From contig NZ_OY764327.1 of the NCBI RefSeq assembly GCF_963668385.1, forward strand, positions 4,374,501-4,438,500: a stretch of 64,000 nt of DNA, given 5' to 3'. Below, in pieces: positions 1-64,000 of this stretch (within the stretch, counting starts at the first letter, position 1; every line of letters starts with the position of its first letter). This DNA is from an uncultured Carboxylicivirga sp. Lineage in GTDB: Bacteria; Bacteroidota; Bacteroidia; Bacteroidales; Marinilabiliaceae. Under the pieces are notes generated by a model that saw only the letters and a program-made list of their open reading frames with translations, searched no databases and had not been told where the DNA came from. The translations under genes and the position numbers were made by a program.

Positions 1-257
1 TACCTTTTATGACACATTCCAGTTTTAAATATTCTTTCTCCTGTTTCCTTTCTTCTCAATCATTATTCATCAAACAAAAAAGATTGTTTGAATAAAAAAT
101 ACCGGATAGAAGATAGCCTATAATTTTTGACATACGTCTGCTTTATTATTCTCTCTATTATTGATTGACCTTTGTAATGCATTTTTACACCATTTACTCT
201 TGACGTTTCAAAAGGGCTGCTTCACCGGTTTTAAAAAAGAAAATTAACCTATAAAAA
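1..257. other. AT-rich non-coding stretch upstream of nifE
   Basis: No open frame of useful length and no RNA gene was recognised. There is an 8-bp inverted repeat (TCAAACAA at 70-77, TTGTTTGA at 84-91), but no T-run follows it on either strand, so I do not call it a terminator. I found no sigma-54 (GG-N10-GC) promoter. The structural nif genes (nifHDK) probably lie left of the window; that is inference from usual nif gene order. Confidence 0.5.
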
Positions 258-1622
258 ATGACGACGATGGAAAGGTTAATAAAAGAAAGAAATAATCAAA
301 TTCATACCATAGGAAGCTCGAAACATGACCTTGCCTGCGAAAAGAAAAGTTTAGCAGGAAGTGTTAGCCAAAGAGCATGTGTTTTCTGTGGATCGAGGGT
401 AGTTCTTTACCCCATTGCTGATGCTTTACATTTAATTCATGGACCTATTGGGTGTGCGGCCTACACCTGGGATATTCGTGGAGCAATGTCATCAGGACCT
501 CAATTACACCGCCTGAGTTTCTCAACCGATCTGAGAGAAAAAGATGTAGTATTTGGTGGTGAACCAAAACTTAAAAAAGCCTTAACAGAATTAATTGAAG
601 CTTATAAGCCCAAAGCTGCTTTTGTATACTCTACATGTATTGTTGGCGTTATTGGAGATGATGTAGACGCTATATGTCGCGAAGTATCAAGAGAACAAGG
701 TATTGATGTAATACCTGTAATGGCTGAAGGATTCAAGGGTACCAAAAAAGATGGTTACAAAGCTGCTTGTGATGCTCTGTCAACTTTAGTAGGTACAGAT
801 GATAATTTCGAAGCTCCTGAGTATAGCATTAATATACTTGGAGATTTTAATCTTGCTGGTGAGCTTTGGATTTTAAAAGATTACTACGAAAAAATAGGCG
901 TGAATATCATTACCTGCTTAACAGGTGATGGTAGAATAAACGAAATACGCAAATGCCATAAAGCATCTTTAAATGTGGTTCAATGCTCAGGTTCAATGAT
1001 GCACCTGGCTAAGGAAATGAAAGAGAAATATGGTATCCCATATAAGAAAGTATCTTATTTTGGAATTGAAGATATGTCGGAAGCATTGTACGAGGTAGCT
1101 TCATTCTTTAAGAATGACGAAATGCTTAATAAAGCGCGTACATTGGTGTCGAGCGAAATTCAAGAGCTAATTCCTGCTCTTGAACCCTATAAACAGAAAT
1201 TACAAGGTAAAAAAGCTGCTATTTATGTTGGTGGTGCATTTAAAGCCATCAGCTTAGTAAAAGCCTTACGACTGTTGGGAATGCAAACTGCAGTTGTAGG
1301 GTCGCAAACAGGTAATCAGGATGATTATAATCTACTGACAAAACTTTGCGACGAAGGAACTGTAATTGTGGATGACTCAAACCCAAATGAGTTATCGGAA
1401 TTTGTAAAAGAAAAAGGAGTTGACTTATTCATTGGTGGGGTTAAAGAACGCCCTATAGCTTATAAACTTGGTTTAGGTTTTTGCGATCATAACCACGAGC
1501 GTAAAGAAGCCTTAGCCGGATACGAAGGTATGTTAAATTTTGCCAAAGAGGTATATGCATCGGTATGTAGCCCGGTTTGGCAGTTTTTCGAAAGACCATC
1601 ATCAACCAATAAAACCGAATAG
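258..1622 (+). CDS. nifE: NifE, nitrogenase MoFe cofactor scaffold subunit
   Basis: The 454-residue protein belongs to the nitrogenase component 1 family. NifE pairs with NifN as the cytoplasmic scaffold on which the NifB cofactor is matured into FeMo-co. The cluster-binding cysteines are at 41, 44 and 66 (CVFC and GPIGCAAYTW), followed by YSTCIVGVIGDD, as in NifE/NifD proteins. The motif spacing and the absence of NifD-specific insertions favour NifE, and the next gene is the NifN partner. Translation may start at Met1 or Met4; both precede the conserved region by more than 35 residues. nifN follows after 2 bases, so the two are almost certainly translated together. Family assignment is strong; a VnfE/AnfE-type alternative cannot be excluded from one window. 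Confidence 0.93.
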   Translation: MTTMERLIKERNNQIHTIGSSKHDLACEKKSLAGSVSQRACVFCGSRVVLYPIADALHLIHGPIGCAAYTWDIRGAMSSGPQLHRLSFSTDLREKDVVFGGEPKLKKALTELIEAYKPKAAFVYSTCIVGVIGDDVDAICREVSREQGIDVIPVMAEGFKGTKKDGYKAACDALSTLVGTDDNFEAPEYSINILGDFNLAGELWILKDYYEKIGVNIITCLTGDGRINEIRKCHKASLNVVQCSGSMMHLAKEMKEKYGIPYKKVSYFGIEDMSEALYEVASFFKNDEMLNKARTLVSSEIQELIPALEPYKQKLQGKKAAIYVGGAFKAISLVKALRLLGMQTAVVGSQTGNQDDYNLLTKLCDEGTVIVDDSNPNELSEFVKEKGVDLFIGGVKERPIAYKLGLGFCDHNHERKEALAGYEGMLNFAKEVYASVCSPVWQFFERPSSTNKTE

Positions 1623-1624
1623 CT

Positions 1625-3016
1625 ATGGATAAGTTACCAAGATTAAAAGATATACGTCCATTTGTATCAACACGTAACGCATGTAAGTTATGTTCACCAT
1701 TAGGGGCAAGTATTGCATTAAAAGGTATTGAAGGATGTGTTCCCGTGATACATGGATCGCAAGGATGTGCTACTTACATCCGTCGTTATATGATTAGCCA
1801 TTATAAAGAGCCGGTTGATATTGCATCATCCAACTTTACTGAAGAAACTACCATTTTTGGTGGTGCTGAAAATCTTAAAGTAGCATTGGGAAATGTGATT
1901 GGTCAGTATAAACCTAAAGCTGTTGGAGTTGCCACAACCTGTTTAAGTGAAACCATAGGTGAAGATGTTGAGTTGATGCTTAATCATATTAAAAGCATGA
2001 CCAGTGATGAGGAATGGCCTGATTTATTTACGGTTTCAACGCCTAGTTACCAGGGGACGCATATGGATGGCTTTCATGCTACCGTGCTGCAAATGGTGAA
2101 AAACTACGCCAAGGATAGTATACCTAACGAAAAGGTAAATGTGTTGCCCAATTTGGTGTCTCCGGCTGATATTCGTCATCTGAAAGAGATTTTTACCGAT
2201 TTTGGTTTAGAAGCAATCATGTTACCCGATTATTCAGACACATTGGATAATGGAGCCTGGGATAAATATTATCGTGTGCCAAAAGGTGGAACTCCCATAA
2301 AAGATATAAAAATGTGTGGTGGCGCTAAAGCTACTTTCGAATTGGGTGAATTTACCAAGGTGAGTGCCGGTAAAAATAACAGTGGTAATCTAAGTGCAGC
2401 CAGTTGGCTAGAAAAAGAGCATGGAGTAGTAAAATATCAAACTGCCTTACCTATTGGTGTAAAAACAACAGATAAACTGTTTGCTAATATCGAAGCTGCT
2501 ACCGGTAAATCTATACCTGATAAGTACGAAGCTCAGCGTGCACGACTATTAGACTCGTATGCCGACGGTCATAAATATGTTTTTGGTAAGAGAGCGATAG
2601 TATATGGTGAAGAAGACTTGGTATTGGCAATATGTGCTTTCCTGGATGAGATTGGTGTTGAAGTGATTTTAGCAGCTAGTGGAGCTAATAATAATCTGAC
2701 AGAAAAACTAAAACAATATTGTCCGGCTAATGCAGAATCAATTAAAGTGATGTCTGATTCTGATTTTGAGCAAATTAACGAGCAGGCTCACGAAATGAAA
2801 CCCGATTTTATTGTTGGAAACAGCAAAGGCTATTACATAGCTCGAGATTTAAAAATACCTATTGTGCGCGTTGGATTTCCAATCCATGATAGATTGGGTG
2901 GGCAAAGAATTAAACATCTTGCTTATGAAGGAACACAGGATTTGTTTGATCGAATCGTGAACTCCTTAATCGAATATAAGCAAGATAACTCACCAATAGG
3001 ATACAAATACATTTAA
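1625..3016 (+). CDS. nifN: NifN, nitrogenase cofactor scaffold partner of NifE
   Basis: The 463-residue protein is the NifK-like half of the NifEN scaffold. Conserved cysteines are at 20, 23, 38 and 48 (NACKLC, EGCVPV, GSQGCATY), and SNFTEETTIFGG is typical of the beta-type subunits. It lacks the N-terminal extension found in NifK of molybdenum nitrogenases. It lies 2 bases after nifE and 33 bases before nifB, so nifENB is one transcription unit. NifN rather than NifK is inferred from this position beside nifE and nifB; the sequence similarity between the two families is high. Confidence 0.9.
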   Translation: MDKLPRLKDIRPFVSTRNACKLCSPLGASIALKGIEGCVPVIHGSQGCATYIRRYMISHYKEPVDIASSNFTEETTIFGGAENLKVALGNVIGQYKPKAVGVATTCLSETIGEDVELMLNHIKSMTSDEEWPDLFTVSTPSYQGTHMDGFHATVLQMVKNYAKDSIPNEKVNVLPNLVSPADIRHLKEIFTDFGLEAIMLPDYSDTLDNGAWDKYYRVPKGGTPIKDIKMCGGAKATFELGEFTKVSAGKNNSGNLSAASWLEKEHGVVKYQTALPIGVKTTDKLFANIEAATGKSIPDKYEAQRARLLDSYADGHKYVFGKRAIVYGEEDLVLAICAFLDEIGVEVILAASGANNNLTEKLKQYCPANAESIKVMSDSDFEQINEQAHEMKPDFIVGNSKGYYIARDLKIPIVRVGFPIHDRLGGQRIKHLAYEGTQDLFDRIVNSLIEYKQDNSPIGYKYI

Positions 3017-3049
3017 TAACCGATTATAAACCTCTTTAAATATACTCTC

Positions 3050-4309
3050 ATGAAAGATTTTTCTAAACATCCGTGTTTTAATAAGGGAGCGCATCATACC
3101 AATGCAAGGGTTCATTTGCCAGTAGCACCACAATGTAATGTTAAGTGTAACTACTGCAACCGTAAGTTCGACTGTGTAAATGAGAGTAGACCCGGAGTTA
3201 CAAGTAATGTTCTTCAGCCCGAACAAGCTCTGGAATATGTGAAGAATTTAAAAAACATTATGCCTGAATTAACAGTGGTTGGTATTGCAGGTCCTGGTGA
3301 CCCATTTGCCAATGCTGAAAAGACCATGAAAACACTACGCTTAGTTAAGGAAGAATTTCCGGATATGTTGTTGTGTGTTTCTACCAATGGGTTAAATGTA
3401 GGACCATATATCGATGAACTGAAAGAGTTGGATGTGTCGCACGTTACGGTGACCTTAAATAGTTTCCGTCCCGAAACCTTAGAGAAAATATACGGATGGG
3501 TACGTTACGATAAGCGCGGTTACTTTGGTAAGAGTGCCGGAGAAGTCCTTCTTGAGAATCAGTTGGCAGCCATCAAAAAGATGAAATCACTAGGTATGGT
3601 TGTTAAAGTGAACTCGATTGTTATTCCTGGAATTAACGATAATGAGATTGAAGAAGTAGCAGAAAAAATAGCCGAAATGGGAGTGGACTTGATGAATACA
3701 ATTCCCTTGTTTCCAGTTAAAGACACACCATTCGAAAATCTAGAAGAGCCATCGTCGGAGTGGATGAAAGCATTGCGCCATAAAGTTGAAACTTATTTGC
3801 CACCAATGTCACATTGTGCACGCTGCAGGGCCGATGCAGCGGGATTATTGGGAAAGGACTCAGCTGAAGCGGCGCAATTGCTTTCTGACGCTGCGAAACT
3901 CGTAATTAACGATGGTGAAGAAAGACCATACGTAGCAGTAGCCAGTATGGAAGGTATTTTGGTCAACCAGCATTTAGGTGAAGCTGATCGTATTCATGTT
4001 TTTAAAGAAACACCTAATGGCTACAAACTGGTTAATATCAGAACAACACCCGACAGAGGTATTGGAGATAAACGTTGGTTAGAATTAGCAGATACCTTAA
4101 GCGATTGTCGTTCGATGTTGGTAGGAGGGATTGGACCTAAACCATCAAAAATTTTAGCTAAAAGTGGTATCAAAATAATTGAAATGAGCGGAATGATCGA
4201 TCAGGGATTGGATCATGTATATAAAGGATCCGAACTAAGAACATTGTGTAAATCGGAAGTTTTTAAATGTGGTTCGGGTTGTACAGGTAATGCTTCAGGT
4301 TGTGGTTGA
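3050..4309 (+). CDS. nifB: NifB, radical SAM FeMo-cofactor biosynthesis protein with NifX-like tail
   Basis: NifB condenses two 4Fe-4S clusters with a SAM-derived carbide to make the 8Fe NifB cofactor. The radical SAM motif CNVKCNYC (Cys29, 33, 36) lies near the N-terminus, preceded by the family's HPCF and followed by KFDCVNESRPGV. The SAM domain covers roughly residues 20-260. Residues 290-400 (starting PYVAVASMEG and including GDKRW) form a NifX/NafY-like cofactor-binding domain. The C-terminus is a short cysteine-rich tail (CGSGCTGNASGCG), probably an extra metal site. At 419 residues it fits the two-domain NifB form. It is the third gene of the nifENB unit. Confidence 0.95.
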   Translation: MKDFSKHPCFNKGAHHTNARVHLPVAPQCNVKCNYCNRKFDCVNESRPGVTSNVLQPEQALEYVKNLKNIMPELTVVGIAGPGDPFANAEKTMKTLRLVKEEFPDMLLCVSTNGLNVGPYIDELKELDVSHVTVTLNSFRPETLEKIYGWVRYDKRGYFGKSAGEVLLENQLAAIKKMKSLGMVVKVNSIVIPGINDNEIEEVAEKIAEMGVDLMNTIPLFPVKDTPFENLEEPSSEWMKALRHKVETYLPPMSHCARCRADAAGLLGKDSAEAAQLLSDAAKLVINDGEERPYVAVASMEGILVNQHLGEADRIHVFKETPNGYKLVNIRTTPDRGIGDKRWLELADTLSDCRSMLVGGIGPKPSKILAKSGIKIIEMSGMIDQGLDHVYKGSELRTLCKSEVFKCGSGCTGNASGCG

Positions 4310-4447
4310 TAATTAAGAGTTGAACAGTCGTAAGGCAGAAGGCAGAAGTGTTAGTTATTGCAAAATGAAATCTTGATACTTCTGTCTTGTTACTTGATAC
4401 TTATAATAAGAGACATATAAATAAACTAAACAAAAAAATCGAATAGT

Positions 4448-4753
4448 ATGAAAAAGCCTGATTATCACATTTTGGTGTGTAACTCGTTTCGCATGGCGGG
4501 TGATGCACAAGGGTACTGTAATAAAAACGGAGCTACAGATTTACTCCAATATTTAGTAGAAGAATGTGGCGACCGAGGATTGGATGTCACGGTGTCTACA
4601 ACCGGATGTTTAAACGTTTGTTCTCAAGGTCCTATTATGGTTATACATCCAAATAACCTATGGTATGGAGGTATTACAGAAGAACGCATCGACGAAATTT
4701 TAGATGCTTTAGAAGAAGGCGAAGCAGTTGAAGAATATTTGATTACAGACTAA
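4448..4753 (+). CDS. Thioredoxin-like 2Fe-2S ferredoxin of the nif cluster
   Basis: This 101-residue protein has the thioredoxin-fold ferredoxin pattern: Cys11 and Cys24 in the first half, Cys54 and Cys58 (CLNVC) in the second. These four cysteines bind a 2Fe-2S cluster. Related proteins (FdxN/FeSII-like, Clostridium pasteurianum 2Fe-2S type) are common beside nif genes and serve as electron donors or nitrogenase-protective proteins. Its exact role here is not shown by the sequence. It follows nifB after 138 bases and precedes nifV. The acidic tail (residues 84-101) fits a small soluble electron carrier. Confidence 0.85.
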   Translation: MKKPDYHILVCNSFRMAGDAQGYCNKNGATDLLQYLVEECGDRGLDVTVSTTGCLNVCSQGPIMVIHPNNLWYGGITEERIDEILDALEEGEAVEEYLITD

Positions 4754-4844
4754 GTGGATTTCAAGACACATATAATCGATGTGTTAGATATTTCATAGAA
4801 ATAACAATTACCTTTTTCAAAATACAAATTTAAACCCCTTTGTT

Positions 4845-5960
4845 ATGGCCTATAAATTAATAGATACAACTTTGCGTGATGGAGAACAGGCTCCGGGTGT
4901 TTCTTTTTCGTTGAAAGAAAAAATGAAGATTGCTGCTCTACTAGACGAAGCAGGGGTGCAGGAGCTTGAAATAGGTACGCCTATAATTTCAAACAAAGAA
5001 GAAAAAGATATTAAGGCATTAATTGCACAGGGGTTTAGATTTGAATCAACATGTTGGGCGCGTGCTCACCGCGCCGATCTTGAAGCTACGTTACGAACAG
5101 GTGGAAAGCGGATCAATATTTCCTTCCCCGTATCTGCCATACACTTGTCGTCGATGAATAAAGATCGGAACTGGTTAATGCAAACGCTTCATACAATGAT
5201 GAAAGAAGCCCGCGATCAATTTGAATTTGTTGCCGTGGGTGCTCAGGATGCATCGCGCACCGATTCAGCCTTTTTAGATGAATTTATCACTACAGCCATT
5301 GGTTTAGGTGCTGATCGAATTCGTTTAGCTGATACGGTGGGTATTATGAATCCTTTGAATACAGCAGAAATGTTTAATCGTTACAAGAAACTTTGTAGTG
5401 ACATAGAGTTGGAGTTCCATGCCCATAATGATTTGGGTATGGCAACTGCCAACACTTTGGTAGCGTTACAATCGGGTGCTTCGTGTGCTTCGTTAACGGT
5501 TAATGGTCTGGGCGAGAGAGCTGGCAATGCAGCTTTAGAAGAAGTGGTTGCAGCTTTGCACTATTCGGTGCATCAAAATAACCGTATAAATCTTGAAACT
5601 TGTACAAACCTTAGTAATTACATCGAAAAAGTATCTGGTAGGAAAAACTCAGTATCGAAACCTATTGTAGGTGAACGAGTTTTTTCGCACGAATCGGGTA
5701 TACATTGTCGAAGTTTAATCAATAATCCAATGAGTTATCACGCCTTTAATCCATCTGATATTGGTAAGGATAGTAGATTTATTATTGGTAAGCATTCAGG
5801 TAGTGCTATCATCCAATCCGTCTTAAGCGAAGTTGGTGTGAATTTATCAAAAGAAGAATCACAAAAAGTCTTAGACACAATTAAACAACGCGAAAAGAAT
5901 TTAAAAGGAGAGGTAGATAAAGAGGACTTACTATCTATTTATAAGCAATTGTTTAATTAA
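4845..5960 (+). CDS. nifV: Homocitrate synthase (NifV)
   Basis: NifV condenses acetyl-CoA with 2-oxoglutarate to homocitrate, the organic ligand of FeMo-co. The 371-residue protein has the DRE-TIM metallolyase signatures: DTTLRDGEQAPG at the N-terminus, HAHNDLGMA (metal-binding histidines), GLGERAGNAALEEV and SHESGIHC. It lacks the C-terminal leucine-regulatory domain of 2-isopropylmalate synthase, consistent with the short NifV/homocitrate type. It lies 91 bases after the ferredoxin gene and 15 bases before the next small gene. Its place in the nif cluster makes homocitrate synthase for cofactor assembly much more likely than a lysine-pathway role. Confidence 0.9.
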   Translation: MAYKLIDTTLRDGEQAPGVSFSLKEKMKIAALLDEAGVQELEIGTPIISNKEEKDIKALIAQGFRFESTCWARAHRADLEATLRTGGKRINISFPVSAIHLSSMNKDRNWLMQTLHTMMKEARDQFEFVAVGAQDASRTDSAFLDEFITTAIGLGADRIRLADTVGIMNPLNTAEMFNRYKKLCSDIELEFHAHNDLGMATANTLVALQSGASCASLTVNGLGERAGNAALEEVVAALHYSVHQNNRINLETCTNLSNYIEKVSGRKNSVSKPIVGERVFSHESGIHCRSLINNPMSYHAFNPSDIGKDSRFIIGKHSGSAIIQSVLSEVGVNLSKEESQKVLDTIKQREKNLKGEVDKEDLLSIYKQLFN

Positions 5961-5975
5961 AAAAACACGTCGCTT

Positions 5976-6344
5976 GTGATGAAGAAAAAGACATTAATAG
6001 AACAAGGTCTTGACTATTGCAAGCATGTTGAAGCATTCGAAACTTCTAAAATATTAACAGAACCTATTTTGGTAAATATGGCTGGTATGGCCGCTGAATG
6101 TTTGTTGGGTGGTTTATCTCAGCAATTCAATGTTATTGCCGATCATGGTGATATCATAAGTCACCTTACACATTTAAAAAGAGTTATAGAAGTACCCGAA
6201 AACATTGAGAAGGCTACACACTCAATTGCACAATGTACCTCGGTGTGTTCTGTAAATGAGGTAAGAAAAATAAATATGAAAGAGTTAGTAATTAATATAA
6301 AAAGCTTGAAAGAGTGGGTTGCAGTTATAATTAAAGAGGTTTAA
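5976..6344 (+). CDS. Small protein of unknown function at the end of the nif operon
   Basis: This 122-residue soluble protein is 15 bases downstream of nifV and is followed by a terminator, so it is probably the last gene of the nif unit. No family is recognised with confidence. It looks all-helical. The segment around residues 30-65 (LVNMAGMAAECLLGGL, then HGDIISHLTHLKRV) recalls HEPN-like bundles, but the Rx4-6H catalytic motif is not evident, so this is only an impression. It has scattered cysteines (18, 43, 88 and 92) without a clear cluster motif. A role in nitrogen fixation rests only on position. Confidence 0.6.
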   Translation: MMKKKTLIEQGLDYCKHVEAFETSKILTEPILVNMAGMAAECLLGGLSQQFNVIADHGDIISHLTHLKRVIEVPENIEKATHSIAQCTSVCSVNEVRKINMKELVINIKSLKEWVAVIIKEV

Positions 6345-6370
6345 AAAATGCCTGCAACCCTAAAGAAAAT

Positions 6371-6403
6371 GCGCATAACGAAACGGTAGTTATGCGCTTT
6401 TTT
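6371..6403 (+). terminator. Terminator after the nif unit
   Basis: A perfect 9-bp stem (GCGCATAAC at 6371-6379, GTTATGCGC at 6389-6397) with a 9-base loop is followed by TTTTTT. It lies 27 bases after the last nif-linked gene. Bases 6375-6403 recur exactly at 13284-13312. Confidence 0.85.
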
Positions 6404-6451
6404 GTATTTAATAAAAGGTCTTCAATTGGGTAACCTTTTCTATAATAAAGG

Positions 6452-9436
6452 TTATTTTTTTACAACCTTAAAGATGTATGATTTATCATCAATGATCATT
6501 TTTATTAAATAGATACCATTATAAAGTGTCGATAAGTCAATCACAAGTTCGTTTTGATTAAAGGTTTCAATTTGCTGAACTATTTGACCTCTTGTGTTAT
6601 AGATGCAAATAGTTTCAGGAATATTAATATTCGAGTTGATTAACAAGTTAACGATTCCTGTAGTAGGATTAGGATAAAGATTAATATCTGGACTTTCCTG
6701 TGCATCTAAAATGTTCGTTGGAATTGATTTAACTTCTGAAGCATTTCTTAGTTGCAGTTTGTATTCTTCGTAATTGTAACTAATAATTCCTGTTATCGAT
6801 GAGAATTCTTCACCTAAAAATGGTTGATAGGCATAGAATTTACTGTCAATGATTAATTCATTTGCACCATCTGATATTTTCCACTCACCATTGTCATCAG
6901 CTTCTTCGGCACATATTATATCAGTAAACTTAACTAATACACTTTCATATTGCTCGTTAACTTCCTCAATGGAAATATTAATTGGATTAACTTCATTACC
7001 TGTAGATACTACCTCAACAGTTTCAATTGCACTGATTTCAGTTAAACCATAATATTCATCAACTATGCCCTGAACTATAATTTCATTGCCTGGTTCAATA
7101 TATTCGCCCATATCGTACAACCATATACCACTCCAAATATCTTCATCATCCTGAATATATGAACCATAGATTCCATTATTATTCCAAGTATGGGTAACGA
7201 TCCCATTTGTACTAACATTTTGGTTTGCGTAAGGAGAATCACCGCTATCGTATTCAGTTTCCTGAATTTCTTTTATCGATAAAGAATTATTTATTGCTGT
7301 AACCTCTACATTAACGGTTGGCTGATCTGAATCATTTGATGTAATGGTTATGATACCTGATTGTTCCGATGAGATTTCAGACCAATCAACATCAACAGTT
7401 ATCGTCTGGCTTTCTCCTGCATTTAAGTTTGCACTTGATAGGCTGGTACTCAACCATGATTTATTCGCTTGAATATTACTAACAGTTAATTGTCCATCAC
7501 CATAGTTGGAAATGGTGAATATGTTGTTAGAATATCCTGTTATCTCAACATCGGATGCTGTTACGGCATATCCTCCAAACTGCACATTGCTATTCACGTC
7601 ATTATAAGCAATTCGAAAATATCCGTTTTCACCCCAGTCTGTTCCCCAACTATTTCTTACTTTAAAATATTCTTGTTCATCATTATAACCAACTGCTAAT
7701 ACAGCGTGTGAACCGTCAGCAAAAGTACCCGATTCATAATCATAAATGCCACTTGAATAATAGTATAAACTATTTGGTACTTTCATGGATACCAATACAG
7801 GACCATATTGTAGTAAGGTTTTTAAATCATTAACTGTAGATGAAGTTGGGTTACTCCAATTACCATATTCATCAAAAGTATTTACTTTTAATTCAAATAT
7901 AGGATTACTGCATTTATCACTACAATATCCATCTGACTCAGAATAAGGGTGACAGACTTCATTTGGTAGATGGTTTTCATTAACATATTTAAGAGCATAG
8001 CCGTACCATCCCCCATTACATCCACTATTCTCAATGTCACAAGAAACAAGTGTTTGTTCGGCGAGATCATAATATTCACTGAATTGTTGCATGGCTAAAT
8101 TCTCCAATATTCCAACTGTGGCAAATGCCCAACATGACCCACAATTTCCTTGGTCTTGAACAGGAGTATCATAAATCGACCAATCTACAGAAGATTTCGG
8201 TTGGCTGATATTGTATTTTACATTGACTTGATTGTTCGACCAATATTCTTTTATTTCATTAGGTATTACCAATCCTCCTGATGGATAGATTCTATTTCTT
8301 GAGAAATCAAATTTGCATATTGTATCTTCTGAAAATACTAATGTAGCCGCTTGTATTTGATTATTATTCCGTTTAATTGTTAGGCTTGTTGGTGAAACAT
8401 TAATATCAGGTACTTTAGGTTGTTCATCTTCAATTGTAAGTTGATTACTAAAATACCATCCTTCTGATTCGTCTGGAATCCTGACTACTACATAATAATC
8501 ACCTGTTGTTAGTTCATCTATTTCTTCAGGAATAAAAGAAATACTATTAGTACAACTTGAATTAGCTTCTACACTGATATAATTATTACCGATATAATAA
8601 TTGTATGCATTAGTTTCTATATCGGATGATAAATAATATTGAATTTCATAGTCTGAAACAGAGAAGCCGCCTACTTCATTAATAGTAATAGTCATAGTTT
8701 CAGTTTGACTCATTTCAACAGGATTTTGGTCATAAGATATTGAAGGTATTTCAAGGTCTGGAGCATTGCCGGTAATTGTAAGTTGATCAATTCTATACCA
8801 GTATTCAGATTCATCAGGGATGATCATTCCTACATAATAATCACCAGCTTTTATTCCACTTATATTTTCAGGAACAAAAGATATACTTTCTGTACTACTG
8901 CCATTAGCTGATATATTGACAAAAACATTTCCGATATAATAATCAGAGGTACTAATGGTTGTATTTGATGATAAGTAATATTGGATTTCTCGATCTGAAA
9001 CAGCACTTCCACCAACTTCATTTACAGTAATTGTAATAGTTTCAGTTTGATTTATTTCAACCGGATCCTGACTAAGGCCAATAGAGTTTATTTCAAAGTC
9101 TGCACTGGTACTTGCTATAAGTTTATCAGTTGGAGTGTTATTATTTGATATGATTTCAACTCTCTTTACTTTGTCTTTAAATTTATCTTCAAGCTTACCA
9201 GAAGTAGAGTTGTTTTTATTCAATAATTCTCTTGATAAATGTGAATTTAAGCTGTCAGATTCATATTCGATACGTTCTGTATTATTTTTAATAGAGTCAA
9301 TAATGATTTTTGATATAGATTTATTTATGGTTGAATCAGTATTTTGAGAGTAAATATTATGACATATGCATAATAGAATAAGAAAAAATAAGATTTTCAA
9401 AAAACAGTAGTCTTTTTGAAGTATATTTTTTTTCAT
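6452..9436 (-). CDS. Secreted papain-family (C1A) cysteine protease with T9SS sorting domain
   Basis: The 994-residue protein begins with a signal peptide (hydrophobic residues 13-30, ending YSQ). Residues about 110-227 and 228-341 are two similar beta-rich CARDB-like domains, each starting near a DPVE or NPVE motif and ending in an SxSFxPE...GDYYV segment. The protease domain (about 420-640) has VQDQGNCGSCWAFA with catalytic Cys near 435, GSHAVLAVGY (His) and VRNSWGTDWGENGYF (Asn). An Ig-like module and an OB-fold-like module follow (about 740-890). The last 70 residues are a type A T9SS tail (NLYPNPTTGIVNLLIN and NGIYLIKM). It is therefore predicted to be exported and attached or released at the cell surface. 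It stands alone on the minus strand. No clear inhibitory propeptide was seen. Confidence 0.9.
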   Translation of the reverse strand: MKKNILQKDYCFLKILFFLILLCICHNIYSQNTDSTINKSISKIIIDSIKNNTERIEYESDSLNSHLSRELLNKNNSTSGKLEDKFKDKVKRVEIISNNNTPTDKLIASTSADFEINSIGLSQDPVEINQTETITITVNEVGGSAVSDREIQYYLSSNTTISTSDYYIGNVFVNISANGSSTESISFVPENISGIKAGDYYVGMIIPDESEYWYRIDQLTITGNAPDLEIPSISYDQNPVEMSQTETMTITINEVGGFSVSDYEIQYYLSSDIETNAYNYYIGNNYISVEANSSCTNSISFIPEEIDELTTGDYYVVVRIPDESEGWYFSNQLTIEDEQPKVPDINVSPTSLTIKRNNNQIQAATLVFSEDTICKFDFSRNRIYPSGGLVIPNEIKEYWSNNQVNVKYNISQPKSSVDWSIYDTPVQDQGNCGSCWAFATVGILENLAMQQFSEYYDLAEQTLVSCDIENSGCNGGWYGYALKYVNENHLPNEVCHPYSESDGYCSDKCSNPIFELKVNTFDEYGNWSNPTSSTVNDLKTLLQYGPVLVSMKVPNSLYYYSSGIYDYESGTFADGSHAVLAVGYNDEQEYFKVRNSWGTDWGENGYFRIAYNDVNSNVQFGGYAVTASDVEITGYSNNIFTISNYGDGQLTVSNIQANKSWLSTSLSSANLNAGESQTITVDVDWSEISSEQSGIITITSNDSDQPTVNVEVTAINNSLSIKEIQETEYDSGDSPYANQNVSTNGIVTHTWNNNGIYGSYIQDDEDIWSGIWLYDMGEYIEPGNEIIVQGIVDEYYGLTEISAIETVEVVSTGNEVNPINISIEEVNEQYESVLVKFTDIICAEEADDNGEWKISDGANELIIDSKFYAYQPFLGEEFSSITGIISYNYEEYKLQLRNASEVKSIPTNILDAQESPDINLYPNPTTGIVNLLINSNINIPETICIYNTRGQIVQQIETFNQNELVIDLSTLYNGIYLIKMIIDDKSYIFKVVKK

Positions 9437-9739
9437 GAGATTAAATTTTATTTGACTAGGATTAATTATTTTATTTAGGCAGTGTTCAATAGGAAAATGA
9501 ATAATTCAAAATTGCACTTAAGTTTCTGTTTAATGACTGAAATATTTACGGTTAAGTATCTAATTAGGAGCTCGAAAGAAGATTCTGTTTTGGATATATG
9601 AATAATATTCAACAAGTATATTTATCTTTTAGTAAATCTATTTATAATAAGCTTAAATAATTTAATGTTGAGAATGATATATAAAGCCAATTCATTTAAA
9701 TTATAATTGGGATTTAAATGAATTGGCTTTTAAAAATAT
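9437..9739. other. Intergenic stretch between protease and small lipoprotein genes
   Basis: It is AT-rich with no supported gene. The only structure noted is the long stem-loop at 9683-9730, described separately. Confidence 0.6.
9683..9730 (-). terminator. Long perfect stem-loop downstream of the lipoprotein gene
   Basis: An 18-bp perfect stem (AAAGCCAATTCATTTAAA at 9683-9700 with its complement at 9713-9730) has a 12-base loop. It lies 10 bases past the stop of the minus-strand lipoprotein gene. The U-tract is weak on both strands, so termination is likely but not certain. Confidence 0.55.
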
Positions 9740-10075
9740 TTATTGTTTATAATAAATGTAATTGCTTATAATTAACGAATTTCCATCTATCTCATATGAT
9801 ATTCCAACTTTTTCTTCGTAATCATCTATAATGATTAAACTCTCTGTAAATTCATAAGAAAAAGGTGTATCATATACTTCTCCAATTTCATCAACAAATC
9901 TATAAGTACCTTCCAAATTGCTTTGGAAAGTATATTGGTCATACCAATTTTCAGAAGTATTCTCATATTTCCATGTTCCAATAAATGGATTTGATAAACT
10001 ATCATCATCCTTTTCACAAGAACAAACAGTAATCACCATTAAAATAGCAAATAAGTAAAATTTTAAGTTTTTCAT
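9740..10075 (-). CDS. Small lipoprotein, lipocalin-like
   Basis: The 111-residue protein has a lipoprotein signal peptide (MKNLKFYLFAILMVITVCSC) with the lipidated cysteine at 20, followed by EKDDD as in many surface or outer-membrane lipoproteins of this phylum. The rest has the GTWKYENTSENWYDQYTF pattern and alternating strands of the lipocalin-like (DUF4923/lipocalin_4 type) small lipoproteins common in Bacteroidota. No enzyme motif is present. It is monocistronic, between the protease gene and the LytTR regulator. Function unknown. Confidence 0.75.
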   Translation of the reverse strand: MKNLKFYLFAILMVITVCSCEKDDDSLSNPFIGTWKYENTSENWYDQYTFQSNLEGTYRFVDEIGEVYDTPFSYEFTESLIIIDDYEEKVGISYEIDGNSLIISNYIYYKQ

Positions 10076-10276
10076 GACTTTAAGATTAATTGGTTAATAA
10101 TGGTGCAATTAACAGCTAAAAGTCACTTTTTTCAATAGGCTTAAGTATAGCAATTCTTTGAATGGTAATAATGGGTAGTTGAATGGTAAATGTTAGGGAG
10201 TGAAAGGATAAAATGTTAGTAAATAAAGGCCAAAACGTTGTTTTTTACTATGGGAATTTGTTAGGTTTTAGAAAAA

Positions 10277-11056
10277 TTATGAAATGCATTTATCTTTAAA
10301 TTCTTTTAATCTTCCTCTGGAAATTGTAAGAGTTATCTCTTCGTTACATTTTTTTAAGATGCATTTTCTGCTTTTTGTTTCAATATCTGTTAAATAATCG
10401 AGATTGATTACTGTGCAACGGTCAATCTGATAGAAATCTTCCTTGGGTAATAAGTCGATTATTTCTTTTAGGCTTTTATTACCTGGTATGGTGTCGTATT
10501 GCGTTGTGGTATAATAGACTTTAACTTGCTCTGTTGTATTATTTATTTTCTGAAAGAATAGTACATTACTTAATGCTATTTGCTTTAAACCGGTAATGGT
10601 GGGAAGTAATACTCTTTTGCTTTTACTGAATATTCTACTGACAGATTCAAGTTTACTATTGTTTTTAGGTATAGAAAACGTGTTTCGGAATCGTTGTATT
10701 GCCATAGATAAGTCGTAAGCATTAACAGGTTTTAAAAGGTAATCAATAGCGTTGTTTCGTAATGCATCAATAGCATAATGACCAAATGCAGTGGTAAATA
10801 TAATTTTAGGGCATTGAATATGTGCTTGCAATAATTCATTAATTAAATCAAATCCTGATTTACCTGGCATTTCAACATCAAGAAAGAGTAAATGTGGTTT
10901 TTCCTTCATTATTAGTTGAATACCTTCTTCAACATTGTTTGCTATTCCTTTAATTTCGATATCGTTAAAACTTGCTAATAGATCTTTTAAATTCTCTATA
11001 GCTTCATTGTAATCATCTATTATTAGACAAGTGTATTGGGTAGAACTAATAGACAT
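10277..11056 (-). CDS. LytTR-family response regulator
   Basis: The 259-residue cytoplasmic protein has a receiver domain at 8-125, with phospho-acceptor Asp near 60 in LLFLDVEMPGKSGFDL, the conserved Thr in FTTAF and Lys in YLLKPV. The C-terminal LytTR DNA-binding domain (about 155-258) contains the segments ending FYQIDRCTVINLDYLTDIE. It lies 24 bases downstream of the histidine kinase gene on the same strand, so the two form a LytS/LytR-like pair. Targets are unknown; lrgAB lies 3.5 kb upstream on the same strand. Confidence 0.92.
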   Translation of the reverse strand: MSISSTQYTCLIIDDYNEAIENLKDLLASFNDIEIKGIANNVEEGIQLIMKEKPHLLFLDVEMPGKSGFDLINELLQAHIQCPKIIFTTAFGHYAIDALRNNAIDYLLKPVNAYDLSMAIQRFRNTFSIPKNNSKLESVSRIFSKSKRVLLPTITGLKQIALSNVLFFQKINNTTEQVKVYYTTTQYDTIPGNKSLKEIIDLLPKEDFYQIDRCTVINLDYLTDIETKSRKCILKKCNEEITLTISRGRLKEFKDKCIS

Positions 11057-11080
11057 ATTATGGAATTAGATAATGGGTTT

Positions 11081-13120
11081 TTAATTAACAGAATAAGAAT
11101 AGTGTAGAGGGATTCTCAATATTACTTTGGTTCCAAATACTGACTTATGGGGGTCTAGTAAATCGATAATTTCCATATTCATTTTTTCAGGATTTCGAGC
11201 ATTAAATAATTCAATCATTTGTTGCTGTGTTTTTAAGCCAACACCGGTTGATGGAATTTTTAGATTCTGAGATTGTAATCGTCCTATGCCATCATCTTCA
11301 ACGGTTACTACAATATTATTATTTTGGGCCTCAACATTAACTTCAATGCGACCGCTACTTTTTTTAGGTTTAATGCCATGTTTTAATGCATTTTCAACAT
11401 GTGTTTGTATACACATTGGAAGAACTTTAAATTGGCAATTAACATTATTGCTAATATTAATATTGTATTTGAATTTTTGCTGACAACAAATGCTCTCTAA
11501 TTCTAAGTAATTAATAACAAAATCCATTTCTTCTTGCAGAGTAATAGTAGAATTATCAGCATGTTCTAATGTTGATTGCAGTAATTTTGATAATCGATTT
11601 AAAAAGCTATGTGCACGTTGTTTATCTTCCTGTTTGAAAAAATTCCAGAAATTATTTAATGCATTAAAAATAAAATGAGGGGATAACTGATTTTGTATAC
11701 TTCTAAGCTGATATCCTGTAATTATTTTGTCTAATTCAGCTTTATAAACAGCTTTGTCTTTTATACGCTTTAAGCGCATGTATATAATTAAATATGCAAA
11801 TAATGATACTAAAATAAAGCTTAATGAGATTAGTAACCAATTCCTACTCTTGTATAATTTAATTTCATATTCCTTTTTATGAATTTCTTGAGCTTGATTT
11901 TGAACTTGTTTCTCTTTTTCTGCCAGATGTAAATTTCTTTCCAGTTTTTGAACTTTCCATTTAACTTCTGTATTGATAATATCGTTTTTAGCAAGTTGAT
12001 ATTGCTCGTAACTATTTAACGCTAGCTCTGGTTTTTTTATTTTTTTATATAATTTATACTGCCTCTGATAATGGCGCTTTTTTAGTTCGGGAATAATCTC
12101 AATATCATTGATCATATCATTTGCTTTGAGAAAGTAGTTTTTGGCTTTTGAATATTCCTCCTTCTGAAAATAGTATCCTCCCATTAAGCTAATAGCATAA
12201 AACTTTCCATACATACTCTTCAACTTATCAAAAAGATTTAGTCCCTCATTAATGTTTATATATGCTTTATCTAATTCTGCCAGGTCAAGATATATTTCAC
12301 CAATATTTGTTTTTGCTAATGCTTCATAGAAAGGAAGTTTGTTTTTTAATGCGATTTGTAGTGAGCGATTGTAGAACTCAATCGATTTTGAATATTTTCT
12401 TTTTGTATACAAGGCATATCCCATATTAGCATGCCATTCTGCAATATATCCAATGTATAAGACAGAATCTTTTAAATGTCCAGCTTGTTTTAGATATTCA
12501 ATACCTTTATCAGCTTCGTCAACTTGAATTAAAATTTGAGCTATCATATTAAGTATAGAAAACTGCATATCATAATCGGCAACTAATTCACTTAATCGAA
12601 GTGCATCTTTATAATTTAAGAATGATTCATAGAGATTCCCTTGATTCTTTTTGACGATACCAAGGTTTAGTTTTGCCATCATTAATATATTGGTATATTC
12701 TCCATTCTTTATTAATTGCGATATGGTTGTATAACACGAATCTGCTTTGTTGTAGTTCCCAGCATCCATATATAAACCACCTTCTAATCCTGTTATTTGG
12801 GCATGGAAATACCTCTTGTGAGAGGTGTCTTTTAATAGGTTTAATTTATGATATAAATTTTGAATAAGAGATTTTGCTGTATCGGGCATACCCTTGAAAT
12901 AGGCTAATTTATGCTTAAATATTAGGGATTCTATTTCACAACTGTCATTGTGATAATCATGATAGTGTTCAACTGCTTTATTTGCGTAGTAGTAGGCCGA
13001 ATCAAGATCCGTATTAATATAAGTTTTAGCTTTTTTGAGATAGTTGAAATTTGTAGCGGCAGAGCAAATAATAGCATTAGTAAAAAACACTAAAGCAATA
13101 CACAATTGAGGGATGGACAT
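11081..13120 (-). CDS. TPR-containing sensor histidine kinase, LytS-like core
   Basis: The 679-residue protein has an N-terminal signal or anchor segment and then about nine TPR-like helical repeats (roughly residues 40-390), which likely form the periplasmic sensor. A coiled-coil stretch (390-425) and one membrane helix near 427-449 (NWLLISLSFILVSLFAYLII) follow. The His_kinase core has the phospho-acceptor motif SPHFIFNALN, and the ATPase part has HVENALKHG and DDGIGR. This is the short LytS-type kinase domain that partners LytTR regulators. The regulator gene follows after 24 bases. The signal sensed is not predictable. Confidence 0.92.
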   Translation of the reverse strand: MSIPQLCIALVFFTNAIICSAATNFNYLKKAKTYINTDLDSAYYYANKAVEHYHDYHNDSCEIESLIFKHKLAYFKGMPDTAKSLIQNLYHKLNLLKDTSHKRYFHAQITGLEGGLYMDAGNYNKADSCYTTISQLIKNGEYTNILMMAKLNLGIVKKNQGNLYESFLNYKDALRLSELVADYDMQFSILNMIAQILIQVDEADKGIEYLKQAGHLKDSVLYIGYIAEWHANMGYALYTKRKYSKSIEFYNRSLQIALKNKLPFYEALAKTNIGEIYLDLAELDKAYININEGLNLFDKLKSMYGKFYAISLMGGYYFQKEEYSKAKNYFLKANDMINDIEIIPELKKRHYQRQYKLYKKIKKPELALNSYEQYQLAKNDIINTEVKWKVQKLERNLHLAEKEKQVQNQAQEIHKKEYEIKLYKSRNWLLISLSFILVSLFAYLIIYMRLKRIKDKAVYKAELDKIITGYQLRSIQNQLSPHFIFNALNNFWNFFKQEDKQRAHSFLNRLSKLLQSTLEHADNSTITLQEEMDFVINYLELESICCQQKFKYNINISNNVNCQFKVLPMCIQTHVENALKHGIKPKKSSGRIEVNVEAQNNNIVVTVEDDGIGRLQSQNLKIPSTGVGLKTQQQMIELFNARNPEKMNMEIIDLLDPHKSVFGTKVILRIPLHYSYSVN

Positions 13121-13283
13121 TATATATTGGTTAAAAGTTTGATGGAATAAATTTCTAATAATTAACCATTTAATTTATTGTTTTTGTTTTTTGTTTTGAT
13201 GAATTTATTAATCATTAATATAAAATTACAATATTGTTTGATTAATAAATGAACTATAAATGTTTGTTGAATAATTAGTTGGT

Positions 13284-13312
13284 ATAACGAAACGGTAGTT
13301 ATGCGCTTTTTT
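13284..13312. repeat. Second copy of the 29-base terminator-half sequence at 6375-6403
   Basis: These 29 bases (beginning ATAACGAAACGG, ending GCGCTTTTTT) are identical to 6375-6403. Here the left arm of the stem is not conserved (GTTGGTATAAC instead of ATGCGCATAAC), so only a 5-bp stem remains. The copy ends at the stop codon of the minus-strand hydrolase gene. Confidence 0.85.
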
Positions 13313-14571
13313 TATCTTGTTTTTACAAACTTTATGCAATGTTGTTTGTGCTTGATACTTATTAAGCAAAAATAAATTCCGGTGTCAAACATATTGATAT
13401 TAATGGTGGTTTGATTGTGTTCCTGTAATAAAAGGCAACCATTTGAATCGTATATTTCCACTAAGAGATTATCCGGAGTAATAGGGAGGCCAATATTTAT
13501 AATATCATTGGCCGGATTTGGAAATATGGTTGGATAACTTTCTGAAAAGTTAGCTATGGTAATGCCAACACTCGAATCGCAATAGTTTGATCGTGGATTG
13601 TTTTCGCTGCCACAAGGCGAATTATACTTTGCTTCATCATATATTGGCACAGGGTTGTCGCTCCACAATAGGTTGGGTAATAATCCCATCTCAATTTGTT
13701 CAGTACTGCCGTTACCCAACGCAATTTGTTTGGCAGTAACATTACCAGTGAATGTGTAATCAGCCAAAGCATCCAGTAAACGAAAGGTTACATAATAGTC
13801 TAAGGCATCAAATTCAGCATTGTTGGTATATTGTACCGGTAGGGTATGATCAGCTTCGTAAACGTATCCGTTAATGGTTGATGAATAGGCTATCAAACAA
13901 TCTTTATGAGACTTATCAATGGCGATGGCATTAAATATATCCATACCCATTCGATGATCGTTGGAAGTATCGTCATCATAAAGCACGGTTAAAAGATTAC
14001 AGTCAGATGGATAGTTTTGTAACTCTTCCTGGCTAATTTCAAAAGAATACCAGGGAGCTGAGCAATACATAAAACGTCCGTTACTACCCCAGTTGAATTG
14101 AGTAAATAATTTGTAGGCGTTGGTGGGGGTAGCTCCGCCACCAAACGACTGTCCAAAGAAACCTACTCGGGTAGTATCGATGATAGAAGTGGCTGTTCGT
14201 GCAGTCTTGATAAAACCATCTCTTAACGTGGCATAACGCTCACTATTATCAACACCAATCGATTTATATGGAACAAATACAACTGCATATCCGCGAGAAG
14301 CCAAATGGCGTAGTGTTTCAATATGAAAAGCAGTGTCTACCGAAGCATATCCATGCGAGTAAAATATGGTAGGTACAGGTTTTGAAGTTGCTGTTGGATA
14401 GAAAACCGATATATCCCTGAGCGCCCAATAATCGTTGGTAATATTTAGTACCTCTACATTATACTCACCATTGGAGCCATATGCTTCCGTTATAGCTGGT
14501 ATGGGCCCTTGATATTGTGCGCTGAGCTTGAAAAAGGTGGTGCTTAATACAAAAAGTATTAAATATTTCAT
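13312..14571 (-). CDS. Secreted alpha/beta hydrolase with T9SS sorting tail
   Basis: The 419-residue protein has a signal peptide (first 18 residues, ending LSAQ). The alpha/beta-hydrolase domain includes the oxyanion-region motif YSHGYAS, the nucleophile elbow GFFGQSFGGG (Ser is the predicted nucleophile) and a later DHTLP histidine. The closest general type is the dienelactone hydrolase/PET-hydrolase-like esterase group; substrate unknown. The last 75 residues are a type A T9SS tail (IFPNPANDIINIGL, then MFDTGIYFCLI), so it is predicted to be delivered to the cell surface or medium. It follows lrgB after 31 bases on the same strand and may be cotranscribed. Confidence 0.85.
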   Translation of the reverse strand: MKYLILFVLSTTFFKLSAQYQGPIPAITEAYGSNGEYNVEVLNITNDYWALRDISVFYPTATSKPVPTIFYSHGYASVDTAFHIETLRHLASRGYAVVFVPYKSIGVDNSERYATLRDGFIKTARTATSIIDTTRVGFFGQSFGGGATPTNAYKLFTQFNWGSNGRFMYCSAPWYSFEISQEELQNYPSDCNLLTVLYDDDTSNDHRMGMDIFNAIAIDKSHKDCLIAYSSTINGYVYEADHTLPVQYTNNAEFDALDYYVTFRLLDALADYTFTGNVTAKQIALGNGSTEQIEMGLLPNLLWSDNPVPIYDEAKYNSPCGSENNPRSNYCDSSVGITIANFSESYPTIFPNPANDIINIGLPITPDNLLVEIYDSNGCLLLQEHNQTTININMFDTGIYFCLISIKHKQHCIKFVKTR

Positions 14572-14602
14572 AAACAGGTTTTGGCATAAATATAATGCTT
14601 TT

Positions 14603-15301
14603 TTAATACCAACCTGTAAGTTGTAATATGGCCGCTGTAATTACAGTAGTAATAGCAGCTACACCGATGGCTAAGCTACTTACAGCACCTTCGGTTTCGC
14701 CCATTTCAATGGCTTTGGTGGTGCCTAATACGTGGGCAGAAGTACCCAAAGTTAATCCTTTGGCAATGGGGTGAGTAATGCGTAGTACCTTATAGATTGT
14801 TTTAGCTATGGCGGCACCTAATAATCCGGTTATAATAATAGAAATAACGGTAATACCTTCGATAGCTCCAAGCGAGTTACTTACTGCAATTCCTATTGGG
14901 GTTGTAACCGAGTGGGGAATAAGCGATCGTTCGAGCAGTTCATTCAGATTAAATACACGGCACAATATAATTACCGATATAAAAGATGCAGCTACTCCAC
15001 TGAAGATGCCTCCCAATATCGAAAACTTATGCTGTACCAGTAATTTGCGTTGACGATAGAGAGGCAGGGCCAACACTACTGTTACCGGCCCTAGAAAGGC
15101 ATGGATAAAGCCCGCACCTTTAGTGTAATGCTCGTATGGAATATGAACTTGGGTAAGAACAATAATAATTAAAAAGGCACTTAATAATAATGGATTAATC
15201 CAATTCTGCTTTGTTTTTTTGCGGAGCCAAATACATCCGTAATATAAACCTAATGTAAGTAATATGCCAAAAAGGTGGGTGTTGGTGAGTGATTCAGTCA
15301 T
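14603..15301 (-). CDS. lrgB: LrgB-family inner membrane protein
   Basis: The 232-residue multi-pass membrane protein has the LrgB/CidB family features: about seven hydrophobic segments, FLGPVTVVLALPLYRQ, RSLIPHSVTTPIGIAVS and KGLTLGTSAHVLGTTKAIEMGE. Family members act with LrgA/CidA, either as holin/antiholin-like modulators of murein hydrolase export or as transporters of small metabolites (the plant homologue PLGG1 carries glycolate/glycerate). The start overlaps the end of lrgA by 8 bases, indicating translational coupling. Confidence 0.92.
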   Translation of the reverse strand: MTESLTNTHLFGILLTLGLYYGCIWLRKKTKQNWINPLLLSAFLIIIVLTQVHIPYEHYTKGAGFIHAFLGPVTVVLALPLYRQRKLLVQHKFSILGGIFSGVAASFISVIILCRVFNLNELLERSLIPHSVTTPIGIAVSNSLGAIEGITVISIIITGLLGAAIAKTIYKVLRITHPIAKGLTLGTSAHVLGTTKAIEMGETEGAVSSLAIGVAAITTVITAAILQLTGWY

Positions 15302-15647
15302 TTTTCTTGCTTTTGATTAAAAACTGAGTTGCCAAACTGGTTACAACCATCACAAATATGGTTGATAGAACAATGGTGCTTACTGTTGCAGCTAAATGTC
15401 CCTCCAAAAACTGGTACGATACCATTACACTTACGCCTGCCGGAATAAAGAAGAAAGGCATATTATCGAGCAAAAAAGTAGATGTTTCTGCAATGTGCTC
15501 TTCCTTAACAATCCCCAATAATAAAAGTGCCAATAAAATAAGCATTCCTATTATGCTTCCTGGTAGTGGTACTGATAATGTTTCGCTTATAAGCTCACCG
15601 GCAAAGTTGATGGCCAGTATGATAAATAGTTGCTTAAAAATTTTCAT
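15294..15647 (-). CDS. lrgA: LrgA/CidA-family membrane protein
   Basis: The 117-residue protein has four hydrophobic segments and the family motif SVPLPGSIIGMLILLALL, followed by FFIPAGVSVM. It is the small partner of LrgB and is the first gene of the lrgAB unit (8-base overlap). In Firmicutes lrgAB is controlled by the LytSR two-component system. A LytS-like kinase and LytTR regulator lie 2.2-5.4 kb away here, which suggests but does not show a similar link. Confidence 0.9.
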   Translation of the reverse strand: MKIFKQLFIILAINFAGELISETLSVPLPGSIIGMLILLALLLLGIVKEEHIAETSTFLLDNMPFFFIPAGVSVMVSYQFLEGHLAATVSTIVLSTIFVMVVTSLATQFLIKSKKND

Positions 15648-15754
15648 TCCCCGCAGTTAAAATCAGATAAACGGCAAAATTAATAGAATAATTTGATGGG
15701 AAGAAGATGAATGTATTTTAATTAATGATAGGTTGCTTTTTTGTTTACAAAAAG

Positions 15755-15788
15755 AAAACGGATGATAACCGTTGCTATCATCCGTTTT
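15755..15788. terminator. Intrinsic terminator-like hairpin
   Basis: A 13-bp stem (AAAACGGATGATA at 15755-15767, TATCATCCGTTTT at 15776-15788) has an 8-base loop and ends in TTTTT. No plus-strand gene lies immediately upstream, so it is either the end of an undetected transcript or part of the repeat family also present at 17852 and 19073. Confidence 0.6.
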
Positions 15789-15789
15789 T

Positions 15790-15880
15790 ACTAACCTAAC
15801 CCAAATCTATGAAAAAAAATCTGATAGGTATTAAACAAGTTGTGTGCCAAAAAATGTTGGTAAATATTATTGTATGTTAA
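15790..15880 (+). repeat. Diverged repeat copy A with a 23-codon open frame
   Basis: From about 15790 the sequence reads CTAACCTAACCCAAATCTAT, then an ATG at 15809 opening a 23-residue frame that starts MKKNLIGIKQ and ends in Cys before TAA (15878-15880). The same arrangement recurs at 17891-17983. It resembles the 5' end of outer-membrane receptor genes in this phylum, so both copies may be decayed gene starts; this is inference. Confidence 0.55.
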
Positions 15881-16223
15881 TATATGTTTAGTTGATAATT
15901 TGTGGATAAAGTTGGCAAACGTATGCTAAAAACGTGTTTTAGTATATATTTATACGTTTTCTCTTTATCGTAATCATGGTGGTTGTTATCAAACACTAAC
16001 AATTCTGAGCTCAGTTTTAGTTTGTGCAATACTCGTGCGCAAATAAATAGGTTTTAGAAACACTCAGGCATGGTAAAATTTCATTTATACCCCATTTGTA
16101 TGTAGAATTCTACTATTGTAATAAAAAAGAATGTATATAGGAAATAGAATATTCAATAACAAAGTATGACAACTATTGAACTTCAAATAATTGTGCCTTA
16201 AATTGAATATATAAACTGAACAG

Positions 16224-16796
16224 ATGAATGGGAATAGAGAATTCTACAACGAATTTAGAGCCATAATAGATCGATATGATCGTTATGAGGCCAATATGGA
16301 AAAATTTGTTCCTAAACTTATCGAAGGAAGTAGGGATATTATACTTCTTTTTTATCCCGAAAAATACGATAAAATTAAATGGGAGTCGCAGGCATTTATC
16401 GATTTTGCAGAAGACAGTTTCTCAGGTGTTGATATTATTTTAAATCACTATTTATATGGGTATGAAAAAACCGATGTTTTGGTTGAATGGTCTACAGAAA
16501 TAAAGGCTTGGGTTCCTTGTGAAGAATGGCATAGCAAATGGTTGTCGTTAGCAAAAACAACAGAGTGCTGGATGAATATTCTAAAGTTGATACGTGATTC
16601 ATATTTCGAAGCAGTTTATTATGGATGTTACCAAATGCATTTCTTTTTTTTATTTAAAAAACTGATTGTTGATTTTTATCCCGAATTAATTGATCTCTCA
16701 TCGGAAGGATTCAGAGAGTTAAATACTTTTCTTGCTTATCAAGCACATTTACTACAAAAGCAGATATATACTGATTTTGTGGATTATAGATTTTGA
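16224..16796 (+). CDS. Hypothetical cytoplasmic protein, 190 residues
   Basis: No family is recognised. The protein has no signal peptide or membrane helix, is rich in aromatic residues (many Tyr, Trp and Phe) and appears mostly helical. Notable segments are YDRYEANMEKFVPKLIEG near the N-terminus, EEWHSKWLSLAKTTECW in the middle and ELIDLSSEGFRELNTFLAYQ near the end. The ATG at 16224 is the first start in the frame. It stands alone between non-coding stretches, with a membrane protein gene 210 bases downstream. Coding is supported by length and codon usage like the neighbours. Confidence 0.6.
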   Translation: MNGNREFYNEFRAIIDRYDRYEANMEKFVPKLIEGSRDIILLFYPEKYDKIKWESQAFIDFAEDSFSGVDIILNHYLYGYEKTDVLVEWSTEIKAWVPCEEWHSKWLSLAKTTECWMNILKLIRDSYFEAVYYGCYQMHFFFLFKKLIVDFYPELIDLSSEGFRELNTFLAYQAHLLQKQIYTDFVDYRF

Positions 16797-17006
16797 AAGT
16801 TACCAAGATCATAGATTATAATCTACAAGGTTATTTGTACATCAAATAATAGATGATGATAACCTATACTAATATTGTATTTTGAAGGAAACTAAACTCC
16901 AACGGTGATTAAAATCTAGCGAAATTATTGTTGAGATTGTAATCAGAGTTGTTTTATTAAAAGCTTCTTTATTAAATTAGTACCTATAAAATATAGCTAA
17001 TCGCCA

Positions 17007-17642
17007 ATGTGTTTTTCTGCTGAAGTTAGTTTTGGAGCCAGTGCTGTAATATCTACTGTAGGAATAGTAGCACTTTTAAAAAATAAACAACAAGATAAAG
17101 TTTATTTTGCCATGATTCCTCTTATGTTTGGGGTACAGCAATTTTTTGAAGGATGGTTATGGATCTCGTTGGAGAATGATGGTTATAAGTATGTAGAATC
17201 AGTAGCTACAATTGGATTTTTAATTTTCGCTCAATTGATTTGGCCCGTTTGGGTGCCTCTCTCAACCTATAATCTTGAAAATAATCAAAATAGAAAAAAA
17301 TGGATGCGTATAGCGCTTCTGGTAGGAATTACACTTTTTGTAATTTTAGGATATCGAATGTTAATGTACCCTGTTTCAGCTCAAATTGATGGACATCATG
17401 TTTTTTATCAGGTTGGGCATTTCCAAAGTACTAATTGGTGGAGTGGTATATTATATCTCTTACCAGCTGTAATTCCATTCGCTATTTCAAGCAACCATCA
17501 AATCAATTATCTGGGTGTTGCAATGCTTTTATTCTTTATTGTGGCAAAAGTATTTTATCTAAAATATATGATTTCGGTATGGTGTATGTTTGCTGCTGTA
17601 TTGAGTATTTATATTGTTTTTATACTGAAAAAAGAGAGATGA
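17007..17642 (+). CDS. DUF6629-like integral membrane protein
   Basis: The 211-residue protein has about seven hydrophobic helices and starts MCFSAEVSFGASA, the N-terminal signature of the DUF6629 family. Typical elements are PLMFGVQQFFEGWLW and QLIWPVWVPLS. No catalytic motif is visible and the biochemical function of the family is unknown to me. It is monocistronic; the next gene is on the opposite strand. Confidence 0.75.
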   Translation: MCFSAEVSFGASAVISTVGIVALLKNKQQDKVYFAMIPLMFGVQQFFEGWLWISLENDGYKYVESVATIGFLIFAQLIWPVWVPLSTYNLENNQNRKKWMRIALLVGITLFVILGYRMLMYPVSAQIDGHHVFYQVGHFQSTNWWSGILYLLPAVIPFAISSNHQINYLGVAMLLFFIVAKVFYLKYMISVWCMFAAVLSIYIVFILKKER

Positions 17643-18011
17643 TATTAACCACAGATTATAAGTATTTGATTTAACTAAATGCCGGCAGAAGGGGAAAAGT
17701 TTACCAGTTGAATTGTTAAGCTGTTTATTTGTTGAATTGTCATCAACGCACTTTGCACTTGTTTCTATGCACCACAGAAACAAGCTATCAGCCATCAGCT
17801 ATTAGCTTTCTTCAGTGTGCGGACTCCGAGCTTTGGTCAAAGCAAAAACCCAAAAAGGATGATAGCCTTTACTAACATCCTTTTTTGAAATAACCTAAAC
17901 CCAAATCTATAAAAAAAATCTACTGGAATTGGTTATTCAACTCTTGTGCCAAAGTGGTGTTTAAGAATCTTATTGAGTGTTAATTAAAGTTGATTTGTGT
18001 AGCCTGCTCAA
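17643..18011. other. 369-base intergenic region with repeat copy B
   Basis: It holds low-complexity sequence at 17680-17820 (GCTATCAGCCATCAGCTATT-type short repeats), a stem-loop at 17852-17885 and the second copy of the repeat at 17891-17983. No gene is supported. Confidence 0.55.
17852..17983 (+). repeat. Diverged repeat copy B (hairpin plus broken 24-codon frame)
   Basis: A 10-bp stem (AAAAAGGATG at 17852-17861, CATCCTTTTT at 17876-17885) is followed by TAACCTAAACCCAAATCTAT. A frame then opens with ATA at 17909 where copy A has ATG, and runs 24 codons to a Cys codon and TAA at 17981-17983. The order and spacing match copy A at 15755-15880. The lost start codon suggests decay. Confidence 0.55.
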
Positions 18012-18995
18012 TCAATTAATAGGAAATTGTAAATAATCATCTTTCCATATGGCTTGTTGAGTATGGCCATCGATATTACCACCCGAAAGTAGTATCATAA
18101 TGCGTTTTTTGCTCTTTTGTTTTGTCAACCACTGATGGGCTGCTTCCATTGCCATAGCGCTGGTGGGTTCAATATGTACTTTTAAAAGATGCGTTAACCA
18201 TTGTGTCCAATAAATAATTTTCGATTCTTCTACTTCATAAAAATCATCGAGTTGTTTCAGGTATTCAAAAGTAATATCTCCAACCGACATGGTCATAGCA
18301 CCATCTGCAAGTGTTTGAGGTGTTTTTGCTAACTGTTGAATGCATCCCATACGAAGCGATTGGGCAGCGTCGTTAGCATTTAAAGGTTCAGCGCCAATTA
18401 CTTGTGTTGATTGAGAAAAACCTTTGCTTGCAACTAAAGTGCCCGATAATAAACCGCCACCACCACAAGGTGCAAATAGGGCATTGATATTATCAACCTC
18501 CTGCAGTGCTTCTAAAGCAGCAGTACCTTGCCCTGCTATTACCTGCTCGTGATTAAAAGGATGAATCCAATAAGTTCCTTTCTCAAGTGATGCCTCTCGA
18601 ACCTTTTCATCAGTAATTAATCGGTTCTCTGATAGAACAACCTCGGCCCCGTATGCTTTTGTTGCCTGTATTTTTACTTTTGAAGCATACGCAGGCATAT
18701 AAATAGTTGCCGGAATGCCAAAACGATTTGCAGCATAACCTATTGCCTGTGCATGATTACCCGAACTATTTGCAATTATTTTGGATGGATGAATATTATT
18801 TTCGCGTAACCACGATAGGGTATTACAAGCACCTCGCACTTTAAATGCTCCAATCTTTTGAAAACATTCAGCCTTGAAATAAACTTCGTGTTGTAACCAT
18901 TCGTTTAGTAATGTTGATTGTAAAATGGGTGTTCGATTAATAAAAAGATGGATGCGTTGTTGTGCTTGTCTTATATCTTCAATACTTAATGACAT
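18012..18995 (-). CDS. PLP-dependent threonine/serine dehydratase family enzyme
   Basis: The 327-residue fold-type II PLP enzyme has the cofactor lysine at 52 in IGAFKVRGA, the NSSGNHAQAIGYAA motif that holds the substrate carboxylate, and the phosphate-binding loop CGGGGLLSG. The length and the absence of a C-terminal ACT domain match catabolic threonine dehydratase, serine racemase or threo-3-hydroxyaspartate ammonia-lyase, not biosynthetic IlvA. The exact substrate cannot be set from sequence alone. It is a single gene, with hairpins on both sides. Confidence 0.85.
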   Translation of the reverse strand: MSLSIEDIRQAQQRIHLFINRTPILQSTLLNEWLQHEVYFKAECFQKIGAFKVRGACNTLSWLRENNIHPSKIIANSSGNHAQAIGYAANRFGIPATIYMPAYASKVKIQATKAYGAEVVLSENRLITDEKVREASLEKGTYWIHPFNHEQVIAGQGTAALEALQEVDNINALFAPCGGGGLLSGTLVASKGFSQSTQVIGAEPLNANDAAQSLRMGCIQQLAKTPQTLADGAMTMSVGDITFEYLKQLDDFYEVEESKIIYWTQWLTHLLKVHIEPTSAMAMEAAHQWLTKQKSKKRIMILLSGGNIDGHTQQAIWKDDYLQFPIN

Positions 18996-19072
18996 GATAT
19001 CTATTTTGCAGTGAAGTTAAACATTATCCTAATAATCTAATCTGGTTACTTATTGTATAATAAACTAATAAG

Positions 19073-19105
19073 AAAAGGATGATAGTCGAAACTATCATCC
19101 TTTTT
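19073..19105 (-). terminator. Perfect stem-loop between lipoprotein and dehydratase genes
   Basis: A 14-bp stem (AAAAGGATGATAGT at 19073-19086, complement at 19091-19104) with loop CGAA is flanked by A-runs and T-runs on both sides, so it can terminate on either strand. It lies 43 bases past the stop of the minus-strand lipoprotein gene. The core GGATGATA is shared with the hairpins at 15755 and 17852. Confidence 0.75.
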
Positions 19106-19147
19106 CCTCTAAACTCAATTACTCCCTAAATAAGGGTTCGAAATATT

Positions 19148-20407
19148 TTACTTATTGGTGTTAGTTTCTCCACCTGTACAGCTATCACTTACAATATTAA
19201 ATACGTAAGTAAATCCAATCTCATCATTACCATCAACACTAATAAATTCTACCATAAACCCATTGGTCATTAATATCGATTGACCAACTTGTGTTATGTT
19301 AATTGTTTGAGTAACCGGTGTTTTATTCTTAACGGTTATCTCAATGTCTTCATCGTAACAAGGCATTGTGAAAGTAAAGGTTCCAATTTCAATTCGTCCA
19401 TCTTCACCAAGGGCTGGTTCTGAAGTTGATTCAAATTTTATACCACCGTTTTCAACTAAAACTTTATATTCAAAACCATTATCAGTGTATGCTCCTTCAT
19501 AGTCTTCAATGTTATCACAATCAAGTTTAAACATTATATAGCTTAATGCACCAGAGTTACCAACAACAGAACATTCGTCTAAACACCAACAGTCGGGTAG
19601 AGGCACTTCCAAATTATAAATATATTCAGGTAACACTCCTGTTGGTAAATCTGGTAAATCTTCAATAAATGCCAAATCATCGGGAGTTAAACCTGTACCA
19701 TTAGTAATTTTCCATACCATTTCTTGTAGTTTATCTTTAATGGTTTCATAATTATAGCCTTCTTTTGGATAAGCTACATAGTGCTCGTAATTAACCATTT
19801 TAAACTGAAGTAGGTTTACTAAGTATAACATAGCTGGTGAAGTGGTAACTCCCAATAGTTCGTATGAAGCACTTGGATCTGAACCTTCCATGCCATTATT
19901 TAAGCAGTAAAGGTACAGAACAAAGGTTTTTGTTGTATTGGGCGGTACACATACATTAACCGGTGATAACAAAATAGCATTTTGATATCCATCTAAATTA
20001 ACTACAAATACTGTACCTGCTCTAAACCAAGCAGAACGGCATTCTTCCTTATTGGTATTGGTAATGGTTAATTCAATCATCACTTGATCTCCAGAACCCT
20101 GAGCCGAACCAACAATAATTAAATCACTTGTTGATTTAAGTAGTGAAGAAGTAGAAAATTTACTTACACCTGTCATATCACCAAAGGTAAGATCCTGATG
20201 GAAACTGTAGGCTTTTGTTTGTAATTCACCTTCAGTATTTCCCATTCCAGGGATATTACCCGGTTGTTCAACAGCATCTTTCTGACAAGAAGAAAAAGAG
20301 ATGATACCAATTAGGAATGCAACTAGTAATAATTGTATTTTTACATTACTCTTCTTAAATATATGAAGAGTACTCCGTATACCTGAGGTATTGTACTTGT
20401 TTTTCAT
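19148..20407 (-). CDS. Large lipoprotein of unknown function
   Basis: The 419-residue protein has an unusually long basic N-region (about 23 residues), a hydrophobic stretch (LLLVAFLIGIISFSSC) and a lipobox cysteine near 41, followed by QKDAVEQPG. The mature part is beta-rich with several cysteines (for example DCWCLDECSVV) that may form disulfides. No known domain is recognised. It is monocistronic and followed by a perfect terminator. It is probably an outer-membrane or surface lipoprotein; function unknown. Confidence 0.7.
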   Translation of the reverse strand: MKNKYNTSGIRSTLHIFKKSNVKIQLLLVAFLIGIISFSSCQKDAVEQPGNIPGMGNTEGELQTKAYSFHQDLTFGDMTGVSKFSTSSLLKSTSDLIIVGSAQGSGDQVMIELTITNTNKEECRSAWFRAGTVFVVNLDGYQNAILLSPVNVCVPPNTTKTFVLYLYCLNNGMEGSDPSASYELLGVTTSPAMLYLVNLLQFKMVNYEHYVAYPKEGYNYETIKDKLQEMVWKITNGTGLTPDDLAFIEDLPDLPTGVLPEYIYNLEVPLPDCWCLDECSVVGNSGALSYIMFKLDCDNIEDYEGAYTDNGFEYKVLVENGGIKFESTSEPALGEDGRIEIGTFTFTMPCYDEDIEITVKNKTPVTQTINITQVGQSILMTNGFMVEFISVDGNDEIGFTYVFNIVSDSCTGGETNTNK

Positions 20408-20577
20408 GTTTTCCCTTTTTAGAATATAGAGTCAAACTTCCGGCAATAACATTTAAATGTCAATCTAATTGTGACAAAAGGAATGTTTTTATTGACTAAC
20501 ACAACGAATGGGCGTTATTATATTTTTGATAAAAATAAGAGATGCTTACGGAGAAAGCTAAAGTAGTGGGTTCCGGA

Positions 20578-21057
20578 TTAGTAATACTCTGGTTTGGTTA
20601 ATACTTTAGCTTCAGAAATAAGTAGATTATCTTTAATATCTAAGATGATTTTTTCGATTTCAGACTCACTTAATTCTTCTAAATCTAAAAAGTTTATTGC
20701 TGCATGTAGAGTAGAGACAGTACGAAACTGAAATCGCTGGTGTATACGGAGTGAACTCAAAATATTACTAAATGCAACTTGATTAGGAGTTGTGGTTAGA
20801 AATACTGAATATCGTTTTTCTTGCAATACCGAATTAATTCTAATGCAATTGGCAAAGTTTTTCATTGCTTCCATATTAATCTCTAGCTGGGCATCTCGTA
20901 AATCAAAGAGAACCTTTAAATTATTGTGATAGTTATTATCAGTTAAGCTTGAAATAATATTATCATATATATCGCTTATGGCTGTATTATCTTGAAAATA
21001 ACGTATTAATAAATTATATTCAGTGAATATTTTATACGTATGATTGTTTTGCATCAT
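20578..21057 (-). CDS. STAS/SpoIIAA-like protein
   Basis: The 159-residue protein has no signal peptide. Its pattern (YKIFTEYNLLIRYFQD, then LKVLFDLRDAQLEIN, YSVFLTTTPNQVAF and a final TVSTLHAAINFLDL) matches the alternating strand/helix order of STAS or SpoIIAA-like domains. The protein at 57025-57486 has the same layout (YSVIMDYRNANIKG, VGVLTSRPNEVVAA, VFSTTQACISWL), so the two look like distant paralogues. Such proteins may act as signalling switches, but no partner is encoded nearby. Family assignment is by pattern only. Confidence 0.6.
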   Translation of the reverse strand: MMQNNHTYKIFTEYNLLIRYFQDNTAISDIYDNIISSLTDNNYHNNLKVLFDLRDAQLEINMEAMKNFANCIRINSVLQEKRYSVFLTTTPNQVAFSNILSSLRIHQRFQFRTVSTLHAAINFLDLEELSESEIEKIILDIKDNLLISEAKVLTKPEYY

Positions 21058-21326
21058 GTTAAAAATGATATCTTATCATTAATGTTTTTGTTTCTCATAG
21101 CAAATGTAGATATGTTTTGTTCTTCAAAATATGATAAATAACAATAGGAGAATTGTAATAAATTCTAGAACTAGTTAGTCGGTTTGTAATCATTGGTTTG
21201 GAAAATTTAATCTGATTTTTATCACATTGCTTGTCAATAATTATCTTTATAACTTGCAACATTTATGTAATAGGTAAAAAAGTACCTTATTTGAATGATT
21301 CAATTATTAACTTAAATACCCATAGT

Positions 21327-24300
21327 ATGAACTTTATGAAGTGGGCTTTGATAGCTCTTGTTTTTAGTACTACATTAAGTGCTTTTTCGCAGCCGCTGTG
21401 GATGCGATACCCAGCTATTTCTCCTGATGGAAAACAAATTGCTTTTTCATTTAAAGGAGATATTTATAAGGTAGATATAAATGGAGGAACTGCAGTTCCT
21501 TTATCAATCCACCCTGCACATGATTATCATCCGGTATGGTCACCTAATGGCGAATCGATTGCTTATGCATCTGATCGCTATGGTAATTTCGATGTTTTTA
21601 TTATTCCTGCAGAAGGTGGAGTATCCCGTCGTTTAACTTACCATTCAACCAATGAAGTACCATATTCTTTTACACCTGATGGACAAAATATTGTTTTTTC
21701 AGGTAGAATATTGGATGATGTAAATTCTGCTCAGTTTCCTTATGGTCGATTTCCCGAATTATATAATGTAGCCATTGCTACGGGAGATGTTACACAGTTA
21801 CTAACGATACCTGCAGAAGAAGTGTGTTTCAGTAAGAATGGCGATTTTATGCTTTATCAGGATTATAAAGGATATGAAGATCCATGGAGAAAACATCATA
21901 CATCGGCAGTTACGCGCGATTTATGGAAATATAATATTGCTGATCAGACTTATACACAAATCAGCTCGTTTAAAGGCGAAGACAGATATCCAGTGTTAGC
22001 TGCCGACCAAAAAACGGTTTATTATCTGAGTGAGCAATTTGGAAGTTTTAATGTGTGCAGTTTTTCAATGGATAATCCTGAAAAAGTAAAGCAGATTTCT
22101 TCTTTTGATAAGCATCCACTTCGTTTTTTAACTATTTCGGATAACGATGTGCTTTGCTATGGTTATAATGGTGAAATTTATACTCAAGTTCCGGGTAAAG
22201 ATCCTCAAAAAGTGAATATCAAAATTAATATTGATAATGGTGATCATGAGCTGGAATATAAAAGCATGAGCAGTGGAGCCAATGAAATGGATTTGTCGCC
22301 CAATGGAAAAGAGATTGCTTTTATAGTTCGCGGAGAGGTTTTTGTAACTTCAACAACATATGGTACCACCAAACGAATTACTAATACACCAGAGCAAGAA
22401 CGCTCGGTAAGTTTTAGCCCTGATGGACGCTCGTTGGTTTATGCATCAGAACGTGATGGAAGCTGGAATTTATATCAATCAACTATTGTTAACGATGATG
22501 AATTATATTTTGGGAGCTCTACATTAATCAAGGAAGAGCCAATATTGGAAGTGGATGCCGAAACCTTCCAGCCACATTACTCACCAGATGGTAAGGAAGT
22601 AGCTTATCTCGAAAATCGGGTGACTCTTAAAGTCATTAATCTGGAATCAAAAGCTGTACGAACTATATTAGATAACAAATACAACTATTCATACTCCGAT
22701 GGAGATCAATGGTATCAATGGTCGCCTGATGGAAAATGGTTTTTGGTGAATTACACACCTTATCATTGGCAAATTGATGAAGTAGGTTTAGTATCGGCCG
22801 ATGGTTCTGGTGAGGTGGTTAATTTAACCCAAAGCGGATATGGAGACCATCACCCACAATGGATGATGAAAGGTAATGCAATGATTTGGTATACCGATAA
22901 AAACGGAATGCGCAGTCATGGTAGTTGGGGCTCAACCGATGATGTGTACGCTTTATTCTTTAATCAGGAAACGCTTGATAAATTCAAACTATCCAAAGAA
23001 GAGCTTGAAATTAAGAAAGAAGCTGAAAAAGAGAAGCAAAAAGACAAAGAAGAAGATAGTAAAAAGAAAAAAGGCAAGAAAGATGGATCATCAGCCAAAG
23101 AAAGCGATTTGATTAAAATTGAAATGGCTGGTTTAGAGGATCGTAAAGAACGTTTAACCATTCATTCTTCGTCGTTGGCAGGTGCTCTATTATCACCCGA
23201 TGGTGATAAATTATACTATTTAAGCCGTTTCGAAAAAGGTCACGATTTATGGGTTCAGGATTTTAAAAAGAACGAAACTAAAAAAGTTGCCCAACTTAAC
23301 GGAAATGGTGGTTACATGCAAGCAGATTCAACCTTTAGTAATATTTATGTATTATCGGGTGGAAAAATTACTAAAATAAGTGTTGCTGATCATTCCACAA
23401 AACCTGTTAGCTACAAAGCTGAGATGTACCTGGATACTCAAGGTGAAAGAGCCGCTATGTTCGAGCATGCGTGGCGTCAGGTGATGCGCAAGTGGTATCG
23501 ACGCGATTTGCACAATGTAGATTGGGATTTTTATAAAAAAGAGTATGCCCGTTTTTTGCCCTATATTAATAATAACTATGATTTTTCGGAGATGATGAGC
23601 GAACTTTTAGGAGAGATGAATGGATCGCACACCGGATGTCGATACTATCCTAGTTCAAAAGGAGGTGATAAAACTGCACACTTAGGCTTATTCTACGATA
23701 ATAATTACAGCGGTTTAGGTCTTAAAATTGCCGAAGTAATGGATAAAAGTCCCGTTTTAGATGAGAAAACAAAAATCAAGGCAGGAGTTATTATTGAGAA
23801 GATTGATGGTACGCCTGTTAATAATGCCAATAAATATAAGTTGATGAACCACAAAGCTGGTAAACCCACTTTACTGAGCTTATATAATTCGGCTAACGGT
23901 AAAAGATGGGAAGAAACTGTTAAACCAATTACTCAGGGTACTGAGAGTGAATTGCTTTATGAGCGATGGATTAAAAACAGAAGAGAAGAAACGGAGCGTT
24001 TATCAAATGGTACTATTGGATACGTACATGTAAGAGGAATGGATTCTCCAAGTTTCAGAGAGTTTTATTCTGAAGTATTAGGACGTAATCATGAGAAAAA
24101 AGCCTTGATTGTGGATACTCGCTTCAATGGAGGTGGTTGGTTACACGATGATTTGGTAACTTTCCTTAGTGGTAAACGCTATGTCGATTACTACCCGGGT
24201 GGTCGCTATTTTGGATCAGAACCAATTGCTAAATGGAATAAGCCATCGTGTGTGTTAATGAGCGAAGGTAACTATTCTGATGCACATGCTTTCCCATTTG

Positions 24301-24566
24301 CTTATCATGCATTGCAAATTGGTAAACTTATTGGCATGCCTGTTCCGGGTACCATGACAGCTGTTTGGTGGGAACGAATGCAAGATCCATCATTGGTATT
24401 TGGTATTCCTGAGGTTGGTACCAAAGATCTGAATGGCGATTACCTTGAAAACTCACAATTGGAGCCGGATGTGAAAGTTCAAAACACTTATAGGGTAATG
24501 ACTTCGGGGCGTGATGAACAACTTGAAAAAGCTGTCGAAGAGATGATGAAAGAAGTAAAGGAGTAA
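21327..24566 (+). CDS. Tricorn-type S41 peptidase with N-terminal beta-propeller
   Basis: I place the start at 21327 (or 21336), where MNFMKWALIALVFSTTLSAF gives a clean signal peptide; an open frame extends 32 codons further upstream but lacks signal-peptide character. The protein is about 1,079 residues. WD40/TolB-like propeller repeats (for example YPAISPDGKQIAFSF, WSPNGESIAYASDR) fill the first 600 residues. A very basic and acidic Lys/Glu linker follows (about 22990-23100), then a PDZ-like part and the S41 protease core, with VDTRFNGGGW and the nucleophile region EGNYSDAHAF. These periplasmic proteases degrade peptides. The gene is alone and is followed by a terminator. Confidence 0.9.
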   Translation: MNFMKWALIALVFSTTLSAFSQPLWMRYPAISPDGKQIAFSFKGDIYKVDINGGTAVPLSIHPAHDYHPVWSPNGESIAYASDRYGNFDVFIIPAEGGVSRRLTYHSTNEVPYSFTPDGQNIVFSGRILDDVNSAQFPYGRFPELYNVAIATGDVTQLLTIPAEEVCFSKNGDFMLYQDYKGYEDPWRKHHTSAVTRDLWKYNIADQTYTQISSFKGEDRYPVLAADQKTVYYLSEQFGSFNVCSFSMDNPEKVKQISSFDKHPLRFLTISDNDVLCYGYNGEIYTQVPGKDPQKVNIKINIDNGDHELEYKSMSSGANEMDLSPNGKEIAFIVRGEVFVTSTTYGTTKRITNTPEQERSVSFSPDGRSLVYASERDGSWNLYQSTIVNDDELYFGSSTLIKEEPILEVDAETFQPHYSPDGKEVAYLENRVTLKVINLESKAVRTILDNKYNYSYSDGDQWYQWSPDGKWFLVNYTPYHWQIDEVGLVSADGSGEVVNLTQSGYGDHHPQWMMKGNAMIWYTDKNGMRSHGSWGSTDDVYALFFNQETLDKFKLSKEELEIKKEAEKEKQKDKEEDSKKKKGKKDGSSAKESDLIKIEMAGLEDRKERLTIHSSSLAGALLSPDGDKLYYLSRFEKGHDLWVQDFKKNETKKVAQLNGNGGYMQADSTFSNIYVLSGGKITKISVADHSTKPVSYKAEMYLDTQGERAAMFEHAWRQVMRKWYRRDLHNVDWDFYKKEYARFLPYINNNYDFSEMMSELLGEMNGSHTGCRYYPSSKGGDKTAHLGLFYDNNYSGLGLKIAEVMDKSPVLDEKTKIKAGVIIEKIDGTPVNNANKYKLMNHKAGKPTLLSLYNSANGKRWEETVKPITQGTESELLYERWIKNRREETERLSNGTIGYVHVRGMDSPSFREFYSEVLGRNHEKKALIVDTRFNGGGWLHDDLVTFLSGKRYVDYYPGGRYFGSEPIAKWNKPSCVLMSEGNYSDAHAFPFAYHALQIGKLIGMPVPGTMTAVWWERMQDPSLVFGIPEVGTKDLNGDYLENSQLEPDVKVQNTYRVMTSGRDEQLEKAVEEMMKEVKE

Positions 24567-24591
24567 GATTTTAAATAACTTCGGATAAAAT

Positions 24592-24636
24592 AATCGGGTA
24601 ATATAGGCATTGTTCAATATTACCCGATTGTTATAT
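24592..24636 (+). terminator. Terminator after the tricorn-type protease gene
   Basis: A 13-bp perfect stem (AATCGGGTAATAT at 24592-24604, complement at 24617-24629) with a 12-base loop is followed by GTTATATTTTA. It lies 26 bases past the stop codon. Confidence 0.8.
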
Positions 24637-24653
24637 TTTATACACACTTTTGC

Positions 24654-24685
24654 TTGGTTGTTAATATTAAATTTACGTATCTTTG
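24654..24685 (+). promoter_or_regulatory. Promoter of the pyrBI leader transcript
   Basis: A TAnnTTTG -7 element (TATCTTTG) is at 24678-24685, with TTG at 24654-24656 about 21 bases upstream, fitting the Bacteroidota consensus. Transcription would begin near 24690, about 275 bases before pyrB and upstream of the intrinsic terminator at 24835-24868. Confidence 0.65.
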
Positions 24686-24694
24686 AACTCCGGA

Positions 24695-24970
24695 ATGAAG
24701 AAAGAAATGAACAAATATTGGCTTCAAAATTGCCACACTTATCATCCGGTTACTAAAAGGTTTAGTAATGATATTTCTTTCGTTAAAGACTTTTCTATTG
24801 TTAAAGAGCAATTTTTCATTTTTAGATATTTTTTAAAAGACCTGATTTTTTTATCAGGTCTTTTTTTTGTGAATTTTTCTGCTCAATACTTTCATCTGAT
24901 TTTTAAACCAAATACAAATAATATCAATCGTGCCTTTGGTATGATAATCGCTAAAAATACACACCAATGA
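24695..24970 (+). CDS. Possible pyrBI leader open frame spanning the attenuator
   Basis: This 91-codon frame (ATG at 24695; alternative Met at 24707) starts at the predicted transcript 5' end, runs through the U-rich tract and the terminator hairpin, and ends with TGA overlapping the pyrB start (ATGA at 24967-24970). Its middle is Phe-rich because of the T-runs ([20 protein letters not shown]). The composition does not look like a conserved folded protein. By analogy with the E. coli pyrBI leader, translation of this frame could prevent terminator formation when UTP is low. That it is translated at all is inference. Confidence 0.35.
24812..24868 (+). promoter_or_regulatory. Candidate pyrBI transcription attenuator
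   Basis: Three T-runs (24812-24816, 24819-24823, 24829-24834) precede a perfect 12-bp hairpin (AAAAGACCTGAT at 24835-24846, complement at 24853-24864, loop TTTTTT) ending in eight T. This is a strong intrinsic terminator between the promoter and pyrB. The U-rich stretch just before it resembles the UTP-sensitive pause region of enterobacterial pyrBI. Confidence 0.7.
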
Positions 24971-25875
24971 AGAACAAAAGTTTAGTATCCATTACCGATT
25001 TCTCTAAGGATGAGATCATGCGCATTGTGGAGTTAGCTGCAGAGTTTGAAGCTAATCCAAACCAGAAGCTTTTGGATGGTAAAGTTGTGGCAAGTTTGTT
25101 TTTCGAACCATCAACTCGTACCCGTTTAAGTTTCGAAACAGCCATTACCCGATTAGGAGGAGGGATAATTGGTTTCTCTGATTCCTCATCGTCATCGACC
25201 ACTAAAGGAGAAACATTAAAAGATACTACCGTAATGGTTAGTAATTATAGCGATTTAATTGTGATGCGTCATCCCTTAGAAGGTGCGGCCAGATATGCTT
25301 CGGAGCAAGCAAGTGTACCTATTATCAATGCGGGTGATGGGGCTAATCAGCATCCTACACAAACTTTATTGGATTTATATTCAATATATAAAACGCAGGG
25401 TACTTTAGATAATCTAAACATTTTTATGGTCGGCGATTTAAAATATGGCCGTACAGTACATTCACTGCTAATGGCAATGTCGCACTTTAACACCACCTTT
25501 AATTTTATTGCTCCTGATTCGTTAAAGATGCCTGATGAATACAAACTATTTCTGGATTCAAAAGGAATAAAGTATTACGAGCACAAAGAATTTACAGACA
25601 TTCTCGCAGCAGCAGATATTTTATATATGACAAGAGTCCAACGTGAGCGTTTTTCAGATCCTATCGAATATGAGAAAGTGAAGAATGTTTATGTTTTGCG
25701 TAATGCAATGCTTGATAATACAAAAGATAATCTTCGAATCTTACATCCACTTCCTCGTGTTAACGAAATTCATACTGATGTTGATGATAACCCAAAGGCT
25801 TATTATTTCCAACAGGCCGAAAATGGTGTGTATGCACGTATGGCAATAATTGCCTCAATATTAGGATTGAAATAA
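24967..25875 (+). CDS. pyrB: Aspartate carbamoyltransferase catalytic subunit
   Basis: PyrB joins carbamoyl phosphate and aspartate in the committed step of pyrimidine synthesis. The 302-residue protein has the carbamoyl-phosphate loop [13 protein letters not shown] (STRT at 49-52), SSSSTTKGE (80s loop), [10 protein letters not shown] and HPLPRVNEI. The length is typical of class B catalytic chains that pair with PyrI, whose gene follows after 27 bases. The start overlaps the stop of the leader frame (ATGA). Upstream lies a strong intrinsic terminator, so expression probably depends on readthrough. Confidence 0.97.
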
Positions 25876-25902
25876 TAGAAGAACGAAGAAAATTAACGAG
25901 TC

Positions 25903-26358
25903 ATGGGTAAAAAAGAATTAAGCGTAAGCGCTATCAAAAACGGAACAGTAATCGATCATATACCAGCAAATAATCTGTTTAAAGTAATTTCAATTTTAGA
26001 GTTGGATAAAAGTGAAAACATGATCACTTTTGGAACCAATTTTAAGAGTGAGAAACAAGGCAGTAAAGCCATTATTAAGGTAGAGAATAAATACTTTGAA
26101 GATGACGAAATCAATAAAATTGCCTTGGTTGCCCGTTCGGCAAAGCTTAACATTATTAAGGATTACCATGTGGTAGAAAAACGTAATGTTGAAATTCCAG
26201 AGAATATTGTGGGTATTGCTAAGTGCTTTAATCCTAAATGTATTACCAATAACGAGCCAATGATAACCAAATTCTCATTAGCAGGTAAAGAACCTTTAGC
26301 ATTAAAGTGTCATTATTGCGAAAAAATTACGACTGAAGATCATTTAGAGGTACTATAA
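25903..26358 (+). CDS. pyrI: Aspartate carbamoyltransferase regulatory subunit
   Basis: The 151-residue PyrI binds nucleotide effectors (CTP, UTP, ATP) in its N-terminal domain and contacts PyrB through a C-terminal zinc domain. The zinc ligands are Cys108, 113, 136 and 139 (CFNPKC and CHYC). The N-terminal segment ISAIKNGTVIDHIPA-like (SAIKNGTVIDHIPA at 9-22) is the effector-site signature. It is the second gene of pyrBI and is followed by a terminator. Confidence 0.96.
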   Translation: MGKKELSVSAIKNGTVIDHIPANNLFKVISILELDKSENMITFGTNFKSEKQGSKAIIKVENKYFEDDEINKIALVARSAKLNIIKDYHVVEKRNVEIPENIVGIAKCFNPKCITNNEPMITKFSLAGKEPLALKCHYCEKITTEDHLEVL

Positions 26359-26370
26359 CACATAGAAGAC

Positions 26371-26420
26371 GTTGTCCTGAATACATGCTGAATATGGTGT
26401 TTCAGGACAACTTATTTTTT
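26371..26420. terminator. Bidirectional terminator between pyrI and the convergent gene
   Basis: An 11-bp stem (GTTGTCCTGAA at 26371-26381 with TTCAGGACAAC at 26401-26411) is followed on the plus strand by TTATTTTTT. It separates pyrI from a convergent minus-strand gene ending at 26419. Confidence 0.8.
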
Positions 26421-26991
26421 AGAAACGTGCAAAATATCCTAAGTTGATCAACCCTTTGTATCCTAGACCTAATTGACCTGTTAATCCTTGCTTTTGGCCC
26501 CATTTAAACCCTATAAGATTTATGTGGTAAGTGACTCCATCTAGGTTGTAATCTGAATTGTAATAGCCTTCTTCTTTATAACTTTCCATTGCATATCCTA
26601 TCAAAAGTGAACTACTTAGTTTAAATTTTGGATGATTAAGGTATTGAAAGTCAAATTCAGGTGAAATCACAAAAGCTTGCTTAGTAGTCTTTGTTTTAAA
26701 CGTTGGATCATTCATGTTTTCAAGAGTATAATATGCCCAGATCCCTTCTTTTGAAGCCCTATCATACATGATATTTAAACCGATTTTAAACCAATTGTTG
26801 AGTGAGTATAGGTAATCAAAGTTAATTGCTCCCAGAACATGATAATTACTTTCGTAACTTTCGGTTCCATCAACCATTTTTTCTAGTCTGTAAACTGATA
26901 GAGGCGAATAAGTAATTGAAATTTCTTGTTTTTGTGCACGAAGATTGCCTAGTATTAGGCATAGTAAAGTCAATGTTAGTATGTATTTCAT
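26419..26991 (-). CDS. Predicted small outer-membrane beta-barrel protein
   Basis: The 190-residue protein has a signal peptide (MKYILTLTLLCLILGNLRAQ) and then alternating amphipathic strands such as HVLGAINFDYLYSLNNWFKIGLNIMYD and FKLSSSLLIGYAMES. It ends with YKGLINLGYFARF, and an aromatic last residue is typical of outer-membrane barrels. It resembles general porin-like/OmpW-like small barrels, but no specific family is recognised. It is monocistronic and shares the terminator with pyrI. Confidence 0.65.
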   Translation of the reverse strand: MKYILTLTLLCLILGNLRAQKQEISITYSPLSVYRLEKMVDGTESYESNYHVLGAINFDYLYSLNNWFKIGLNIMYDRASKEGIWAYYTLENMNDPTFKTKTTKQAFVISPEFDFQYLNHPKFKLSSSLLIGYAMESYKEEGYYNSDYNLDGVTYHINLIGFKWGQKQGLTGQLGLGYKGLINLGYFARF

Positions 26992-27106
26992 AAGTTAGGT
27001 TTTATTCCGCCAATATGACAGGTCAGAGTGGTTGTACACGTATTTAAAATTTTAAATATTCCCATTAACTCGTATTTCTGTATTATTTTTGTTTAAAAAT
27101 ACAGAA

Positions 27107-27703
27107 ATGGCAAAACAGGATTGGAAGCCCGGTAACATGATTTATCCCTTACCTGCTGTGATGGTAACAGTAGGTGATAAACCCGAAAACTATAATATTA
27201 TTACAATTGCCTGGACGGGCACCATCTGTTCTGACCCACCAATGTGCTATATTTCTGTTCGTAAGGGTAGACATTCATACCCAATATTAAAAGAAACCGG
27301 AGAGTTTGTTATCAATCTTACCACAAGAGATATAGCGTATGCTACAGATTGGTGCGGTGTGCGCTCAGGTCGTAAATACGATAAATTTAAAGAGATGCAT
27401 CTGACCCCCGGTAAAGCATCTATCGTAAAAGCACCTATTATTGAAGAATCGCCGATAAATATTGAGTGTAAGGTTACAGAGATAAAGGAGTTGGGTACAC
27501 ATGATATGTTTATTGCAGAGGTAGTTAATGTTAAGGCCGATGAACAATATATTGATGAAAAAACGGGTGCTTTTAGTCTTCAAAAGGCTCGACCGATTAC
27601 TTATTCACATGGGCACTATTACGAGGTAGGTAAGAGAATAGGAAAGTTTGGTTTTGCTGTCGAAAAGAAGAAGAAGAAACCAAGAGCTAAAAGGAAAAAA
27701 TAG
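27107..27703 (+). CDS. Flavin reductase family protein (FMN-binding split barrel)
   Basis: The ATG at 27107 is chosen over a TTG six codons upstream, because the family normally starts just before the KPGNMIYPLPAVMVTVG-like strand. The 198-residue protein has the split-barrel flavin reductase features: ITIAWTGTICSDPPMCYISV (flavin contact), GEFVINL and CKVTEIKELGTHDMFIAEV. The C-terminus is a short Lys/Arg-rich tail. Such enzymes reduce FMN or FAD with NAD(P)H, or use bound FMN; partner and substrate are unknown. A TATTTTTG promoter element lies at 27084-27091. Confidence 0.85.
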   Translation: MAKQDWKPGNMIYPLPAVMVTVGDKPENYNIITIAWTGTICSDPPMCYISVRKGRHSYPILKETGEFVINLTTRDIAYATDWCGVRSGRKYDKFKEMHLTPGKASIVKAPIIEESPINIECKVTEIKELGTHDMFIAEVVNVKADEQYIDEKTGAFSLQKARPITYSHGHYYEVGKRIGKFGFAVEKKKKKPRAKRKK

Positions 27704-27801
27704 ATTAATGAGGTTTGGGTAAGTAGGTTTGATTAAACTTTACTATTAGTTTTTTGTTATTTAAGTTGTTATCAATTTTTTAACAAAATACCAACCCAAA
27801 C

Positions 27802-28875
27802 ATGTTAAAGAAAAGTATTCTCAGACGACTACATTTTTGTATGTTGGCATTCGGCATATTAATGGGATTTGTATTTCCTGTTTATGCCAACTTTTTTGTG
27901 CATTGGAAAGATGGAATGTTTATCTGGTTTCTGGCAGGTTCTATTTGTGCAGGTATAATTGTAGGTGTAGTTAGCTATGGCTTTGTTCGACTTCTATTAT
28001 TAAAAAAACTCCAACTTATTGCTGATGTAGCCAATAGTTTGAGTAATAAAAATATTCCAAATTCAATTGAACTAAAGAGTAATGATGCTGTGGGAGTTAT
28101 TATTGGGGGAATAAATGCAAGTATTGATAGTATACGAGTTCTTCTTCAGGAAATCTTAAAAATCACTGATTATTCAGGTAGTATATTAAATGATTTTGAG
28201 CATGCGAATGATGGTGAAACTACTTTGGAAGATTTAACTAAATCATTGTTTTATGTTCGTGAGATAGGGGAGCGCCTAGGGAAAAGTTCGGGTGAGTCAG
28301 AGCGTGTTGTAGATACAGCTTTGCGCTCTATGAGTATTGTTGAAAGTAACTTTAGATTAACTAAAGATAAAATTACAAACTACAAAAAGAATATCGAAGA
28401 GATGGTGTATCGTTCTGATGAAATAGAAAAATCACTTGATCAGATTGATGATATAGCGTCGCAAACTAACATCATATCACTAAATGCTTCAATTGAAGCT
28501 AGCAAAGCAGGAGAGGCTGGTAAAGGATTTGCGGTAGTAGCTATCGAAGTACGAAAACTAGCTGATTTAACAGTGCAATCTTCTGCAGCTGTTGCATCTC
28601 AAGCCAACGAAATCAGAAATAATCTCACTTCAATGATCGAAATAATAACTGATATCGTTTCAAAAGTTGAACAGAATAACTCCGATGTGGAAAAGTTAAG
28701 TAAAGATCTACAGTTAATCCGTCAGAATGTTGGATTTACCAATAGTAAAAGTTACGATTTGCATGATTCAACTGAATCATTAAATGGTAATTTCGAAAAA
28801 GTAAATGCTTCCTTTCAGCTTATGAAGGAACAATTAACCATTATGTCGGATAAAATTAATGAGTATCAGTTTTAA
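27802..28875 (+). CDS. Methyl-accepting chemotaxis-like signalling protein
   Basis: The 357-residue protein has two closely spaced membrane helices (about 10-32 and 38-65) with almost no periplasmic loop, so it probably senses a membrane or cytoplasmic signal. A HAMP-like linker follows. The signalling hairpin tip is [26 protein letters not shown] (split across about residues 218-245), then [15 protein letters not shown], as in MCP domains. No other chemotaxis genes are nearby. In a non-flagellated organism it could feed a different output; this is inference. Confidence 0.88.
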
Positions 28876-28886
28876 TTTCATTAATG

Positions 28887-31800
28887 TTAAAATAGTTTAC
28901 CTTGTTGTGGTTGATCTATTACTTCTTCTACCAAATCTTCTTTACCTAAATACCAGATGTATCCTTTTACATTCTTATAACCCATCTGACTTAAAAGTTT
29001 TTTATAACGATTGACTTGTGGGCGATATTTTTCGTTTCTGATTTCACCAAATTTATAATCAATTACAATAGCTTCATTGTTGCGAACAACAACCCGGTCA
29101 GGGCGATACAATCCCGCTGAGGTTAGAATATCTCCCTCATTAATAATTGTATTTTCAGCATTAAACCATTCTTTAACCAAAGGTTGATTAATTTTATCAG
29201 TAATAAACTTCATGATATCGTCCTTTTCTGATGTTTTTAACTGGCCATTTAAAATTAGTTGGTGTATCGCTCTGTTCACATCAGCGGAAGATACAATATA
29301 CTCGAAAAGTTTATGCATCAGTTTCCCACGTTTCAGATTAGCTAAACCATCATGAGAATTTAAAACCATACTTTCGGGGTGTATTTTGATTCTATCTCCT
29401 AAAGCATATGTTCTTACAATGAAATTTTCTTTTTCTTCAATTTCATATTTTTCGGAGTTCATTGCAGGTATTTCACCGTATTCAAATACAAGATCTTCTA
29501 TATTCCATGAATCAACCAATTGCTCCCTTATATTTTCATTATCAATCGAGGCGAGGTTTAGTTGGTTGGCTATACGGTGTAATAAATTCGATACATTTTT
29601 AATGCCTCCCGATTTAGTAGGCTGTTCTCCCAAAACAATTAAGCTTTCTTTTGCTCTGGTAAAAGCAACATACAATAGATTTAAATTGTCAACAAATTGA
29701 TGTAATCGTTCATCCAGATATTCATCAACAAAATACGATTGTAATAACTGCGAGTTATACGAGACCGGAACCAAATCTATTTGGTTAAAAGGTTCGGTTT
29801 GAGGCTTACACCATATTAAACTGCCAAATCCTTTATCGTCGATTGGCCAGTTACAATAGGGGATAATAACCGCTTTAAATTCCAATCCTTTTGATTTATG
29901 TATTGTCATTACATTGATGGCATTTTGTCCTTCGGGAACAGAAATAGCAGTGTTCTGTCCCTTATCATCCCACCAGGTAATAAAATCGTGTGCATTTACC
30001 GAATAGTTTGTTACATAATCTCTTACTGCATCCAATAAACCCTGAATAAAGATAAATTGATGCTCGTAAATGTTCTCCGGAAGATTTCGGATTAATGTTT
30101 CGGCCATTTCAAATAATGGCTGACCTTTTAATTCGAGTAATTCATTACGCAATGTTTCTTTGTCTTCCTGATGAGTGGTAATCAATTGCGATACATCGCA
30201 GTTGTCAAGATCTTCTAATGAATGAACCTGATAAAATTGTTCATATAAATCGATGTATGCCTCGTATACTTCATTCTCGGGATCCTGAATGAATTTAATT
30301 TGCTGAATCACCAAGTTAACTGCCGGCGAACTTCCTAAAAGAAGTGTTTCGTTGGAAATTACCGGATGCTTGCGTTGGGTATCAGAGTATATTCCCGAAA
30401 GAAGTGCTTCAGTTATTTGTTGTCCTTCTTTTTTACGACGTACTAGAATACAAATATCTTTATAATCGTAACCAGCATCCAGTAATTGCTCAATTTCTTT
30501 AACAGCCTGCGAAGTAGCATTTGCCATAAAATCAGCTTTTTTACTTCCTTCGGGAAAGGCCATTTTAATAAATCCGCCTGTTCCTACTGATTTGCCTGCA
30601 ATCTTTTGAACAGTATCGTCGTAGGCTTTACTTATCTTGGTTTTTAAATCCTCTGGCATTTGGTGTTGAGGATTCATTTCTTCCGACGATTTAACAAACT
30701 CATGCTGAAGCATTCGAGCAGCTTCTTTAAATACAATGTTATTAAAAGTGATGATATTTTCCAGACTTCGCCAATTGGTTTCCAGTATTTTCGGATCTGT
30801 ACCAAAATCACTGAAGTCAGCTTCTACCTGATCGCTTAACAGTTTCCAATCAGAATTACGCCAACGGTAAATCGATTGTTTTACATCACCCACAATCATA
30901 GCCATCTTATCTTCCGAAACACTGTTTAAGAGCAAAGGCCTGAAGTTATTCCACTGTAGGCGAGAGGTATCCTGAAACTCATCAATCATGTAATTTTGAT
31001 AGCGGCTTCCGATTTTTTCGTAAATAAAAGGGGCATCATTCTGATCGATAATACGATGTAATAGTCGATTGGCGTCAGCCAAAAGAAACAAATTCTCATT
31101 TCGGGCAATTTCCTGCACTTTAAGGGCAATATCAGTGGCTATTCCCAATGCATTTAAATTGTTGGAAATGATTCTGGCTGTATAATAATTGGTTTTTTCA
31201 GTAATAAAAAGTTCTGATAGTTTGAAAAGAGCATCGTTTAATCCGGCATTAAAACAGTCGCCAATTAAATTATTCTCCGATTCTGTATTTTTTTTGTTGA
31301 AACACAATTCCGGATTATCTACAAGCGGAATTAGTTTTTGAATAGTTAATAAGTCATCCGTTTTTTGAAGTTGACTCAATTTTTCCAGATTTTTAAGCGG
31401 AGATCTTGATTTTAGATGAAGCATATCATAAGTAATACCATTTTGCTTCATTAATTCCAATGCGTTTTTTGCTTTATCTTTTATTGATTTTTCAAATTGA
31501 CGGGTAATCTGTCTAAGTTGATTGTTATATTGATGTAACAGCTTTTTGTTTTGAAGCTTCTCCAATGTTTCAGTATTCAAACTCTGAAACTCTTCTTTAA
31601 AAACTTCGCGTCCTAACGAGTTTAATTCATTGGCAATATTCCAATCTTTTCCATCTTCAATTTTAGATAGTGTGTGGTTAATCAACCATTCGCGTAATTC
31701 TTCATTTCCTTTTAATTCTAATTCGCGAAGTAATTCATCAACAGCCCGCGATAGAACTTTATCGGTATCTAATTCAACTTTAAAACCAGCTGGTAAATTT

Positions 31801-32165
31801 GCTTCATAGGCAAATGATCGTATTACCTTTTGGAAAAAACTATCGATGGTATTAACGGAAAATTTCGAAAAATCATTCAAAATATTTATCAATAACTGAC
31901 GGGCAATTTTCTGAATTTGTTGCTTTGTTTTTTTATGAATAGCCATCAATTCAGATAAGTAATCAGGAGCATCTTCAATAGATAACGCATACAAATTTTC
32001 TAAAATCCTGTTTTTCATTTCAGAAGTAGCTTTATTGGTAAAAGTTACTGCCAAAATGCTTTTGTAATTTTGAGGATCTTCAAACAATAGTTTGATAAAT
32101 TCGCCTGATAAAGTATATGTTTTTCCAGAACCTGCTGATGCTCTGTATATTTTTAGTTTCGACAT
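28887..32165 (-). CDS. AddA/RecB-like UvrD-family helicase-nuclease
   Basis: I place the start at 32165 (MSKLKIYRASAGSGKTYTL); an upstream in-frame ATG adds 15 poorly conserved residues. The 1,092-residue protein has Walker A AGSGKT (11-16), the motif II box MIDEFQDTSRLQW, SIYRWR, the IHKSKGLEF box and LLYVAFTRAK (motif VI). The C-terminal PD-(D/E)XK nuclease part has RPDRVVVRNNEAIVIDYKFGE with the catalytic Asp and Lys. This is the architecture of AddA/RecB exonuclease subunits that process double-strand breaks. No AddB or RecC partner lies in the window. Confidence 0.88.
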   Translation of the reverse strand: MSKLKIYRASAGSGKTYTLSGEFIKLLFEDPQNYKSILAVTFTNKATSEMKNRILENLYALSIEDAPDYLSELMAIHKKTKQQIQKIARQLLINILNDFSKFSVNTIDSFFQKVIRSFAYEANLPAGFKVELDTDKVLSRAVDELLRELELKGNEELREWLINHTLSKIEDGKDWNIANELNSLGREVFKEEFQSLNTETLEKLQNKKLLHQYNNQLRQITRQFEKSIKDKAKNALELMKQNGITYDMLHLKSRSPLKNLEKLSQLQKTDDLLTIQKLIPLVDNPELCFNKKNTESENNLIGDCFNAGLNDALFKLSELFITEKTNYYTARIISNNLNALGIATDIALKVQEIARNENLFLLADANRLLHRIIDQNDAPFIYEKIGSRYQNYMIDEFQDTSRLQWNNFRPLLLNSVSEDKMAMIVGDVKQSIYRWRNSDWKLLSDQVEADFSDFGTDPKILETNWRSLENIITFNNIVFKEAARMLQHEFVKSSEEMNPQHQMPEDLKTKISKAYDDTVQKIAGKSVGTGGFIKMAFPEGSKKADFMANATSQAVKEIEQLLDAGYDYKDICILVRRKKEGQQITEALLSGIYSDTQRKHPVISNETLLLGSSPAVNLVIQQIKFIQDPENEVYEAYIDLYEQFYQVHSLEDLDNCDVSQLITTHQEDKETLRNELLELKGQPLFEMAETLIRNLPENIYEHQFIFIQGLLDAVRDYVTNYSVNAHDFITWWDDKGQNTAISVPEGQNAINVMTIHKSKGLEFKAVIIPYCNWPIDDKGFGSLIWCKPQTEPFNQIDLVPVSYNSQLLQSYFVDEYLDERLHQFVDNLNLLYVAFTRAKESLIVLGEQPTKSGGIKNVSNLLHRIANQLNLASIDNENIREQLVDSWNIEDLVFEYGEIPAMNSEKYEIEEKENFIVRTYALGDRIKIHPESMVLNSHDGLANLKRGKLMHKLFEYIVSSADVNRAIHQLILNGQLKTSEKDDIMKFITDKINQPLVKEWFNAENTIINEGDILTSAGLYRPDRVVVRNNEAIVIDYKFGEIRNEKYRPQVNRYKKLLSQMGYKNVKGYIWYLGKEDLVEEVIDQPQQGKLF

Positions 32166-32266
32166 GAATGATCGTTTGCTCAAAAATAATGATTCGTATG
32201 GGTGTTTCAAACAAAAAAAATAGCCGCTTAGTTAAGCAGCTATTAATGTTACTTTTGTAAATATAT

Positions 32267-33259
32267 TTAATTATACACTTCACTTTCGCCCATAAACCCT
32301 TCAGATATTACTGTCATTTTAATATTCTGACGATTCACTACACTGGCCTCCAAAAGAATGGCTGGTACGAGTCTTTTGCCATTATTAACGGTAATGTTCA
32401 TATTTGAGGGAGCTTCTCCATCAGCAATTTTAATTGCTGCATTAGCAGCAGCAAAAGCTAAGGCTTCAATAGGTTTATATATAGTTATAGTTTGATTTCC
32501 GGCTACAATATTACGTACTGCCTGTATGTTAGCATCCTGCCCCGCGACTAGCACATTGCCTTCTTTATGCTTGTCTTTTAGGGCAATAATAGCTCCCGAA
32601 GCCAATGCATCGTTCCCGCAAATAATTGCATTTACATCGTCCGATTCTTTAAAATAATTGGTCATAATACGATGTGCCTCATCTGGTAACCAAAAATTAG
32701 AAAACTCATCGACCACAATCTCAATATCCCCCCTGTCAATTAATGGTTGAAGAATATTCATCCATCCCAAATGTAATAAATAGGCATTGTTATCACTCTT
32801 AGGCCCACTTATTAAAGCATATTTACCTTTGGGCGAAATCTTAGTTAAGTAATTAGCTTGCAATTCGCCGATATGAATATTATCGGTTGAGATGTAATAA
32901 TCAAGATTGCAGTCTTTAATCAGACGGTCGTATGATATAACTGGTATATAACTACGGTGAGCCATTTTAACTATTTCAGCTGCTTTTTGTAAATCAACCG
33001 GAACAATTACCAGAACATCAACATCTTGATCTATCATGCTTTGAGCCTGTAATATTTGTTTTTCAGGATCGGTGTTTGCTATTTCAACAATAGGAATACC
33101 ACCCAATTCCTCTACCTTCTGAACAAATAACTCTTTATCCTTTTTCCATCGTTCGTTATTCAAGCTATCCATCAAAAATCCAATTTTTGGTTTTTGGTTA
33201 CATCCCGCAATAAGAATTACGAACATGATCCATGTAAGTGTAAAGCCAATCCGTTTCAT
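32267..33259 (-). CDS. Sugar-binding lipoprotein of the ABC-type family (XylF-like)
   Basis: The 330-residue protein has a lipoprotein signal (MKRIGFTLTWIMFVILIAGC, lipid Cys at 20) and the type I periplasmic-binding fold of xylose/ribose binders: KIGFLMDSLNNERWKKD, DVLVIVPVD, PVISYDRLI and GQDANIQAVRNIVAGNQTITIYKP. It is closest in pattern to XylF-type D-xylose-binding proteins. No permease or ATPase genes adjoin it, so it may serve a distant transporter or a sensor. It ends 102 bases downstream of the AddA-like gene start, on the same strand. Confidence 0.82.
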   Translation of the reverse strand: MKRIGFTLTWIMFVILIAGCNQKPKIGFLMDSLNNERWKKDKELFVQKVEELGGIPIVEIANTDPEKQILQAQSMIDQDVDVLVIVPVDLQKAAEIVKMAHRSYIPVISYDRLIKDCNLDYYISTDNIHIGELQANYLTKISPKGKYALISGPKSDNNAYLLHLGWMNILQPLIDRGDIEIVVDEFSNFWLPDEAHRIMTNYFKESDDVNAIICGNDALASGAIIALKDKHKEGNVLVAGQDANIQAVRNIVAGNQTITIYKPIEALAFAAANAAIKIADGEAPSNMNITVNNGKRLVPAILLEASVVNRQNIKMTVISEGFMGESEVYN

Positions 33260-33548
33260 GTGTTTTTTATTTAGGTACGTAATTTTGAATATAATTTACA
33301 ACATCTATTTGGTAAAGTAAAGAGACTTAGTAATGTTATGATCTTTTTTTTAACCCCCATAAAAAATAGGGGTAATCGGTAAATAACAATAAAAGAAGCT
33401 TGATTAATGTGGAAATTTATGTCTGTTCTGATGAAAAATGTAAGAAATATTTATGTGTGCCACTTATGAATTTGATTAATTATGGCGATATTAATTTCGA
33501 ATTATTAGAAAAAAAGCCTAGTTGTTTTTGATTTGTCAATTATCTAAT
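33260..33548. other. Divergent intergenic region before the thr leader
   Basis: No gene was seen. A short hairpin (CCCC at 33354-33358 region with GGGG at 33369-33372) lies behind a run of eight T, but its orientation does not make a terminator for either neighbour. The promoter of the minus-strand binding-protein gene must be in this stretch; no clear -7 element was picked. Confidence 0.45.
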
Positions 33549-33556
33549 TATATTTG
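33527..33556 (+). promoter_or_regulatory. Promoter of the threonine operon leader
   Basis: TATATTTG at 33549-33556 matches the TAnnTTTG -7 consensus, with TTTG at 33527-33530, 18 bases upstream. Transcription would start near 33562, about 25 bases before the leader peptide start codon. Confidence 0.6.
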
Positions 33557-33586
33557 TATCGTATTCTAAAACAAGCGACCATTTTA

Positions 33587-33646
33587 ATGATGATTTTTAT
33601 TCTCACAAATACTACATCAATAAACACAACCCCTTGGGGGGTATAG
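33587..33646 (+). CDS. thrL: Threonine-rich leader peptide upstream of thrA
   Basis: A 19-codon frame encodes MMIFILTNTTSINTTPWGV, with five Thr and three Ile in 19 residues, and ends in TAG 60 bases before thrA. It lies just downstream of a good promoter. The composition matches the E. coli thrL leader, where ribosome stalling at Thr/Ile codons prevents termination. The gene is far too short for normal gene finders. The symbol is by analogy only. Confidence 0.65.
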   Translation: MMIFILTNTTSINTTPWGV

Positions 33647-33684
33647 TTGTTATTATCATCAGGTCGAAGTTGTTATCTTTTTTT
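33620..33684 (+). promoter_or_regulatory. Candidate thr operon attenuator
   Basis: The arm ATAAACACAAC (33620-33630), which lies within the Thr codons, can pair with either copy of a direct repeat AGTTGTTAT (33645-33653 or 33668-33676). The second copy is followed directly by C and seven T (33678-33684). An internal ACCCC/GGGGT hairpin occupies 33629-33642. A stalled ribosome would cover the shared arm. The stem next to the T-run is AT-rich and bulged, so terminator strength is uncertain. Confidence 0.45.
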
Positions 33685-33706
33685 GTAATCACATTTTATT
33701 TATAAT

Positions 33707-36127
33707 ATGAAAGTACTTAAGTTTGGAGGTACATCAATGGGCTCTTCTGTAGCCATGTTAAATGTTAAACGCATTGTAGAAAATATACAAGGTCCTAAAG
33801 TGGTGGTGGTTTCTGCAGTTGGGGGTATCACAGACGAATTAATTCATGCATCTAAAAAAGCTGTTAAAGGTGAATCTTACCAAGATGTATTAAGTTATCT
33901 AAAAGACAAGCATAATCAAATCATATCTGAATTATTTACTCCTTCAGTAGAAGTAAAACTGCAGGATGAAATTGTTGATATATGGAAAGATCTTGAACAA
34001 ATACTTAAAGGGGTGAGCCTAACCGGTGAATTAAGTACAAAAAGTTATGATACGATTGCCGGATGTGGTGAGCGTTTATCTTCCGCAATTTTGGCAACCT
34101 TAATTCCAGGGGCAAAACTGTATGATAGTCGAGAATTTATTAAAACTGAGATGAATGGCCGTGGCCATGTTGTTAAGACTAATCAAACAATGCAGGCTAT
34201 TGCTGAACTTAAGTTTAGTTTACCCGAAGTTGCTGTATTTCCCGGTTTTATTGCAAGTGATGATAATGGAGATAATACAACATTAGGTAGAGGTGGTTCA
34301 GATTACTCAGCAGCATTGTTTGCAGCCGGTTTTGATGCTGAAATATTAGAGATTTGGACGGACGTGGATGGCTTTATGTCAGCAGATCCACGCGTAATTA
34401 AAAGAGCCTATTGTCTGGATCACTTAAGCTATGCCGAAGCGATGGAATTGTCTCATTTTGGAGCTAAAGTGATTTATCCTCCAACGATTATTCCGGTTTT
34501 GCAAAAGCAAATTCCCATTTTAATTAAGAATACTTTTAATCCTGAGGCTCCGGGTACTTTAATCGATAAAAATACTTCTGGCGAAAAGAAAGTTAAAGGC
34601 TTGTCATCTATAAAAGATGTATCCCTGTTAACTCTCCAGGGTAGCGGAATGATAGGTGTTTCGGGTATTTCTATGCGTATGTTTAAAGCATTGGCTACCG
34701 AAAATGTAAATATAATCTTAATATCTCAGGCATCAAGCGAAAGTAGTATATCGGTTGTAATCAATACCACAGAAGCAGAGGCTGCAAAAATGGCTTTGCT
34801 GAATGAATTTGAAAAAGAAATTAGCCGAAAACAGATCAATGGAGTATCGCTGGATAACAAAATGGCTGTTGTAGCTGTTGTGGGCGAAGGAATGAAGCAA
34901 ACATCGGGTGTTTCGGGTTTGTTGTTTAACGACGTAGGTAGAAATGGTATTAATGTTTATGCAATTGCTCAGGGAGCATCCGAGTTAAACATATCATTTG
35001 TTGTTAGGGAGGATGATTTACGTAAAACCTTAAATGTGGTACACGAGGCTTTTTTCTTAAGTCAATATCAGGCAATTCATTTGTATTTGGCAGGTGTTGG
35101 TACCGTAGGTAAAAGTTTACTTAAAAAAATTCAGCGACAATCAGATCGTTTATTAAAGGTAGAGCGATTGAGTATACGTGTAGCAGGTATTGCTAACTCG
35201 CGGCAAATGCTTTTTAAAGATAGGGGATTAGATCTAGATACAGCTGCTGATCAGTTAAAAGAAGCTAGCCCGGGAAGTATCGATAAGTTTGTTGATCAAA
35301 TAATTGCCAATAATATGTCGAACAGTGTATTTGTCGACTGTTCGGCAAGTCCATTGGTTGCAGAACAGTATCTTAAATTATTACAAAATAACGTTTCGGT
35401 TGTAACTGCTAATAAAATTGCCAGTTCGTCGGATTACGAAACGTATAAAAAACTAAAAACCACTGCTGTTGAGAAAGGAGTAAAATATCTTTTTGAAACC
35501 AATGTGGGAGCAGGATTACCCATTATCAATACAATGAATAGTATGATTCAAAGTGGTGATAAAATTCTGCAATTAGAAGCTGTTTTGTCGGGTACACTCA
35601 ATTATATTGTGAATAATGTTTCTGCCGAAAGAAAACTATCGGAAGTAGTACAGGAGGCCAAAGATAAAGGTTATAGTGAGCCAGATCCGCGAATTGATTT
35701 AATTGGTAAAGATGTACTTCGTAAACTTCTGATTCTAGCTCGCGAATGCGAATATCCTTTGGAAGAGAAGCATGTTGATATAACACCGTTTTTGCCAAAA
35801 GAATTTTTTACAGATGAAACAGTAGAGCAATTCATGGCACGATTAAAAGATTACGATGATGCATTTGAGCAAAAAAGAAAAGAAGCTGCGGAGAAAGGTA
35901 AAATTCTTAGGTATGCGGCATCATTAAAAGAAGGTAAAGCAAAAGTCGGATTTATAGAAGTGGATGAAAGGCATCCTTTTTATCGTTTAGAAGACAGTAA
36001 TAACAAGATAATGCTTCGAACCGATTATTATTACGATCATCCAATGGAAATTAAAGGTTATGGAGCAGGAGCTGATGTTACGGCTGCTGGTGTATTTGCC
36101 GATATCATTAAAGTGGTAAACCTTTAA
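33707..36127 (+). CDS. thrA: Bifunctional aspartate kinase/homoserine dehydrogenase
   Basis: The 806-residue protein catalyses the first and third steps from aspartate toward threonine and methionine. The kinase domain (1-280) begins MKVLKFGGTSMGSS and has GRGGSDYSAALFA. Two ACT modules (about 300-450) provide feedback sites. The homoserine dehydrogenase domain begins near 460 with the NAD(P) motif AGVGTVGKS, and carries VTANKIASSSDYETY and VLSGTLNYI. The length matches E. coli ThrA/MetL. It is the first gene of a thrA-apgM-thrC operon and is preceded by a Thr-rich leader. Confidence 0.96.
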   Translation: MKVLKFGGTSMGSSVAMLNVKRIVENIQGPKVVVVSAVGGITDELIHASKKAVKGESYQDVLSYLKDKHNQIISELFTPSVEVKLQDEIVDIWKDLEQILKGVSLTGELSTKSYDTIAGCGERLSSAILATLIPGAKLYDSREFIKTEMNGRGHVVKTNQTMQAIAELKFSLPEVAVFPGFIASDDNGDNTTLGRGGSDYSAALFAAGFDAEILEIWTDVDGFMSADPRVIKRAYCLDHLSYAEAMELSHFGAKVIYPPTIIPVLQKQIPILIKNTFNPEAPGTLIDKNTSGEKKVKGLSSIKDVSLLTLQGSGMIGVSGISMRMFKALATENVNIILISQASSESSISVVINTTEAEAAKMALLNEFEKEISRKQINGVSLDNKMAVVAVVGEGMKQTSGVSGLLFNDVGRNGINVYAIAQGASELNISFVVREDDLRKTLNVVHEAFFLSQYQAIHLYLAGVGTVGKSLLKKIQRQSDRLLKVERLSIRVAGIANSRQMLFKDRGLDLDTAADQLKEASPGSIDKFVDQIIANNMSNSVFVDCSASPLVAEQYLKLLQNNVSVVTANKIASSSDYETYKKLKTTAVEKGVKYLFETNVGAGLPIINTMNSMIQSGDKILQLEAVLSGTLNYIVNNVSAERKLSEVVQEAKDKGYSEPDPRIDLIGKDVLRKLLILARECEYPLEEKHVDITPFLPKEFFTDETVEQFMARLKDYDDAFEQKRKEAAEKGKILRYAASLKEGKAKVGFIEVDERHPFYRLEDSNNKIMLRTDYYYDHPMEIKGYGAGADVTAAGVFADIIKVVNL

Positions 36128-36194
36128 AAAAAACTGGGAATATTAGCCTGAACGGTTACGCATCCCTAAGTTCTAAAAGAAAAAAGATTAATCT

Positions 36195-37403
36195 ATGAAA
36201 TATCTAGTAATATTAGCTGACGGTTTTGCTGATCGTCCAATAGAGCGATTGGGAGGTAAAACTCCTATGATGGCGGCTAAAACTCCACATATTGATCAGT
36301 TGTGTCAGATTTCGAAAACAGGTGTACTTAAAACGGTACCAGATTCACTACATCCTGGTTCAGAGGTAGCAAATATGACTATTATGGGGTATGATGCTGC
36401 TACTTATTATCAAGGTAGGGGTGTTTTAGAGGCCGCTGCTTTAGGTATTAATTTTAGCGAAGATGATTTAGTATTTCGCTGCAACCTTGTTAGCGAAGAA
36501 GATGGTATCTTGTTAAATCACTCAGCCGGACATATTACAACTGATGAAGCCAAAGTGTTGATAGATGAACTTAATGACAAATTAGGTGATGATCGTGTTC
36601 AGTTCTATGCCGGTGTTAGTTATCGTCATGTTATGATTGTTAAAGGAGGTAAAAACGGTTTGCAATGTACTCCGCCACACGATCATCCTGGCGAAAAAGT
36701 AGCAGATTATCTCCCAACACCAGAAACAGGACATGAGACCGCTGCGTTACTTCGCGATTTGATGATGAAATCTAAAGCCGTTTTGGAAGATCATCCGATT
36801 AATCAAAAACGCAAAGCTAAAGGCAAAGCTATTGCTAATATGATTTGGCCTTGGTCTGCAGGTTTTAAGCCAAGTATGCCAACCGTAAAAGAATTATATG
36901 GTATTGAGAGTGGCGTGGTTATCTCTGCCGTAGATTTGATTCATGGCTTAGGTAAATTAGGAGGTTTAAAATCCGTATTTGTTGAGGGGGCTACCGGTTT
37001 ATTTGATACTAATTATAAAGGTAAAGCTGATGCAGCAATAAAAGCATTGGAAGAAAACGAATATGTGTATCTACATATTGAAGCTCCCGACGAAGCTGGA
37101 CATGAGGGGGATGTAGAACTCAAAATAAGAACACTTGAAGACATTGATCAGTTAGTTGTAAAACCTGTATTGGAATATCTGGCAAATCATAAAGATGAGC
37201 TGAGTATTGCAATGTTGCCAGATCATCCAACACCATGCGAAATAAGAACGCATACGCGCGATTTTGTTCCGTTTATGATTTATCGCCCAGGAGTAGAGGC
37301 TGATAGTGTAAATGAATATAATGAGGAATCAGCAAAACAAGGTGGAATCGGATTTTTAGATCAAACCGAGTTTATGGAAGTGTTTTTATCAGGAAACAAG
37401 TAA
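36195..37403 (+). CDS. ApgM-like protein, predicted homoserine kinase of the thr operon
   Basis: The 402-residue protein belongs to the archaeal-type cofactor-independent phosphoglycerate mutase (alkaline phosphatase superfamily). Metal-site and nucleophile motifs are LADGFADRP (Asp9), GSEVANMTIMGYD (Ser56), HIEAPDEAGHEGD and LPDHPTPCEIRTH. It sits between thrA and thrC, where a homoserine kinase is required and no GHMP-type thrB is present. In related bacteria this operon member is annotated as an alternative homoserine kinase. Function as a kinase here is inferred from that context; phosphoglycerate mutase activity remains possible. Confidence 0.85.
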   Translation: MKYLVILADGFADRPIERLGGKTPMMAAKTPHIDQLCQISKTGVLKTVPDSLHPGSEVANMTIMGYDAATYYQGRGVLEAAALGINFSEDDLVFRCNLVSEEDGILLNHSAGHITTDEAKVLIDELNDKLGDDRVQFYAGVSYRHVMIVKGGKNGLQCTPPHDHPGEKVADYLPTPETGHETAALLRDLMMKSKAVLEDHPINQKRKAKGKAIANMIWPWSAGFKPSMPTVKELYGIESGVVISAVDLIHGLGKLGGLKSVFVEGATGLFDTNYKGKADAAIKALEENEYVYLHIEAPDEAGHEGDVELKIRTLEDIDQLVVKPVLEYLANHKDELSIAMLPDHPTPCEIRTHTRDFVPFMIYRPGVEADSVNEYNEESAKQGGIGFLDQTEFMEVFLSGNK

Positions 37404-37427
37404 TTTTAACGCTGAAAACGAACGAAT

Positions 37428-38729
37428 ATGCAATTCTATAGTACCAATAACGCATCGCATAAAAGTGATTTGAAAAGTGCCGTAATTAATGGATTGGCAC
37501 CAGATAAGGGGCTTTATATGCCGGAAGAGATTTCGGTTTTGCCCGATAGTTTTTGGCAAGAACTTCCTAAGATGGATTTGGGGGAAATTGGTTTTCATGT
37601 ATTGAAACAGTATTTCTGTCCGGTGATTCCCGAAGACGAATTCAAAAAGTTAACCAAGGAAGCTTTTAATTTTCCCATTCCGCTGCAAAAAGTTAGTGAA
37701 AATGTATCAGCATTAGAACTGTTTCATGGACCTACTTTGGCTTTTAAAGACATTGGTGCTCGATTTTTAGCACGAGTAATGGCTCAGTTTACACATGGTA
37801 TGGAGCAGCATATTAATGTATTGGTAGCCACTTCTGGTGATACAGGAAGTGCGGTTGCAAATGGTTTTCTTGGTGTTGATGGTGTTGACGTATATGTTTT
37901 ATATCCTAAAGGATTAGTTTCTGATGTTCAGGAAAAACAATTTACCACATTGGGGCAAAACATCACTGCTATTGAAATTGATGGAACCTTTGATGATTGT
38001 CAGCGTTTGGTAAAGTCTGCTTTTATGGACGAGCAATTGCAGGATAAATTAGTTCTTACCTCTGCAAATTCAATTAATCTTGCACGTTTTTTACCACAAA
38101 TGGTATATTACTTTTATGCTTATGCACAAGCGGTGAAACAAGGTAAGAAAGAAATTGTAGTGTCTGTTCCTAGTGGAAATTTTGGTAACCTAACTGCCGG
38201 ATTAATAGCATATAAGATGGGTTTGCCGGTGAAACACTTTATTGCAGCAACCAACATTAATGATATTGTTCCTAAATATCTTGATTCAGGAGTTTATTCT
38301 CCGGCTAAAAGTATTTCAACACCTGCAAATGCAATGGATGTAGGTGATCCAAGTAATTTTGTACGGGTTCAGGAAATATTTAACAAGAGCTTAGATCAAA
38401 TTAAAGAAACGGTAACTGGCTTTGTTTGTAAAAACGAAGAAATCTTCGAAATGATTGCTAAAGTTTTTACTGAAGAAGGTTATATTCTCGATCCACATGG
38501 AGCTATTGGATATAAATCTTTACAGGAATTGTTAAAAAATGATGAGTTTGGTATATTTCTTGCAACAGCTCACCCAGCTAAGTTTCCCGAAACGGTAGAG
38601 GAAATTATTAAACAAAAAGTTGAGCAACCCGATCGGTTAAAAGCGTTTTTAGCTGGAATAAAAAATGTGGAGGAGTTATCACAAGATTTCGAAACATTTA
38701 AGCAATTCTTACTGAAGACATGTAAATAA
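37428..38729 (+). CDS. thrC: Threonine synthase
   Basis: ThrC converts O-phosphohomoserine to threonine with PLP. The 433-residue protein begins MQFYSTNNASHKSDLKSAV, typical of the longer ThrC form, with the cofactor lysine near 107 in LAFKDIGARF, ATSGDTGSAVA and SVPSGNFGNLTAG. It lies 24 bases downstream of the ApgM-like gene and is the last gene of the thr operon. No terminator with a good U-tract was found directly after it. Confidence 0.96.
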   Translation: MQFYSTNNASHKSDLKSAVINGLAPDKGLYMPEEISVLPDSFWQELPKMDLGEIGFHVLKQYFCPVIPEDEFKKLTKEAFNFPIPLQKVSENVSALELFHGPTLAFKDIGARFLARVMAQFTHGMEQHINVLVATSGDTGSAVANGFLGVDGVDVYVLYPKGLVSDVQEKQFTTLGQNITAIEIDGTFDDCQRLVKSAFMDEQLQDKLVLTSANSINLARFLPQMVYYFYAYAQAVKQGKKEIVVSVPSGNFGNLTAGLIAYKMGLPVKHFIAATNINDIVPKYLDSGVYSPAKSISTPANAMDVGDPSNFVRVQEIFNKSLDQIKETVTGFVCKNEEIFEMIAKVFTEEGYILDPHGAIGYKSLQELLKNDEFGIFLATAHPAKFPETVEEIIKQKVEQPDRLKAFLAGIKNVEELSQDFETFKQFLLKTCK

Positions 38730-38839
38730 CAACTTTAAAGAAATTTTGCCATATTTTATAGGGTTTTTCAAAAAAAAACTATTTTTACGGGCATTGAAAC
38801 GAATCAAGTCTATAAAATAAAGATTAAAAAATTATTATT

Positions 38840-39478
38840 ATGAGGTATTTAGCAACTTTATCCTTTTTGATGTTGATGTTTGTTGGAGCTATGGCTCAGG
38901 ACAAAAGTGCTGCAGAGCTGAAAAATGAAGGAAATGATGCTCTTAAAGCAAAAGATTATAAAACAGCATTAAGCTCCTACGAACAAGCTATCGCATCATG
39001 GGGAGATGAAGAAATGGACGCTGCCATGGTATATAATACTGCTACATGTGCACGTAAAATTAAAGATTATGAGAAGACTATAAAGTATTTAAATCAATGT
39101 ATTGACCTTGATTATAAAGCTGATATTTCTACCTATTATATTGCTACTTCTTACGATAAATTAGAACAAGAAGATAAAATGGTAGAGGTACTTACTGGAG
39201 GTATTGAAAAATACAGCACAAGTAAGTATGTCGGTCACATGAAAAAAATGTTGGCTACTTACTATGTAAAACAAAGTAATGCATTGTATTCTGAAGGTCA
39301 AACTATTTTGAATACCCGTACTGCTGATAATAACGATCAGTGGGATGCTATTAAAGAAAAAGCAAAAGTTGTATTTGACAAGGCCGCTGATTTTGCAAAT
39401 AAAGCATTAGAAGTTCAACCTACAAATGCAAATGCTAAAACAATTCTTGCTGGTATTGAAACAATGTTGGCTAGCTAG
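38840..39478 (+). CDS. Exported TPR protein
   Basis: The 212-residue protein has a signal peptide (MRYLATLSFLMLMFVGAMAQ) and TPR units: AAELKNEGNDALKAKDYKTA, AAMVYNTATCARKIKDYEKT, DISTYYIATSYDKLEQEDKM and a C-terminal NKALEVQPTNANAKT. It probably acts as a periplasmic scaffold; no enzyme motif is present. It is monocistronic between thrC and hrpB, with its own terminator. Confidence 0.8.
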   Translation: MRYLATLSFLMLMFVGAMAQDKSAAELKNEGNDALKAKDYKTALSSYEQAIASWGDEEMDAAMVYNTATCARKIKDYEKTIKYLNQCIDLDYKADISTYYIATSYDKLEQEDKMVEVLTGGIEKYSTSKYVGHMKKMLATYYVKQSNALYSEGQTILNTRTADNNDQWDAIKEKAKVVFDKAADFANKALEVQPTNANAKTILAGIETMLAS

Positions 39479-39501
39479 TTAAAGTCTTCAAAAAATATTA
39501 T

Positions 39502-39532
39502 AAAGCGTCTGTTTCTGCAGACGCTTTTTTTG
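39502..39532 (+). terminator. Terminator after the TPR protein gene
   Basis: A 10-bp stem (AAAGCGTCTG at 39502-39511, CAGACGCTTT at 39518-39527) has a 6-base loop and a run of seven T. Confidence 0.88.
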
Positions 39533-39557
39533 TGTCTAAAAACTTAAGTATTTGCTT

Positions 39558-39565
39558 TATCTTTG
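39558..39565 (+). promoter_or_regulatory. Promoter -7 element of hrpB
   Basis: TATCTTTG matches TAnnTTTG exactly. The predicted transcript starts near 39572, giving a leader of about 24 bases before the TTG start at 39596, which supports that start. Confidence 0.6.
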
Positions 39566-39595
39566 CACCCTTGCTAAAATAAAAATAGTACAAAT

Positions 39596-42088
39596 TTGAA
39601 TTTCGATACATCACATATAGATTTACCTATTGTAGAGGTTGTACCTGAAATAAGGGAACAATTAGTAACTGATAATCGGTTAATTATACATGCACCTCCG
39701 GGAACAGGAAAGAGTACGATAGTTCCTCTTGCTTTACTCAATGAACCATGGTTGGCTCAAAAGAAAATTATTGTATTGGAACCAAGGAGGTTGGCTGCTC
39801 GAAGTATTGCATCTCGAATGTCAGATTTAGTAGGTGAAAAGGTAGGAAAGACTGTAGGATATCGTATTCGTTTTGATAATGTAATTAGTGATAGTACGCG
39901 AATAGAAGTTGTTACAGAAGGAATTCTTACTCGTATGCTTCAAAGCGATAATGCTCTCGAAGATGTTGGATTGGTAATATTTGATGAGTTCCATGAACGT
40001 AATTTATTTGGCGACCTGGCATTGGCTCTTTCTTTGGAATCTCAGCAGGTACTAAGGAATGATTTACGCATTATTGTTATGTCGGCAACATTAGATGTGA
40101 CTAATCTATCGCAGTTGTTGAATAGTAAGGTGGTTCAAAGTGATGGAAGGCAGTTTCCCGTAGAGATTAAGTATACCGGCGACTCTGATATGTATATGAT
40201 TCCTGAGCTTACAGCAAGAATTGTATCGAAAGTATTGAATGAAGAGGAAGGTGATATTTTGGTGTTTCTTCCGGGTGAAGGTGAAATCAGAAAATGTGAA
40301 TCTTTACTAAACGGAAAGGTTGGGAATACGCAGATTCATCCATTGTATGGGCAGTTGAATTCATCGAAACAATATGCTGCTATTATGCCGGATAAGCAAG
40401 GAAGGCGAAAAATAGTTTTAGCTACGTCAATAGCCGAAACCAGTTTAACCATTGAAGGTGTAAAGGTTGTTGTTGACTCTGGTTTCGGGCGCACTATGCG
40501 TTTCGATAGCCGATCTGGCTTATCTCGATTAGAAACGATTGAGATAACGAAAGATTCGGCAGATCAGCGGGCGGGACGTGCTGGTCGATTAGGGGCTGGT
40601 GTTTGTTATCGAATGTGGACTAATGCTAGTCATCATCAAAAGATAGAACATCAAACACCTGAAATTGAAGATGCAGATTTAGCATCGTTAATGCTCGATA
40701 TTGCTAAATGGGGTGTTAATGACATAGAATCGCTGCATTGGTTAACCTTACCACCTAAAGGTCATGTGCGGCAAGCAAAAAATGTACTTCATCAGATAAA
40801 TGCGTTAGATAATGGTAATATTACAGAGCATGGTAAGCAGTTAAGTAAAATTCCTTGTCATCCGCGAATAGCGCATATGTTATTGAAAGCCGAAGATGAA
40901 GGTTTAAGTTCTTTGGCTGTTGATGTAGCAGCTGTTCTGGAAGAACGTGATCCATTAGGCAAAGAAGCAGGAATAGATATTAATTTAAGAATTGAAGCTT
41001 TACGCAGGTATAGAAGTGGAAATCTTAAGAGCAATAAACTAAAGCGAATTGAGCAAATTTCATCTCAATACAGAAAAATGCTGAATTGTGAGGTGGATAA
41101 TAGCGATTTTGATCCATTTGAGACAGGGTTGCTGTTAGCTTTTACCTATCCTGAGCGTATTGCTCATTGTAAACCAGGTAATAATGCCCAATTTAAATTA
41201 GCCAATGGTAGAATAGCAGCTGCAGGTCATCAGGACGATTTAGCCCACGAAGAATGGTTAGCTATAGCTAATTTAAATGCTTCGGATGGGGTTGGACGCA
41301 TTTTTTTAGCGTCCCCGTTAAATCCACGTGATTTGATTTCGATGGTTAAAAATGTAGATCGGGTTAGCTGGAACACAAAAGAGGGCGGTTTTAAAGCCGT
41401 TAACGAATTACGTATTGGTAATATTGTACTTCAGAGTAAGCCATTAATGGATTATGATGAAAATTCGAAGATTGAAGCTATCTGTAATGCAATCAAAAAG
41501 GAAGGGATAAGTTTACTTGATTTTAATAAAGAGGTGGTTCAATGGCAAAATAGGGTATTAAGTCTTCGTTTATGGAATCGAGATCAAGGCTGGCCAGATG
41601 TTTCGGATAATGAGTTAATCGATACTTGTGAACAGTGGTTAGCTCCATATTTGAATACGGTTAAAAGGCCGGAAGACCTCAAAAAGATTAATCTAAAAGA
41701 CGTACTTCAGCATTATTTGCCGTATGAGCTTCAGCAACAGTTAGATATTTTGGCACCAGAACGTATAGAGGTACCAAGTGGATCTAAAATTAAGATACAA
41801 TATTCAGAGAATGGGGATAAGCCTGTTTTACCAGTTCGATTGCAGGAAGTGTTTGGGATGTTAGAAACTCCATCGATCAATAATGGAAAAAATAGTATGT
41901 TGATGCATCTTTTGTCGCCTGGTTTTAAACCTGTACAAATAACAGGTGATTTAAAGAGTTTTTGGAACAATGCTTACTTCGAGGTAAGAAAAGAACTTAG
42001 GGCACGTTATCCAAAACACGAATGGCCTGAAAATCCATTGGAAGCAAAGGCTATTAAAGGAGTTAAGAAAAAGATACAGAAACACTAA
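39596..42088 (+). CDS. hrpB: ATP-dependent RNA helicase HrpB
   Basis: The 830-residue DEAH-box helicase has Walker A PPGTGKST (34-41), VIFDEFHERN (motif II), MSATLD (motif III), ATSIAETSLTIEGV and QRAGRAGR (motif VI). The HrpB-type C-terminal domain follows to the end. The frame has no ATG before the Walker A motif, so translation must begin at the TTG at 39596, 24 bases after a predicted transcription start. HrpB is thought to be an RNA helicase; its role is not well defined. Confidence 0.92.
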   Translation: MNFDTSHIDLPIVEVVPEIREQLVTDNRLIIHAPPGTGKSTIVPLALLNEPWLAQKKIIVLEPRRLAARSIASRMSDLVGEKVGKTVGYRIRFDNVISDSTRIEVVTEGILTRMLQSDNALEDVGLVIFDEFHERNLFGDLALALSLESQQVLRNDLRIIVMSATLDVTNLSQLLNSKVVQSDGRQFPVEIKYTGDSDMYMIPELTARIVSKVLNEEEGDILVFLPGEGEIRKCESLLNGKVGNTQIHPLYGQLNSSKQYAAIMPDKQGRRKIVLATSIAETSLTIEGVKVVVDSGFGRTMRFDSRSGLSRLETIEITKDSADQRAGRAGRLGAGVCYRMWTNASHHQKIEHQTPEIEDADLASLMLDIAKWGVNDIESLHWLTLPPKGHVRQAKNVLHQINALDNGNITEHGKQLSKIPCHPRIAHMLLKAEDEGLSSLAVDVAAVLEERDPLGKEAGIDINLRIEALRRYRSGNLKSNKLKRIEQISSQYRKMLNCEVDNSDFDPFETGLLLAFTYPERIAHCKPGNNAQFKLANGRIAAAGHQDDLAHEEWLAIANLNASDGVGRIFLASPLNPRDLISMVKNVDRVSWNTKEGGFKAVNELRIGNIVLQSKPLMDYDENSKIEAICNAIKKEGISLLDFNKEVVQWQNRVLSLRLWNRDQGWPDVSDNELIDTCEQWLAPYLNTVKRPEDLKKINLKDVLQHYLPYELQQQLDILAPERIEVPSGSKIKIQYSENGDKPVLPVRLQEVFGMLETPSINNGKNSMLMHLLSPGFKPVQITGDLKSFWNNAYFEVRKELRARYPKHEWPENPLEAKAIKGVKKKIQKH

Positions 42089-42415
42089 GTATCAATGCGA
42101 ATCAACAGTTGAATCTACTTTGGGGTTTCTTTATAATACGTTCATATTCCCCGTGTTCCAACCGTGGCTATTCATATTAAATCCTTTCAGTATTTGAAAA
42201 TGTCCGAAAGGCATTTTCAATAATAGCCTCATACAGAGCCGGGCTAACTATTCGACTAATGATACAAGCCCGAAAGTGGGTTGAACGTTGCTATAAAAAC
42301 AATTTGAACTATTGATACGCATTATCAGTAAAAAAGTGTTCCGTGATAAATAAGGCGCAGGTGGGATGTAAAATAATGTACTATCATAAAAGGCAGACAT
42401 ATAGCGCTTTAACTA
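42089..42415. other. Non-coding stretch after hrpB
   Basis: No supported gene and no clear terminator. Base composition is less AT-rich than the neighbouring intergenic DNA, which fits decayed coding sequence, but I cannot identify a source. Confidence 0.4.
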
Positions 42416-42619
42416 TTGCGTACTCTACCTGATGCGGAAACTTCTTCAAATGCGAGGAAATTGCAATGTAAAAGAGCGAAAAGAAGAATTGGTTACATGT
42501 ATTCAATTGAAGAGCTGAGTAAACTAATGCATAAATACAAAATAGTAGTTCAATGTGCGGGCCCTTATTTTGCTGCTAATCCTGAAATAATACAGCCACT
42601 GAATATTTTGATACAATGA
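42416..42619 (+). pseudogene. Possible fragment of a saccharopine dehydrogenase-like gene
   Basis: A 67-codon frame contains YSIEELSKLMHKYKIVVQCAG followed by PYF (split here), resembling the end of the Rossmann domain of saccharopine dehydrogenase-like proteins, where a strand of V/I residues leads into CAGP. The first 25 codons look unrelated, and nothing continues the domain after ATTTTGATACAATGA. I read it as a decayed remnant. The assignment rests on one short motif. Confidence 0.25.
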
Positions 42620-42778
42620 AATAATAGGAAAGGAAAATCCGCAAGCACTGTTAGTTTAAATTTATAGTGAGTAAGATTATGTACGTATTAATTATAACAC
42701 ATAGTCTTTGAAATAAATGATTCAGACTAATTTTCACACCATTGACAGGTGGTTTTAAATATGCAAATTATTAGAATA

Positions 42779-42813
42779 GAAAGCAGCTTATGAATCAACG
42801 ATAAACTGCTTTC
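42779..42813 (-). terminator. Stem-loop at the end of the seven-gene operon
   Basis: An 8-bp stem (GAAAGCAG at 42779-42786, CTGCTTTC at 42806-42813) lies 15 bases beyond the last stop codon of the minus-strand operon. The U-tract on the minus strand is weak; on the plus strand GTTTTTA follows. Confidence 0.5.
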
Positions 42814-42827
42814 GTTTTTATATAACT

Positions 42828-44447
42828 TTAAGGGATTTTTTTCATCTGCTGGTTTTCAATTAGTTCACCTGATACACCTAGACAATAAGTGCACGAATTC
42901 AATACCTCTGATGAATTTAAAAAGTTCAGTGCTTTTGTTTTAAAGTCGCTGTCATTTATGGCTATGCTGTCCTGTTCTGAAAGTTTTTCCATTCCATTTT
43001 TGTCTGTATGCAAATAATCGTCAATATATGCAGCACGCGTACATTTGAAAAAGCGATTGTTCCGAACCATTAAACAACGGTGTCGCATCCAACAATCGTT
43101 GTAAATTTGCTGAATTTCTTCTTTGTCAGTTAGTGTTTCTTTGGCAAAAATAGTGTTAAACTGATCCACTGATTTTATATTGTAAATAACACCATGTTTT
43201 TTTGCAAGTTGCTTAATGTGTTCAATGTTATTTTTACTAACCGGTGCACTTCTGTAGTTCGAAATCCAGATTTGATCGATGTGTTGAAAAATATCCTCAT
43301 TTAGCTTTTTCGCCAGTAAACCATTACTTGTAATGCGCAATAAGGTTTTTGGGAAATAAGACTTTACCTTTTTAACAATCAAATCAATGTCTGGATGAAG
43401 TAGGGGTTCGCCTCCTGAGAGTTTAATTACCTCCGGATTAATATGATTTTTAAGAAAAATGCAAATCAGCTCTATTTCATCAAGGCTCATAAATTTTGGC
43501 TGGTTAAATGGAGATATGTTACAGCATTCCACACATTTTAAATTGCAATGTTCACTTAAATGAAATTCGAATGATTCTGTCTGTATTCTATTTTGTTCGA
43601 TTTTATACTTCTTTTCAGTTGCAGAAACATCACCTTTTTTTATAAAAACAGGTTCCAGTTCTACCAATAGCTCTTTTCGGCAAATATTGCGCTGTTGGTA
43701 GTTGATTGTGCATTGAGCCGAAAGAAACTTGGGAATAAGCTTTTGTAATAAATCTAAATCGCTTGTATTCCGGTAATATACAATGATGTGTTGAATATCT
43801 TCGACTGCAAAACCGTATTCAATACCATATTGCTTTAAGTTAAACTGACTACCTAAAATTCTCAGGTTTTCAATGGTGTTATATACCTGATCGTATATGT
43901 CGTTTGTAAATTGCGAATCTTCACCCTTAATACTGGCTGTACCTGAAGCAAATAGTTTAATCTGATTGTTTTCTTCTATGATGCAAGCCCGGCTAAATAC
44001 AGGAGGGTATTTTCCATACTTTTCGGAGTATTGATGCGCTGGAATCTGACATTTATTTTCGATGACTTTCAGAATGTGATTGGAGGCCTTAAATGATATT
44101 TCGATACAATTATCGCTGCTACCAATAGCCGAAGCTGCAGGAATATGCCACTGGTTTGTGTGGTTTCCAAAATGTTTTTGATAGGCAAGAAAACGCCCTT
44201 TGTTAAATTTTTCGTAAACGGGTTCACCACTTGGTAAAATAGTATTAATTGCCGGCACAAAGTGACGGATAAAGCTAATTTTTAAATTTGATTTATTAAT
44301 GGTTTCAAAAATAGCATCATAAAGGGCAAGTGTAATTGTATCAATATTACTTAAGTCGTTTACCTTATATTTTACATTTCCTTCCAAATAGGAGCTTTCT
44401 TTTACGGTATGTATTTCAACGTTTATTTTTTCTGAAATTTCCATCAT
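42828..44447 (-). CDS. Chorismatase-like domain fused to radical SAM domain
   Basis: The 539-residue protein has two parts. Residues 1-270 match the FkbO/Hyg5/XanB2 chorismatase family: IPAASAIGS, VIENKCQIPAHQYSEKYG, PPVFSRA, FASGTASIKGEDS and ICRKELLVELE near 264, the region that holds the catalytic glutamate in that family. These enzymes turn chorismate into 3-hydroxybenzoate or dihydroxycyclohexadiene carboxylate. Residues 290-539 are a radical SAM domain with CNLKCVEC (about 299-306), LSGGEPLLHPD, and a later cysteine set (CWMRHRC, KCTRAAY, CTYC) like a SPASM or twitch cluster. The known GHxS position reads GEDS here. It is the last gene of the operon, 5 bases after the deacetylase gene. 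Product unknown. Confidence 0.85.
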   Translation of the reverse strand: MMEISEKINVEIHTVKESSYLEGNVKYKVNDLSNIDTITLALYDAIFETINKSNLKISFIRHFVPAINTILPSGEPVYEKFNKGRFLAYQKHFGNHTNQWHIPAASAIGSSDNCIEISFKASNHILKVIENKCQIPAHQYSEKYGKYPPVFSRACIIEENNQIKLFASGTASIKGEDSQFTNDIYDQVYNTIENLRILGSQFNLKQYGIEYGFAVEDIQHIIVYYRNTSDLDLLQKLIPKFLSAQCTINYQQRNICRKELLVELEPVFIKKGDVSATEKKYKIEQNRIQTESFEFHLSEHCNLKCVECCNISPFNQPKFMSLDEIELICIFLKNHINPEVIKLSGGEPLLHPDIDLIVKKVKSYFPKTLLRITSNGLLAKKLNEDIFQHIDQIWISNYRSAPVSKNNIEHIKQLAKKHGVIYNIKSVDQFNTIFAKETLTDKEEIQQIYNDCWMRHRCLMVRNNRFFKCTRAAYIDDYLHTDKNGMEKLSEQDSIAINDSDFKTKALNFLNSSEVLNSCTYCLGVSGELIENQQMKKIP

Positions 44448-44452
44448 CTTCG

Positions 44453-45274
44453 TTAATTGGGTATTAGTTTATAGTTGACTTCAAATTTTAACTGACGTAT
44501 GTTCTGTTCGTCAATAAGGATATCAAACTCAGTTTGATAACAACGCAGGGCATTTAATTTGCTTTCACAATCATATTCGTTGAAATACTTGATTGCTTTA
44601 AAGGAGGGGTTAGGGCCTGGTTGATGAAGCTTTTCGAATTCTCGTTTGTAGTTACTTTCACTCTCAAGTTCGTCCATGTCATTTATAAAGTAGTTGCTTA
44701 CAAAAGCCAAATGTTGTTCTTTTAAACGGGTAAAGGGACTATTCGAGTATTCATGCTCAATATTACATTGTTGTTTTCGAATGTTACTCCAGTTTTGTAC
44801 CTGATTATAGGGAGCATCCTCATAAAAATAACACTCACACACCTGATTTTTCAGTATGTTTTTACCTGCATAAAAAGCAAGGTTATGGTCAATGTGTCCG
44901 CCAATACCTAAAGGAAAATAGCATTGATTAAAGCCTTTGGGTTTAATCAATGCTGCGATTTTTTTTGTAATATCCTGCAAAAGGACATGATCTGTTGGCG
45001 GTGTATGATGATACAATAAGCTAGCAAATGAATAATATTTCTGCGAGCGAAATGGAGCATCTACAAAATCAAAATGAAGGTAAGAAGCTCCAAGTTGTTT
45101 CACAGCCTTTGCATCATCGTTTTTTCTTATCAGATGGTTACTTTTTTCATCACCGGCACTAAATATTGTAGCAATAGTAACCTGGTTGCCATTACTAATT
45201 TGTTGTGCTATTGTGGCGCCGCAGCTCAATATGACATCGTCAAGATGGGGTGATATATACAAAATTTTATGCAT
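44453..45274 (-). CDS. PIG-L (LmbE-like) family N-deacetylase
   Basis: I place the start at 45274 (MHKILYISPHLDDVILSCG), where the family begins; a longer frame upstream lies inside the previous gene. The 273-residue protein has the zinc motif PHLDDVILSCG and the second ligand motif GGHIDHNLAF. Family members remove acetyl groups from GlcNAc-linked compounds, as in mycothiol, bacillithiol and teicoplanin pathways. The start overlaps the glycosyltransferase gene by 8 bases. A glycosyltransferase followed by a deacetylase suggests that the operon adds and then deacetylates an N-acetyl sugar. Confidence 0.87.
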   Translation of the reverse strand: MHKILYISPHLDDVILSCGATIAQQISNGNQVTIATIFSAGDEKSNHLIRKNDDAKAVKQLGASYLHFDFVDAPFRSQKYYSFASLLYHHTPPTDHVLLQDITKKIAALIKPKGFNQCYFPLGIGGHIDHNLAFYAGKNILKNQVCECYFYEDAPYNQVQNWSNIRKQQCNIEHEYSNSPFTRLKEQHLAFVSNYFINDMDELESESNYKREFEKLHQPGPNPSFKAIKYFNEYDCESKLNALRCYQTEFDILIDEQNIRQLKFEVNYKLIPN

Positions 45275-46517
45275 AGTATAGCGAAGGCATAATGGGTTGA
45301 TGATTGAATAGTACTTTTTGAATGAGTTCTGCAGCTTGTTTAGCTCCTCCATATCGGTCAAAAGATTGTTTTACTCGTTTTACATTTTTCTGATATGGGT
45401 TGTTGGTTTCAATTAGCTTTCTTATTTCTGTTCTGTAAGTATTTACATCCGGAAGAAAAGCATCCAGAACTATTCCTGTTTTAGCCCGTTGAATAAATTT
45501 TGCTTGTATAAATTGATCGTTACACAATGGCAGTAGTGCAATCGGAATACCTTTTGACATGCATTCGAGTACTGAATTTGCACCTCCATGACTAATCATG
45601 ATATCAATATGATCTAAAACTTGTAGTTGAGGGACATAGGGGAGTATAATGGCATCTTTAGGAAATTCATTGGCAAATCCTTCGTTGTATAATTCACTTA
45701 CTGATAAAATCAATTGTACATTCTCATTTTCCAATGCTTTTGCAACGGTTTTAAATAATTCGGGGTAGTAATAGACCTGACTTCCCAACGACATATATAC
45801 TTTTGTTTTTGATTTATCGAGTTTGTCGAAAGGAAATAGGGTTTCGTCACCCCGATTATTGTTTGCCGGAAATGGAGTGCCTACGTAAAACGAAAAATTA
45901 TTTTCGCTTAACTCCCGGGGAATATATTCTTCGGTAGAAAACACAATATTCAGCCATGGCGAAATTGCATCACTCACTGAAAATTGAATGTCGGGTTTTG
46001 TGTCAGCAAATAATTTAAGTCTTTGTGAGTGATATTTGTTTAAGGTTTCAACCAAATCACAACTCCATTCTGCTGGGGTTATCGGGTTCAAAGAATTAGA
46101 TACTCCAACCCAAGGGATTTGTTCTTTCTCGGCTACAATAGCTGCAGCATAAACCATTGGGTCTGTTACAATAATCGAAGGATTAAATGAGGCAACCGCA
46201 TTAGCTATACCTTCAATATGTTGTGGTACTACGTCAATGAGTAACGTTTTAACCCATTTTTCGAGCCATGTTTTGTCTTGTATTTTTTTTGCAAATTCTG
46301 CTCCTTTGGTAATAAAATCAGAAGGTATATTGGCTTTATCTGTTGGCGTAAAGCACGTGCAATCAATTTGAGCATTTTTAAGTTGAGCCGATACATCCGC
46401 CTGTGCAAAAAAAGCAATTTCAATTCCGAGTTGTTGTATATGCTGGGCAATTCCAATGAGTGGATTAAGATGTCCTTTCTCAGGAATGGTAATGAATAAT
46501 ATTCTTTTATTTTCCAC
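45267..46517 (-). CDS. GT1-family glycosyltransferase (MGT/UGT type)
   Basis: The 416-residue GT-B enzyme begins KRILFITIPEKGHLNPLIG, with the GHLNP acceptor-site motif. It has the donor-site signature ISHGGANSVLECMSKGIPIA followed by LPLCNDQF, typical of macrolide and natural-product glycosyltransferases such as OleD and YjiC. It uses a nucleotide-activated sugar; donor and acceptor are unknown. It lies 6 bases after the AsnB-like gene and overlaps the deacetylase gene by 8 bases. Confidence 0.9.
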   Translation of the reverse strand: MENKRILFITIPEKGHLNPLIGIAQHIQQLGIEIAFFAQADVSAQLKNAQIDCTCFTPTDKANIPSDFITKGAEFAKKIQDKTWLEKWVKTLLIDVVPQHIEGIANAVASFNPSIIVTDPMVYAAAIVAEKEQIPWVGVSNSLNPITPAEWSCDLVETLNKYHSQRLKLFADTKPDIQFSVSDAISPWLNIVFSTEEYIPRELSENNFSFYVGTPFPANNNRGDETLFPFDKLDKSKTKVYMSLGSQVYYYPELFKTVAKALENENVQLILSVSELYNEGFANEFPKDAIILPYVPQLQVLDHIDIMISHGGANSVLECMSKGIPIALLPLCNDQFIQAKFIQRAKTGIVLDAFLPDVNTYRTEIRKLIETNNPYQKNVKRVKQSFDRYGGAKQAAELIQKVLFNHQPIMPSLYYA

Positions 46518-46523
46518 GGTGGT

Positions 46524-48308
46524 TTAGTTTAGATGGTATTTTTTACCCCAATAAATGGCTGCTATGCAACTAAAAATCATCATGCGTTTCTGCTCAGTCA
46601 TATGTTTGTCGTGAGCTAGTTTATTCAGGTATTGGGTGTTGAAGTATTGTTCGCAAAAAGGATTTTTTTCTTGCAAAAGGTTAACTAATATTTGCTGATA
46701 GGCCCTTGCTAATCGTGGATCGCGTGGTAATGCCGATTTTTTTCGCAAACGTATCTCATCAATGAGTGTTCCTTTAGCAGCTTCCCTTACGACGTATTTT
46801 TCAATGTTATTTTTAAATCCAAGCGAAGGGTGAATTGTTTTACTAATCTGATATAAGTTTTGGTTTGCAAAGGGAACTCTGCCCTCCAAACTACTATTCA
46901 TGGTATGGATATCGCCGTTATGTAAAAGTCTTCCGAGCCAAAGTTTTGTTATTAATGTGGTGGTTGCCAAAATTCTTTCCTCTTTTCCTTTGTCAAAATG
47001 GTAACCTGCAGTTTGTGCAATATTTTCATATTTGTGATACAAATAATCTTTAATACCTGTTTGTTTTACAAATGCTGGATTTAAAATATTCAGTCGCTCA
47101 TTTCCACCAAACAGGTTACTAATGGCTAAAGGCGAGGTGTTGTATTGCTTATTTAACAAGAAAAAATAACCGTAATTCATTTCATCTGCAGCGTCGCCAA
47201 CCATTACCGCTTTTACATCTTTGGAAGCCTTCTGCGCCAAAAAATGTTGTGATATTTCTTGTTCCCATACACTTATGCGATCGTTATTTGTAACAATTTG
47301 TTCTATTTCATTTAGAATCATGTCTTGCGAAATATTTACCTCCTTGTGATTGAGTCGATATTTTTTAATCATCAAATCTGTAAATGGTTTGTCATTTGAG
47401 CAAACAATCGTGTCGGGAGAGAATTCTATTTTATCATGATTGTCAAATACAATTCCATAGGTTTTTAAGGTACTGTTTTGTCTTTGTGCCTGAGCTGCGA
47501 TATACGAAGAATCTAAGCCACCGCTTAAAAAACAACCTATTTCAACATCTGAATGCAATGAATACGATATACTTCTTTCAAATTCATTTCTAAAAGTGGT
47601 GATGATGTGTTTTTCATCCCCAAGAGCAGGGTTTATATGCGTTAATGCATAATTTGTTTCCACAATTCCATCCTGATTGACTTGCAGATAAGTACCAGCC
47701 TGTAGTATGGCTATTTGATTAAAGAGACTATCCGTAACTCCGCTTAAAGATGGCGAAATAATGGTTTCGGCCAAGGAATACGGATTTATATCTAAACTGT
47801 TTGAAAGTACAGACGCCAGTGTTTTTACTTCAGATGCAAAGGTGAATTCGCCATTAATATAACTGTATACAAATGGTTTTACACCTAGTAAATCTCTGGC
47901 TGCAAATGCTGTTTGAGTTTCTGTATCCCATATTAAAAAGGAAAACATGCCAATAAAGCGATGTACGCATTGTGTTCCCCAATTAATATAAGCAGCTAAA
48001 ACAATTTCTGTATCGCTATTTGTCTTAAATGAATAACTTGTATGTAGTTCATCTTTAAGTTGCTGATGGTTATACAATTCTCCGTTGTAAGTGAGAATAT
48101 ACCTTCCGTTATTACTTTTGAATGGTTGCTGTCCATTTTTTATATCAATAATCGAAAGTCGTTGATGACACAATCCATGATTTTCTCCCGTCCATATATT
48201 TTGTTCGTCGGGTCCTCTATGGAGCTGTAGTTGTTCCATATTCAAAAGGATCTGACGAATATGTTTTTGAGATTTATTCGAAAATAATACTCCTCCAATT
48301 CCGCACAT
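46524..48308 (-). CDS. AsnB-like glutamine-dependent amidotransferase
   Basis: The 594-residue protein has an intact class II glutaminase domain starting MCGIGGVLFS (Cys2 is the nucleophile) with YNGELYNHQQL, and the ATP-pyrophosphatase domain with SGGLDSSYIAAQ. It then carries the SLEGRVPFANQNLYQ and IRLRKKSALPRDPR segments of the synthetase domain. It resembles asparagine synthase, but members in biosynthetic operons often amidate or ligate other carboxylates. Its place in this operon, rather than alone, favours such a role. It follows the nucleotidyltransferase gene after 4 bases. Confidence 0.88.
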   Translation of the reverse strand: MCGIGGVLFSNKSQKHIRQILLNMEQLQLHRGPDEQNIWTGENHGLCHQRLSIIDIKNGQQPFKSNNGRYILTYNGELYNHQQLKDELHTSYSFKTNSDTEIVLAAYINWGTQCVHRFIGMFSFLIWDTETQTAFAARDLLGVKPFVYSYINGEFTFASEVKTLASVLSNSLDINPYSLAETIISPSLSGVTDSLFNQIAILQAGTYLQVNQDGIVETNYALTHINPALGDEKHIITTFRNEFERSISYSLHSDVEIGCFLSGGLDSSYIAAQAQRQNSTLKTYGIVFDNHDKIEFSPDTIVCSNDKPFTDLMIKKYRLNHKEVNISQDMILNEIEQIVTNNDRISVWEQEISQHFLAQKASKDVKAVMVGDAADEMNYGYFFLLNKQYNTSPLAISNLFGGNERLNILNPAFVKQTGIKDYLYHKYENIAQTAGYHFDKGKEERILATTTLITKLWLGRLLHNGDIHTMNSSLEGRVPFANQNLYQISKTIHPSLGFKNNIEKYVVREAAKGTLIDEIRLRKKSALPRDPRLARAYQQILVNLLQEKNPFCEQYFNTQYLNKLAHDKHMTEQKRMMIFSCIAAIYWGKKYHLN

Positions 48309-48312
48309 AGGA

Positions 48313-49203
48313 TTATTTCTTATATAGTTTAATTATTCGTTGATCAATATTTAGTCGCTTCATTTCTGCGTATGTTTCTGAAGGAATAAGATTCTTTATA
48401 CATTCATTATTTGCCATACTTTGTCTGAGTGTTGTTCCTCTTGTTTCTGTATTTATTGTGGGTATTTCCACCTGAATATTTTCGTGTTGAGCCATTTCAA
48501 TCGCAGAAGGATTTGTACTGAAAAAAACATTAAAGTGAGGAAGCAAAAGCTTTATTTCTTTAAAATTTTCGGCTGTAAACGGATTGTAAGCCATTGGAAT
48601 AATCCAATAACGATTGGGATAATTGATTTCTAAATAGGCCTTGATCATGCTCATTCTTTCACCTGCCGTTGCTGGATTTGCCAAATTGAATGATTTATCG
48701 GCGCATGCAATAATAAAAATCGCTTCATCATATTCACTTAAAATGGATGTAATAAACTCCTTATGTCCATTGTGAAATGGTTGAGCCCTAGAAACAAACA
48801 GAGCTCGTGTTTTGTGGTGCTTAATTTTTAGAGGTAGTTCATTACAAGCGATTAATTTTACAGGAACATGATAAACTAAAGGAGCGTAGTTTATGAACAA
48901 TTTGCTATTCGAAAGAAGAATAGCAAAATCAGGGCAATAGTGACCTAAACGCATAATTAGCTGCATGGTGTCCATATTCTGTTTATGTATAGGAAACAGA
49001 TAAACGGGCTTGGCAACCATACGTTCCATACTGTTTTTAATCTGTATTAGAATATCCCCAGGTTTTTGTTTGTTCTCTACACAAAACTGAAAAGTTTCCC
49101 ATATCAGTACCACAATAAATTCATCATAAACCTCACTTAGCTTTTTTATTTCTGCCGGATTGGGTATGACAGGTGTATTAAGAAGTAGTAAAGCTCGTTT
49201 CAT
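48313..49203 (-). CDS. Two-lobed nucleotidyltransferase, first lobe degenerate
   Basis: I place the start at 49203, where ATGA overlaps the kinase gene stop; another ATG lies three codons upstream. Residues about 130-285 are an adenylyltransferase/cytidylyltransferase (NadM-like) domain with VSRAQPFHNGHKEF (HxGH near 142-146) and RGTTLRQSM. Residues 1-130 repeat the same strand-helix order (RALLLLNTPVIPNPAEIKKL against RALFVSRAQPFHNGHKEFI; YDEFIVVLIW against YDEAIFIIAC) but lack HxGH. It is probably an inactive lobe from an internal duplication. The substrate is unknown, and neighbouring kinase activity suggests a phosphorylated metabolite. Confidence 0.82.
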   Translation of the reverse strand: MKRALLLLNTPVIPNPAEIKKLSEVYDEFIVVLIWETFQFCVENKQKPGDILIQIKNSMERMVAKPVYLFPIHKQNMDTMQLIMRLGHYCPDFAILLSNSKLFINYAPLVYHVPVKLIACNELPLKIKHHKTRALFVSRAQPFHNGHKEFITSILSEYDEAIFIIACADKSFNLANPATAGERMSMIKAYLEINYPNRYWIIPMAYNPFTAENFKEIKLLLPHFNVFFSTNPSAIEMAQHENIQVEIPTINTETRGTTLRQSMANNECIKNLIPSETYAEMKRLNIDQRIIKLYKK

Positions 49204-50225
49204 AGCTGACATTCTTTTACATTGTAGATATTTACAGTGTTAAAACAGGATAAAAATCCTATTCCTTCGGCTAGTTTCCAGATGCCGTTTATTGCATTTT
49301 TAATGTAGAGCAGGGACTGTTGTAGTGCAAAAAAACACAACCACTGCTCATAAGCTATTTCTTTTTCAAGTGTATACCATTTGCTAGAACCAAAGTAAAG
49401 ATTCACAAATGCATCAAATGCTGGTTTATCAATATCAAGCAAGGAATCCGATTTTCCCTTTTTACATATTCTGAATGCTGATAGGATGGCATCTATTTCT
49501 TCGTATCCATATTGGGTATGCTCAAAGTCTATAATACCACAGATATTATTGTCTTTAAAAAGAATGTTTTCCAATTGAAAATCCTCATGTATATATTGCA
49601 TTTTTAACTTAGGAATGATTGACTTTAGATCTGTAAGTATCCGAAATGCATTCGTGGAAAAAGATTGTATGTCAGCTTGGTTTAACTGTTGTATTCCTTT
49701 TAAACAATCCCAGTTTGTTTCATTTGCTTGGTTAAGTATTTCGGTATAGTTATTCAGGTAACAATTGGTAATACTTGATGCAGATATAGTTTGTAATTTG
49801 CAATTAAGGTCCTTGTACTTTAAAACGATACGCTTTAAATCGTCAACATTGGGAATGTCGTGCCATTGATATTTTGTAGCTCCCTCAATGTAATGAAACA
49901 AGTGTATTGCATAGGTTTTATCAATATGTATTTGGCAATGCATTGTGTTGCTTATAGTGCGTATAATTTGTGGTGTGTTCGTTGTGTTTTGCAATGAATC
50001 AAGTTTCTCTAACACAATTTCTTCTTGCCTGATAGCAGAGGATGTTTTTGAGAAATGTGAAACCCGAAGAATGAATTTTCCTGTTGTAGTTTTAATCTGA
50101 TAAAGTAAATTGGAAAAACCGCTTTCTATTCTTTCATAAGTTAAACACGTAACGCCATATTCTAATTGTAGTATATGGATTATTTTCTTCTCAAAAGGAA
50201 TTGATAACTGTATTTGCCAAGTCAT
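49200..50225 (-). CDS. APH/choline kinase-type small-molecule phosphotransferase
   Basis: The 341-residue kinase-like protein has an N-terminal lobe with ESGFSNLLYQIKTTTGKF, the catalytic loop YIHEDFQLENILF (Asp and Asn) and the metal motif GIIDFEHTQYG. It belongs to the aminoglycoside phosphotransferase superfamily, which also holds homoserine kinase II, choline kinase and sugar kinases. Its place between a regulator and a nucleotidyltransferase suggests it phosphorylates the intermediate that the next enzyme activates. The start shares one base with the upstream stop (TAATG) and its own stop overlaps the next start (ATGA). Confidence 0.85.
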   Translation of the reverse strand: MTWQIQLSIPFEKKIIHILQLEYGVTCLTYERIESGFSNLLYQIKTTTGKFILRVSHFSKTSSAIRQEEIVLEKLDSLQNTTNTPQIIRTISNTMHCQIHIDKTYAIHLFHYIEGATKYQWHDIPNVDDLKRIVLKYKDLNCKLQTISASSITNCYLNNYTEILNQANETNWDCLKGIQQLNQADIQSFSTNAFRILTDLKSIIPKLKMQYIHEDFQLENILFKDNNICGIIDFEHTQYGYEEIDAILSAFRICKKGKSDSLLDIDKPAFDAFVNLYFGSSKWYTLEKEIAYEQWLCFFALQQSLLYIKNAINGIWKLAEGIGFLSCFNTVNIYNVKECQL

Positions 50226-50944
50226 TATATTTCAAAATTAAATCCATGGCTTTTAAGTGCCTGATATTTTTTTTTATCAAAACGGAATTGTCTAGCACTT
50301 TTGTGGGCAATTCCTTCTATTTTCTTTTCAACTGGTTCAAGTATGCCTAATTTCAAAAATTTACGGTTAAAGTTTCGCCTGTCTATCTGTATCCCTAATA
50401 TTGCTTCATAAAGTCTTAAAAGCTGAGGGATGGTAAATACTTCTTCAAGAAGTTCAAATCCAATAGGTTCATATTTTATTTTGCCTTTTAGTCGATCATG
50501 AGCTACTCTTAAAATTCTATCATGATCAAATGCTAAGGAAGGAACCTGATCAATAGGAAACCATTTGGCGTCACTGGCATCATCTCCACCAATTAAATTG
50601 AAAGCAGTCGATTTAATTAATGCGAAATAGGAAACAGTAATAACTCTTCCCCGAGGATCACGACTGACATCACTAAATGTATACAACTGTTCTAAGAATA
50701 AATTTTCTACACCTGTTTCTTCTGCTAATTCACGACGAGCACATTCTTCAGTTGTTTCATCCATTTTAACAAATCCTCCAGGTAATGCCCATTGATCTTT
50801 AAATGGTTCTATACCACGTTCTACCAGAAGAATGTTAAGTTCAAAGCCGTCGAAACCAAAGATTACACAGTCAGTAGTGACTGATGGTCTTGGGTACTCG
50901 TAACAATATGTTTGCTTACTTTTAGTGTTTATTATTCGTGTCAT
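50225..50944 (-). CDS. NUDIX-domain transcriptional regulator, NrtR/AraR-like
   Basis: The 239-residue protein joins a NUDIX domain (about 20-150) to a C-terminal winged helix (about 160-230, including FTIPQLLRLYEAILG and DRRNFNRKFLKLGIL). The Nudix box is complete (GGFVKMDETTEECARRELAE then ETGV, about residues 57-80), so hydrolase activity may be retained, unlike many NrtR members. Family regulators repress and are released by ADP-ribose or sugar-related ligands. It is the first gene of the operon, and two palindromes flank its start; control of the whole operon is inferred. Confidence 0.88.
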   Translation of the reverse strand: MTRIINTKSKQTYCYEYPRPSVTTDCVIFGFDGFELNILLVERGIEPFKDQWALPGGFVKMDETTEECARRELAEETGVENLFLEQLYTFSDVSRDPRGRVITVSYFALIKSTAFNLIGGDDASDAKWFPIDQVPSLAFDHDRILRVAHDRLKGKIKYEPIGFELLEEVFTIPQLLRLYEAILGIQIDRRNFNRKFLKLGILEPVEKKIEGIAHKSARQFRFDKKKYQALKSHGFNFEI

Positions 50945-51008
50945 TGTGACGCGAAAATAGGAATATTTTTTAATTTACAACAAATTTTACGTGTATAATT
51001 GACACGAA
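50936..51008 (-). promoter_or_regulatory. Candidate operator pair and promoter for the seven-gene operon
   Basis: Palindrome 1 (TCGTGTCA-N3-TGACGCGA at 50936-50954) overlaps the regulator start codon. Palindrome 2 (CGTGT-N7-ACACG at 50990-51006) lies 54 bases upstream. Both share the CGTGTCA half-site with T/A flanks. On the minus strand a promoter could lie between them: TTG at 50978-50980 and TATTTTCG at 50952-50959. The arrangement suits autorepression. Confidence 0.55.
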
Positions 51009-51048
51009 AAAATATTTCTCATTATTGCTCTATATTCTCAACTCACTT

Positions 51049-51338
51049 ATGCTATTTGGTAAAACTAATTCAAAAGGGTACCAATTTAAATATCAAAAGG
51101 GTTTATTCTATTTAGTTAATCCTAAAGGAAAGATAGTTAAATATAGCCGTTTTCATTCTCAAGTAAGTTTAGCGAAAGACTTGCCACTTGTAGAAAAAAA
51201 TTTAAGTGTGGATACATCGTAATTAATTATCAATTCTATGATGCAGATCCATTTAGTAAGGGTAGTGCTTATATGTCGAAATACGGTAAATATGAATACA
51301 TCAATAAAAGAGGTTACGTACATGACAAAATCAATTAA
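51049..51338 (+). pseudogene. Frameshifted WG-repeat-like small gene
   Basis: The first part, from ATG at 51049, reads KGYQFKYQKGLFYLVNPKGK and stops at 51222. In the frame one base back, the sequence continues CGYIVINYQFYDADPFSKG and then GKYEYINKRGYVHD, ending at TAA 51336-51338. Both parts have the G-K-F/Y-x-x-I/V-N-x-x-G pattern of WG repeats. The break falls at a run of seven A (51194-51200), so a one-base slip or sequencing error would explain it. Confidence 0.5.
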
Positions 51339-51872
51339 ATGATAGGTATCCTTATTTAAACCATGAATTACAGTGTTATACATGTGGATTTTACCTTGTT
51401 TTGCACTGAATCCTAATACACAGATAGGAAGTAAAATACTCAATTATCTTAGTTATTCAAGACAAGGATCAGTTGGAATAAAGCAAGGATTAAATACTTG
51501 CTTATTAAATAAATAGCATGATAAAATTTCAGCCCCTTTCATATGTAAAACTTGTACCGTATTTTACACTAATTTTTAGTGCATAATTCAACCCCGTAAT
51601 TTTTCTAATTGTTTCATATTGTGCCCGTATTTGTACCTCGTATTTATCCAATCTAATTGTGATATAAAAAGTGATCAAACTTGTACTAAAGTGGAAATGT
51701 ACAATGTGGACGTAATGCCTATTAACACCAGAAACTTTTAATTAATTAGTAATGGTTTGTCATTTGTTTGCCCTACCTATTTGCCATCTAATATTATTTT
51801 GAGTGTTTTATCTAGTAATAAGATTTTGTATTTTTAACAATATCCCTAATACCAAACTTAATACTGACGATT
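51339..51872. other. Non-coding region upstream of the DUF481 gene
   Basis: Several stop-rich fragments and AT-rich DNA are present; no gene, RNA or clear hairpin is supported. The first 150 bases may be further remains of the WG-repeat gene. The last 100 bases must hold the promoter of the next gene, but no exact TAnnTTTG was found. Confidence 0.5.
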
Positions 51873-52883
51873 ATGAGAACCTTAATCTTATTTGCTTTTT
51901 CTGTATTTATTCTTCTTCCTATTTGCTCAGCCCAGGTTGATTCTGTGCGATTTTCCAATGGCCAATTAATAATTGGTGAAATCAAATCGATGGAAAGAGG
52001 TGTTCTTGTTGTCGAAACTGATTATAGTGATAGCGATTTCGAAATAGAATGGAAAAAAGTTGTATGGCTTCGAACAAAAACTAATTTTATGGTTGATCTT
52101 GAAAATGGAGAGGAATATTTTAGTAATATCAACTCTGTGAATGATTCGTTATGCCAGGTAATTAATCCAATGGGACTCGAAACTTACTTTAAACCATCTG
52201 AGGTGGTTAATCTTAAATCATATGAGGATTCTTTTAAAGATCGGTTCAGTGCTTTTATTGATTTATCTTACGAAATGGCAAAGGCTAAAAGTTTGAAGCG
52301 TTTTACAACAAGAAGTGGATTAGGTTATCAGGCTGAAAAATGGAATTCTAACTTTACAATAAGTTCCTTGTTGACAAGTCAGGAAGATGCAGAAGATATA
52401 CAGCGAACAGAAAGTGAATTGAATACCAGATATGTGATGAAAAACTGGTACTCGATTGTAACTATTAGTACACTGTCGAATAGCGAACAGCAGTTGAATC
52501 TTCGTTTAAATACACAATTGGGGATGGCGCGATATCTGCATCGGACGAACAAGACCTATTGGGGTATTGTATTGGGAGCTAACCGTAATGTTGAGAAATA
52601 TTACGAATCTACTTCTGATAGACAAACGTGGGAAGGATATTTTACAATGGAGCTAAATCTATATGATGTAGAAGATTTTAGTCTTCTGTTTAGTTCTTCT
52701 CTCTATAGTGGTATCACCGAAAAAGGTCGTTGGCGTTCTGATACTAAACTTGATATCAAATACGATCTTCCATTGGATTTTTACATTAAATTTGGAGCCA
52801 CATTAAACTATGATAATCGTCCAATTGAAGGTGTTTCAACTACCGATTATATTTTACAGTCTGGTATTGGTTGGGAGTGGTAA
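51873..52883 (+). CDS. DUF481-type outer-membrane protein
   Basis: The 336-residue protein has a signal peptide (MRTLILFAFSVFILLPICSA). Residues 22-120 are a small beta-rich domain (VRFSNGQLIIGEIKSMERG). Residues 120-336 match the DUF481/YdiY barrel pattern, with FIDLSYEMAKAKSLKRFTTR, LGMARYLHRTNKTYWGIVLG and a C-terminal strand ending GIGWEW. Function unknown; it is probably an outer-membrane beta-barrel. It converges with the MFS gene, with one base between stops. Confidence 0.75.
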   Translation: MRTLILFAFSVFILLPICSAQVDSVRFSNGQLIIGEIKSMERGVLVVETDYSDSDFEIEWKKVVWLRTKTNFMVDLENGEEYFSNINSVNDSLCQVINPMGLETYFKPSEVVNLKSYEDSFKDRFSAFIDLSYEMAKAKSLKRFTTRSGLGYQAEKWNSNFTISSLLTSQEDAEDIQRTESELNTRYVMKNWYSIVTISTLSNSEQQLNLRLNTQLGMARYLHRTNKTYWGIVLGANRNVEKYYESTSDRQTWEGYFTMELNLYDVEDFSLLFSSSLYSGITEKGRWRSDTKLDIKYDLPLDFYIKFGATLNYDNRPIEGVSTTDYILQSGIGWEW

Positions 52884-52884
52884 T

Positions 52885-54249
52885 TTAATGTAGTTTACCT
52901 CTGTTAAATGAAAAGTATATACCGCTTAAGCATAACAATGAAAAGATCAAAAAGGAAACTTTGATCCCTTTTAAAAAGGTATTAATATCAATACTTTCTA
53001 TTGAGTTTTTGTTGAAGAGTACCGAAAATAAGGCAGTAGCAATTGTCATACTTAATATTTGACCTAAAACACGCATTGTGGCCGAAATACCACTTGCCAT
53101 ACCTGCCTTTTCTTTATTTACCGAACTCATTATTGTATTCATATTTGGAGAAGAAAAGAGTGCAAATCCTAATCCAATAAAAGCCAGATCAGCGACAATG
53201 AAATAAACAGAAGTATTGGTATCGAGGGAGGTAAATAAACCAAGACCAATTCCACAAATCAGCATGCCCACTGAAGCCAGATAGCCAGGTTCATATTTGT
53301 CAGACAGTTTACCAAAAAAAGGTGATAAAATTGCCATTACAATGGGTTGAGCTATTAGTATACTACCGGCTGTGCGAGGATTAAAATGAAGTGCTTTTTG
53401 AAGATAAAGACTTAGTAAGAACACAATTGCAAAAGTAGCACTATAATTGATTAAGGCCGCAAAATTTGAATAAGCAAATAAACGGTTGATCCTAAACTCT
53501 TTTACGGGAAAAAATGCAATGGTTGAGTTCCTTTGTTGCCAAACAAACATAATCATTAATAAGCATCCACCTAACAAAATGAATTGCCCAATAAGCATTT
53601 TTATTACAGATGAACCATAAACCATTGCAGATAGAGCAATGGCATACATAATGGCTCCTTTGTAATCTAAAGCCGAGGTGTTGGTTTTAAACTCATCTTT
53701 TCCTAAATATGTTACAGCTACAAACATCACTAAAAGCCCGATAATGGATGATATCAAGAATATGGCTTGCCAACCCAAGTAAAAGGTTATAAAACCACCG
53801 GCACTAGGGCCAATAGCTAATCCTATGTACACGGCTGCGACCGTTATTCCAAGTACTGATCCTCTTCTGTTGATTGGAAATTCACGAACCAAAATAGCAG
53901 GACCTGTTGCCATCAATAGAGATGCTCCTATACCTTGAAGAAATCGCAACAATATTAAGATTAAACCATTAGTAGCAAATGAACATAGGAGGGTGAATAT
54001 CAGAAAAAAAACAGTTCCTACTTTAAAAACTTTTTTATGACCAATGAAATCAGCCCATCTACCTGCTGGCAAAAGAAAAATACCTGATGATAAGAGAAAT
54101 GAGGTAATAATCCAGCTCAAAGAAATAGCATTGAGATGTAGTTGTTTTTCGATGATGGGTAAGGCAACATTAACCGAAGAGATCAAAAAAGGTCCCATAA
54201 AAGAAGTAAGAACAGTAACCAACAAAACCGATCTTTGAGCTTTTGTCAT
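52885..54249 (-). CDS. MFS drug/proton antiporter, DHA2-like
   Basis: The 454-residue inner-membrane protein has about 14 hydrophobic helices. Motif A-like LPAGRWADFIGHKKVF follows helix 2, RFLQGIGASLLMATGPAILV is the antiporter motif in helix 4-5, and AIGPSAGGFITFYLGWQAIF is the motif C region. These features fit the DHA2 (EmrB/QacA) group of multidrug exporters. No membrane-fusion partner or regulator lies beside it. Substrate unknown. Confidence 0.88.
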   Translation of the reverse strand: MTKAQRSVLLVTVLTSFMGPFLISSVNVALPIIEKQLHLNAISLSWIITSFLLSSGIFLLPAGRWADFIGHKKVFKVGTVFFLIFTLLCSFATNGLILILLRFLQGIGASLLMATGPAILVREFPINRRGSVLGITVAAVYIGLAIGPSAGGFITFYLGWQAIFLISSIIGLLVMFVAVTYLGKDEFKTNTSALDYKGAIMYAIALSAMVYGSSVIKMLIGQFILLGGCLLMIMFVWQQRNSTIAFFPVKEFRINRLFAYSNFAALINYSATFAIVFLLSLYLQKALHFNPRTAGSILIAQPIVMAILSPFFGKLSDKYEPGYLASVGMLICGIGLGLFTSLDTNTSVYFIVADLAFIGLGFALFSSPNMNTIMSSVNKEKAGMASGISATMRVLGQILSMTIATALFSVLFNKNSIESIDINTFLKGIKVSFLIFSLLCLSGIYFSFNRGKLH

Positions 54250-54415
54250 TGTGATAAATCCTTAATCAATCATATGAAGTTATAAAATTGCAAAGTATAC
54301 AAATAAAACGTCTTTATTGTCTGCATACCTTAAAATAAGGTATTTAATTACGGGAGATAATCTTAGTGTAAATGTACTTATATGGTATTAATCTCATAGT
54401 AAAGTCATATTTAAT

Positions 54416-54473
54416 TCAAACTAAACTCAAATTAAATTCGATATTAATTGAATTTAATTTGAGTTTAGTTTGA
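54416..54473. repeat. 24-bp perfect inverted repeat
   Basis: The arm at 54416-54439 (beginning TCAAACTAAACTCAAATTAA) is exactly complementary to 54450-54473, with a 10-base loop. It lies 68 bases downstream of the ahpF stop codon (minus strand) and may act as its terminator, although neither strand carries a U-tract after it. Confidence 0.7.
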
Positions 54474-54540
54474 GAGTAGTATAGATTAACTATGGTTCAA
54501 ATACAATACAAATACGTATCGTAGGTGTTTAAAGTATACT

Positions 54541-56100
54541 TTAATTGGCCAGTAGTTTTCCTTTAATATTATCTTCAAAGGCTGATAAGGCAGCTTTTGA
54601 TCCTTCGCCCATGGCAATAACAATTTGTTTGTAAGGAACCACAGAAACATCTCCTGCGGCATAAATACCGGGTTGCTTGGTTCGGCAATGAGCATCAATT
54701 TCTATTTCTCCTATTCGATTAGTTTCTACCACGTCGGCAAACGACTTACTATTGGCAACTAATCCAATTTGAACAAAAACACCATCGGTAGTAATCGATT
54801 CTTCTTTTTCGGAAACTCTGTTTTTGTATCTTATAGCCTTAACTTTTTGTCCATCACCATCAATAGAGAGTGTTTGAGCGTTGGTAATGATGTTGATATT
54901 AGGAATATCAGCAAGTTTCGTTTGAAGTACCTGATCTCCTTTTAAATTATCCATAAATTCGAGAACAGTTACCTCTTTGGCTATCGATGAAAGATCAATG
55001 GCGGCTTCCAAACCAGAGTTTCCACCTCCTACAACTACTACTTTTTTATCTTTATAGAAGGGGCCGTCGCAGTGTGTGCAAAAAGCAACACCAGATCCAA
55101 TGTATTCGCTTTCTCCAGGTACACCCAACTTACGCCAACTAGCTCCGGTAGCAATGATTACAGCTGGACTAATCAATGATTCTCCCAATGAGGTGGTTAG
55201 TGTTTTTACCCCGTTAATGAGTTCAATTTTTTCAATCAAACGATTTTCTAGTATATCTATAGGGTAATCGTTTATATGCTGCATGATATTGCCTGCCAAT
55301 TCACTTCCCGTTGTTTTAGGTACAGATATCATATTTTCAATACCTACCGTCTCCGTAACCTGACCACCAATTTTTTCAGCTACAATAGCTACTTTCGAAC
55401 CCTTACGAGCCGAATAAATTGCTGCTGAAGCACCGGCTGGTCCGCCACCGACTACAACTACATCATACTCTTTTTTAACATCAGAAGTTGGTTTGTATTC
55501 GGTCCCTAATTGATTTTCAATTTTTGATAATAATTCAATCATCGATGATCGTCCAACATGAAGTTGTTTTCCATTGGCATAAACTGTAGGTACGGCCTGA
55601 ATTCCTAGATCATCGACTTCTTGTTGATTGATTGAACCATCAATAATTGTATGTGTGATATTGGGATTATTAAAAGCCATAATATTTAAAGCCTGAACAA
55701 CATCTGGACAGTTGGTGCAGGTTAAGGAAATGTAACTTTTTAGTTCCAGCTTTTGATCAATGCTTTTTATTCGTGCAGAGAGCGTTTCGTCAGGTAAGTT
55801 TTTTCCAATTCCATCTTGGTTTAAAACGGCTAATAATAGAGTTGTAAATTCATGCCCTGTAGGAACAGCCTTAAATTCTATATTAGTTGGTTCACTATTT
55901 TTTAAGATAGTAAATGAGAGTCCGGTACCGGTGTTAACTTCTGATGTTACTTTATCTGAACATGATGCAACATCTTCAAGTAAAGAAATTAGTTCATTTT
56001 TACTTTTATGATCTTCGGCCACAGTAATGGCGAATTTATATTTATTTGTCAGGTTAGCAAAAAGTGTGCGTACCTGATCTTTCAATGCTTGTTCTAACAT
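54541..56100 (-). CDS. ahpF: Alkyl hydroperoxide reductase subunit F
   Basis: AhpF is the flavoenzyme that passes electrons from NADH to AhpC. The 519-residue protein has the double thioredoxin-fold N-terminal domain with CTNC (128-131), the FAD motif [20 protein letters not shown], the redox pair FCTHCDGP (about 341-344), the NAD motif [17 protein letters not shown] and the C-terminal GIYAAGDVS. The length is standard. It follows ahpC after 99 bases with a hairpin between them. Confidence 0.96.
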
Positions 56101-56137
56101 GTTCTTAGTATTTTGATGGTCCGGGAAGTGTTTAAGT

Positions 56138-56165
56138 AAGCTCCACCATTTCTTGGGTGGAGCTT
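56138..56165 (-). promoter_or_regulatory. Hairpin between ahpC and ahpF
   Basis: A 10-bp stem (AAGCTCCACC at 56138-56147 with its complement at 56156-56165) has an 8-base loop. It lies 35 bases past the ahpC stop without a strong U-tract, so it may partly terminate or stabilise the ahpC message, giving more AhpC than AhpF. Confidence 0.5.
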
Positions 56166-56199
56166 TAGGAATATATAGTAGGTTAGTATCAAATATGTA

Positions 56200-56763
56200 C
56201 TAGATTTTACCTACAAGGTCAATGCTTGGTTCTAAGGTTTTAGCTCCTTGTTCCCATTTAGCAGGACAAACTTCGGCAGGGTGTTCAGCAACAAACTGAA
56301 GTGCTTTTAAACGACGTAACAGCTCATCTGCATTACGACCTACATTACCTGCAACAACTTCGTATGCAACAATTTCGCCTTGTGGGTTAACTATAAAAGT
56401 ACCACGCTCTGCTAAACCAGCTTCTTCAATCATTACATCAAATCCACGAGACAGTACTCCGGTTGGGTCTGCTAACATTGGGTATTTAATTTTTTTGATT
56501 GTATCAGAAGTATCATGCCATGCTTTGTGTACAAAATGTGTGTCAGTTGACACAGAGTATATTTCTGCACCTGTTGCCTTAAATTCATCATATTTATTTG
56601 CTAAATCTTCCAATTCAGTTGGGCAAACAAATGTAAAATCGGCTGGATAAAAGAAGAAGATTGACCATTTACCTAATACATCCTCTTTTTTAACTGTTTT
56701 AAAATCATCGTTAGCGTATGCTTTAACTTCAAAATCTACAATTTCTTTTCCTATTTGTGACAT
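56200..56763 (-). CDS. ahpC: Alkyl hydroperoxide reductase subunit C (peroxiredoxin)
   Basis: AhpC reduces hydrogen peroxide and organic hydroperoxides. The 187-residue typical 2-Cys peroxiredoxin has peroxidatic Cys47 in FYPADFTFVCPTE and resolving Cys166 in AEVCPAKW, with SVDTHF-like SVSTDTHFVHKAWHD. It is the promoter-proximal gene of ahpCF. OxyR-type control is common for this pair but no operator is identified here. Confidence 0.97.
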   Translation of the reverse strand: MSQIGKEIVDFEVKAYANDDFKTVKKEDVLGKWSIFFFYPADFTFVCPTELEDLANKYDEFKATGAEIYSVSTDTHFVHKAWHDTSDTIKKIKYPMLADPTGVLSRGFDVMIEEAGLAERGTFIVNPQGEIVAYEVVAGNVGRNADELLRRLKALQFVAEHPAEVCPAKWEQGAKTLEPSIDLVGKI

Positions 56764-57024
56764 AATAAATGTGTTTAATTATTTATACTATTTGTTTCGT
56801 TCTTTTTACATCAGCAAAACTATAGCTTGATGTATCATAAATCAAATAGATAGTATTAATGATAGGATAGATGAAATTTATAGAGGGGGATATTAATCTG
56901 TTATAGTGATGTTTAAGGTTTGAAGTTGAATGATAATAGTGACTAAAAAAATGTTGTTTTTAATGTGTAGTCTATTGATAGAGTAATAGAAATAGAGTAC
57001 AATAAACTAAGTAAAGGAGATATC

Positions 57025-57486
57025 TTACTGCGAGGCTTTAATGCAGTATTTATTTAAAAGATCGTTTAATTGATTAAAGTTTTCAGTACAATCTCTTAAA
57101 AATGGATTTACATTAGCTAACCAACTAATACAAGCCTGTGTTGTGGAGAAAACTTTAGAAACAATAGGTAATTCTCTATTAAATAAATCGAACAGTGTGG
57201 CAGCAACAACTTCATTCGGTCTACTGGTTAAGACACCAACAAAACGATGACCTTTTAAAGTTTTTGAGGTATTTATTTCTTTAATATATGTATCTAGCTC
57301 TTCAGCTCCACCTTTAATATTAGCGTTTCTATAGTCCATTATCACACTATAATCAGATCTGTAGTTTATATCGCTAGCACTTTTATTTTTTAGCGCTAAT
57401 ACATCTTTTAGATACACATCTCCGGAATAAAATTCCAAAATAAGGTGGCAAGATGGTACTATAATATAGCTTGTCTTTGCGTTCAT
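57025..57486 (-). CDS. STAS/SpoIIAA-like protein, second copy
   Basis: I place the start at 57486 (MNAKTSYIIVPSCHLIL); the frame extends 59 codons upstream, but that part is basic, Ile-rich and unlike the paralogue, so it is probably untranslated. The 153-residue protein shares length and segment order with the gene at 20578-21057: YSVIMDYRNANIKGG, FVGVLTSRPNEVVAATLF and FSTTQACISWL. It is a predicted STAS-fold protein of unknown partner. It is monocistronic, between ahpC and the SusR-like regulator. Confidence 0.6.
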   Translation of the reverse strand: MNAKTSYIIVPSCHLILEFYSGDVYLKDVLALKNKSASDINYRSDYSVIMDYRNANIKGGAEELDTYIKEINTSKTLKGHRFVGVLTSRPNEVVAATLFDLFNRELPIVSKVFSTTQACISWLANVNPFLRDCTENFNQLNDLLNKYCIKASQ

Positions 57487-57771
57487 AAACAGGGGTTGAT
57501 TTGAGAAAGCAAAATTACAACCGAATTTATAATTAGTTAATCTTGTGCAGTTAATTATTATTAAAATTAATATGATAATCTTTAAATAATCATTAAAGTT
57601 TGCAAACTGATTTGTTCTTTTTTTAATCTTTATTTTGTAACGCACAGCCAATAAACAAGCCATTCGTAACTATTGGCTCAATGTAATCCATTATAATACA
57701 TAGTAAAAATATGAAAATAAAAGTTAATTATTACTCGTGATATTTCAAGTGGAATTATACACCTTGAATAT

Positions 57772-60606
57772 TTAAATCCCAATTAAGAAATCAACCAGGT
57801 TATGATCTCCTTCTAAATTAAGTTTTTTACGTAATCGATACCTGTGATTCTCAACGCCTCTGACTGAAATGCCTAATAATGGGGCAATATCTTTCGAAGT
57901 TAAATTAATTCTTAAGTAGGCACAAAGACGCAAATCCCCTGGAGTTAAATCTGGATAATTGGATTTAAGCGTCTTTAGAAAAGTTTCATGAGCTTGCTCA
58001 AAATTTGCTTCAAATAATTGCCAATCATCTTGCCCAGATATATTATCATCAATCTTTTTTACTAAATCAGTGTAGTATTTATCAGGATATCGAGTGCCTA
58101 AAGCTTCTTTTTGTCGTTTTATTTTTGCTTTTAGCGACATTAAAAACTCATTCTTTTTCATTACTCCCATAGCCGAACTTGCCAATTGTTGACTCTTATG
58201 TGATAATTCGGCGCGAAGTTTATCATTTCTTAGTTTGATGAGTTCTTTTTCTTTTTCCTCCCTTGTACGTTTTTCTTTAAGTTTAATTTTTTGTGTGGTA
58301 ATTCGTCTTGAAATGGCCAGTAGAAAAGATAGAACTATAAAATAAATGAATATGGCTATACCTGATTGATACCATGGCTTGTGGATGGTAATTTTCAGAT
58401 CATGTATTTGAGAGTACTTTTTCCAACTATTAATAGCTCTAACGTTTAATGTGTATTCTCCGGGAGGAATACGAGTAATCATAAATTCTGGTTTATCATA
58501 TAATGAAGACCAATCTTCGGTTAAGCCATCAATTTTATACTGGAACTGAATAGGATCGCCATTTATCAATGGAAATGAATACCGTACCATCAAATTATTC
58601 AATCTATTGGGAAGTGAATAACTGGTTTTTGAAATATCTAAATCGATAAGTTCTTTTTTTCCATCATCAGATTTTGCCTGGCGAAGTATAGGTATAAAAT
58701 GGTTAATTTCATCACCTTCATGTTTGTTTAAGGGATTAAGCAACGCATATCCATTATCCATACAAACAAATACGTTGGAATCATTTAATTGAATTACATT
58801 TTCATAGGTTGGAATTAAATGATTCTGGAAAACGGCATTGGGATATTCTTTCAACTTTTGAATAGTATCTGGTCTTATATCAAAACAGGCCATCCCATCT
58901 TTATTAATAAACCAATATTGATGTTTAGATGCATGGATAATCTTATGAGAAGATTTGTATTCATCAAGATGTGAGTTTAACTCACGGTAGGGGATAATAG
59001 TATCGTTTAAATCATCATAAGTATACATTATTTTACCCGAGGTAAGTACAATTCTTCCTTCAACTTTAAAAGCTTTCGAATCTCCAATGTTTTTATCAAT
59101 TATATCAATTTTTTCATAGTGTTTAATTGAAATAACACTGTCTAGTTCGTCATTCAGTCTTAGCTTATATATTCCTCTGTATACATGACTTGCCCATAAA
59201 TTACCAAGATGATCAAATTCAACATATCGGGTAAGATTGTTAAAACCTTTAATGGTATTTGAGAATTTCCATCGATTATTTATTCTTTTATATACAATTA
59301 AGTCGTTGTAGGTACCTTGTAGTAATACATTTGGATTCTGAGGATGACGAGTTATAGAATATGCACCAGAAAAATTGGAAATGGGTTCAAAGTGATTGTC
59401 ATCAATCACAAAAGTTCCGGTGTTATGACCCACAAAAAGTTTATTATCTATTACTTCTGTATCCCAAATTTGCCCCTGAGTTTTGTCTAAAAGGGTAAAT
59501 TTATCATTCTGATTATTCCATGTTGTTGAGTACAATCCTTGATTGGTGCCAATAAACAGAGTGTTGTGATATAGCGATGCTGTATAAACAGCACCAAGCT
59601 CTTCGGAATGAAAAAAACGTTTTTTACCATCAAAAGATGAAGGAATAAATTCAATTCCGTTATCCAGGGCCAACCATATATTATGGTTGTTATCCATATC
59701 CATTCCTAATACAGTATTGCTCTGTAGTCCATTTTCCTTATTATAATGAAACACAATTTTACCATCTTTATTAAATGCAATAACACCATTTAAAATGGTT
59801 CCAATAACAGCATGACCTTCATTATTGATAATTCCTTTGTTGATTTGATTTTTAATAAAAATGGATTGTAATTCTTTTGAAACAGGTTTAATATTTCCTG
59901 ATTTTTCATTATAAGTGTACAGACCATTTGATTCAGTTCCAATGTAATAAGTTTCTGGTTGTGAACTTAATGCTATAAAGCGTATTAGTTTTGATTCGAA
60001 GAATGGATCTTCAATAAAAGGTTGTAATTTGTTTTTGTTTAGTTTGTAAATACCTTTCTTTGATATAGCTACAAAAACGTCATCGTTAATTTTGGTAGCA
60101 AAATTGATGAACCCTCCCGGTTTAAGAATGGTAAATTTACTATTGCGATAAATATATAGTTTAGAAAATGAGTGAAAGACAATGCCATTATTTGTAGAAT
60201 ATATACTCCAAAACTCTTCATTATTAGTAAAGTATTTCTCAATTTTTGAAGTAAGAGAATGATACTCCAGCCTATTTAAAGAATTTCGTTTCCAGTATCC
60301 AAGTTCGCGATAACCTCCTGTATATATAATATTATCGTGATCAACAGCTACAGCTCTTAATATAGAGTTGTTGGGCGAAGGGTATGAGGTCCAGGTTACC
60401 CCATCAAATTCAAGTAAACCAGTACTGTTACAAAAATAATGGTAGCCATTATCATCTGATGTTACAGCCCAATTTTGACTCGAAGCTAGATAATCGTTTT
60501 TAGTAAAACTTCTAATGCGTTGAGCCATTGTTAAAGCTTGATTACTAAAAAGTAATGTAATAATCAAGTGAATGTATATTTTAAAATACAATCTCCCTGT
60601 AATCAT
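57772..60606 (-). CDS. SusR-like regulator: beta-propeller, Y_Y_Y domain, membrane helix and LuxR HTH
   Basis: The 944-residue protein has a signal/anchor N-terminus and two-component-regulator propeller repeats over about 30-640 (for example YFCNSTGLLEFDGVTWTSYP, NHNIWLALDNGIEFIP). A Y_Y_Y domain follows (about 660-735, FQYKIDGLTEDWSSL and PPGEYTLNVRAINSW), then one membrane helix near 745-765 and a coiled coil. A C-terminal LuxR-type helix-turn-helix closes it (LTSKDIAPLLGISVRGVENH). There is no kinase or receiver domain. It is divergent from a susC gene, 379 bases apart, so it probably controls a glycan utilisation locus starting there. Confidence 0.88.
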   Translation of the reverse strand: MITGRLYFKIYIHLIITLLFSNQALTMAQRIRSFTKNDYLASSQNWAVTSDDNGYHYFCNSTGLLEFDGVTWTSYPSPNNSILRAVAVDHDNIIYTGGYRELGYWKRNSLNRLEYHSLTSKIEKYFTNNEEFWSIYSTNNGIVFHSFSKLYIYRNSKFTILKPGGFINFATKINDDVFVAISKKGIYKLNKNKLQPFIEDPFFESKLIRFIALSSQPETYYIGTESNGLYTYNEKSGNIKPVSKELQSIFIKNQINKGIINNEGHAVIGTILNGVIAFNKDGKIVFHYNKENGLQSNTVLGMDMDNNHNIWLALDNGIEFIPSSFDGKKRFFHSEELGAVYTASLYHNTLFIGTNQGLYSTTWNNQNDKFTLLDKTQGQIWDTEVIDNKLFVGHNTGTFVIDDNHFEPISNFSGAYSITRHPQNPNVLLQGTYNDLIVYKRINNRWKFSNTIKGFNNLTRYVEFDHLGNLWASHVYRGIYKLRLNDELDSVISIKHYEKIDIIDKNIGDSKAFKVEGRIVLTSGKIMYTYDDLNDTIIPYRELNSHLDEYKSSHKIIHASKHQYWFINKDGMACFDIRPDTIQKLKEYPNAVFQNHLIPTYENVIQLNDSNVFVCMDNGYALLNPLNKHEGDEINHFIPILRQAKSDDGKKELIDLDISKTSYSLPNRLNNLMVRYSFPLINGDPIQFQYKIDGLTEDWSSLYDKPEFMITRIPPGEYTLNVRAINSWKKYSQIHDLKITIHKPWYQSGIAIFIYFIVLSFLLAISRRITTQKIKLKEKRTREEKEKELIKLRNDKLRAELSHKSQQLASSAMGVMKKNEFLMSLKAKIKRQKEALGTRYPDKYYTDLVKKIDDNISGQDDWQLFEANFEQAHETFLKTLKSNYPDLTPGDLRLCAYLRINLTSKDIAPLLGISVRGVENHRYRLRKKLNLEGDHNLVDFLIGI

Positions 60607-60985
60607 AGTTGCGTTTTCGGATATTCAAATAAAACTTGTGATAATGCTAATGAAAATCCACTAAATATATCTTGTTTAAAATTAAGAAATATTCACATAG
60701 GACTCAAATTGCCATAAAAAACATAGTATTATAGCCCGTTTTACCTAAAAAGAGGCTCATCAGAATCAATTTATTCGTAAATTAATATTTTGTAAATGTT
60801 AAAAGTGAAGTTTTGTAATATGCATATATACAGGCTTATAATGTATTGATATTATCAATAATGAGGTAATTGTGAATTGTTTAATTAGCACTTTTTAACA
60901 TTGAGAGGTTGTCGTGTGTGCTAATTTTTTATTCGAGCGAAATACCTCCATACTTTTGGATCAGCGAACAAATAAATCTAACATC
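60607..60985 (+). promoter_or_regulatory. Divergent regulator/susC intergenic region with susC promoter
   Basis: TACTTTTG at 60951-60958 matches TAnnTTTG and lies 27 bases before the susC start, so it is the likely -7 element. No clear -33 TTTG was found, as expected for a regulated promoter. The rest (60607-60940) is AT-rich with no gene. Confidence 0.55.
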
Positions 60986-63900
60986 ATGAAAAAAACTCTT
61001 TTTGTTATTTCTCTATTGTTAGTTTCAACGATACTATTCGCGCAGCAACAACTGACAGTGAAAGGTAAAGTTACAGGAACAGACAATTTGGGAATTCCGG
61101 GTGTTTCAGTAGTAATAAAGGGGTCATCTTCGGGTACTATAACCGATTTGGATGGATTTTATACTATTAAAACCACTTCCAGTGATATTATACTTTTTAG
61201 TTTCATTGGTTTTGATACACAAGAAATACCTGTTGGTACAAGAACGGAGATTAATGTAACACTACTGGAATCTAATAAATTAGTCGACGAAGTAGTGGTA
61301 GTGGGTTATGGTACTCAAAAAGTAAAAGATTTAACTTCAGCCATAACTACTGTAAAATCAGAAGAATTAGTGAAAAGTCCGAATGGACAAACCATGCAGG
61401 CCTTACAAGGTAAAGTGGCCGGTATGCAAATTATTAATGCCGGAGCTCCGGGTACAGAACCAACTGTAAGGATCAGAGGTATTGGTTCTTTTCCTGGTAG
61501 TAGTAACTCTCAGCCGTTATATGTAGTTGACGGAATGTATTTTGATAATATTGATTTTCTGAATCCTTCGGATATTGAAAGCTTATCTGTATTAAAAGAT
61601 GCCTCAGCATCAGCTATTTATGGTGTAAGAGCTGCAAACGGAGTCGTTTTAATTACTACCAAAAAAGGCTCAACAAGCAAGAAAGCAACTGTTACATACG
61701 ATGGTTATATTGGAATACAGGTGCCTCAGAATGTATTAAAAATGGCTAACTCCGAACAATTTGTTGAGTATATCAATCAGGTTGGAGATGCTGCTGATTT
61801 ACAGTTTATCGATAATGCGATGCAGCGATATGGGCGAAGTCGAATTAATCCTAATGTACCTAGCGTAAATACCGATTGGTATTCGGAAATTATGAAGAAA
61901 GCTGCTCGTCAGCAAAACCATTCAATTACAATGGCAGGTGGTACTGAAGCAACGACTTATTCATTAGGCGTTAGTTATTACGAGCAACAGGGATTACTAG
62001 AAACGGCTGAAAATTCATATGAACGGCTGAATATCAGAGGAAACTTTGATCATGAAGTAAATAACTGGTTAAAAACAGGTATGAATATTAATGTAAGTAA
62101 TGGTACCAAATACATTGCAAGTAATGGTGCCTGGTTCAATGCTTATCATGCTGTACCAATCCTTCCTAAATACGACATGGAAAACTACGATGAATTGACA
62201 GCCAATAATATTTCAAATGCCAGTATGTATTCAAGTGCTCAGCTATTAGGTTACAGAGGAGCTCAGAATCCATTTTTAGAACTTGACTACAGAACAAACA
62301 GACAGAATATCAGAAAAGTATTGACTGGTATCTATACCGATATTTCAATCATCCCTAATAAGTTAAACCTAAAAACTACCTATAGTTTATATATGATGGA
62401 TTTAAAAAGCCGCAATGTAGGTTTACCTTATTACGTAACCAATGATACTAACCTGGAATTATCAAGTATTGATTCGTATAAATCTACCGATACAAATCAG
62501 TTTATCGATAATGTACTTACCTATAATGATAGTTTTGGCGGTCATAACGTAAGTGCGATGCTTGGTACTTCCTATCGTGATGAATGGTATGATTATTTGC
62601 AAGGATACGCTGAAGATATTCCTGTGAATGAGAATTCTTGGTATATTGGACAATCACAGTCCGAAACCTCAAAAACGGTTAACGACAATGCTGAGCGAAT
62701 CTACGGAATCTCCTATTTTGGTCGTATATCCTACAATTTCCAAAATAAATACCTGGCATATTTCACCCTTCGTAGAGAAGGAACTTCTAAGTATCAGGAA
62801 AAATGGGGTACATTTCCTGCCTTTGGTTTGGGTTGGGTTTTATCTGAAGAAGCATTTATGGATGGTGTGTCCTTCGTCGACTACTTAAAATTACGCGGTG
62901 GTTGGGGACGTTTAGGTAACGATAAAATTGCCCGTCAGGATGGTGCAAACACTACTAATCCAATCTATTTGGCCATTGATGATAGTCAGGTGGATGGAAC
63001 AACCACAACCAGTACTTTTGGATACTTAGGATGGGAAACAGTTACAGGAACAAACCTTGGATTAAATGCCACCCTATTTGGTAATCAATTAAATATTGAA
63101 GCAGATTATTATGTAAGAGATACAGAGAATGCTGCAATTCCTGTAAGTCTTAAACTTCAATCGGGAAGTATTTTACGTAATGTAGGAGTGATTCGCAATT
63201 CGGGTTTAGAAATGGCAATCAATTGGAATGGAAAGATAACCAATGATTTGAAATATAACGTGGGATTCAATTTTGCTACTCTGAAAAACGAAGTGCGAGA
63301 CTTATATGGACAGGAATACCTGAACAGTGGTTCGGCAGAATTCCGTCAAAGATCACAGATTGGCGAGCCATTATTATCGTTTTATGGTTATGAAGTAGGC
63401 GGAGTTTATCAAAATCAAACTGATATAGATAATGACCCGATAGCCGTTGATAATGGATTGGTTCCTGGTGATTTAAAATATGTTGATCAGGATGGAAACA
63501 ACGTCATTGATGATGATGATAAAGTATTCTTGGGCTCTTACTTCCCGGATCTGACTTATGGAGGTGTGATAGGTTTGAGCTATAAAAATCTCGATTTTTC
63601 GATGAATATAATGGGGCAAAGGGGAAACAAAATACTAAACAGAAAAAGAGGAGAAATCATTTGGACAAACGATACAAATATCGATGCTGAATTAGCTAAT
63701 AACCTGTGGAACGGTGATGGTACTTCAAACAAGTATCCTTCGGCTTCTGGTTTACGTCGTGGATGGAATCAAAACTTTAGTGATTATTTAGTAGAAGACG
63801 GGTCATTCTTCCGCATTCAGAATGTGAGATTGGCTTATCATCTGAAAGGTTCCTCACTAATTGGTCCGGGAATGCCTGATGCTATCGTATTTGTAACAGC

Positions 63901-64000
63901 CGAACGACCATTGACCATGTTTTCATACAATGGATTTAATCCTGAAGTTCCTGATGGAATCGATCGACAGTTTTACCCAATTCCATCGGTTTATACCATT
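60986..64000 (+). CDS. SusC/RagA-type TonB-linked outer-membrane receptor, 3' end outside window
   Basis: The frame is open from ATG at 60986 to the window end (1,005 codons). It has a signal peptide (MKKTLFVISLLLVSTILFAQ), a carboxypeptidase D-like domain (about 22-95, VKGKVTGTDNLGIPGVSVVI), a TonB box-like DEVVVVGYGTQKVKDLT and the plug domain with LQGKVAGMQI and LKDASASAIYGVRAANGVVL. The long barrel follows. Such receptors import oligosaccharides or peptides with a SusD lipoprotein, whose gene should follow. No frameshift was seen. The substrate is unknown. Confidence 0.95.
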   Translation, partial: MKKTLFVISLLLVSTILFAQQQLTVKGKVTGTDNLGIPGVSVVIKGSSSGTITDLDGFYTIKTTSSDIILFSFIGFDTQEIPVGTRTEINVTLLESNKLVDEVVVVGYGTQKVKDLTSAITTVKSEELVKSPNGQTMQALQGKVAGMQIINAGAPGTEPTVRIRGIGSFPGSSNSQPLYVVDGMYFDNIDFLNPSDIESLSVLKDASASAIYGVRAANGVVLITTKKGSTSKKATVTYDGYIGIQVPQNVLKMANSEQFVEYINQVGDAADLQFIDNAMQRYGRSRINPNVPSVNTDWYSEIMKKAARQQNHSITMAGGTEATTYSLGVSYYEQQGLLETAENSYERLNIRGNFDHEVNNWLKTGMNINVSNGTKYIASNGAWFNAYHAVPILPKYDMENYDELTANNISNASMYSSAQLLGYRGAQNPFLELDYRTNRQNIRKVLTGIYTDISIIPNKLNLKTTYSLYMMDLKSRNVGLPYYVTNDTNLELSSIDSYKSTDTNQFIDNVLTYNDSFGGHNVSAMLGTSYRDEWYDYLQGYAEDIPVNENSWYIGQSQSETSKTVNDNAERIYGISYFGRISYNFQNKYLAYFTLRREGTSKYQEKWGTFPAFGLGWVLSEEAFMDGVSFVDYLKLRGGWGRLGNDKIARQDGANTTNPIYLAIDDSQVDGTTTTSTFGYLGWETVTGTNLGLNATLFGNQLNIEADYYVRDTENAAIPVSLKLQSGSILRNVGVIRNSGLEMAINWNGKITNDLKYNVGFNFATLKNEVRDLYGQEYLNSGSAEFRQRSQIGEPLLSFYGYEVGGVYQNQTDIDNDPIAVDNGLVPGDLKYVDQDGNNVIDDDDKVFLGSYFPDLTYGGVIGLSYKNLDFSMNIMGQRGNKILNRKRGEIIWTNDTNIDAELANNLWNGDGTSNKYPSASGLRRGWNQNFSDYLVEDGSFFRIQNVRLAYHLKGSSLIGPGMPDAIVFVTAERPLTMFSYNGFNPEVPDGIDRQFYPIPSVYTI

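Follow-up and report, generated by a model that had tools for sequence, protein, structure and literature searches.

What is made by a run of seven tightly joined genes in an uncultured Carboxylicivirga, and do all seven belong to one pathway? Within the window, the 64,000-nucleotide stretch of DNA analysed here, the run is transcribed from 50944 to 42828 with gaps of at most 6 bases, and a check of the open reading frames bore out the place, strand and tight joins originally predicted for all seven. In order of transcription, and all on the minus strand, it encodes a NUDIX regulator with an NrtR winged helix and an intact Nudix box (50225..50944; PF00293 and PF21906 over cut-off), an APH-fold kinase (49200..50225; PF01636, 64 bits), a NadM-like adenylyltransferase whose tandem consists of a degenerate N-terminal and an intact C-terminal copy (48313..49212; NCBIfam, hhalign), an AsnB-like glutamine-dependent amidotransferase (46524..48308; TIGR01536), a GT1 glycosyltransferase of the macrolide/YjiC kind (45267..46517; PF00201, 58.3 bits), a PIG-L type N-deacetylase (44453..45274, called from 45361; PF02585, 48.1 bits), and a fusion protein that joins a chorismatase (residues about 11-267) with a radical SAM domain of the twitch type (about 281-539) (42828..44447; PF21168 and Radical_SAM over Pfam cut-offs). 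The successive junctions are an overlap of 1 base, an overlap of 13 (kinase and nucleotidyltransferase), gaps of 4 and 6, an overlap of 95 as called, and a gap of 5. As homology begins at Met30, the start of the Filimonas protein, ATG 45274 is preferable to TTG 45361 as the PIG-L start, and the overlap with GT1 then shrinks to 8 bases. The enzyme families first assigned hold up in Pfam and NCBIfam, with several NCBIfam cut-offs missed.

A six-gene unit in two genomes

Six of these genes, namely the kinase, nucleotidyltransferase, AsnB, GT1, PIG-L and the chorismatase-radical SAM fusion, form a conserved unit that recurs in identical order and orientation in Filimonas zeae (locus L021). BLASTP identities between the two sets are 45% for AsnB, 51% for GT1, 35% for PIG-L, 52% for the fusion, and 26% each for the APH-type kinase and the nucleotidyltransferase, the least conserved of the six, whose substrates may therefore differ between the two genomes. 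This collinearity is beyond chance; the gene set, its order, its conservation in two genomes and its absence from the nearest relatives are established. With two carriers as the basis for co-occurrence, the six-enzyme set appears to be rare and common to two distantly related bacteria. The NUDIX gene, counted by the original prediction as a member of the operon, has to be placed outside the unit, because no NUDIX match was found in the 21.4-kb Filimonas locus and, in a genome of the same genus, a copy of the regulator with 83% identity stands at the head of other genes; its link to the pathway is seen in one genome only.

As to whether the genes are scattered in relatives, the fusion was found in none of the other sampled genomes, 13 same-genus ones among them, and the sole other carrier found is collinear. 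The window's HrpB is present in 14/14 same-genus genomes and had no match in the Filimonas genome, a result that by the search tool's own caution shows little. The pattern scan of genome contigs reached close relatives only. A NadM-tandem profile recovered its own genome only (E 1e-12) among 395 genomes of the class, as did a GT1 profile (E 1e-45) among 395 genomes of the phylum, and no carrier was found among the viral contigs searched. The plasmid searches gave 13 records with matches to parts of the fusion, all of them covering less than 80% of it, 165 with remote relatives of GT1 (the ten listed at 24-25% identity) and 3 archaeal plasmids with a NadM; 17 phage records show similarity over a short stretch of the NadM domain. 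The claim that the set corresponds to no described pathway stands within the literature searched, where nothing was found combining at least five of the six enzyme classes; to our knowledge, no described pathway has this enzyme combination, nor a chorismatase-radical SAM fusion.

Predicted chemistry and its rivals

The reading that we favour, tentatively and short of calling it probable, is a mobile or patchily retained six-enzyme pathway to an adenylylated aryl aminosugar, NAD-like in shape. Under this proposal, (i) the chorismatase half would convert chorismate to 3-hydroxybenzoate and pyruvate, (ii) AsnB would amidate the carboxylate, drawing ammonia from glutamine to form a primary amide, (iii) GT1 would place N-acetylglucosamine on the phenol, (iv) PIG-L would remove the acetyl group, (v) the radical SAM half would invert one sugar carbinol, a hydrogen atom being returned by Cys458, (vi) the APH-fold kinase would phosphorylate a sugar hydroxyl, and (vii) the NadM-like enzyme would adenylylate the phosphate so added. 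The carboxamide would then lie meta to the glycosidic bond, like that of nicotinamide mononucleotide, with the ADP bridge beyond; the simplest adenylylated product is calculated as C23H31N7O15P2, [M+H]+ 708.143. The families and active-site residues are established. We infer each reaction and its place in the order, as well as which sugar is used, where it is phosphorylated and what the product does, whether as an intracellular antimetabolite, a signal or a cofactor analogue. That a sugar is transferred and N-deacetylated, and that a phosphorylated part is then nucleotidyl-activated, was already part of the original prediction, and both are still natural readings; to these are now added the SpeY/HygY-like character of the radical SAM half and the NadM-like character of the nucleotidyltransferase. 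No transporter family was detected by Pfam among the seven window genes nor, apart from a TonB C-terminal domain, in the nine flanking Filimonas ORFs examined, an absence in keeping with a charged product inside the cell.

In its fullest form, the proposal would give bacteria a dedicated route from chorismate, not nicotinate, to an NAD-shaped dinucleotide, a 3-carbamoylphenyl aminosugar joined to ADP, acting as a redox-dead NAD mimic (antimetabolite, signal or cofactor) controlled by a NUDIX switch that might detect it and even break it down; we regard this extended claim as unlikely. Such an NAD-shaped product, if it exists, would amount to an NAD mimic encoded by genes and derived from the shikimate pathway; it could guide the search for inhibitors of enzymes that use NAD, and NUDIX regulators would gain a ligand of a new kind. 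With six compact genes, the question can be addressed in a laboratory strain.

The adenylyltransferase scored best as NadM in NCBIfam, with HldE-type models accounting for 0/11 matches, and fell under the cut-offs of both NF002243 (126.3 against 127) and TIGR01527 (111.9 against 181.2), models to which the Filimonas protein scored 111.3 and 94.8. Its two halves align with each other (hhalign probability 92.9, E 3.6e-7), and it folds onto archaeal NMN adenylyltransferases; its structure model is weak (pLDDT 64). With archaeal NadM (1ej2, 1f9a) it shares the HxGH domain and the catalytic residues, R11, H16, H19 and R136 being retained in both operon proteins, but it differs in its degenerate tandem copy, in the missed NCBIfam cut-offs and in the replacement of S39, N84 and W87. 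N84 and W87, which we take to be nicotinamide pocket residues, are retained in 4/4 archaeal NadM and replaced in 2/2 operon proteins; the presumed nicotinamide pocket thus appears to have been replaced. Plain NAD synthesis was rejected as the role of the pathway, since the genome encodes a NadD of its own, over cut-off, and this pocket is altered. Two residues were discarded as markers: Arg47 of Mth NadM, which varies among the archaeal controls too, and D80, which is lost in the window and was not counted because its placement in Filimonas depends on the alignment. In the kinase, H213, D215, N220 and D233 are invariant in both genomes.

These two enzymes are central to the main rival, in which the kinase would form a sugar-1-phosphate, the HxGH enzyme an ADP-sugar, and GT1 would transfer the sugar to 3-hydroxybenzoate, followed by PIG-L deacetylation, radical SAM epimerisation and AsnB amidation, giving an aryl aminosugar without AMP. 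HxGH enzymes can indeed form ADP-sugars, HldE being an example, and both the 13-base overlap of the two genes and the replaced pocket agree with such a donor. Set against this are the best score as NadM with no HldE-type match, a fold that is that of archaeal enzymes acting on a nucleoside-like substrate at its phosphate, and the UDP-GlcNAc that peptidoglycan-making bacteria have on hand; we consider the ADP-sugar route rather unlikely. If it held, the locus would still specify a rare hydroxybenzoate aminosugar pathway, and its radical SAM enzyme would be of the type found for spectinomycin and hygromycin.

For the favoured adenylylated product, the first step depends on the type of chorismatase. 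This half is over the PF21168 cut-off (38.6 against 27 bits) and under that of TIGR04444 (145.5 against 325), and the nearest solved chains of the fusion are FkbO 4bps, Hyg5 5ag3/5a3k and SpeY 7wzv. By positions counted by hand from alignments, G169 and C256 align with Gly240 and Cys327 of Hyg5, not with Ala244 and Ala331 of FkbO, and these are positions that we assume decide the chorismatase type. The catalytic Glu is retained as E263, at the position of the Glu-334 dealt with in the accessible part of PMC7170507; products by chorismatase type are treated in the part of PMC3949708 available to us. The half is thus predicted to be of the Hyg5 type (5ag3/5a3k; Nat-hyg5), with 3-hydroxybenzoate as its product: it shares the fold, the Glu, the Gly and the Cys, and differs in the radical SAM fusion and the missed TIGR04444 cut-off. 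It may also be of the XanB2 type, which makes 4-hydroxybenzoate as well, since the same Gly and Cys are carried by 16/16 standalone chorismatases read. Of the aromatic or cyclohexadiene acid first suggested, the residues favour the aromatic one. It is improbable that the enzyme behaves like FkbO in practice, making a dihydroxycyclohexadiene acid on whose ring, not on a sugar, the radical SAM domain would act, even though the BLAST-like scores are highest against FkbO and domains fused in both genomes could hand a product from one to the other; the Gly and Cys positions are those of Hyg5.

The radical SAM half carries CxxxCxxC (C301/C305/C308) and four auxiliary Cys (C452/C469/C519/C522), as do SpeY and HygY. 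C458 lies, over a two-residue gap, opposite Cys183 of a HygY-like protein, presumably the hydrogen donor of HygY, where the SpeY dehydrogenase has Ser. The half therefore looks like a SpeY/HygY-like twitch domain with the extra Cys of the HygY-like protein, and differs from both enzymes in its fusion to a chorismatase and in having no 2-deoxystreptamine or other aminocyclitol genes alongside. The solved chains nearest to PIG-L are 3dfi (Dbv21) and 2x9l (teicoplanin deacetylase), deacetylases of glycopeptide pseudoaglycones, whereas the window set is without glycopeptide genes; the PIG-L motifs HLDD and HIDH are invariant in both genomes. It is PIG-L alone that suggests a GlcNAc donor for GT1, which scored 145.1 bits against TIGR01426, under the cut-off of 260. 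AsnB exceeds the TIGR01536 cut-off (377.7 against 267.1 bits), its glutaminase Cys2 is invariant, and its nearest solved chain is the hydroxyamidotransferase 7ylz.

The least probable reading is an aminoglycoside-like antibiotic, with the aryl aminosugar active and the kinase and nucleotidyltransferase serving self-protection or resistance: deacetylases of the PIG-L kind and radical SAM enzymes resembling SpeY/HygY are typical antibiotic-pathway enzymes, and the kinase has the APH fold, but the nucleotidyltransferase is NadM-like, both genes stay with the pathway in two genomes, and the set has neither an export gene nor a cyclitol enzyme, Pfam finding no aminocyclitol synthase or aminotransferase family among the seven genes.

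The island, the regulator and candidate operators

A segment at 42067..51883 (ends approximate) is missing between the same flanking genes in the nearest relative, G001; as these genes adjoin there, the island was either inserted here or lost there. Between its ends (42061-42400 and 51501-51900) there is no direct match of at least 9 bases and one inverted match of 9. No RNA family was found in 38000-56000, and no tRNA in the window. An MFS gene at 52885-54249 was rejected as a member of the system, since G001 and G006, which lack the island, have this gene too. Anti-phage defence was also set aside: PADLOC, given 7 proteins (fusion and GT1 left out), matched the NUDIX regulator (PDC-S07, 33.3 bits) and a methyltransferase of the same-genus genome G002 (mad2, 37.7 bits), and none of the four enzymes given.

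Upstream of the regulator, 51022..51314 on the plus strand holds the decayed remnant of a WG-repeat/TonB_C gene (two tblastn pieces, E 8e-8 and 2e-7); in G002, its intact relative occupies the position upstream of the regulator. Regulator and remnant both match this same-genus locus, where the downstream genes differ, and the regulator seems to have a history separate from that of the six enzymes. Its PF21906 winged helix scored 70.3 against a cut-off of 27 bits, and NF050029, the NrtR ADP-ribose repressor model, gave 157.7, below its cut-off of 400. It shares the Nudix domain and winged helix of NrtR/AraR regulators, in which, according to the accessible part of PMC4666351, the Nudix box is impaired; in contrast, the box is intact in the window and in locus L049, and impaired in the other loci read (23/24). 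The regulator could act as a sensor of the favoured adenylylated product, the intact box suiting a nucleotide-linked ligand or substrate.

A near-palindrome over the regulator start codon (50937..50953) and a second site 53 bp from it (50990..51006) are candidate operators. A motif built from these two sites themselves matched, with at most 2 mismatches, only both sites in the window (4 matches over both strands), a count of 4 that was reached by 2/100 shuffles. Across the genome, at most 1 mismatch gave 3 matches, all at both sites, against 5 for the reversed-pattern control, so the genome-wide count is not above chance. The G002 copy of the regulator is preceded by a similar pair of sites, 52 bp apart, and it is this pair, together with the 53-bp pairing in the window, that supports the candidate operators.

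Gene layout and a second carrier

Analysis of the open reading frames placed all seven minus-strand genes of the original prediction where it had put them, and Pfam and NCBIfam bore out the families that it had assigned: in transcription order, a NUDIX regulator (50225..50944), an APH-fold kinase (49200..50225), a nucleotidyltransferase (48313..49212), an AsnB enzyme (46524..48308), a GT1 glycosyltransferase (45267..46517), a PIG-L deacetylase (44453..45274) and a chorismatase-radical SAM fusion (42828..44447). The intergenic distances are -1, -13, 4, 6, -95 and 5 bases, the -95 being obtained with the PIG-L start as called; position 45274 is the better start. None of the seven genes matched a transporter family in Pfam.

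A pattern scan for a peptide of the fusion protein in genome_contigs (1 genome per species, 84,980 species) matched 28 stretches, one of which, from Filimonas zeae (Chitinophagaceae), encodes a relative. The co-occurrence for which a search had been proposed was found there: this genome carries the same six genes (all but the regulator) in identical order and orientation, with identities to the window of 26% (kinase), 26% (nucleotidyltransferase), 45% (AsnB), 51% (GT1), 35% (PIG-L) and 52% (fusion). The 21.4 kb Filimonas locus gave no NUDIX match, and the sole transport-related match among the nine flanking ORFs examined was a TonB C-terminal domain. Profile searches for the fusion (E 1e-30) in mutually overlapping genome sets returned 1 of 71 family, 1 of 395 phylum and 1 of 393 order genomes, always the window's own genome only. 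No prior account of this gene set was found in the open-licence literature searched, in which no paper brought together five or more of the six enzyme classes.

Catalytic features of the six proteins

The solved proteins closest to the chorismatase half, both by sequence and by Foldseek with the predicted model of the fusion (mean pLDDT 76), are FkbO (4bps) and Hyg5 (5ag3, 5a3k). With positions counted on the alignments and the window residues verified, G169 aligns with Gly240 of Hyg5 (Ala244 in FkbO), C256 with Cys327 (Ala331 in FkbO) and E263 with Glu334. The study behind 5ag3 reportedly found that the Gly and Cys decide between the FkbO and Hyg5 reactions. Since all 16 standalone chorismatases inspected share this pair, it may be insufficient to separate the window enzyme from the XanB2 type. 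Excerpts of PMC7170507 cover the role of Glu334 and give 3-hydroxybenzoate as the Hyg5-type product, while those of PMC3949708 distinguish three types of chorismatase, whose reaction was not then predictable by alignment alone. The window's genome holds a second chorismatase-like gene (G000:C1:1840244-1840789), and many genomes of its family contain standalone relatives.

The radical SAM half, which has three cluster and four auxiliary cysteines, is closest among solved proteins to SpeY, a dehydrogenase of the twitch radical SAM kind according to its title. On a plasmid of Streptomyces sp. SAT1, one match has sugar genes adjoining it and a predicted APH(7'') gene no more than about 9 kb away, a context from which we take it to be HygY-like. 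C458 of the window protein stands opposite Cys183 of this plasmid protein, across a gap of two residues, and SpeY has Ser there; Cys183 is presumably the cysteine that was mutated in HygY. According to the title of a paper cited in PMC10991966, mutation of one cysteine of HygY exposes dehydrogenase activity, and PMC10991966 names Cys249 as the hydrogen donor of NeoN. On these residue correspondences, an epimerase is a better guess than a dehydrogenase. The extra cysteine is not special to one function, since two standalone twitch radical SAM proteins from same-family genomes (L002:1423-2310 and L004:1402-2295; 26-28% to the window domain) also have it.

PIG-L retains its metal motifs and is closest to Dbv21 and the teicoplanin deacetylase, which act on an aminosugar attached to a phenol. 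AsnB retains Cys2 and is closest to the hydroxyamidotransferase 7ylz, GT1 is of the macrolide/YjiC kind, and the kinase retains the APH catalytic residues; a two-row profile of the kinase found no solved relative at E 0.001.

The C-terminal half of the nucleotidyltransferase falls slightly short of the NadM cut-off (126.3 vs 127), and archaeal NMN adenylyltransferases rank first in a structure search with a weak model (pLDDT 64, pTM 0.51). A second, degenerate copy, devoid of the HxGH motif, makes up the N-terminal half of the protein (hhalign probability 92.9, E 3.6e-7). When the window and Filimonas proteins were compared with four archaeal NadM, R11, H16, H19, R55, T133 and R136 were retained in both, and S39, N84 and W87, present in all four NadM, were altered in both. 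N84 and W87 are, we assume, the nicotinamide-holding residues of NadM. Our reading is of a predicted active adenylyltransferase with a substrate other than NMN.

A possible pathway

We infer throughout that the six parts fit one pathway line, in which chorismate would be converted to 3-hydroxybenzoate, which would be amidated and glycosylated with GlcNAc; deacetylation of the sugar, epimerisation, phosphorylation and finally adenylylation would follow. As in NMN, the product would have its carboxamide at the position meta to the glycosidic bond; the enzyme of the last step is related to that which turns NMN into NAD. The main rival explanation is that the kinase and nucleotidyltransferase supply GT1 with an ADP-sugar.

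The island and its regulator

The HrpB region was compared in 5 of the 13 genomes from the same genus. In G001, whose HrpB (89%) marks it as the nearest relative, the HrpB helicase and DUF481 genes that flank the island lie ~100 bases apart; in G006, an MFS gene begins 53 bases after HrpB; the remaining three regions gave no match to any window gene downstream of HrpB. The difference between island-bearing and island-less regions spans about 42067-51883, and could reflect a gain in the window genome or a loss in its relatives. The HrpB-MFS junction of G006 (L071) has no match to the DUF481 gene flanking the island in the window and G001.

Another same-genus genome, G002, holds a NUDIX regulator 83% identical to that of the window, within a gene set (L055:7877-12899) comprising this regulator with an intact box, an SPFH/Band-7 protein, a weakly NAD-kinase-like protein (24.9 bits vs a cut-off of 304) and a 708-aa methyltransferase; a WG-repeat/TonB_C protein precedes the regulator on the opposite strand. 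The methyltransferase gave a weak PADLOC match, mad2. DNA similarity to G002 runs from window position 51015 to 50225 (74% over 797 columns) and ends at the regulator's last base, decayed pieces of a WG-repeat/TonB_C gene lie upstream at 51022-51314 (E 8e-8 and 2e-7), and none of the three G002 proteins downstream of the regulator has a match in the window. It therefore seems that the regulator locus is the older of the two and that the six genes were placed behind it.

A survey of 14 same-genus genomes gave 39 NrtR-type matches; among the 24 whose loci were inspected, the window's own apart, the Nudix box is intact in one (L049, the G002 copy) and not in the other 23. According to PMC4666351, the box shows strict conservation among Nudix hydrolases that are active, and NrtR and AraR have it in impaired form. 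Two 17-bp near-palindromes, 53 bp apart, stand before the window regulator gene, one spanning its start codon; the candidate operator motif has 3 matches in the genome vs 5 in the control, a count not beyond the control. A similar near-palindrome pair, 52 bp apart, lies upstream of the G002 regulator.
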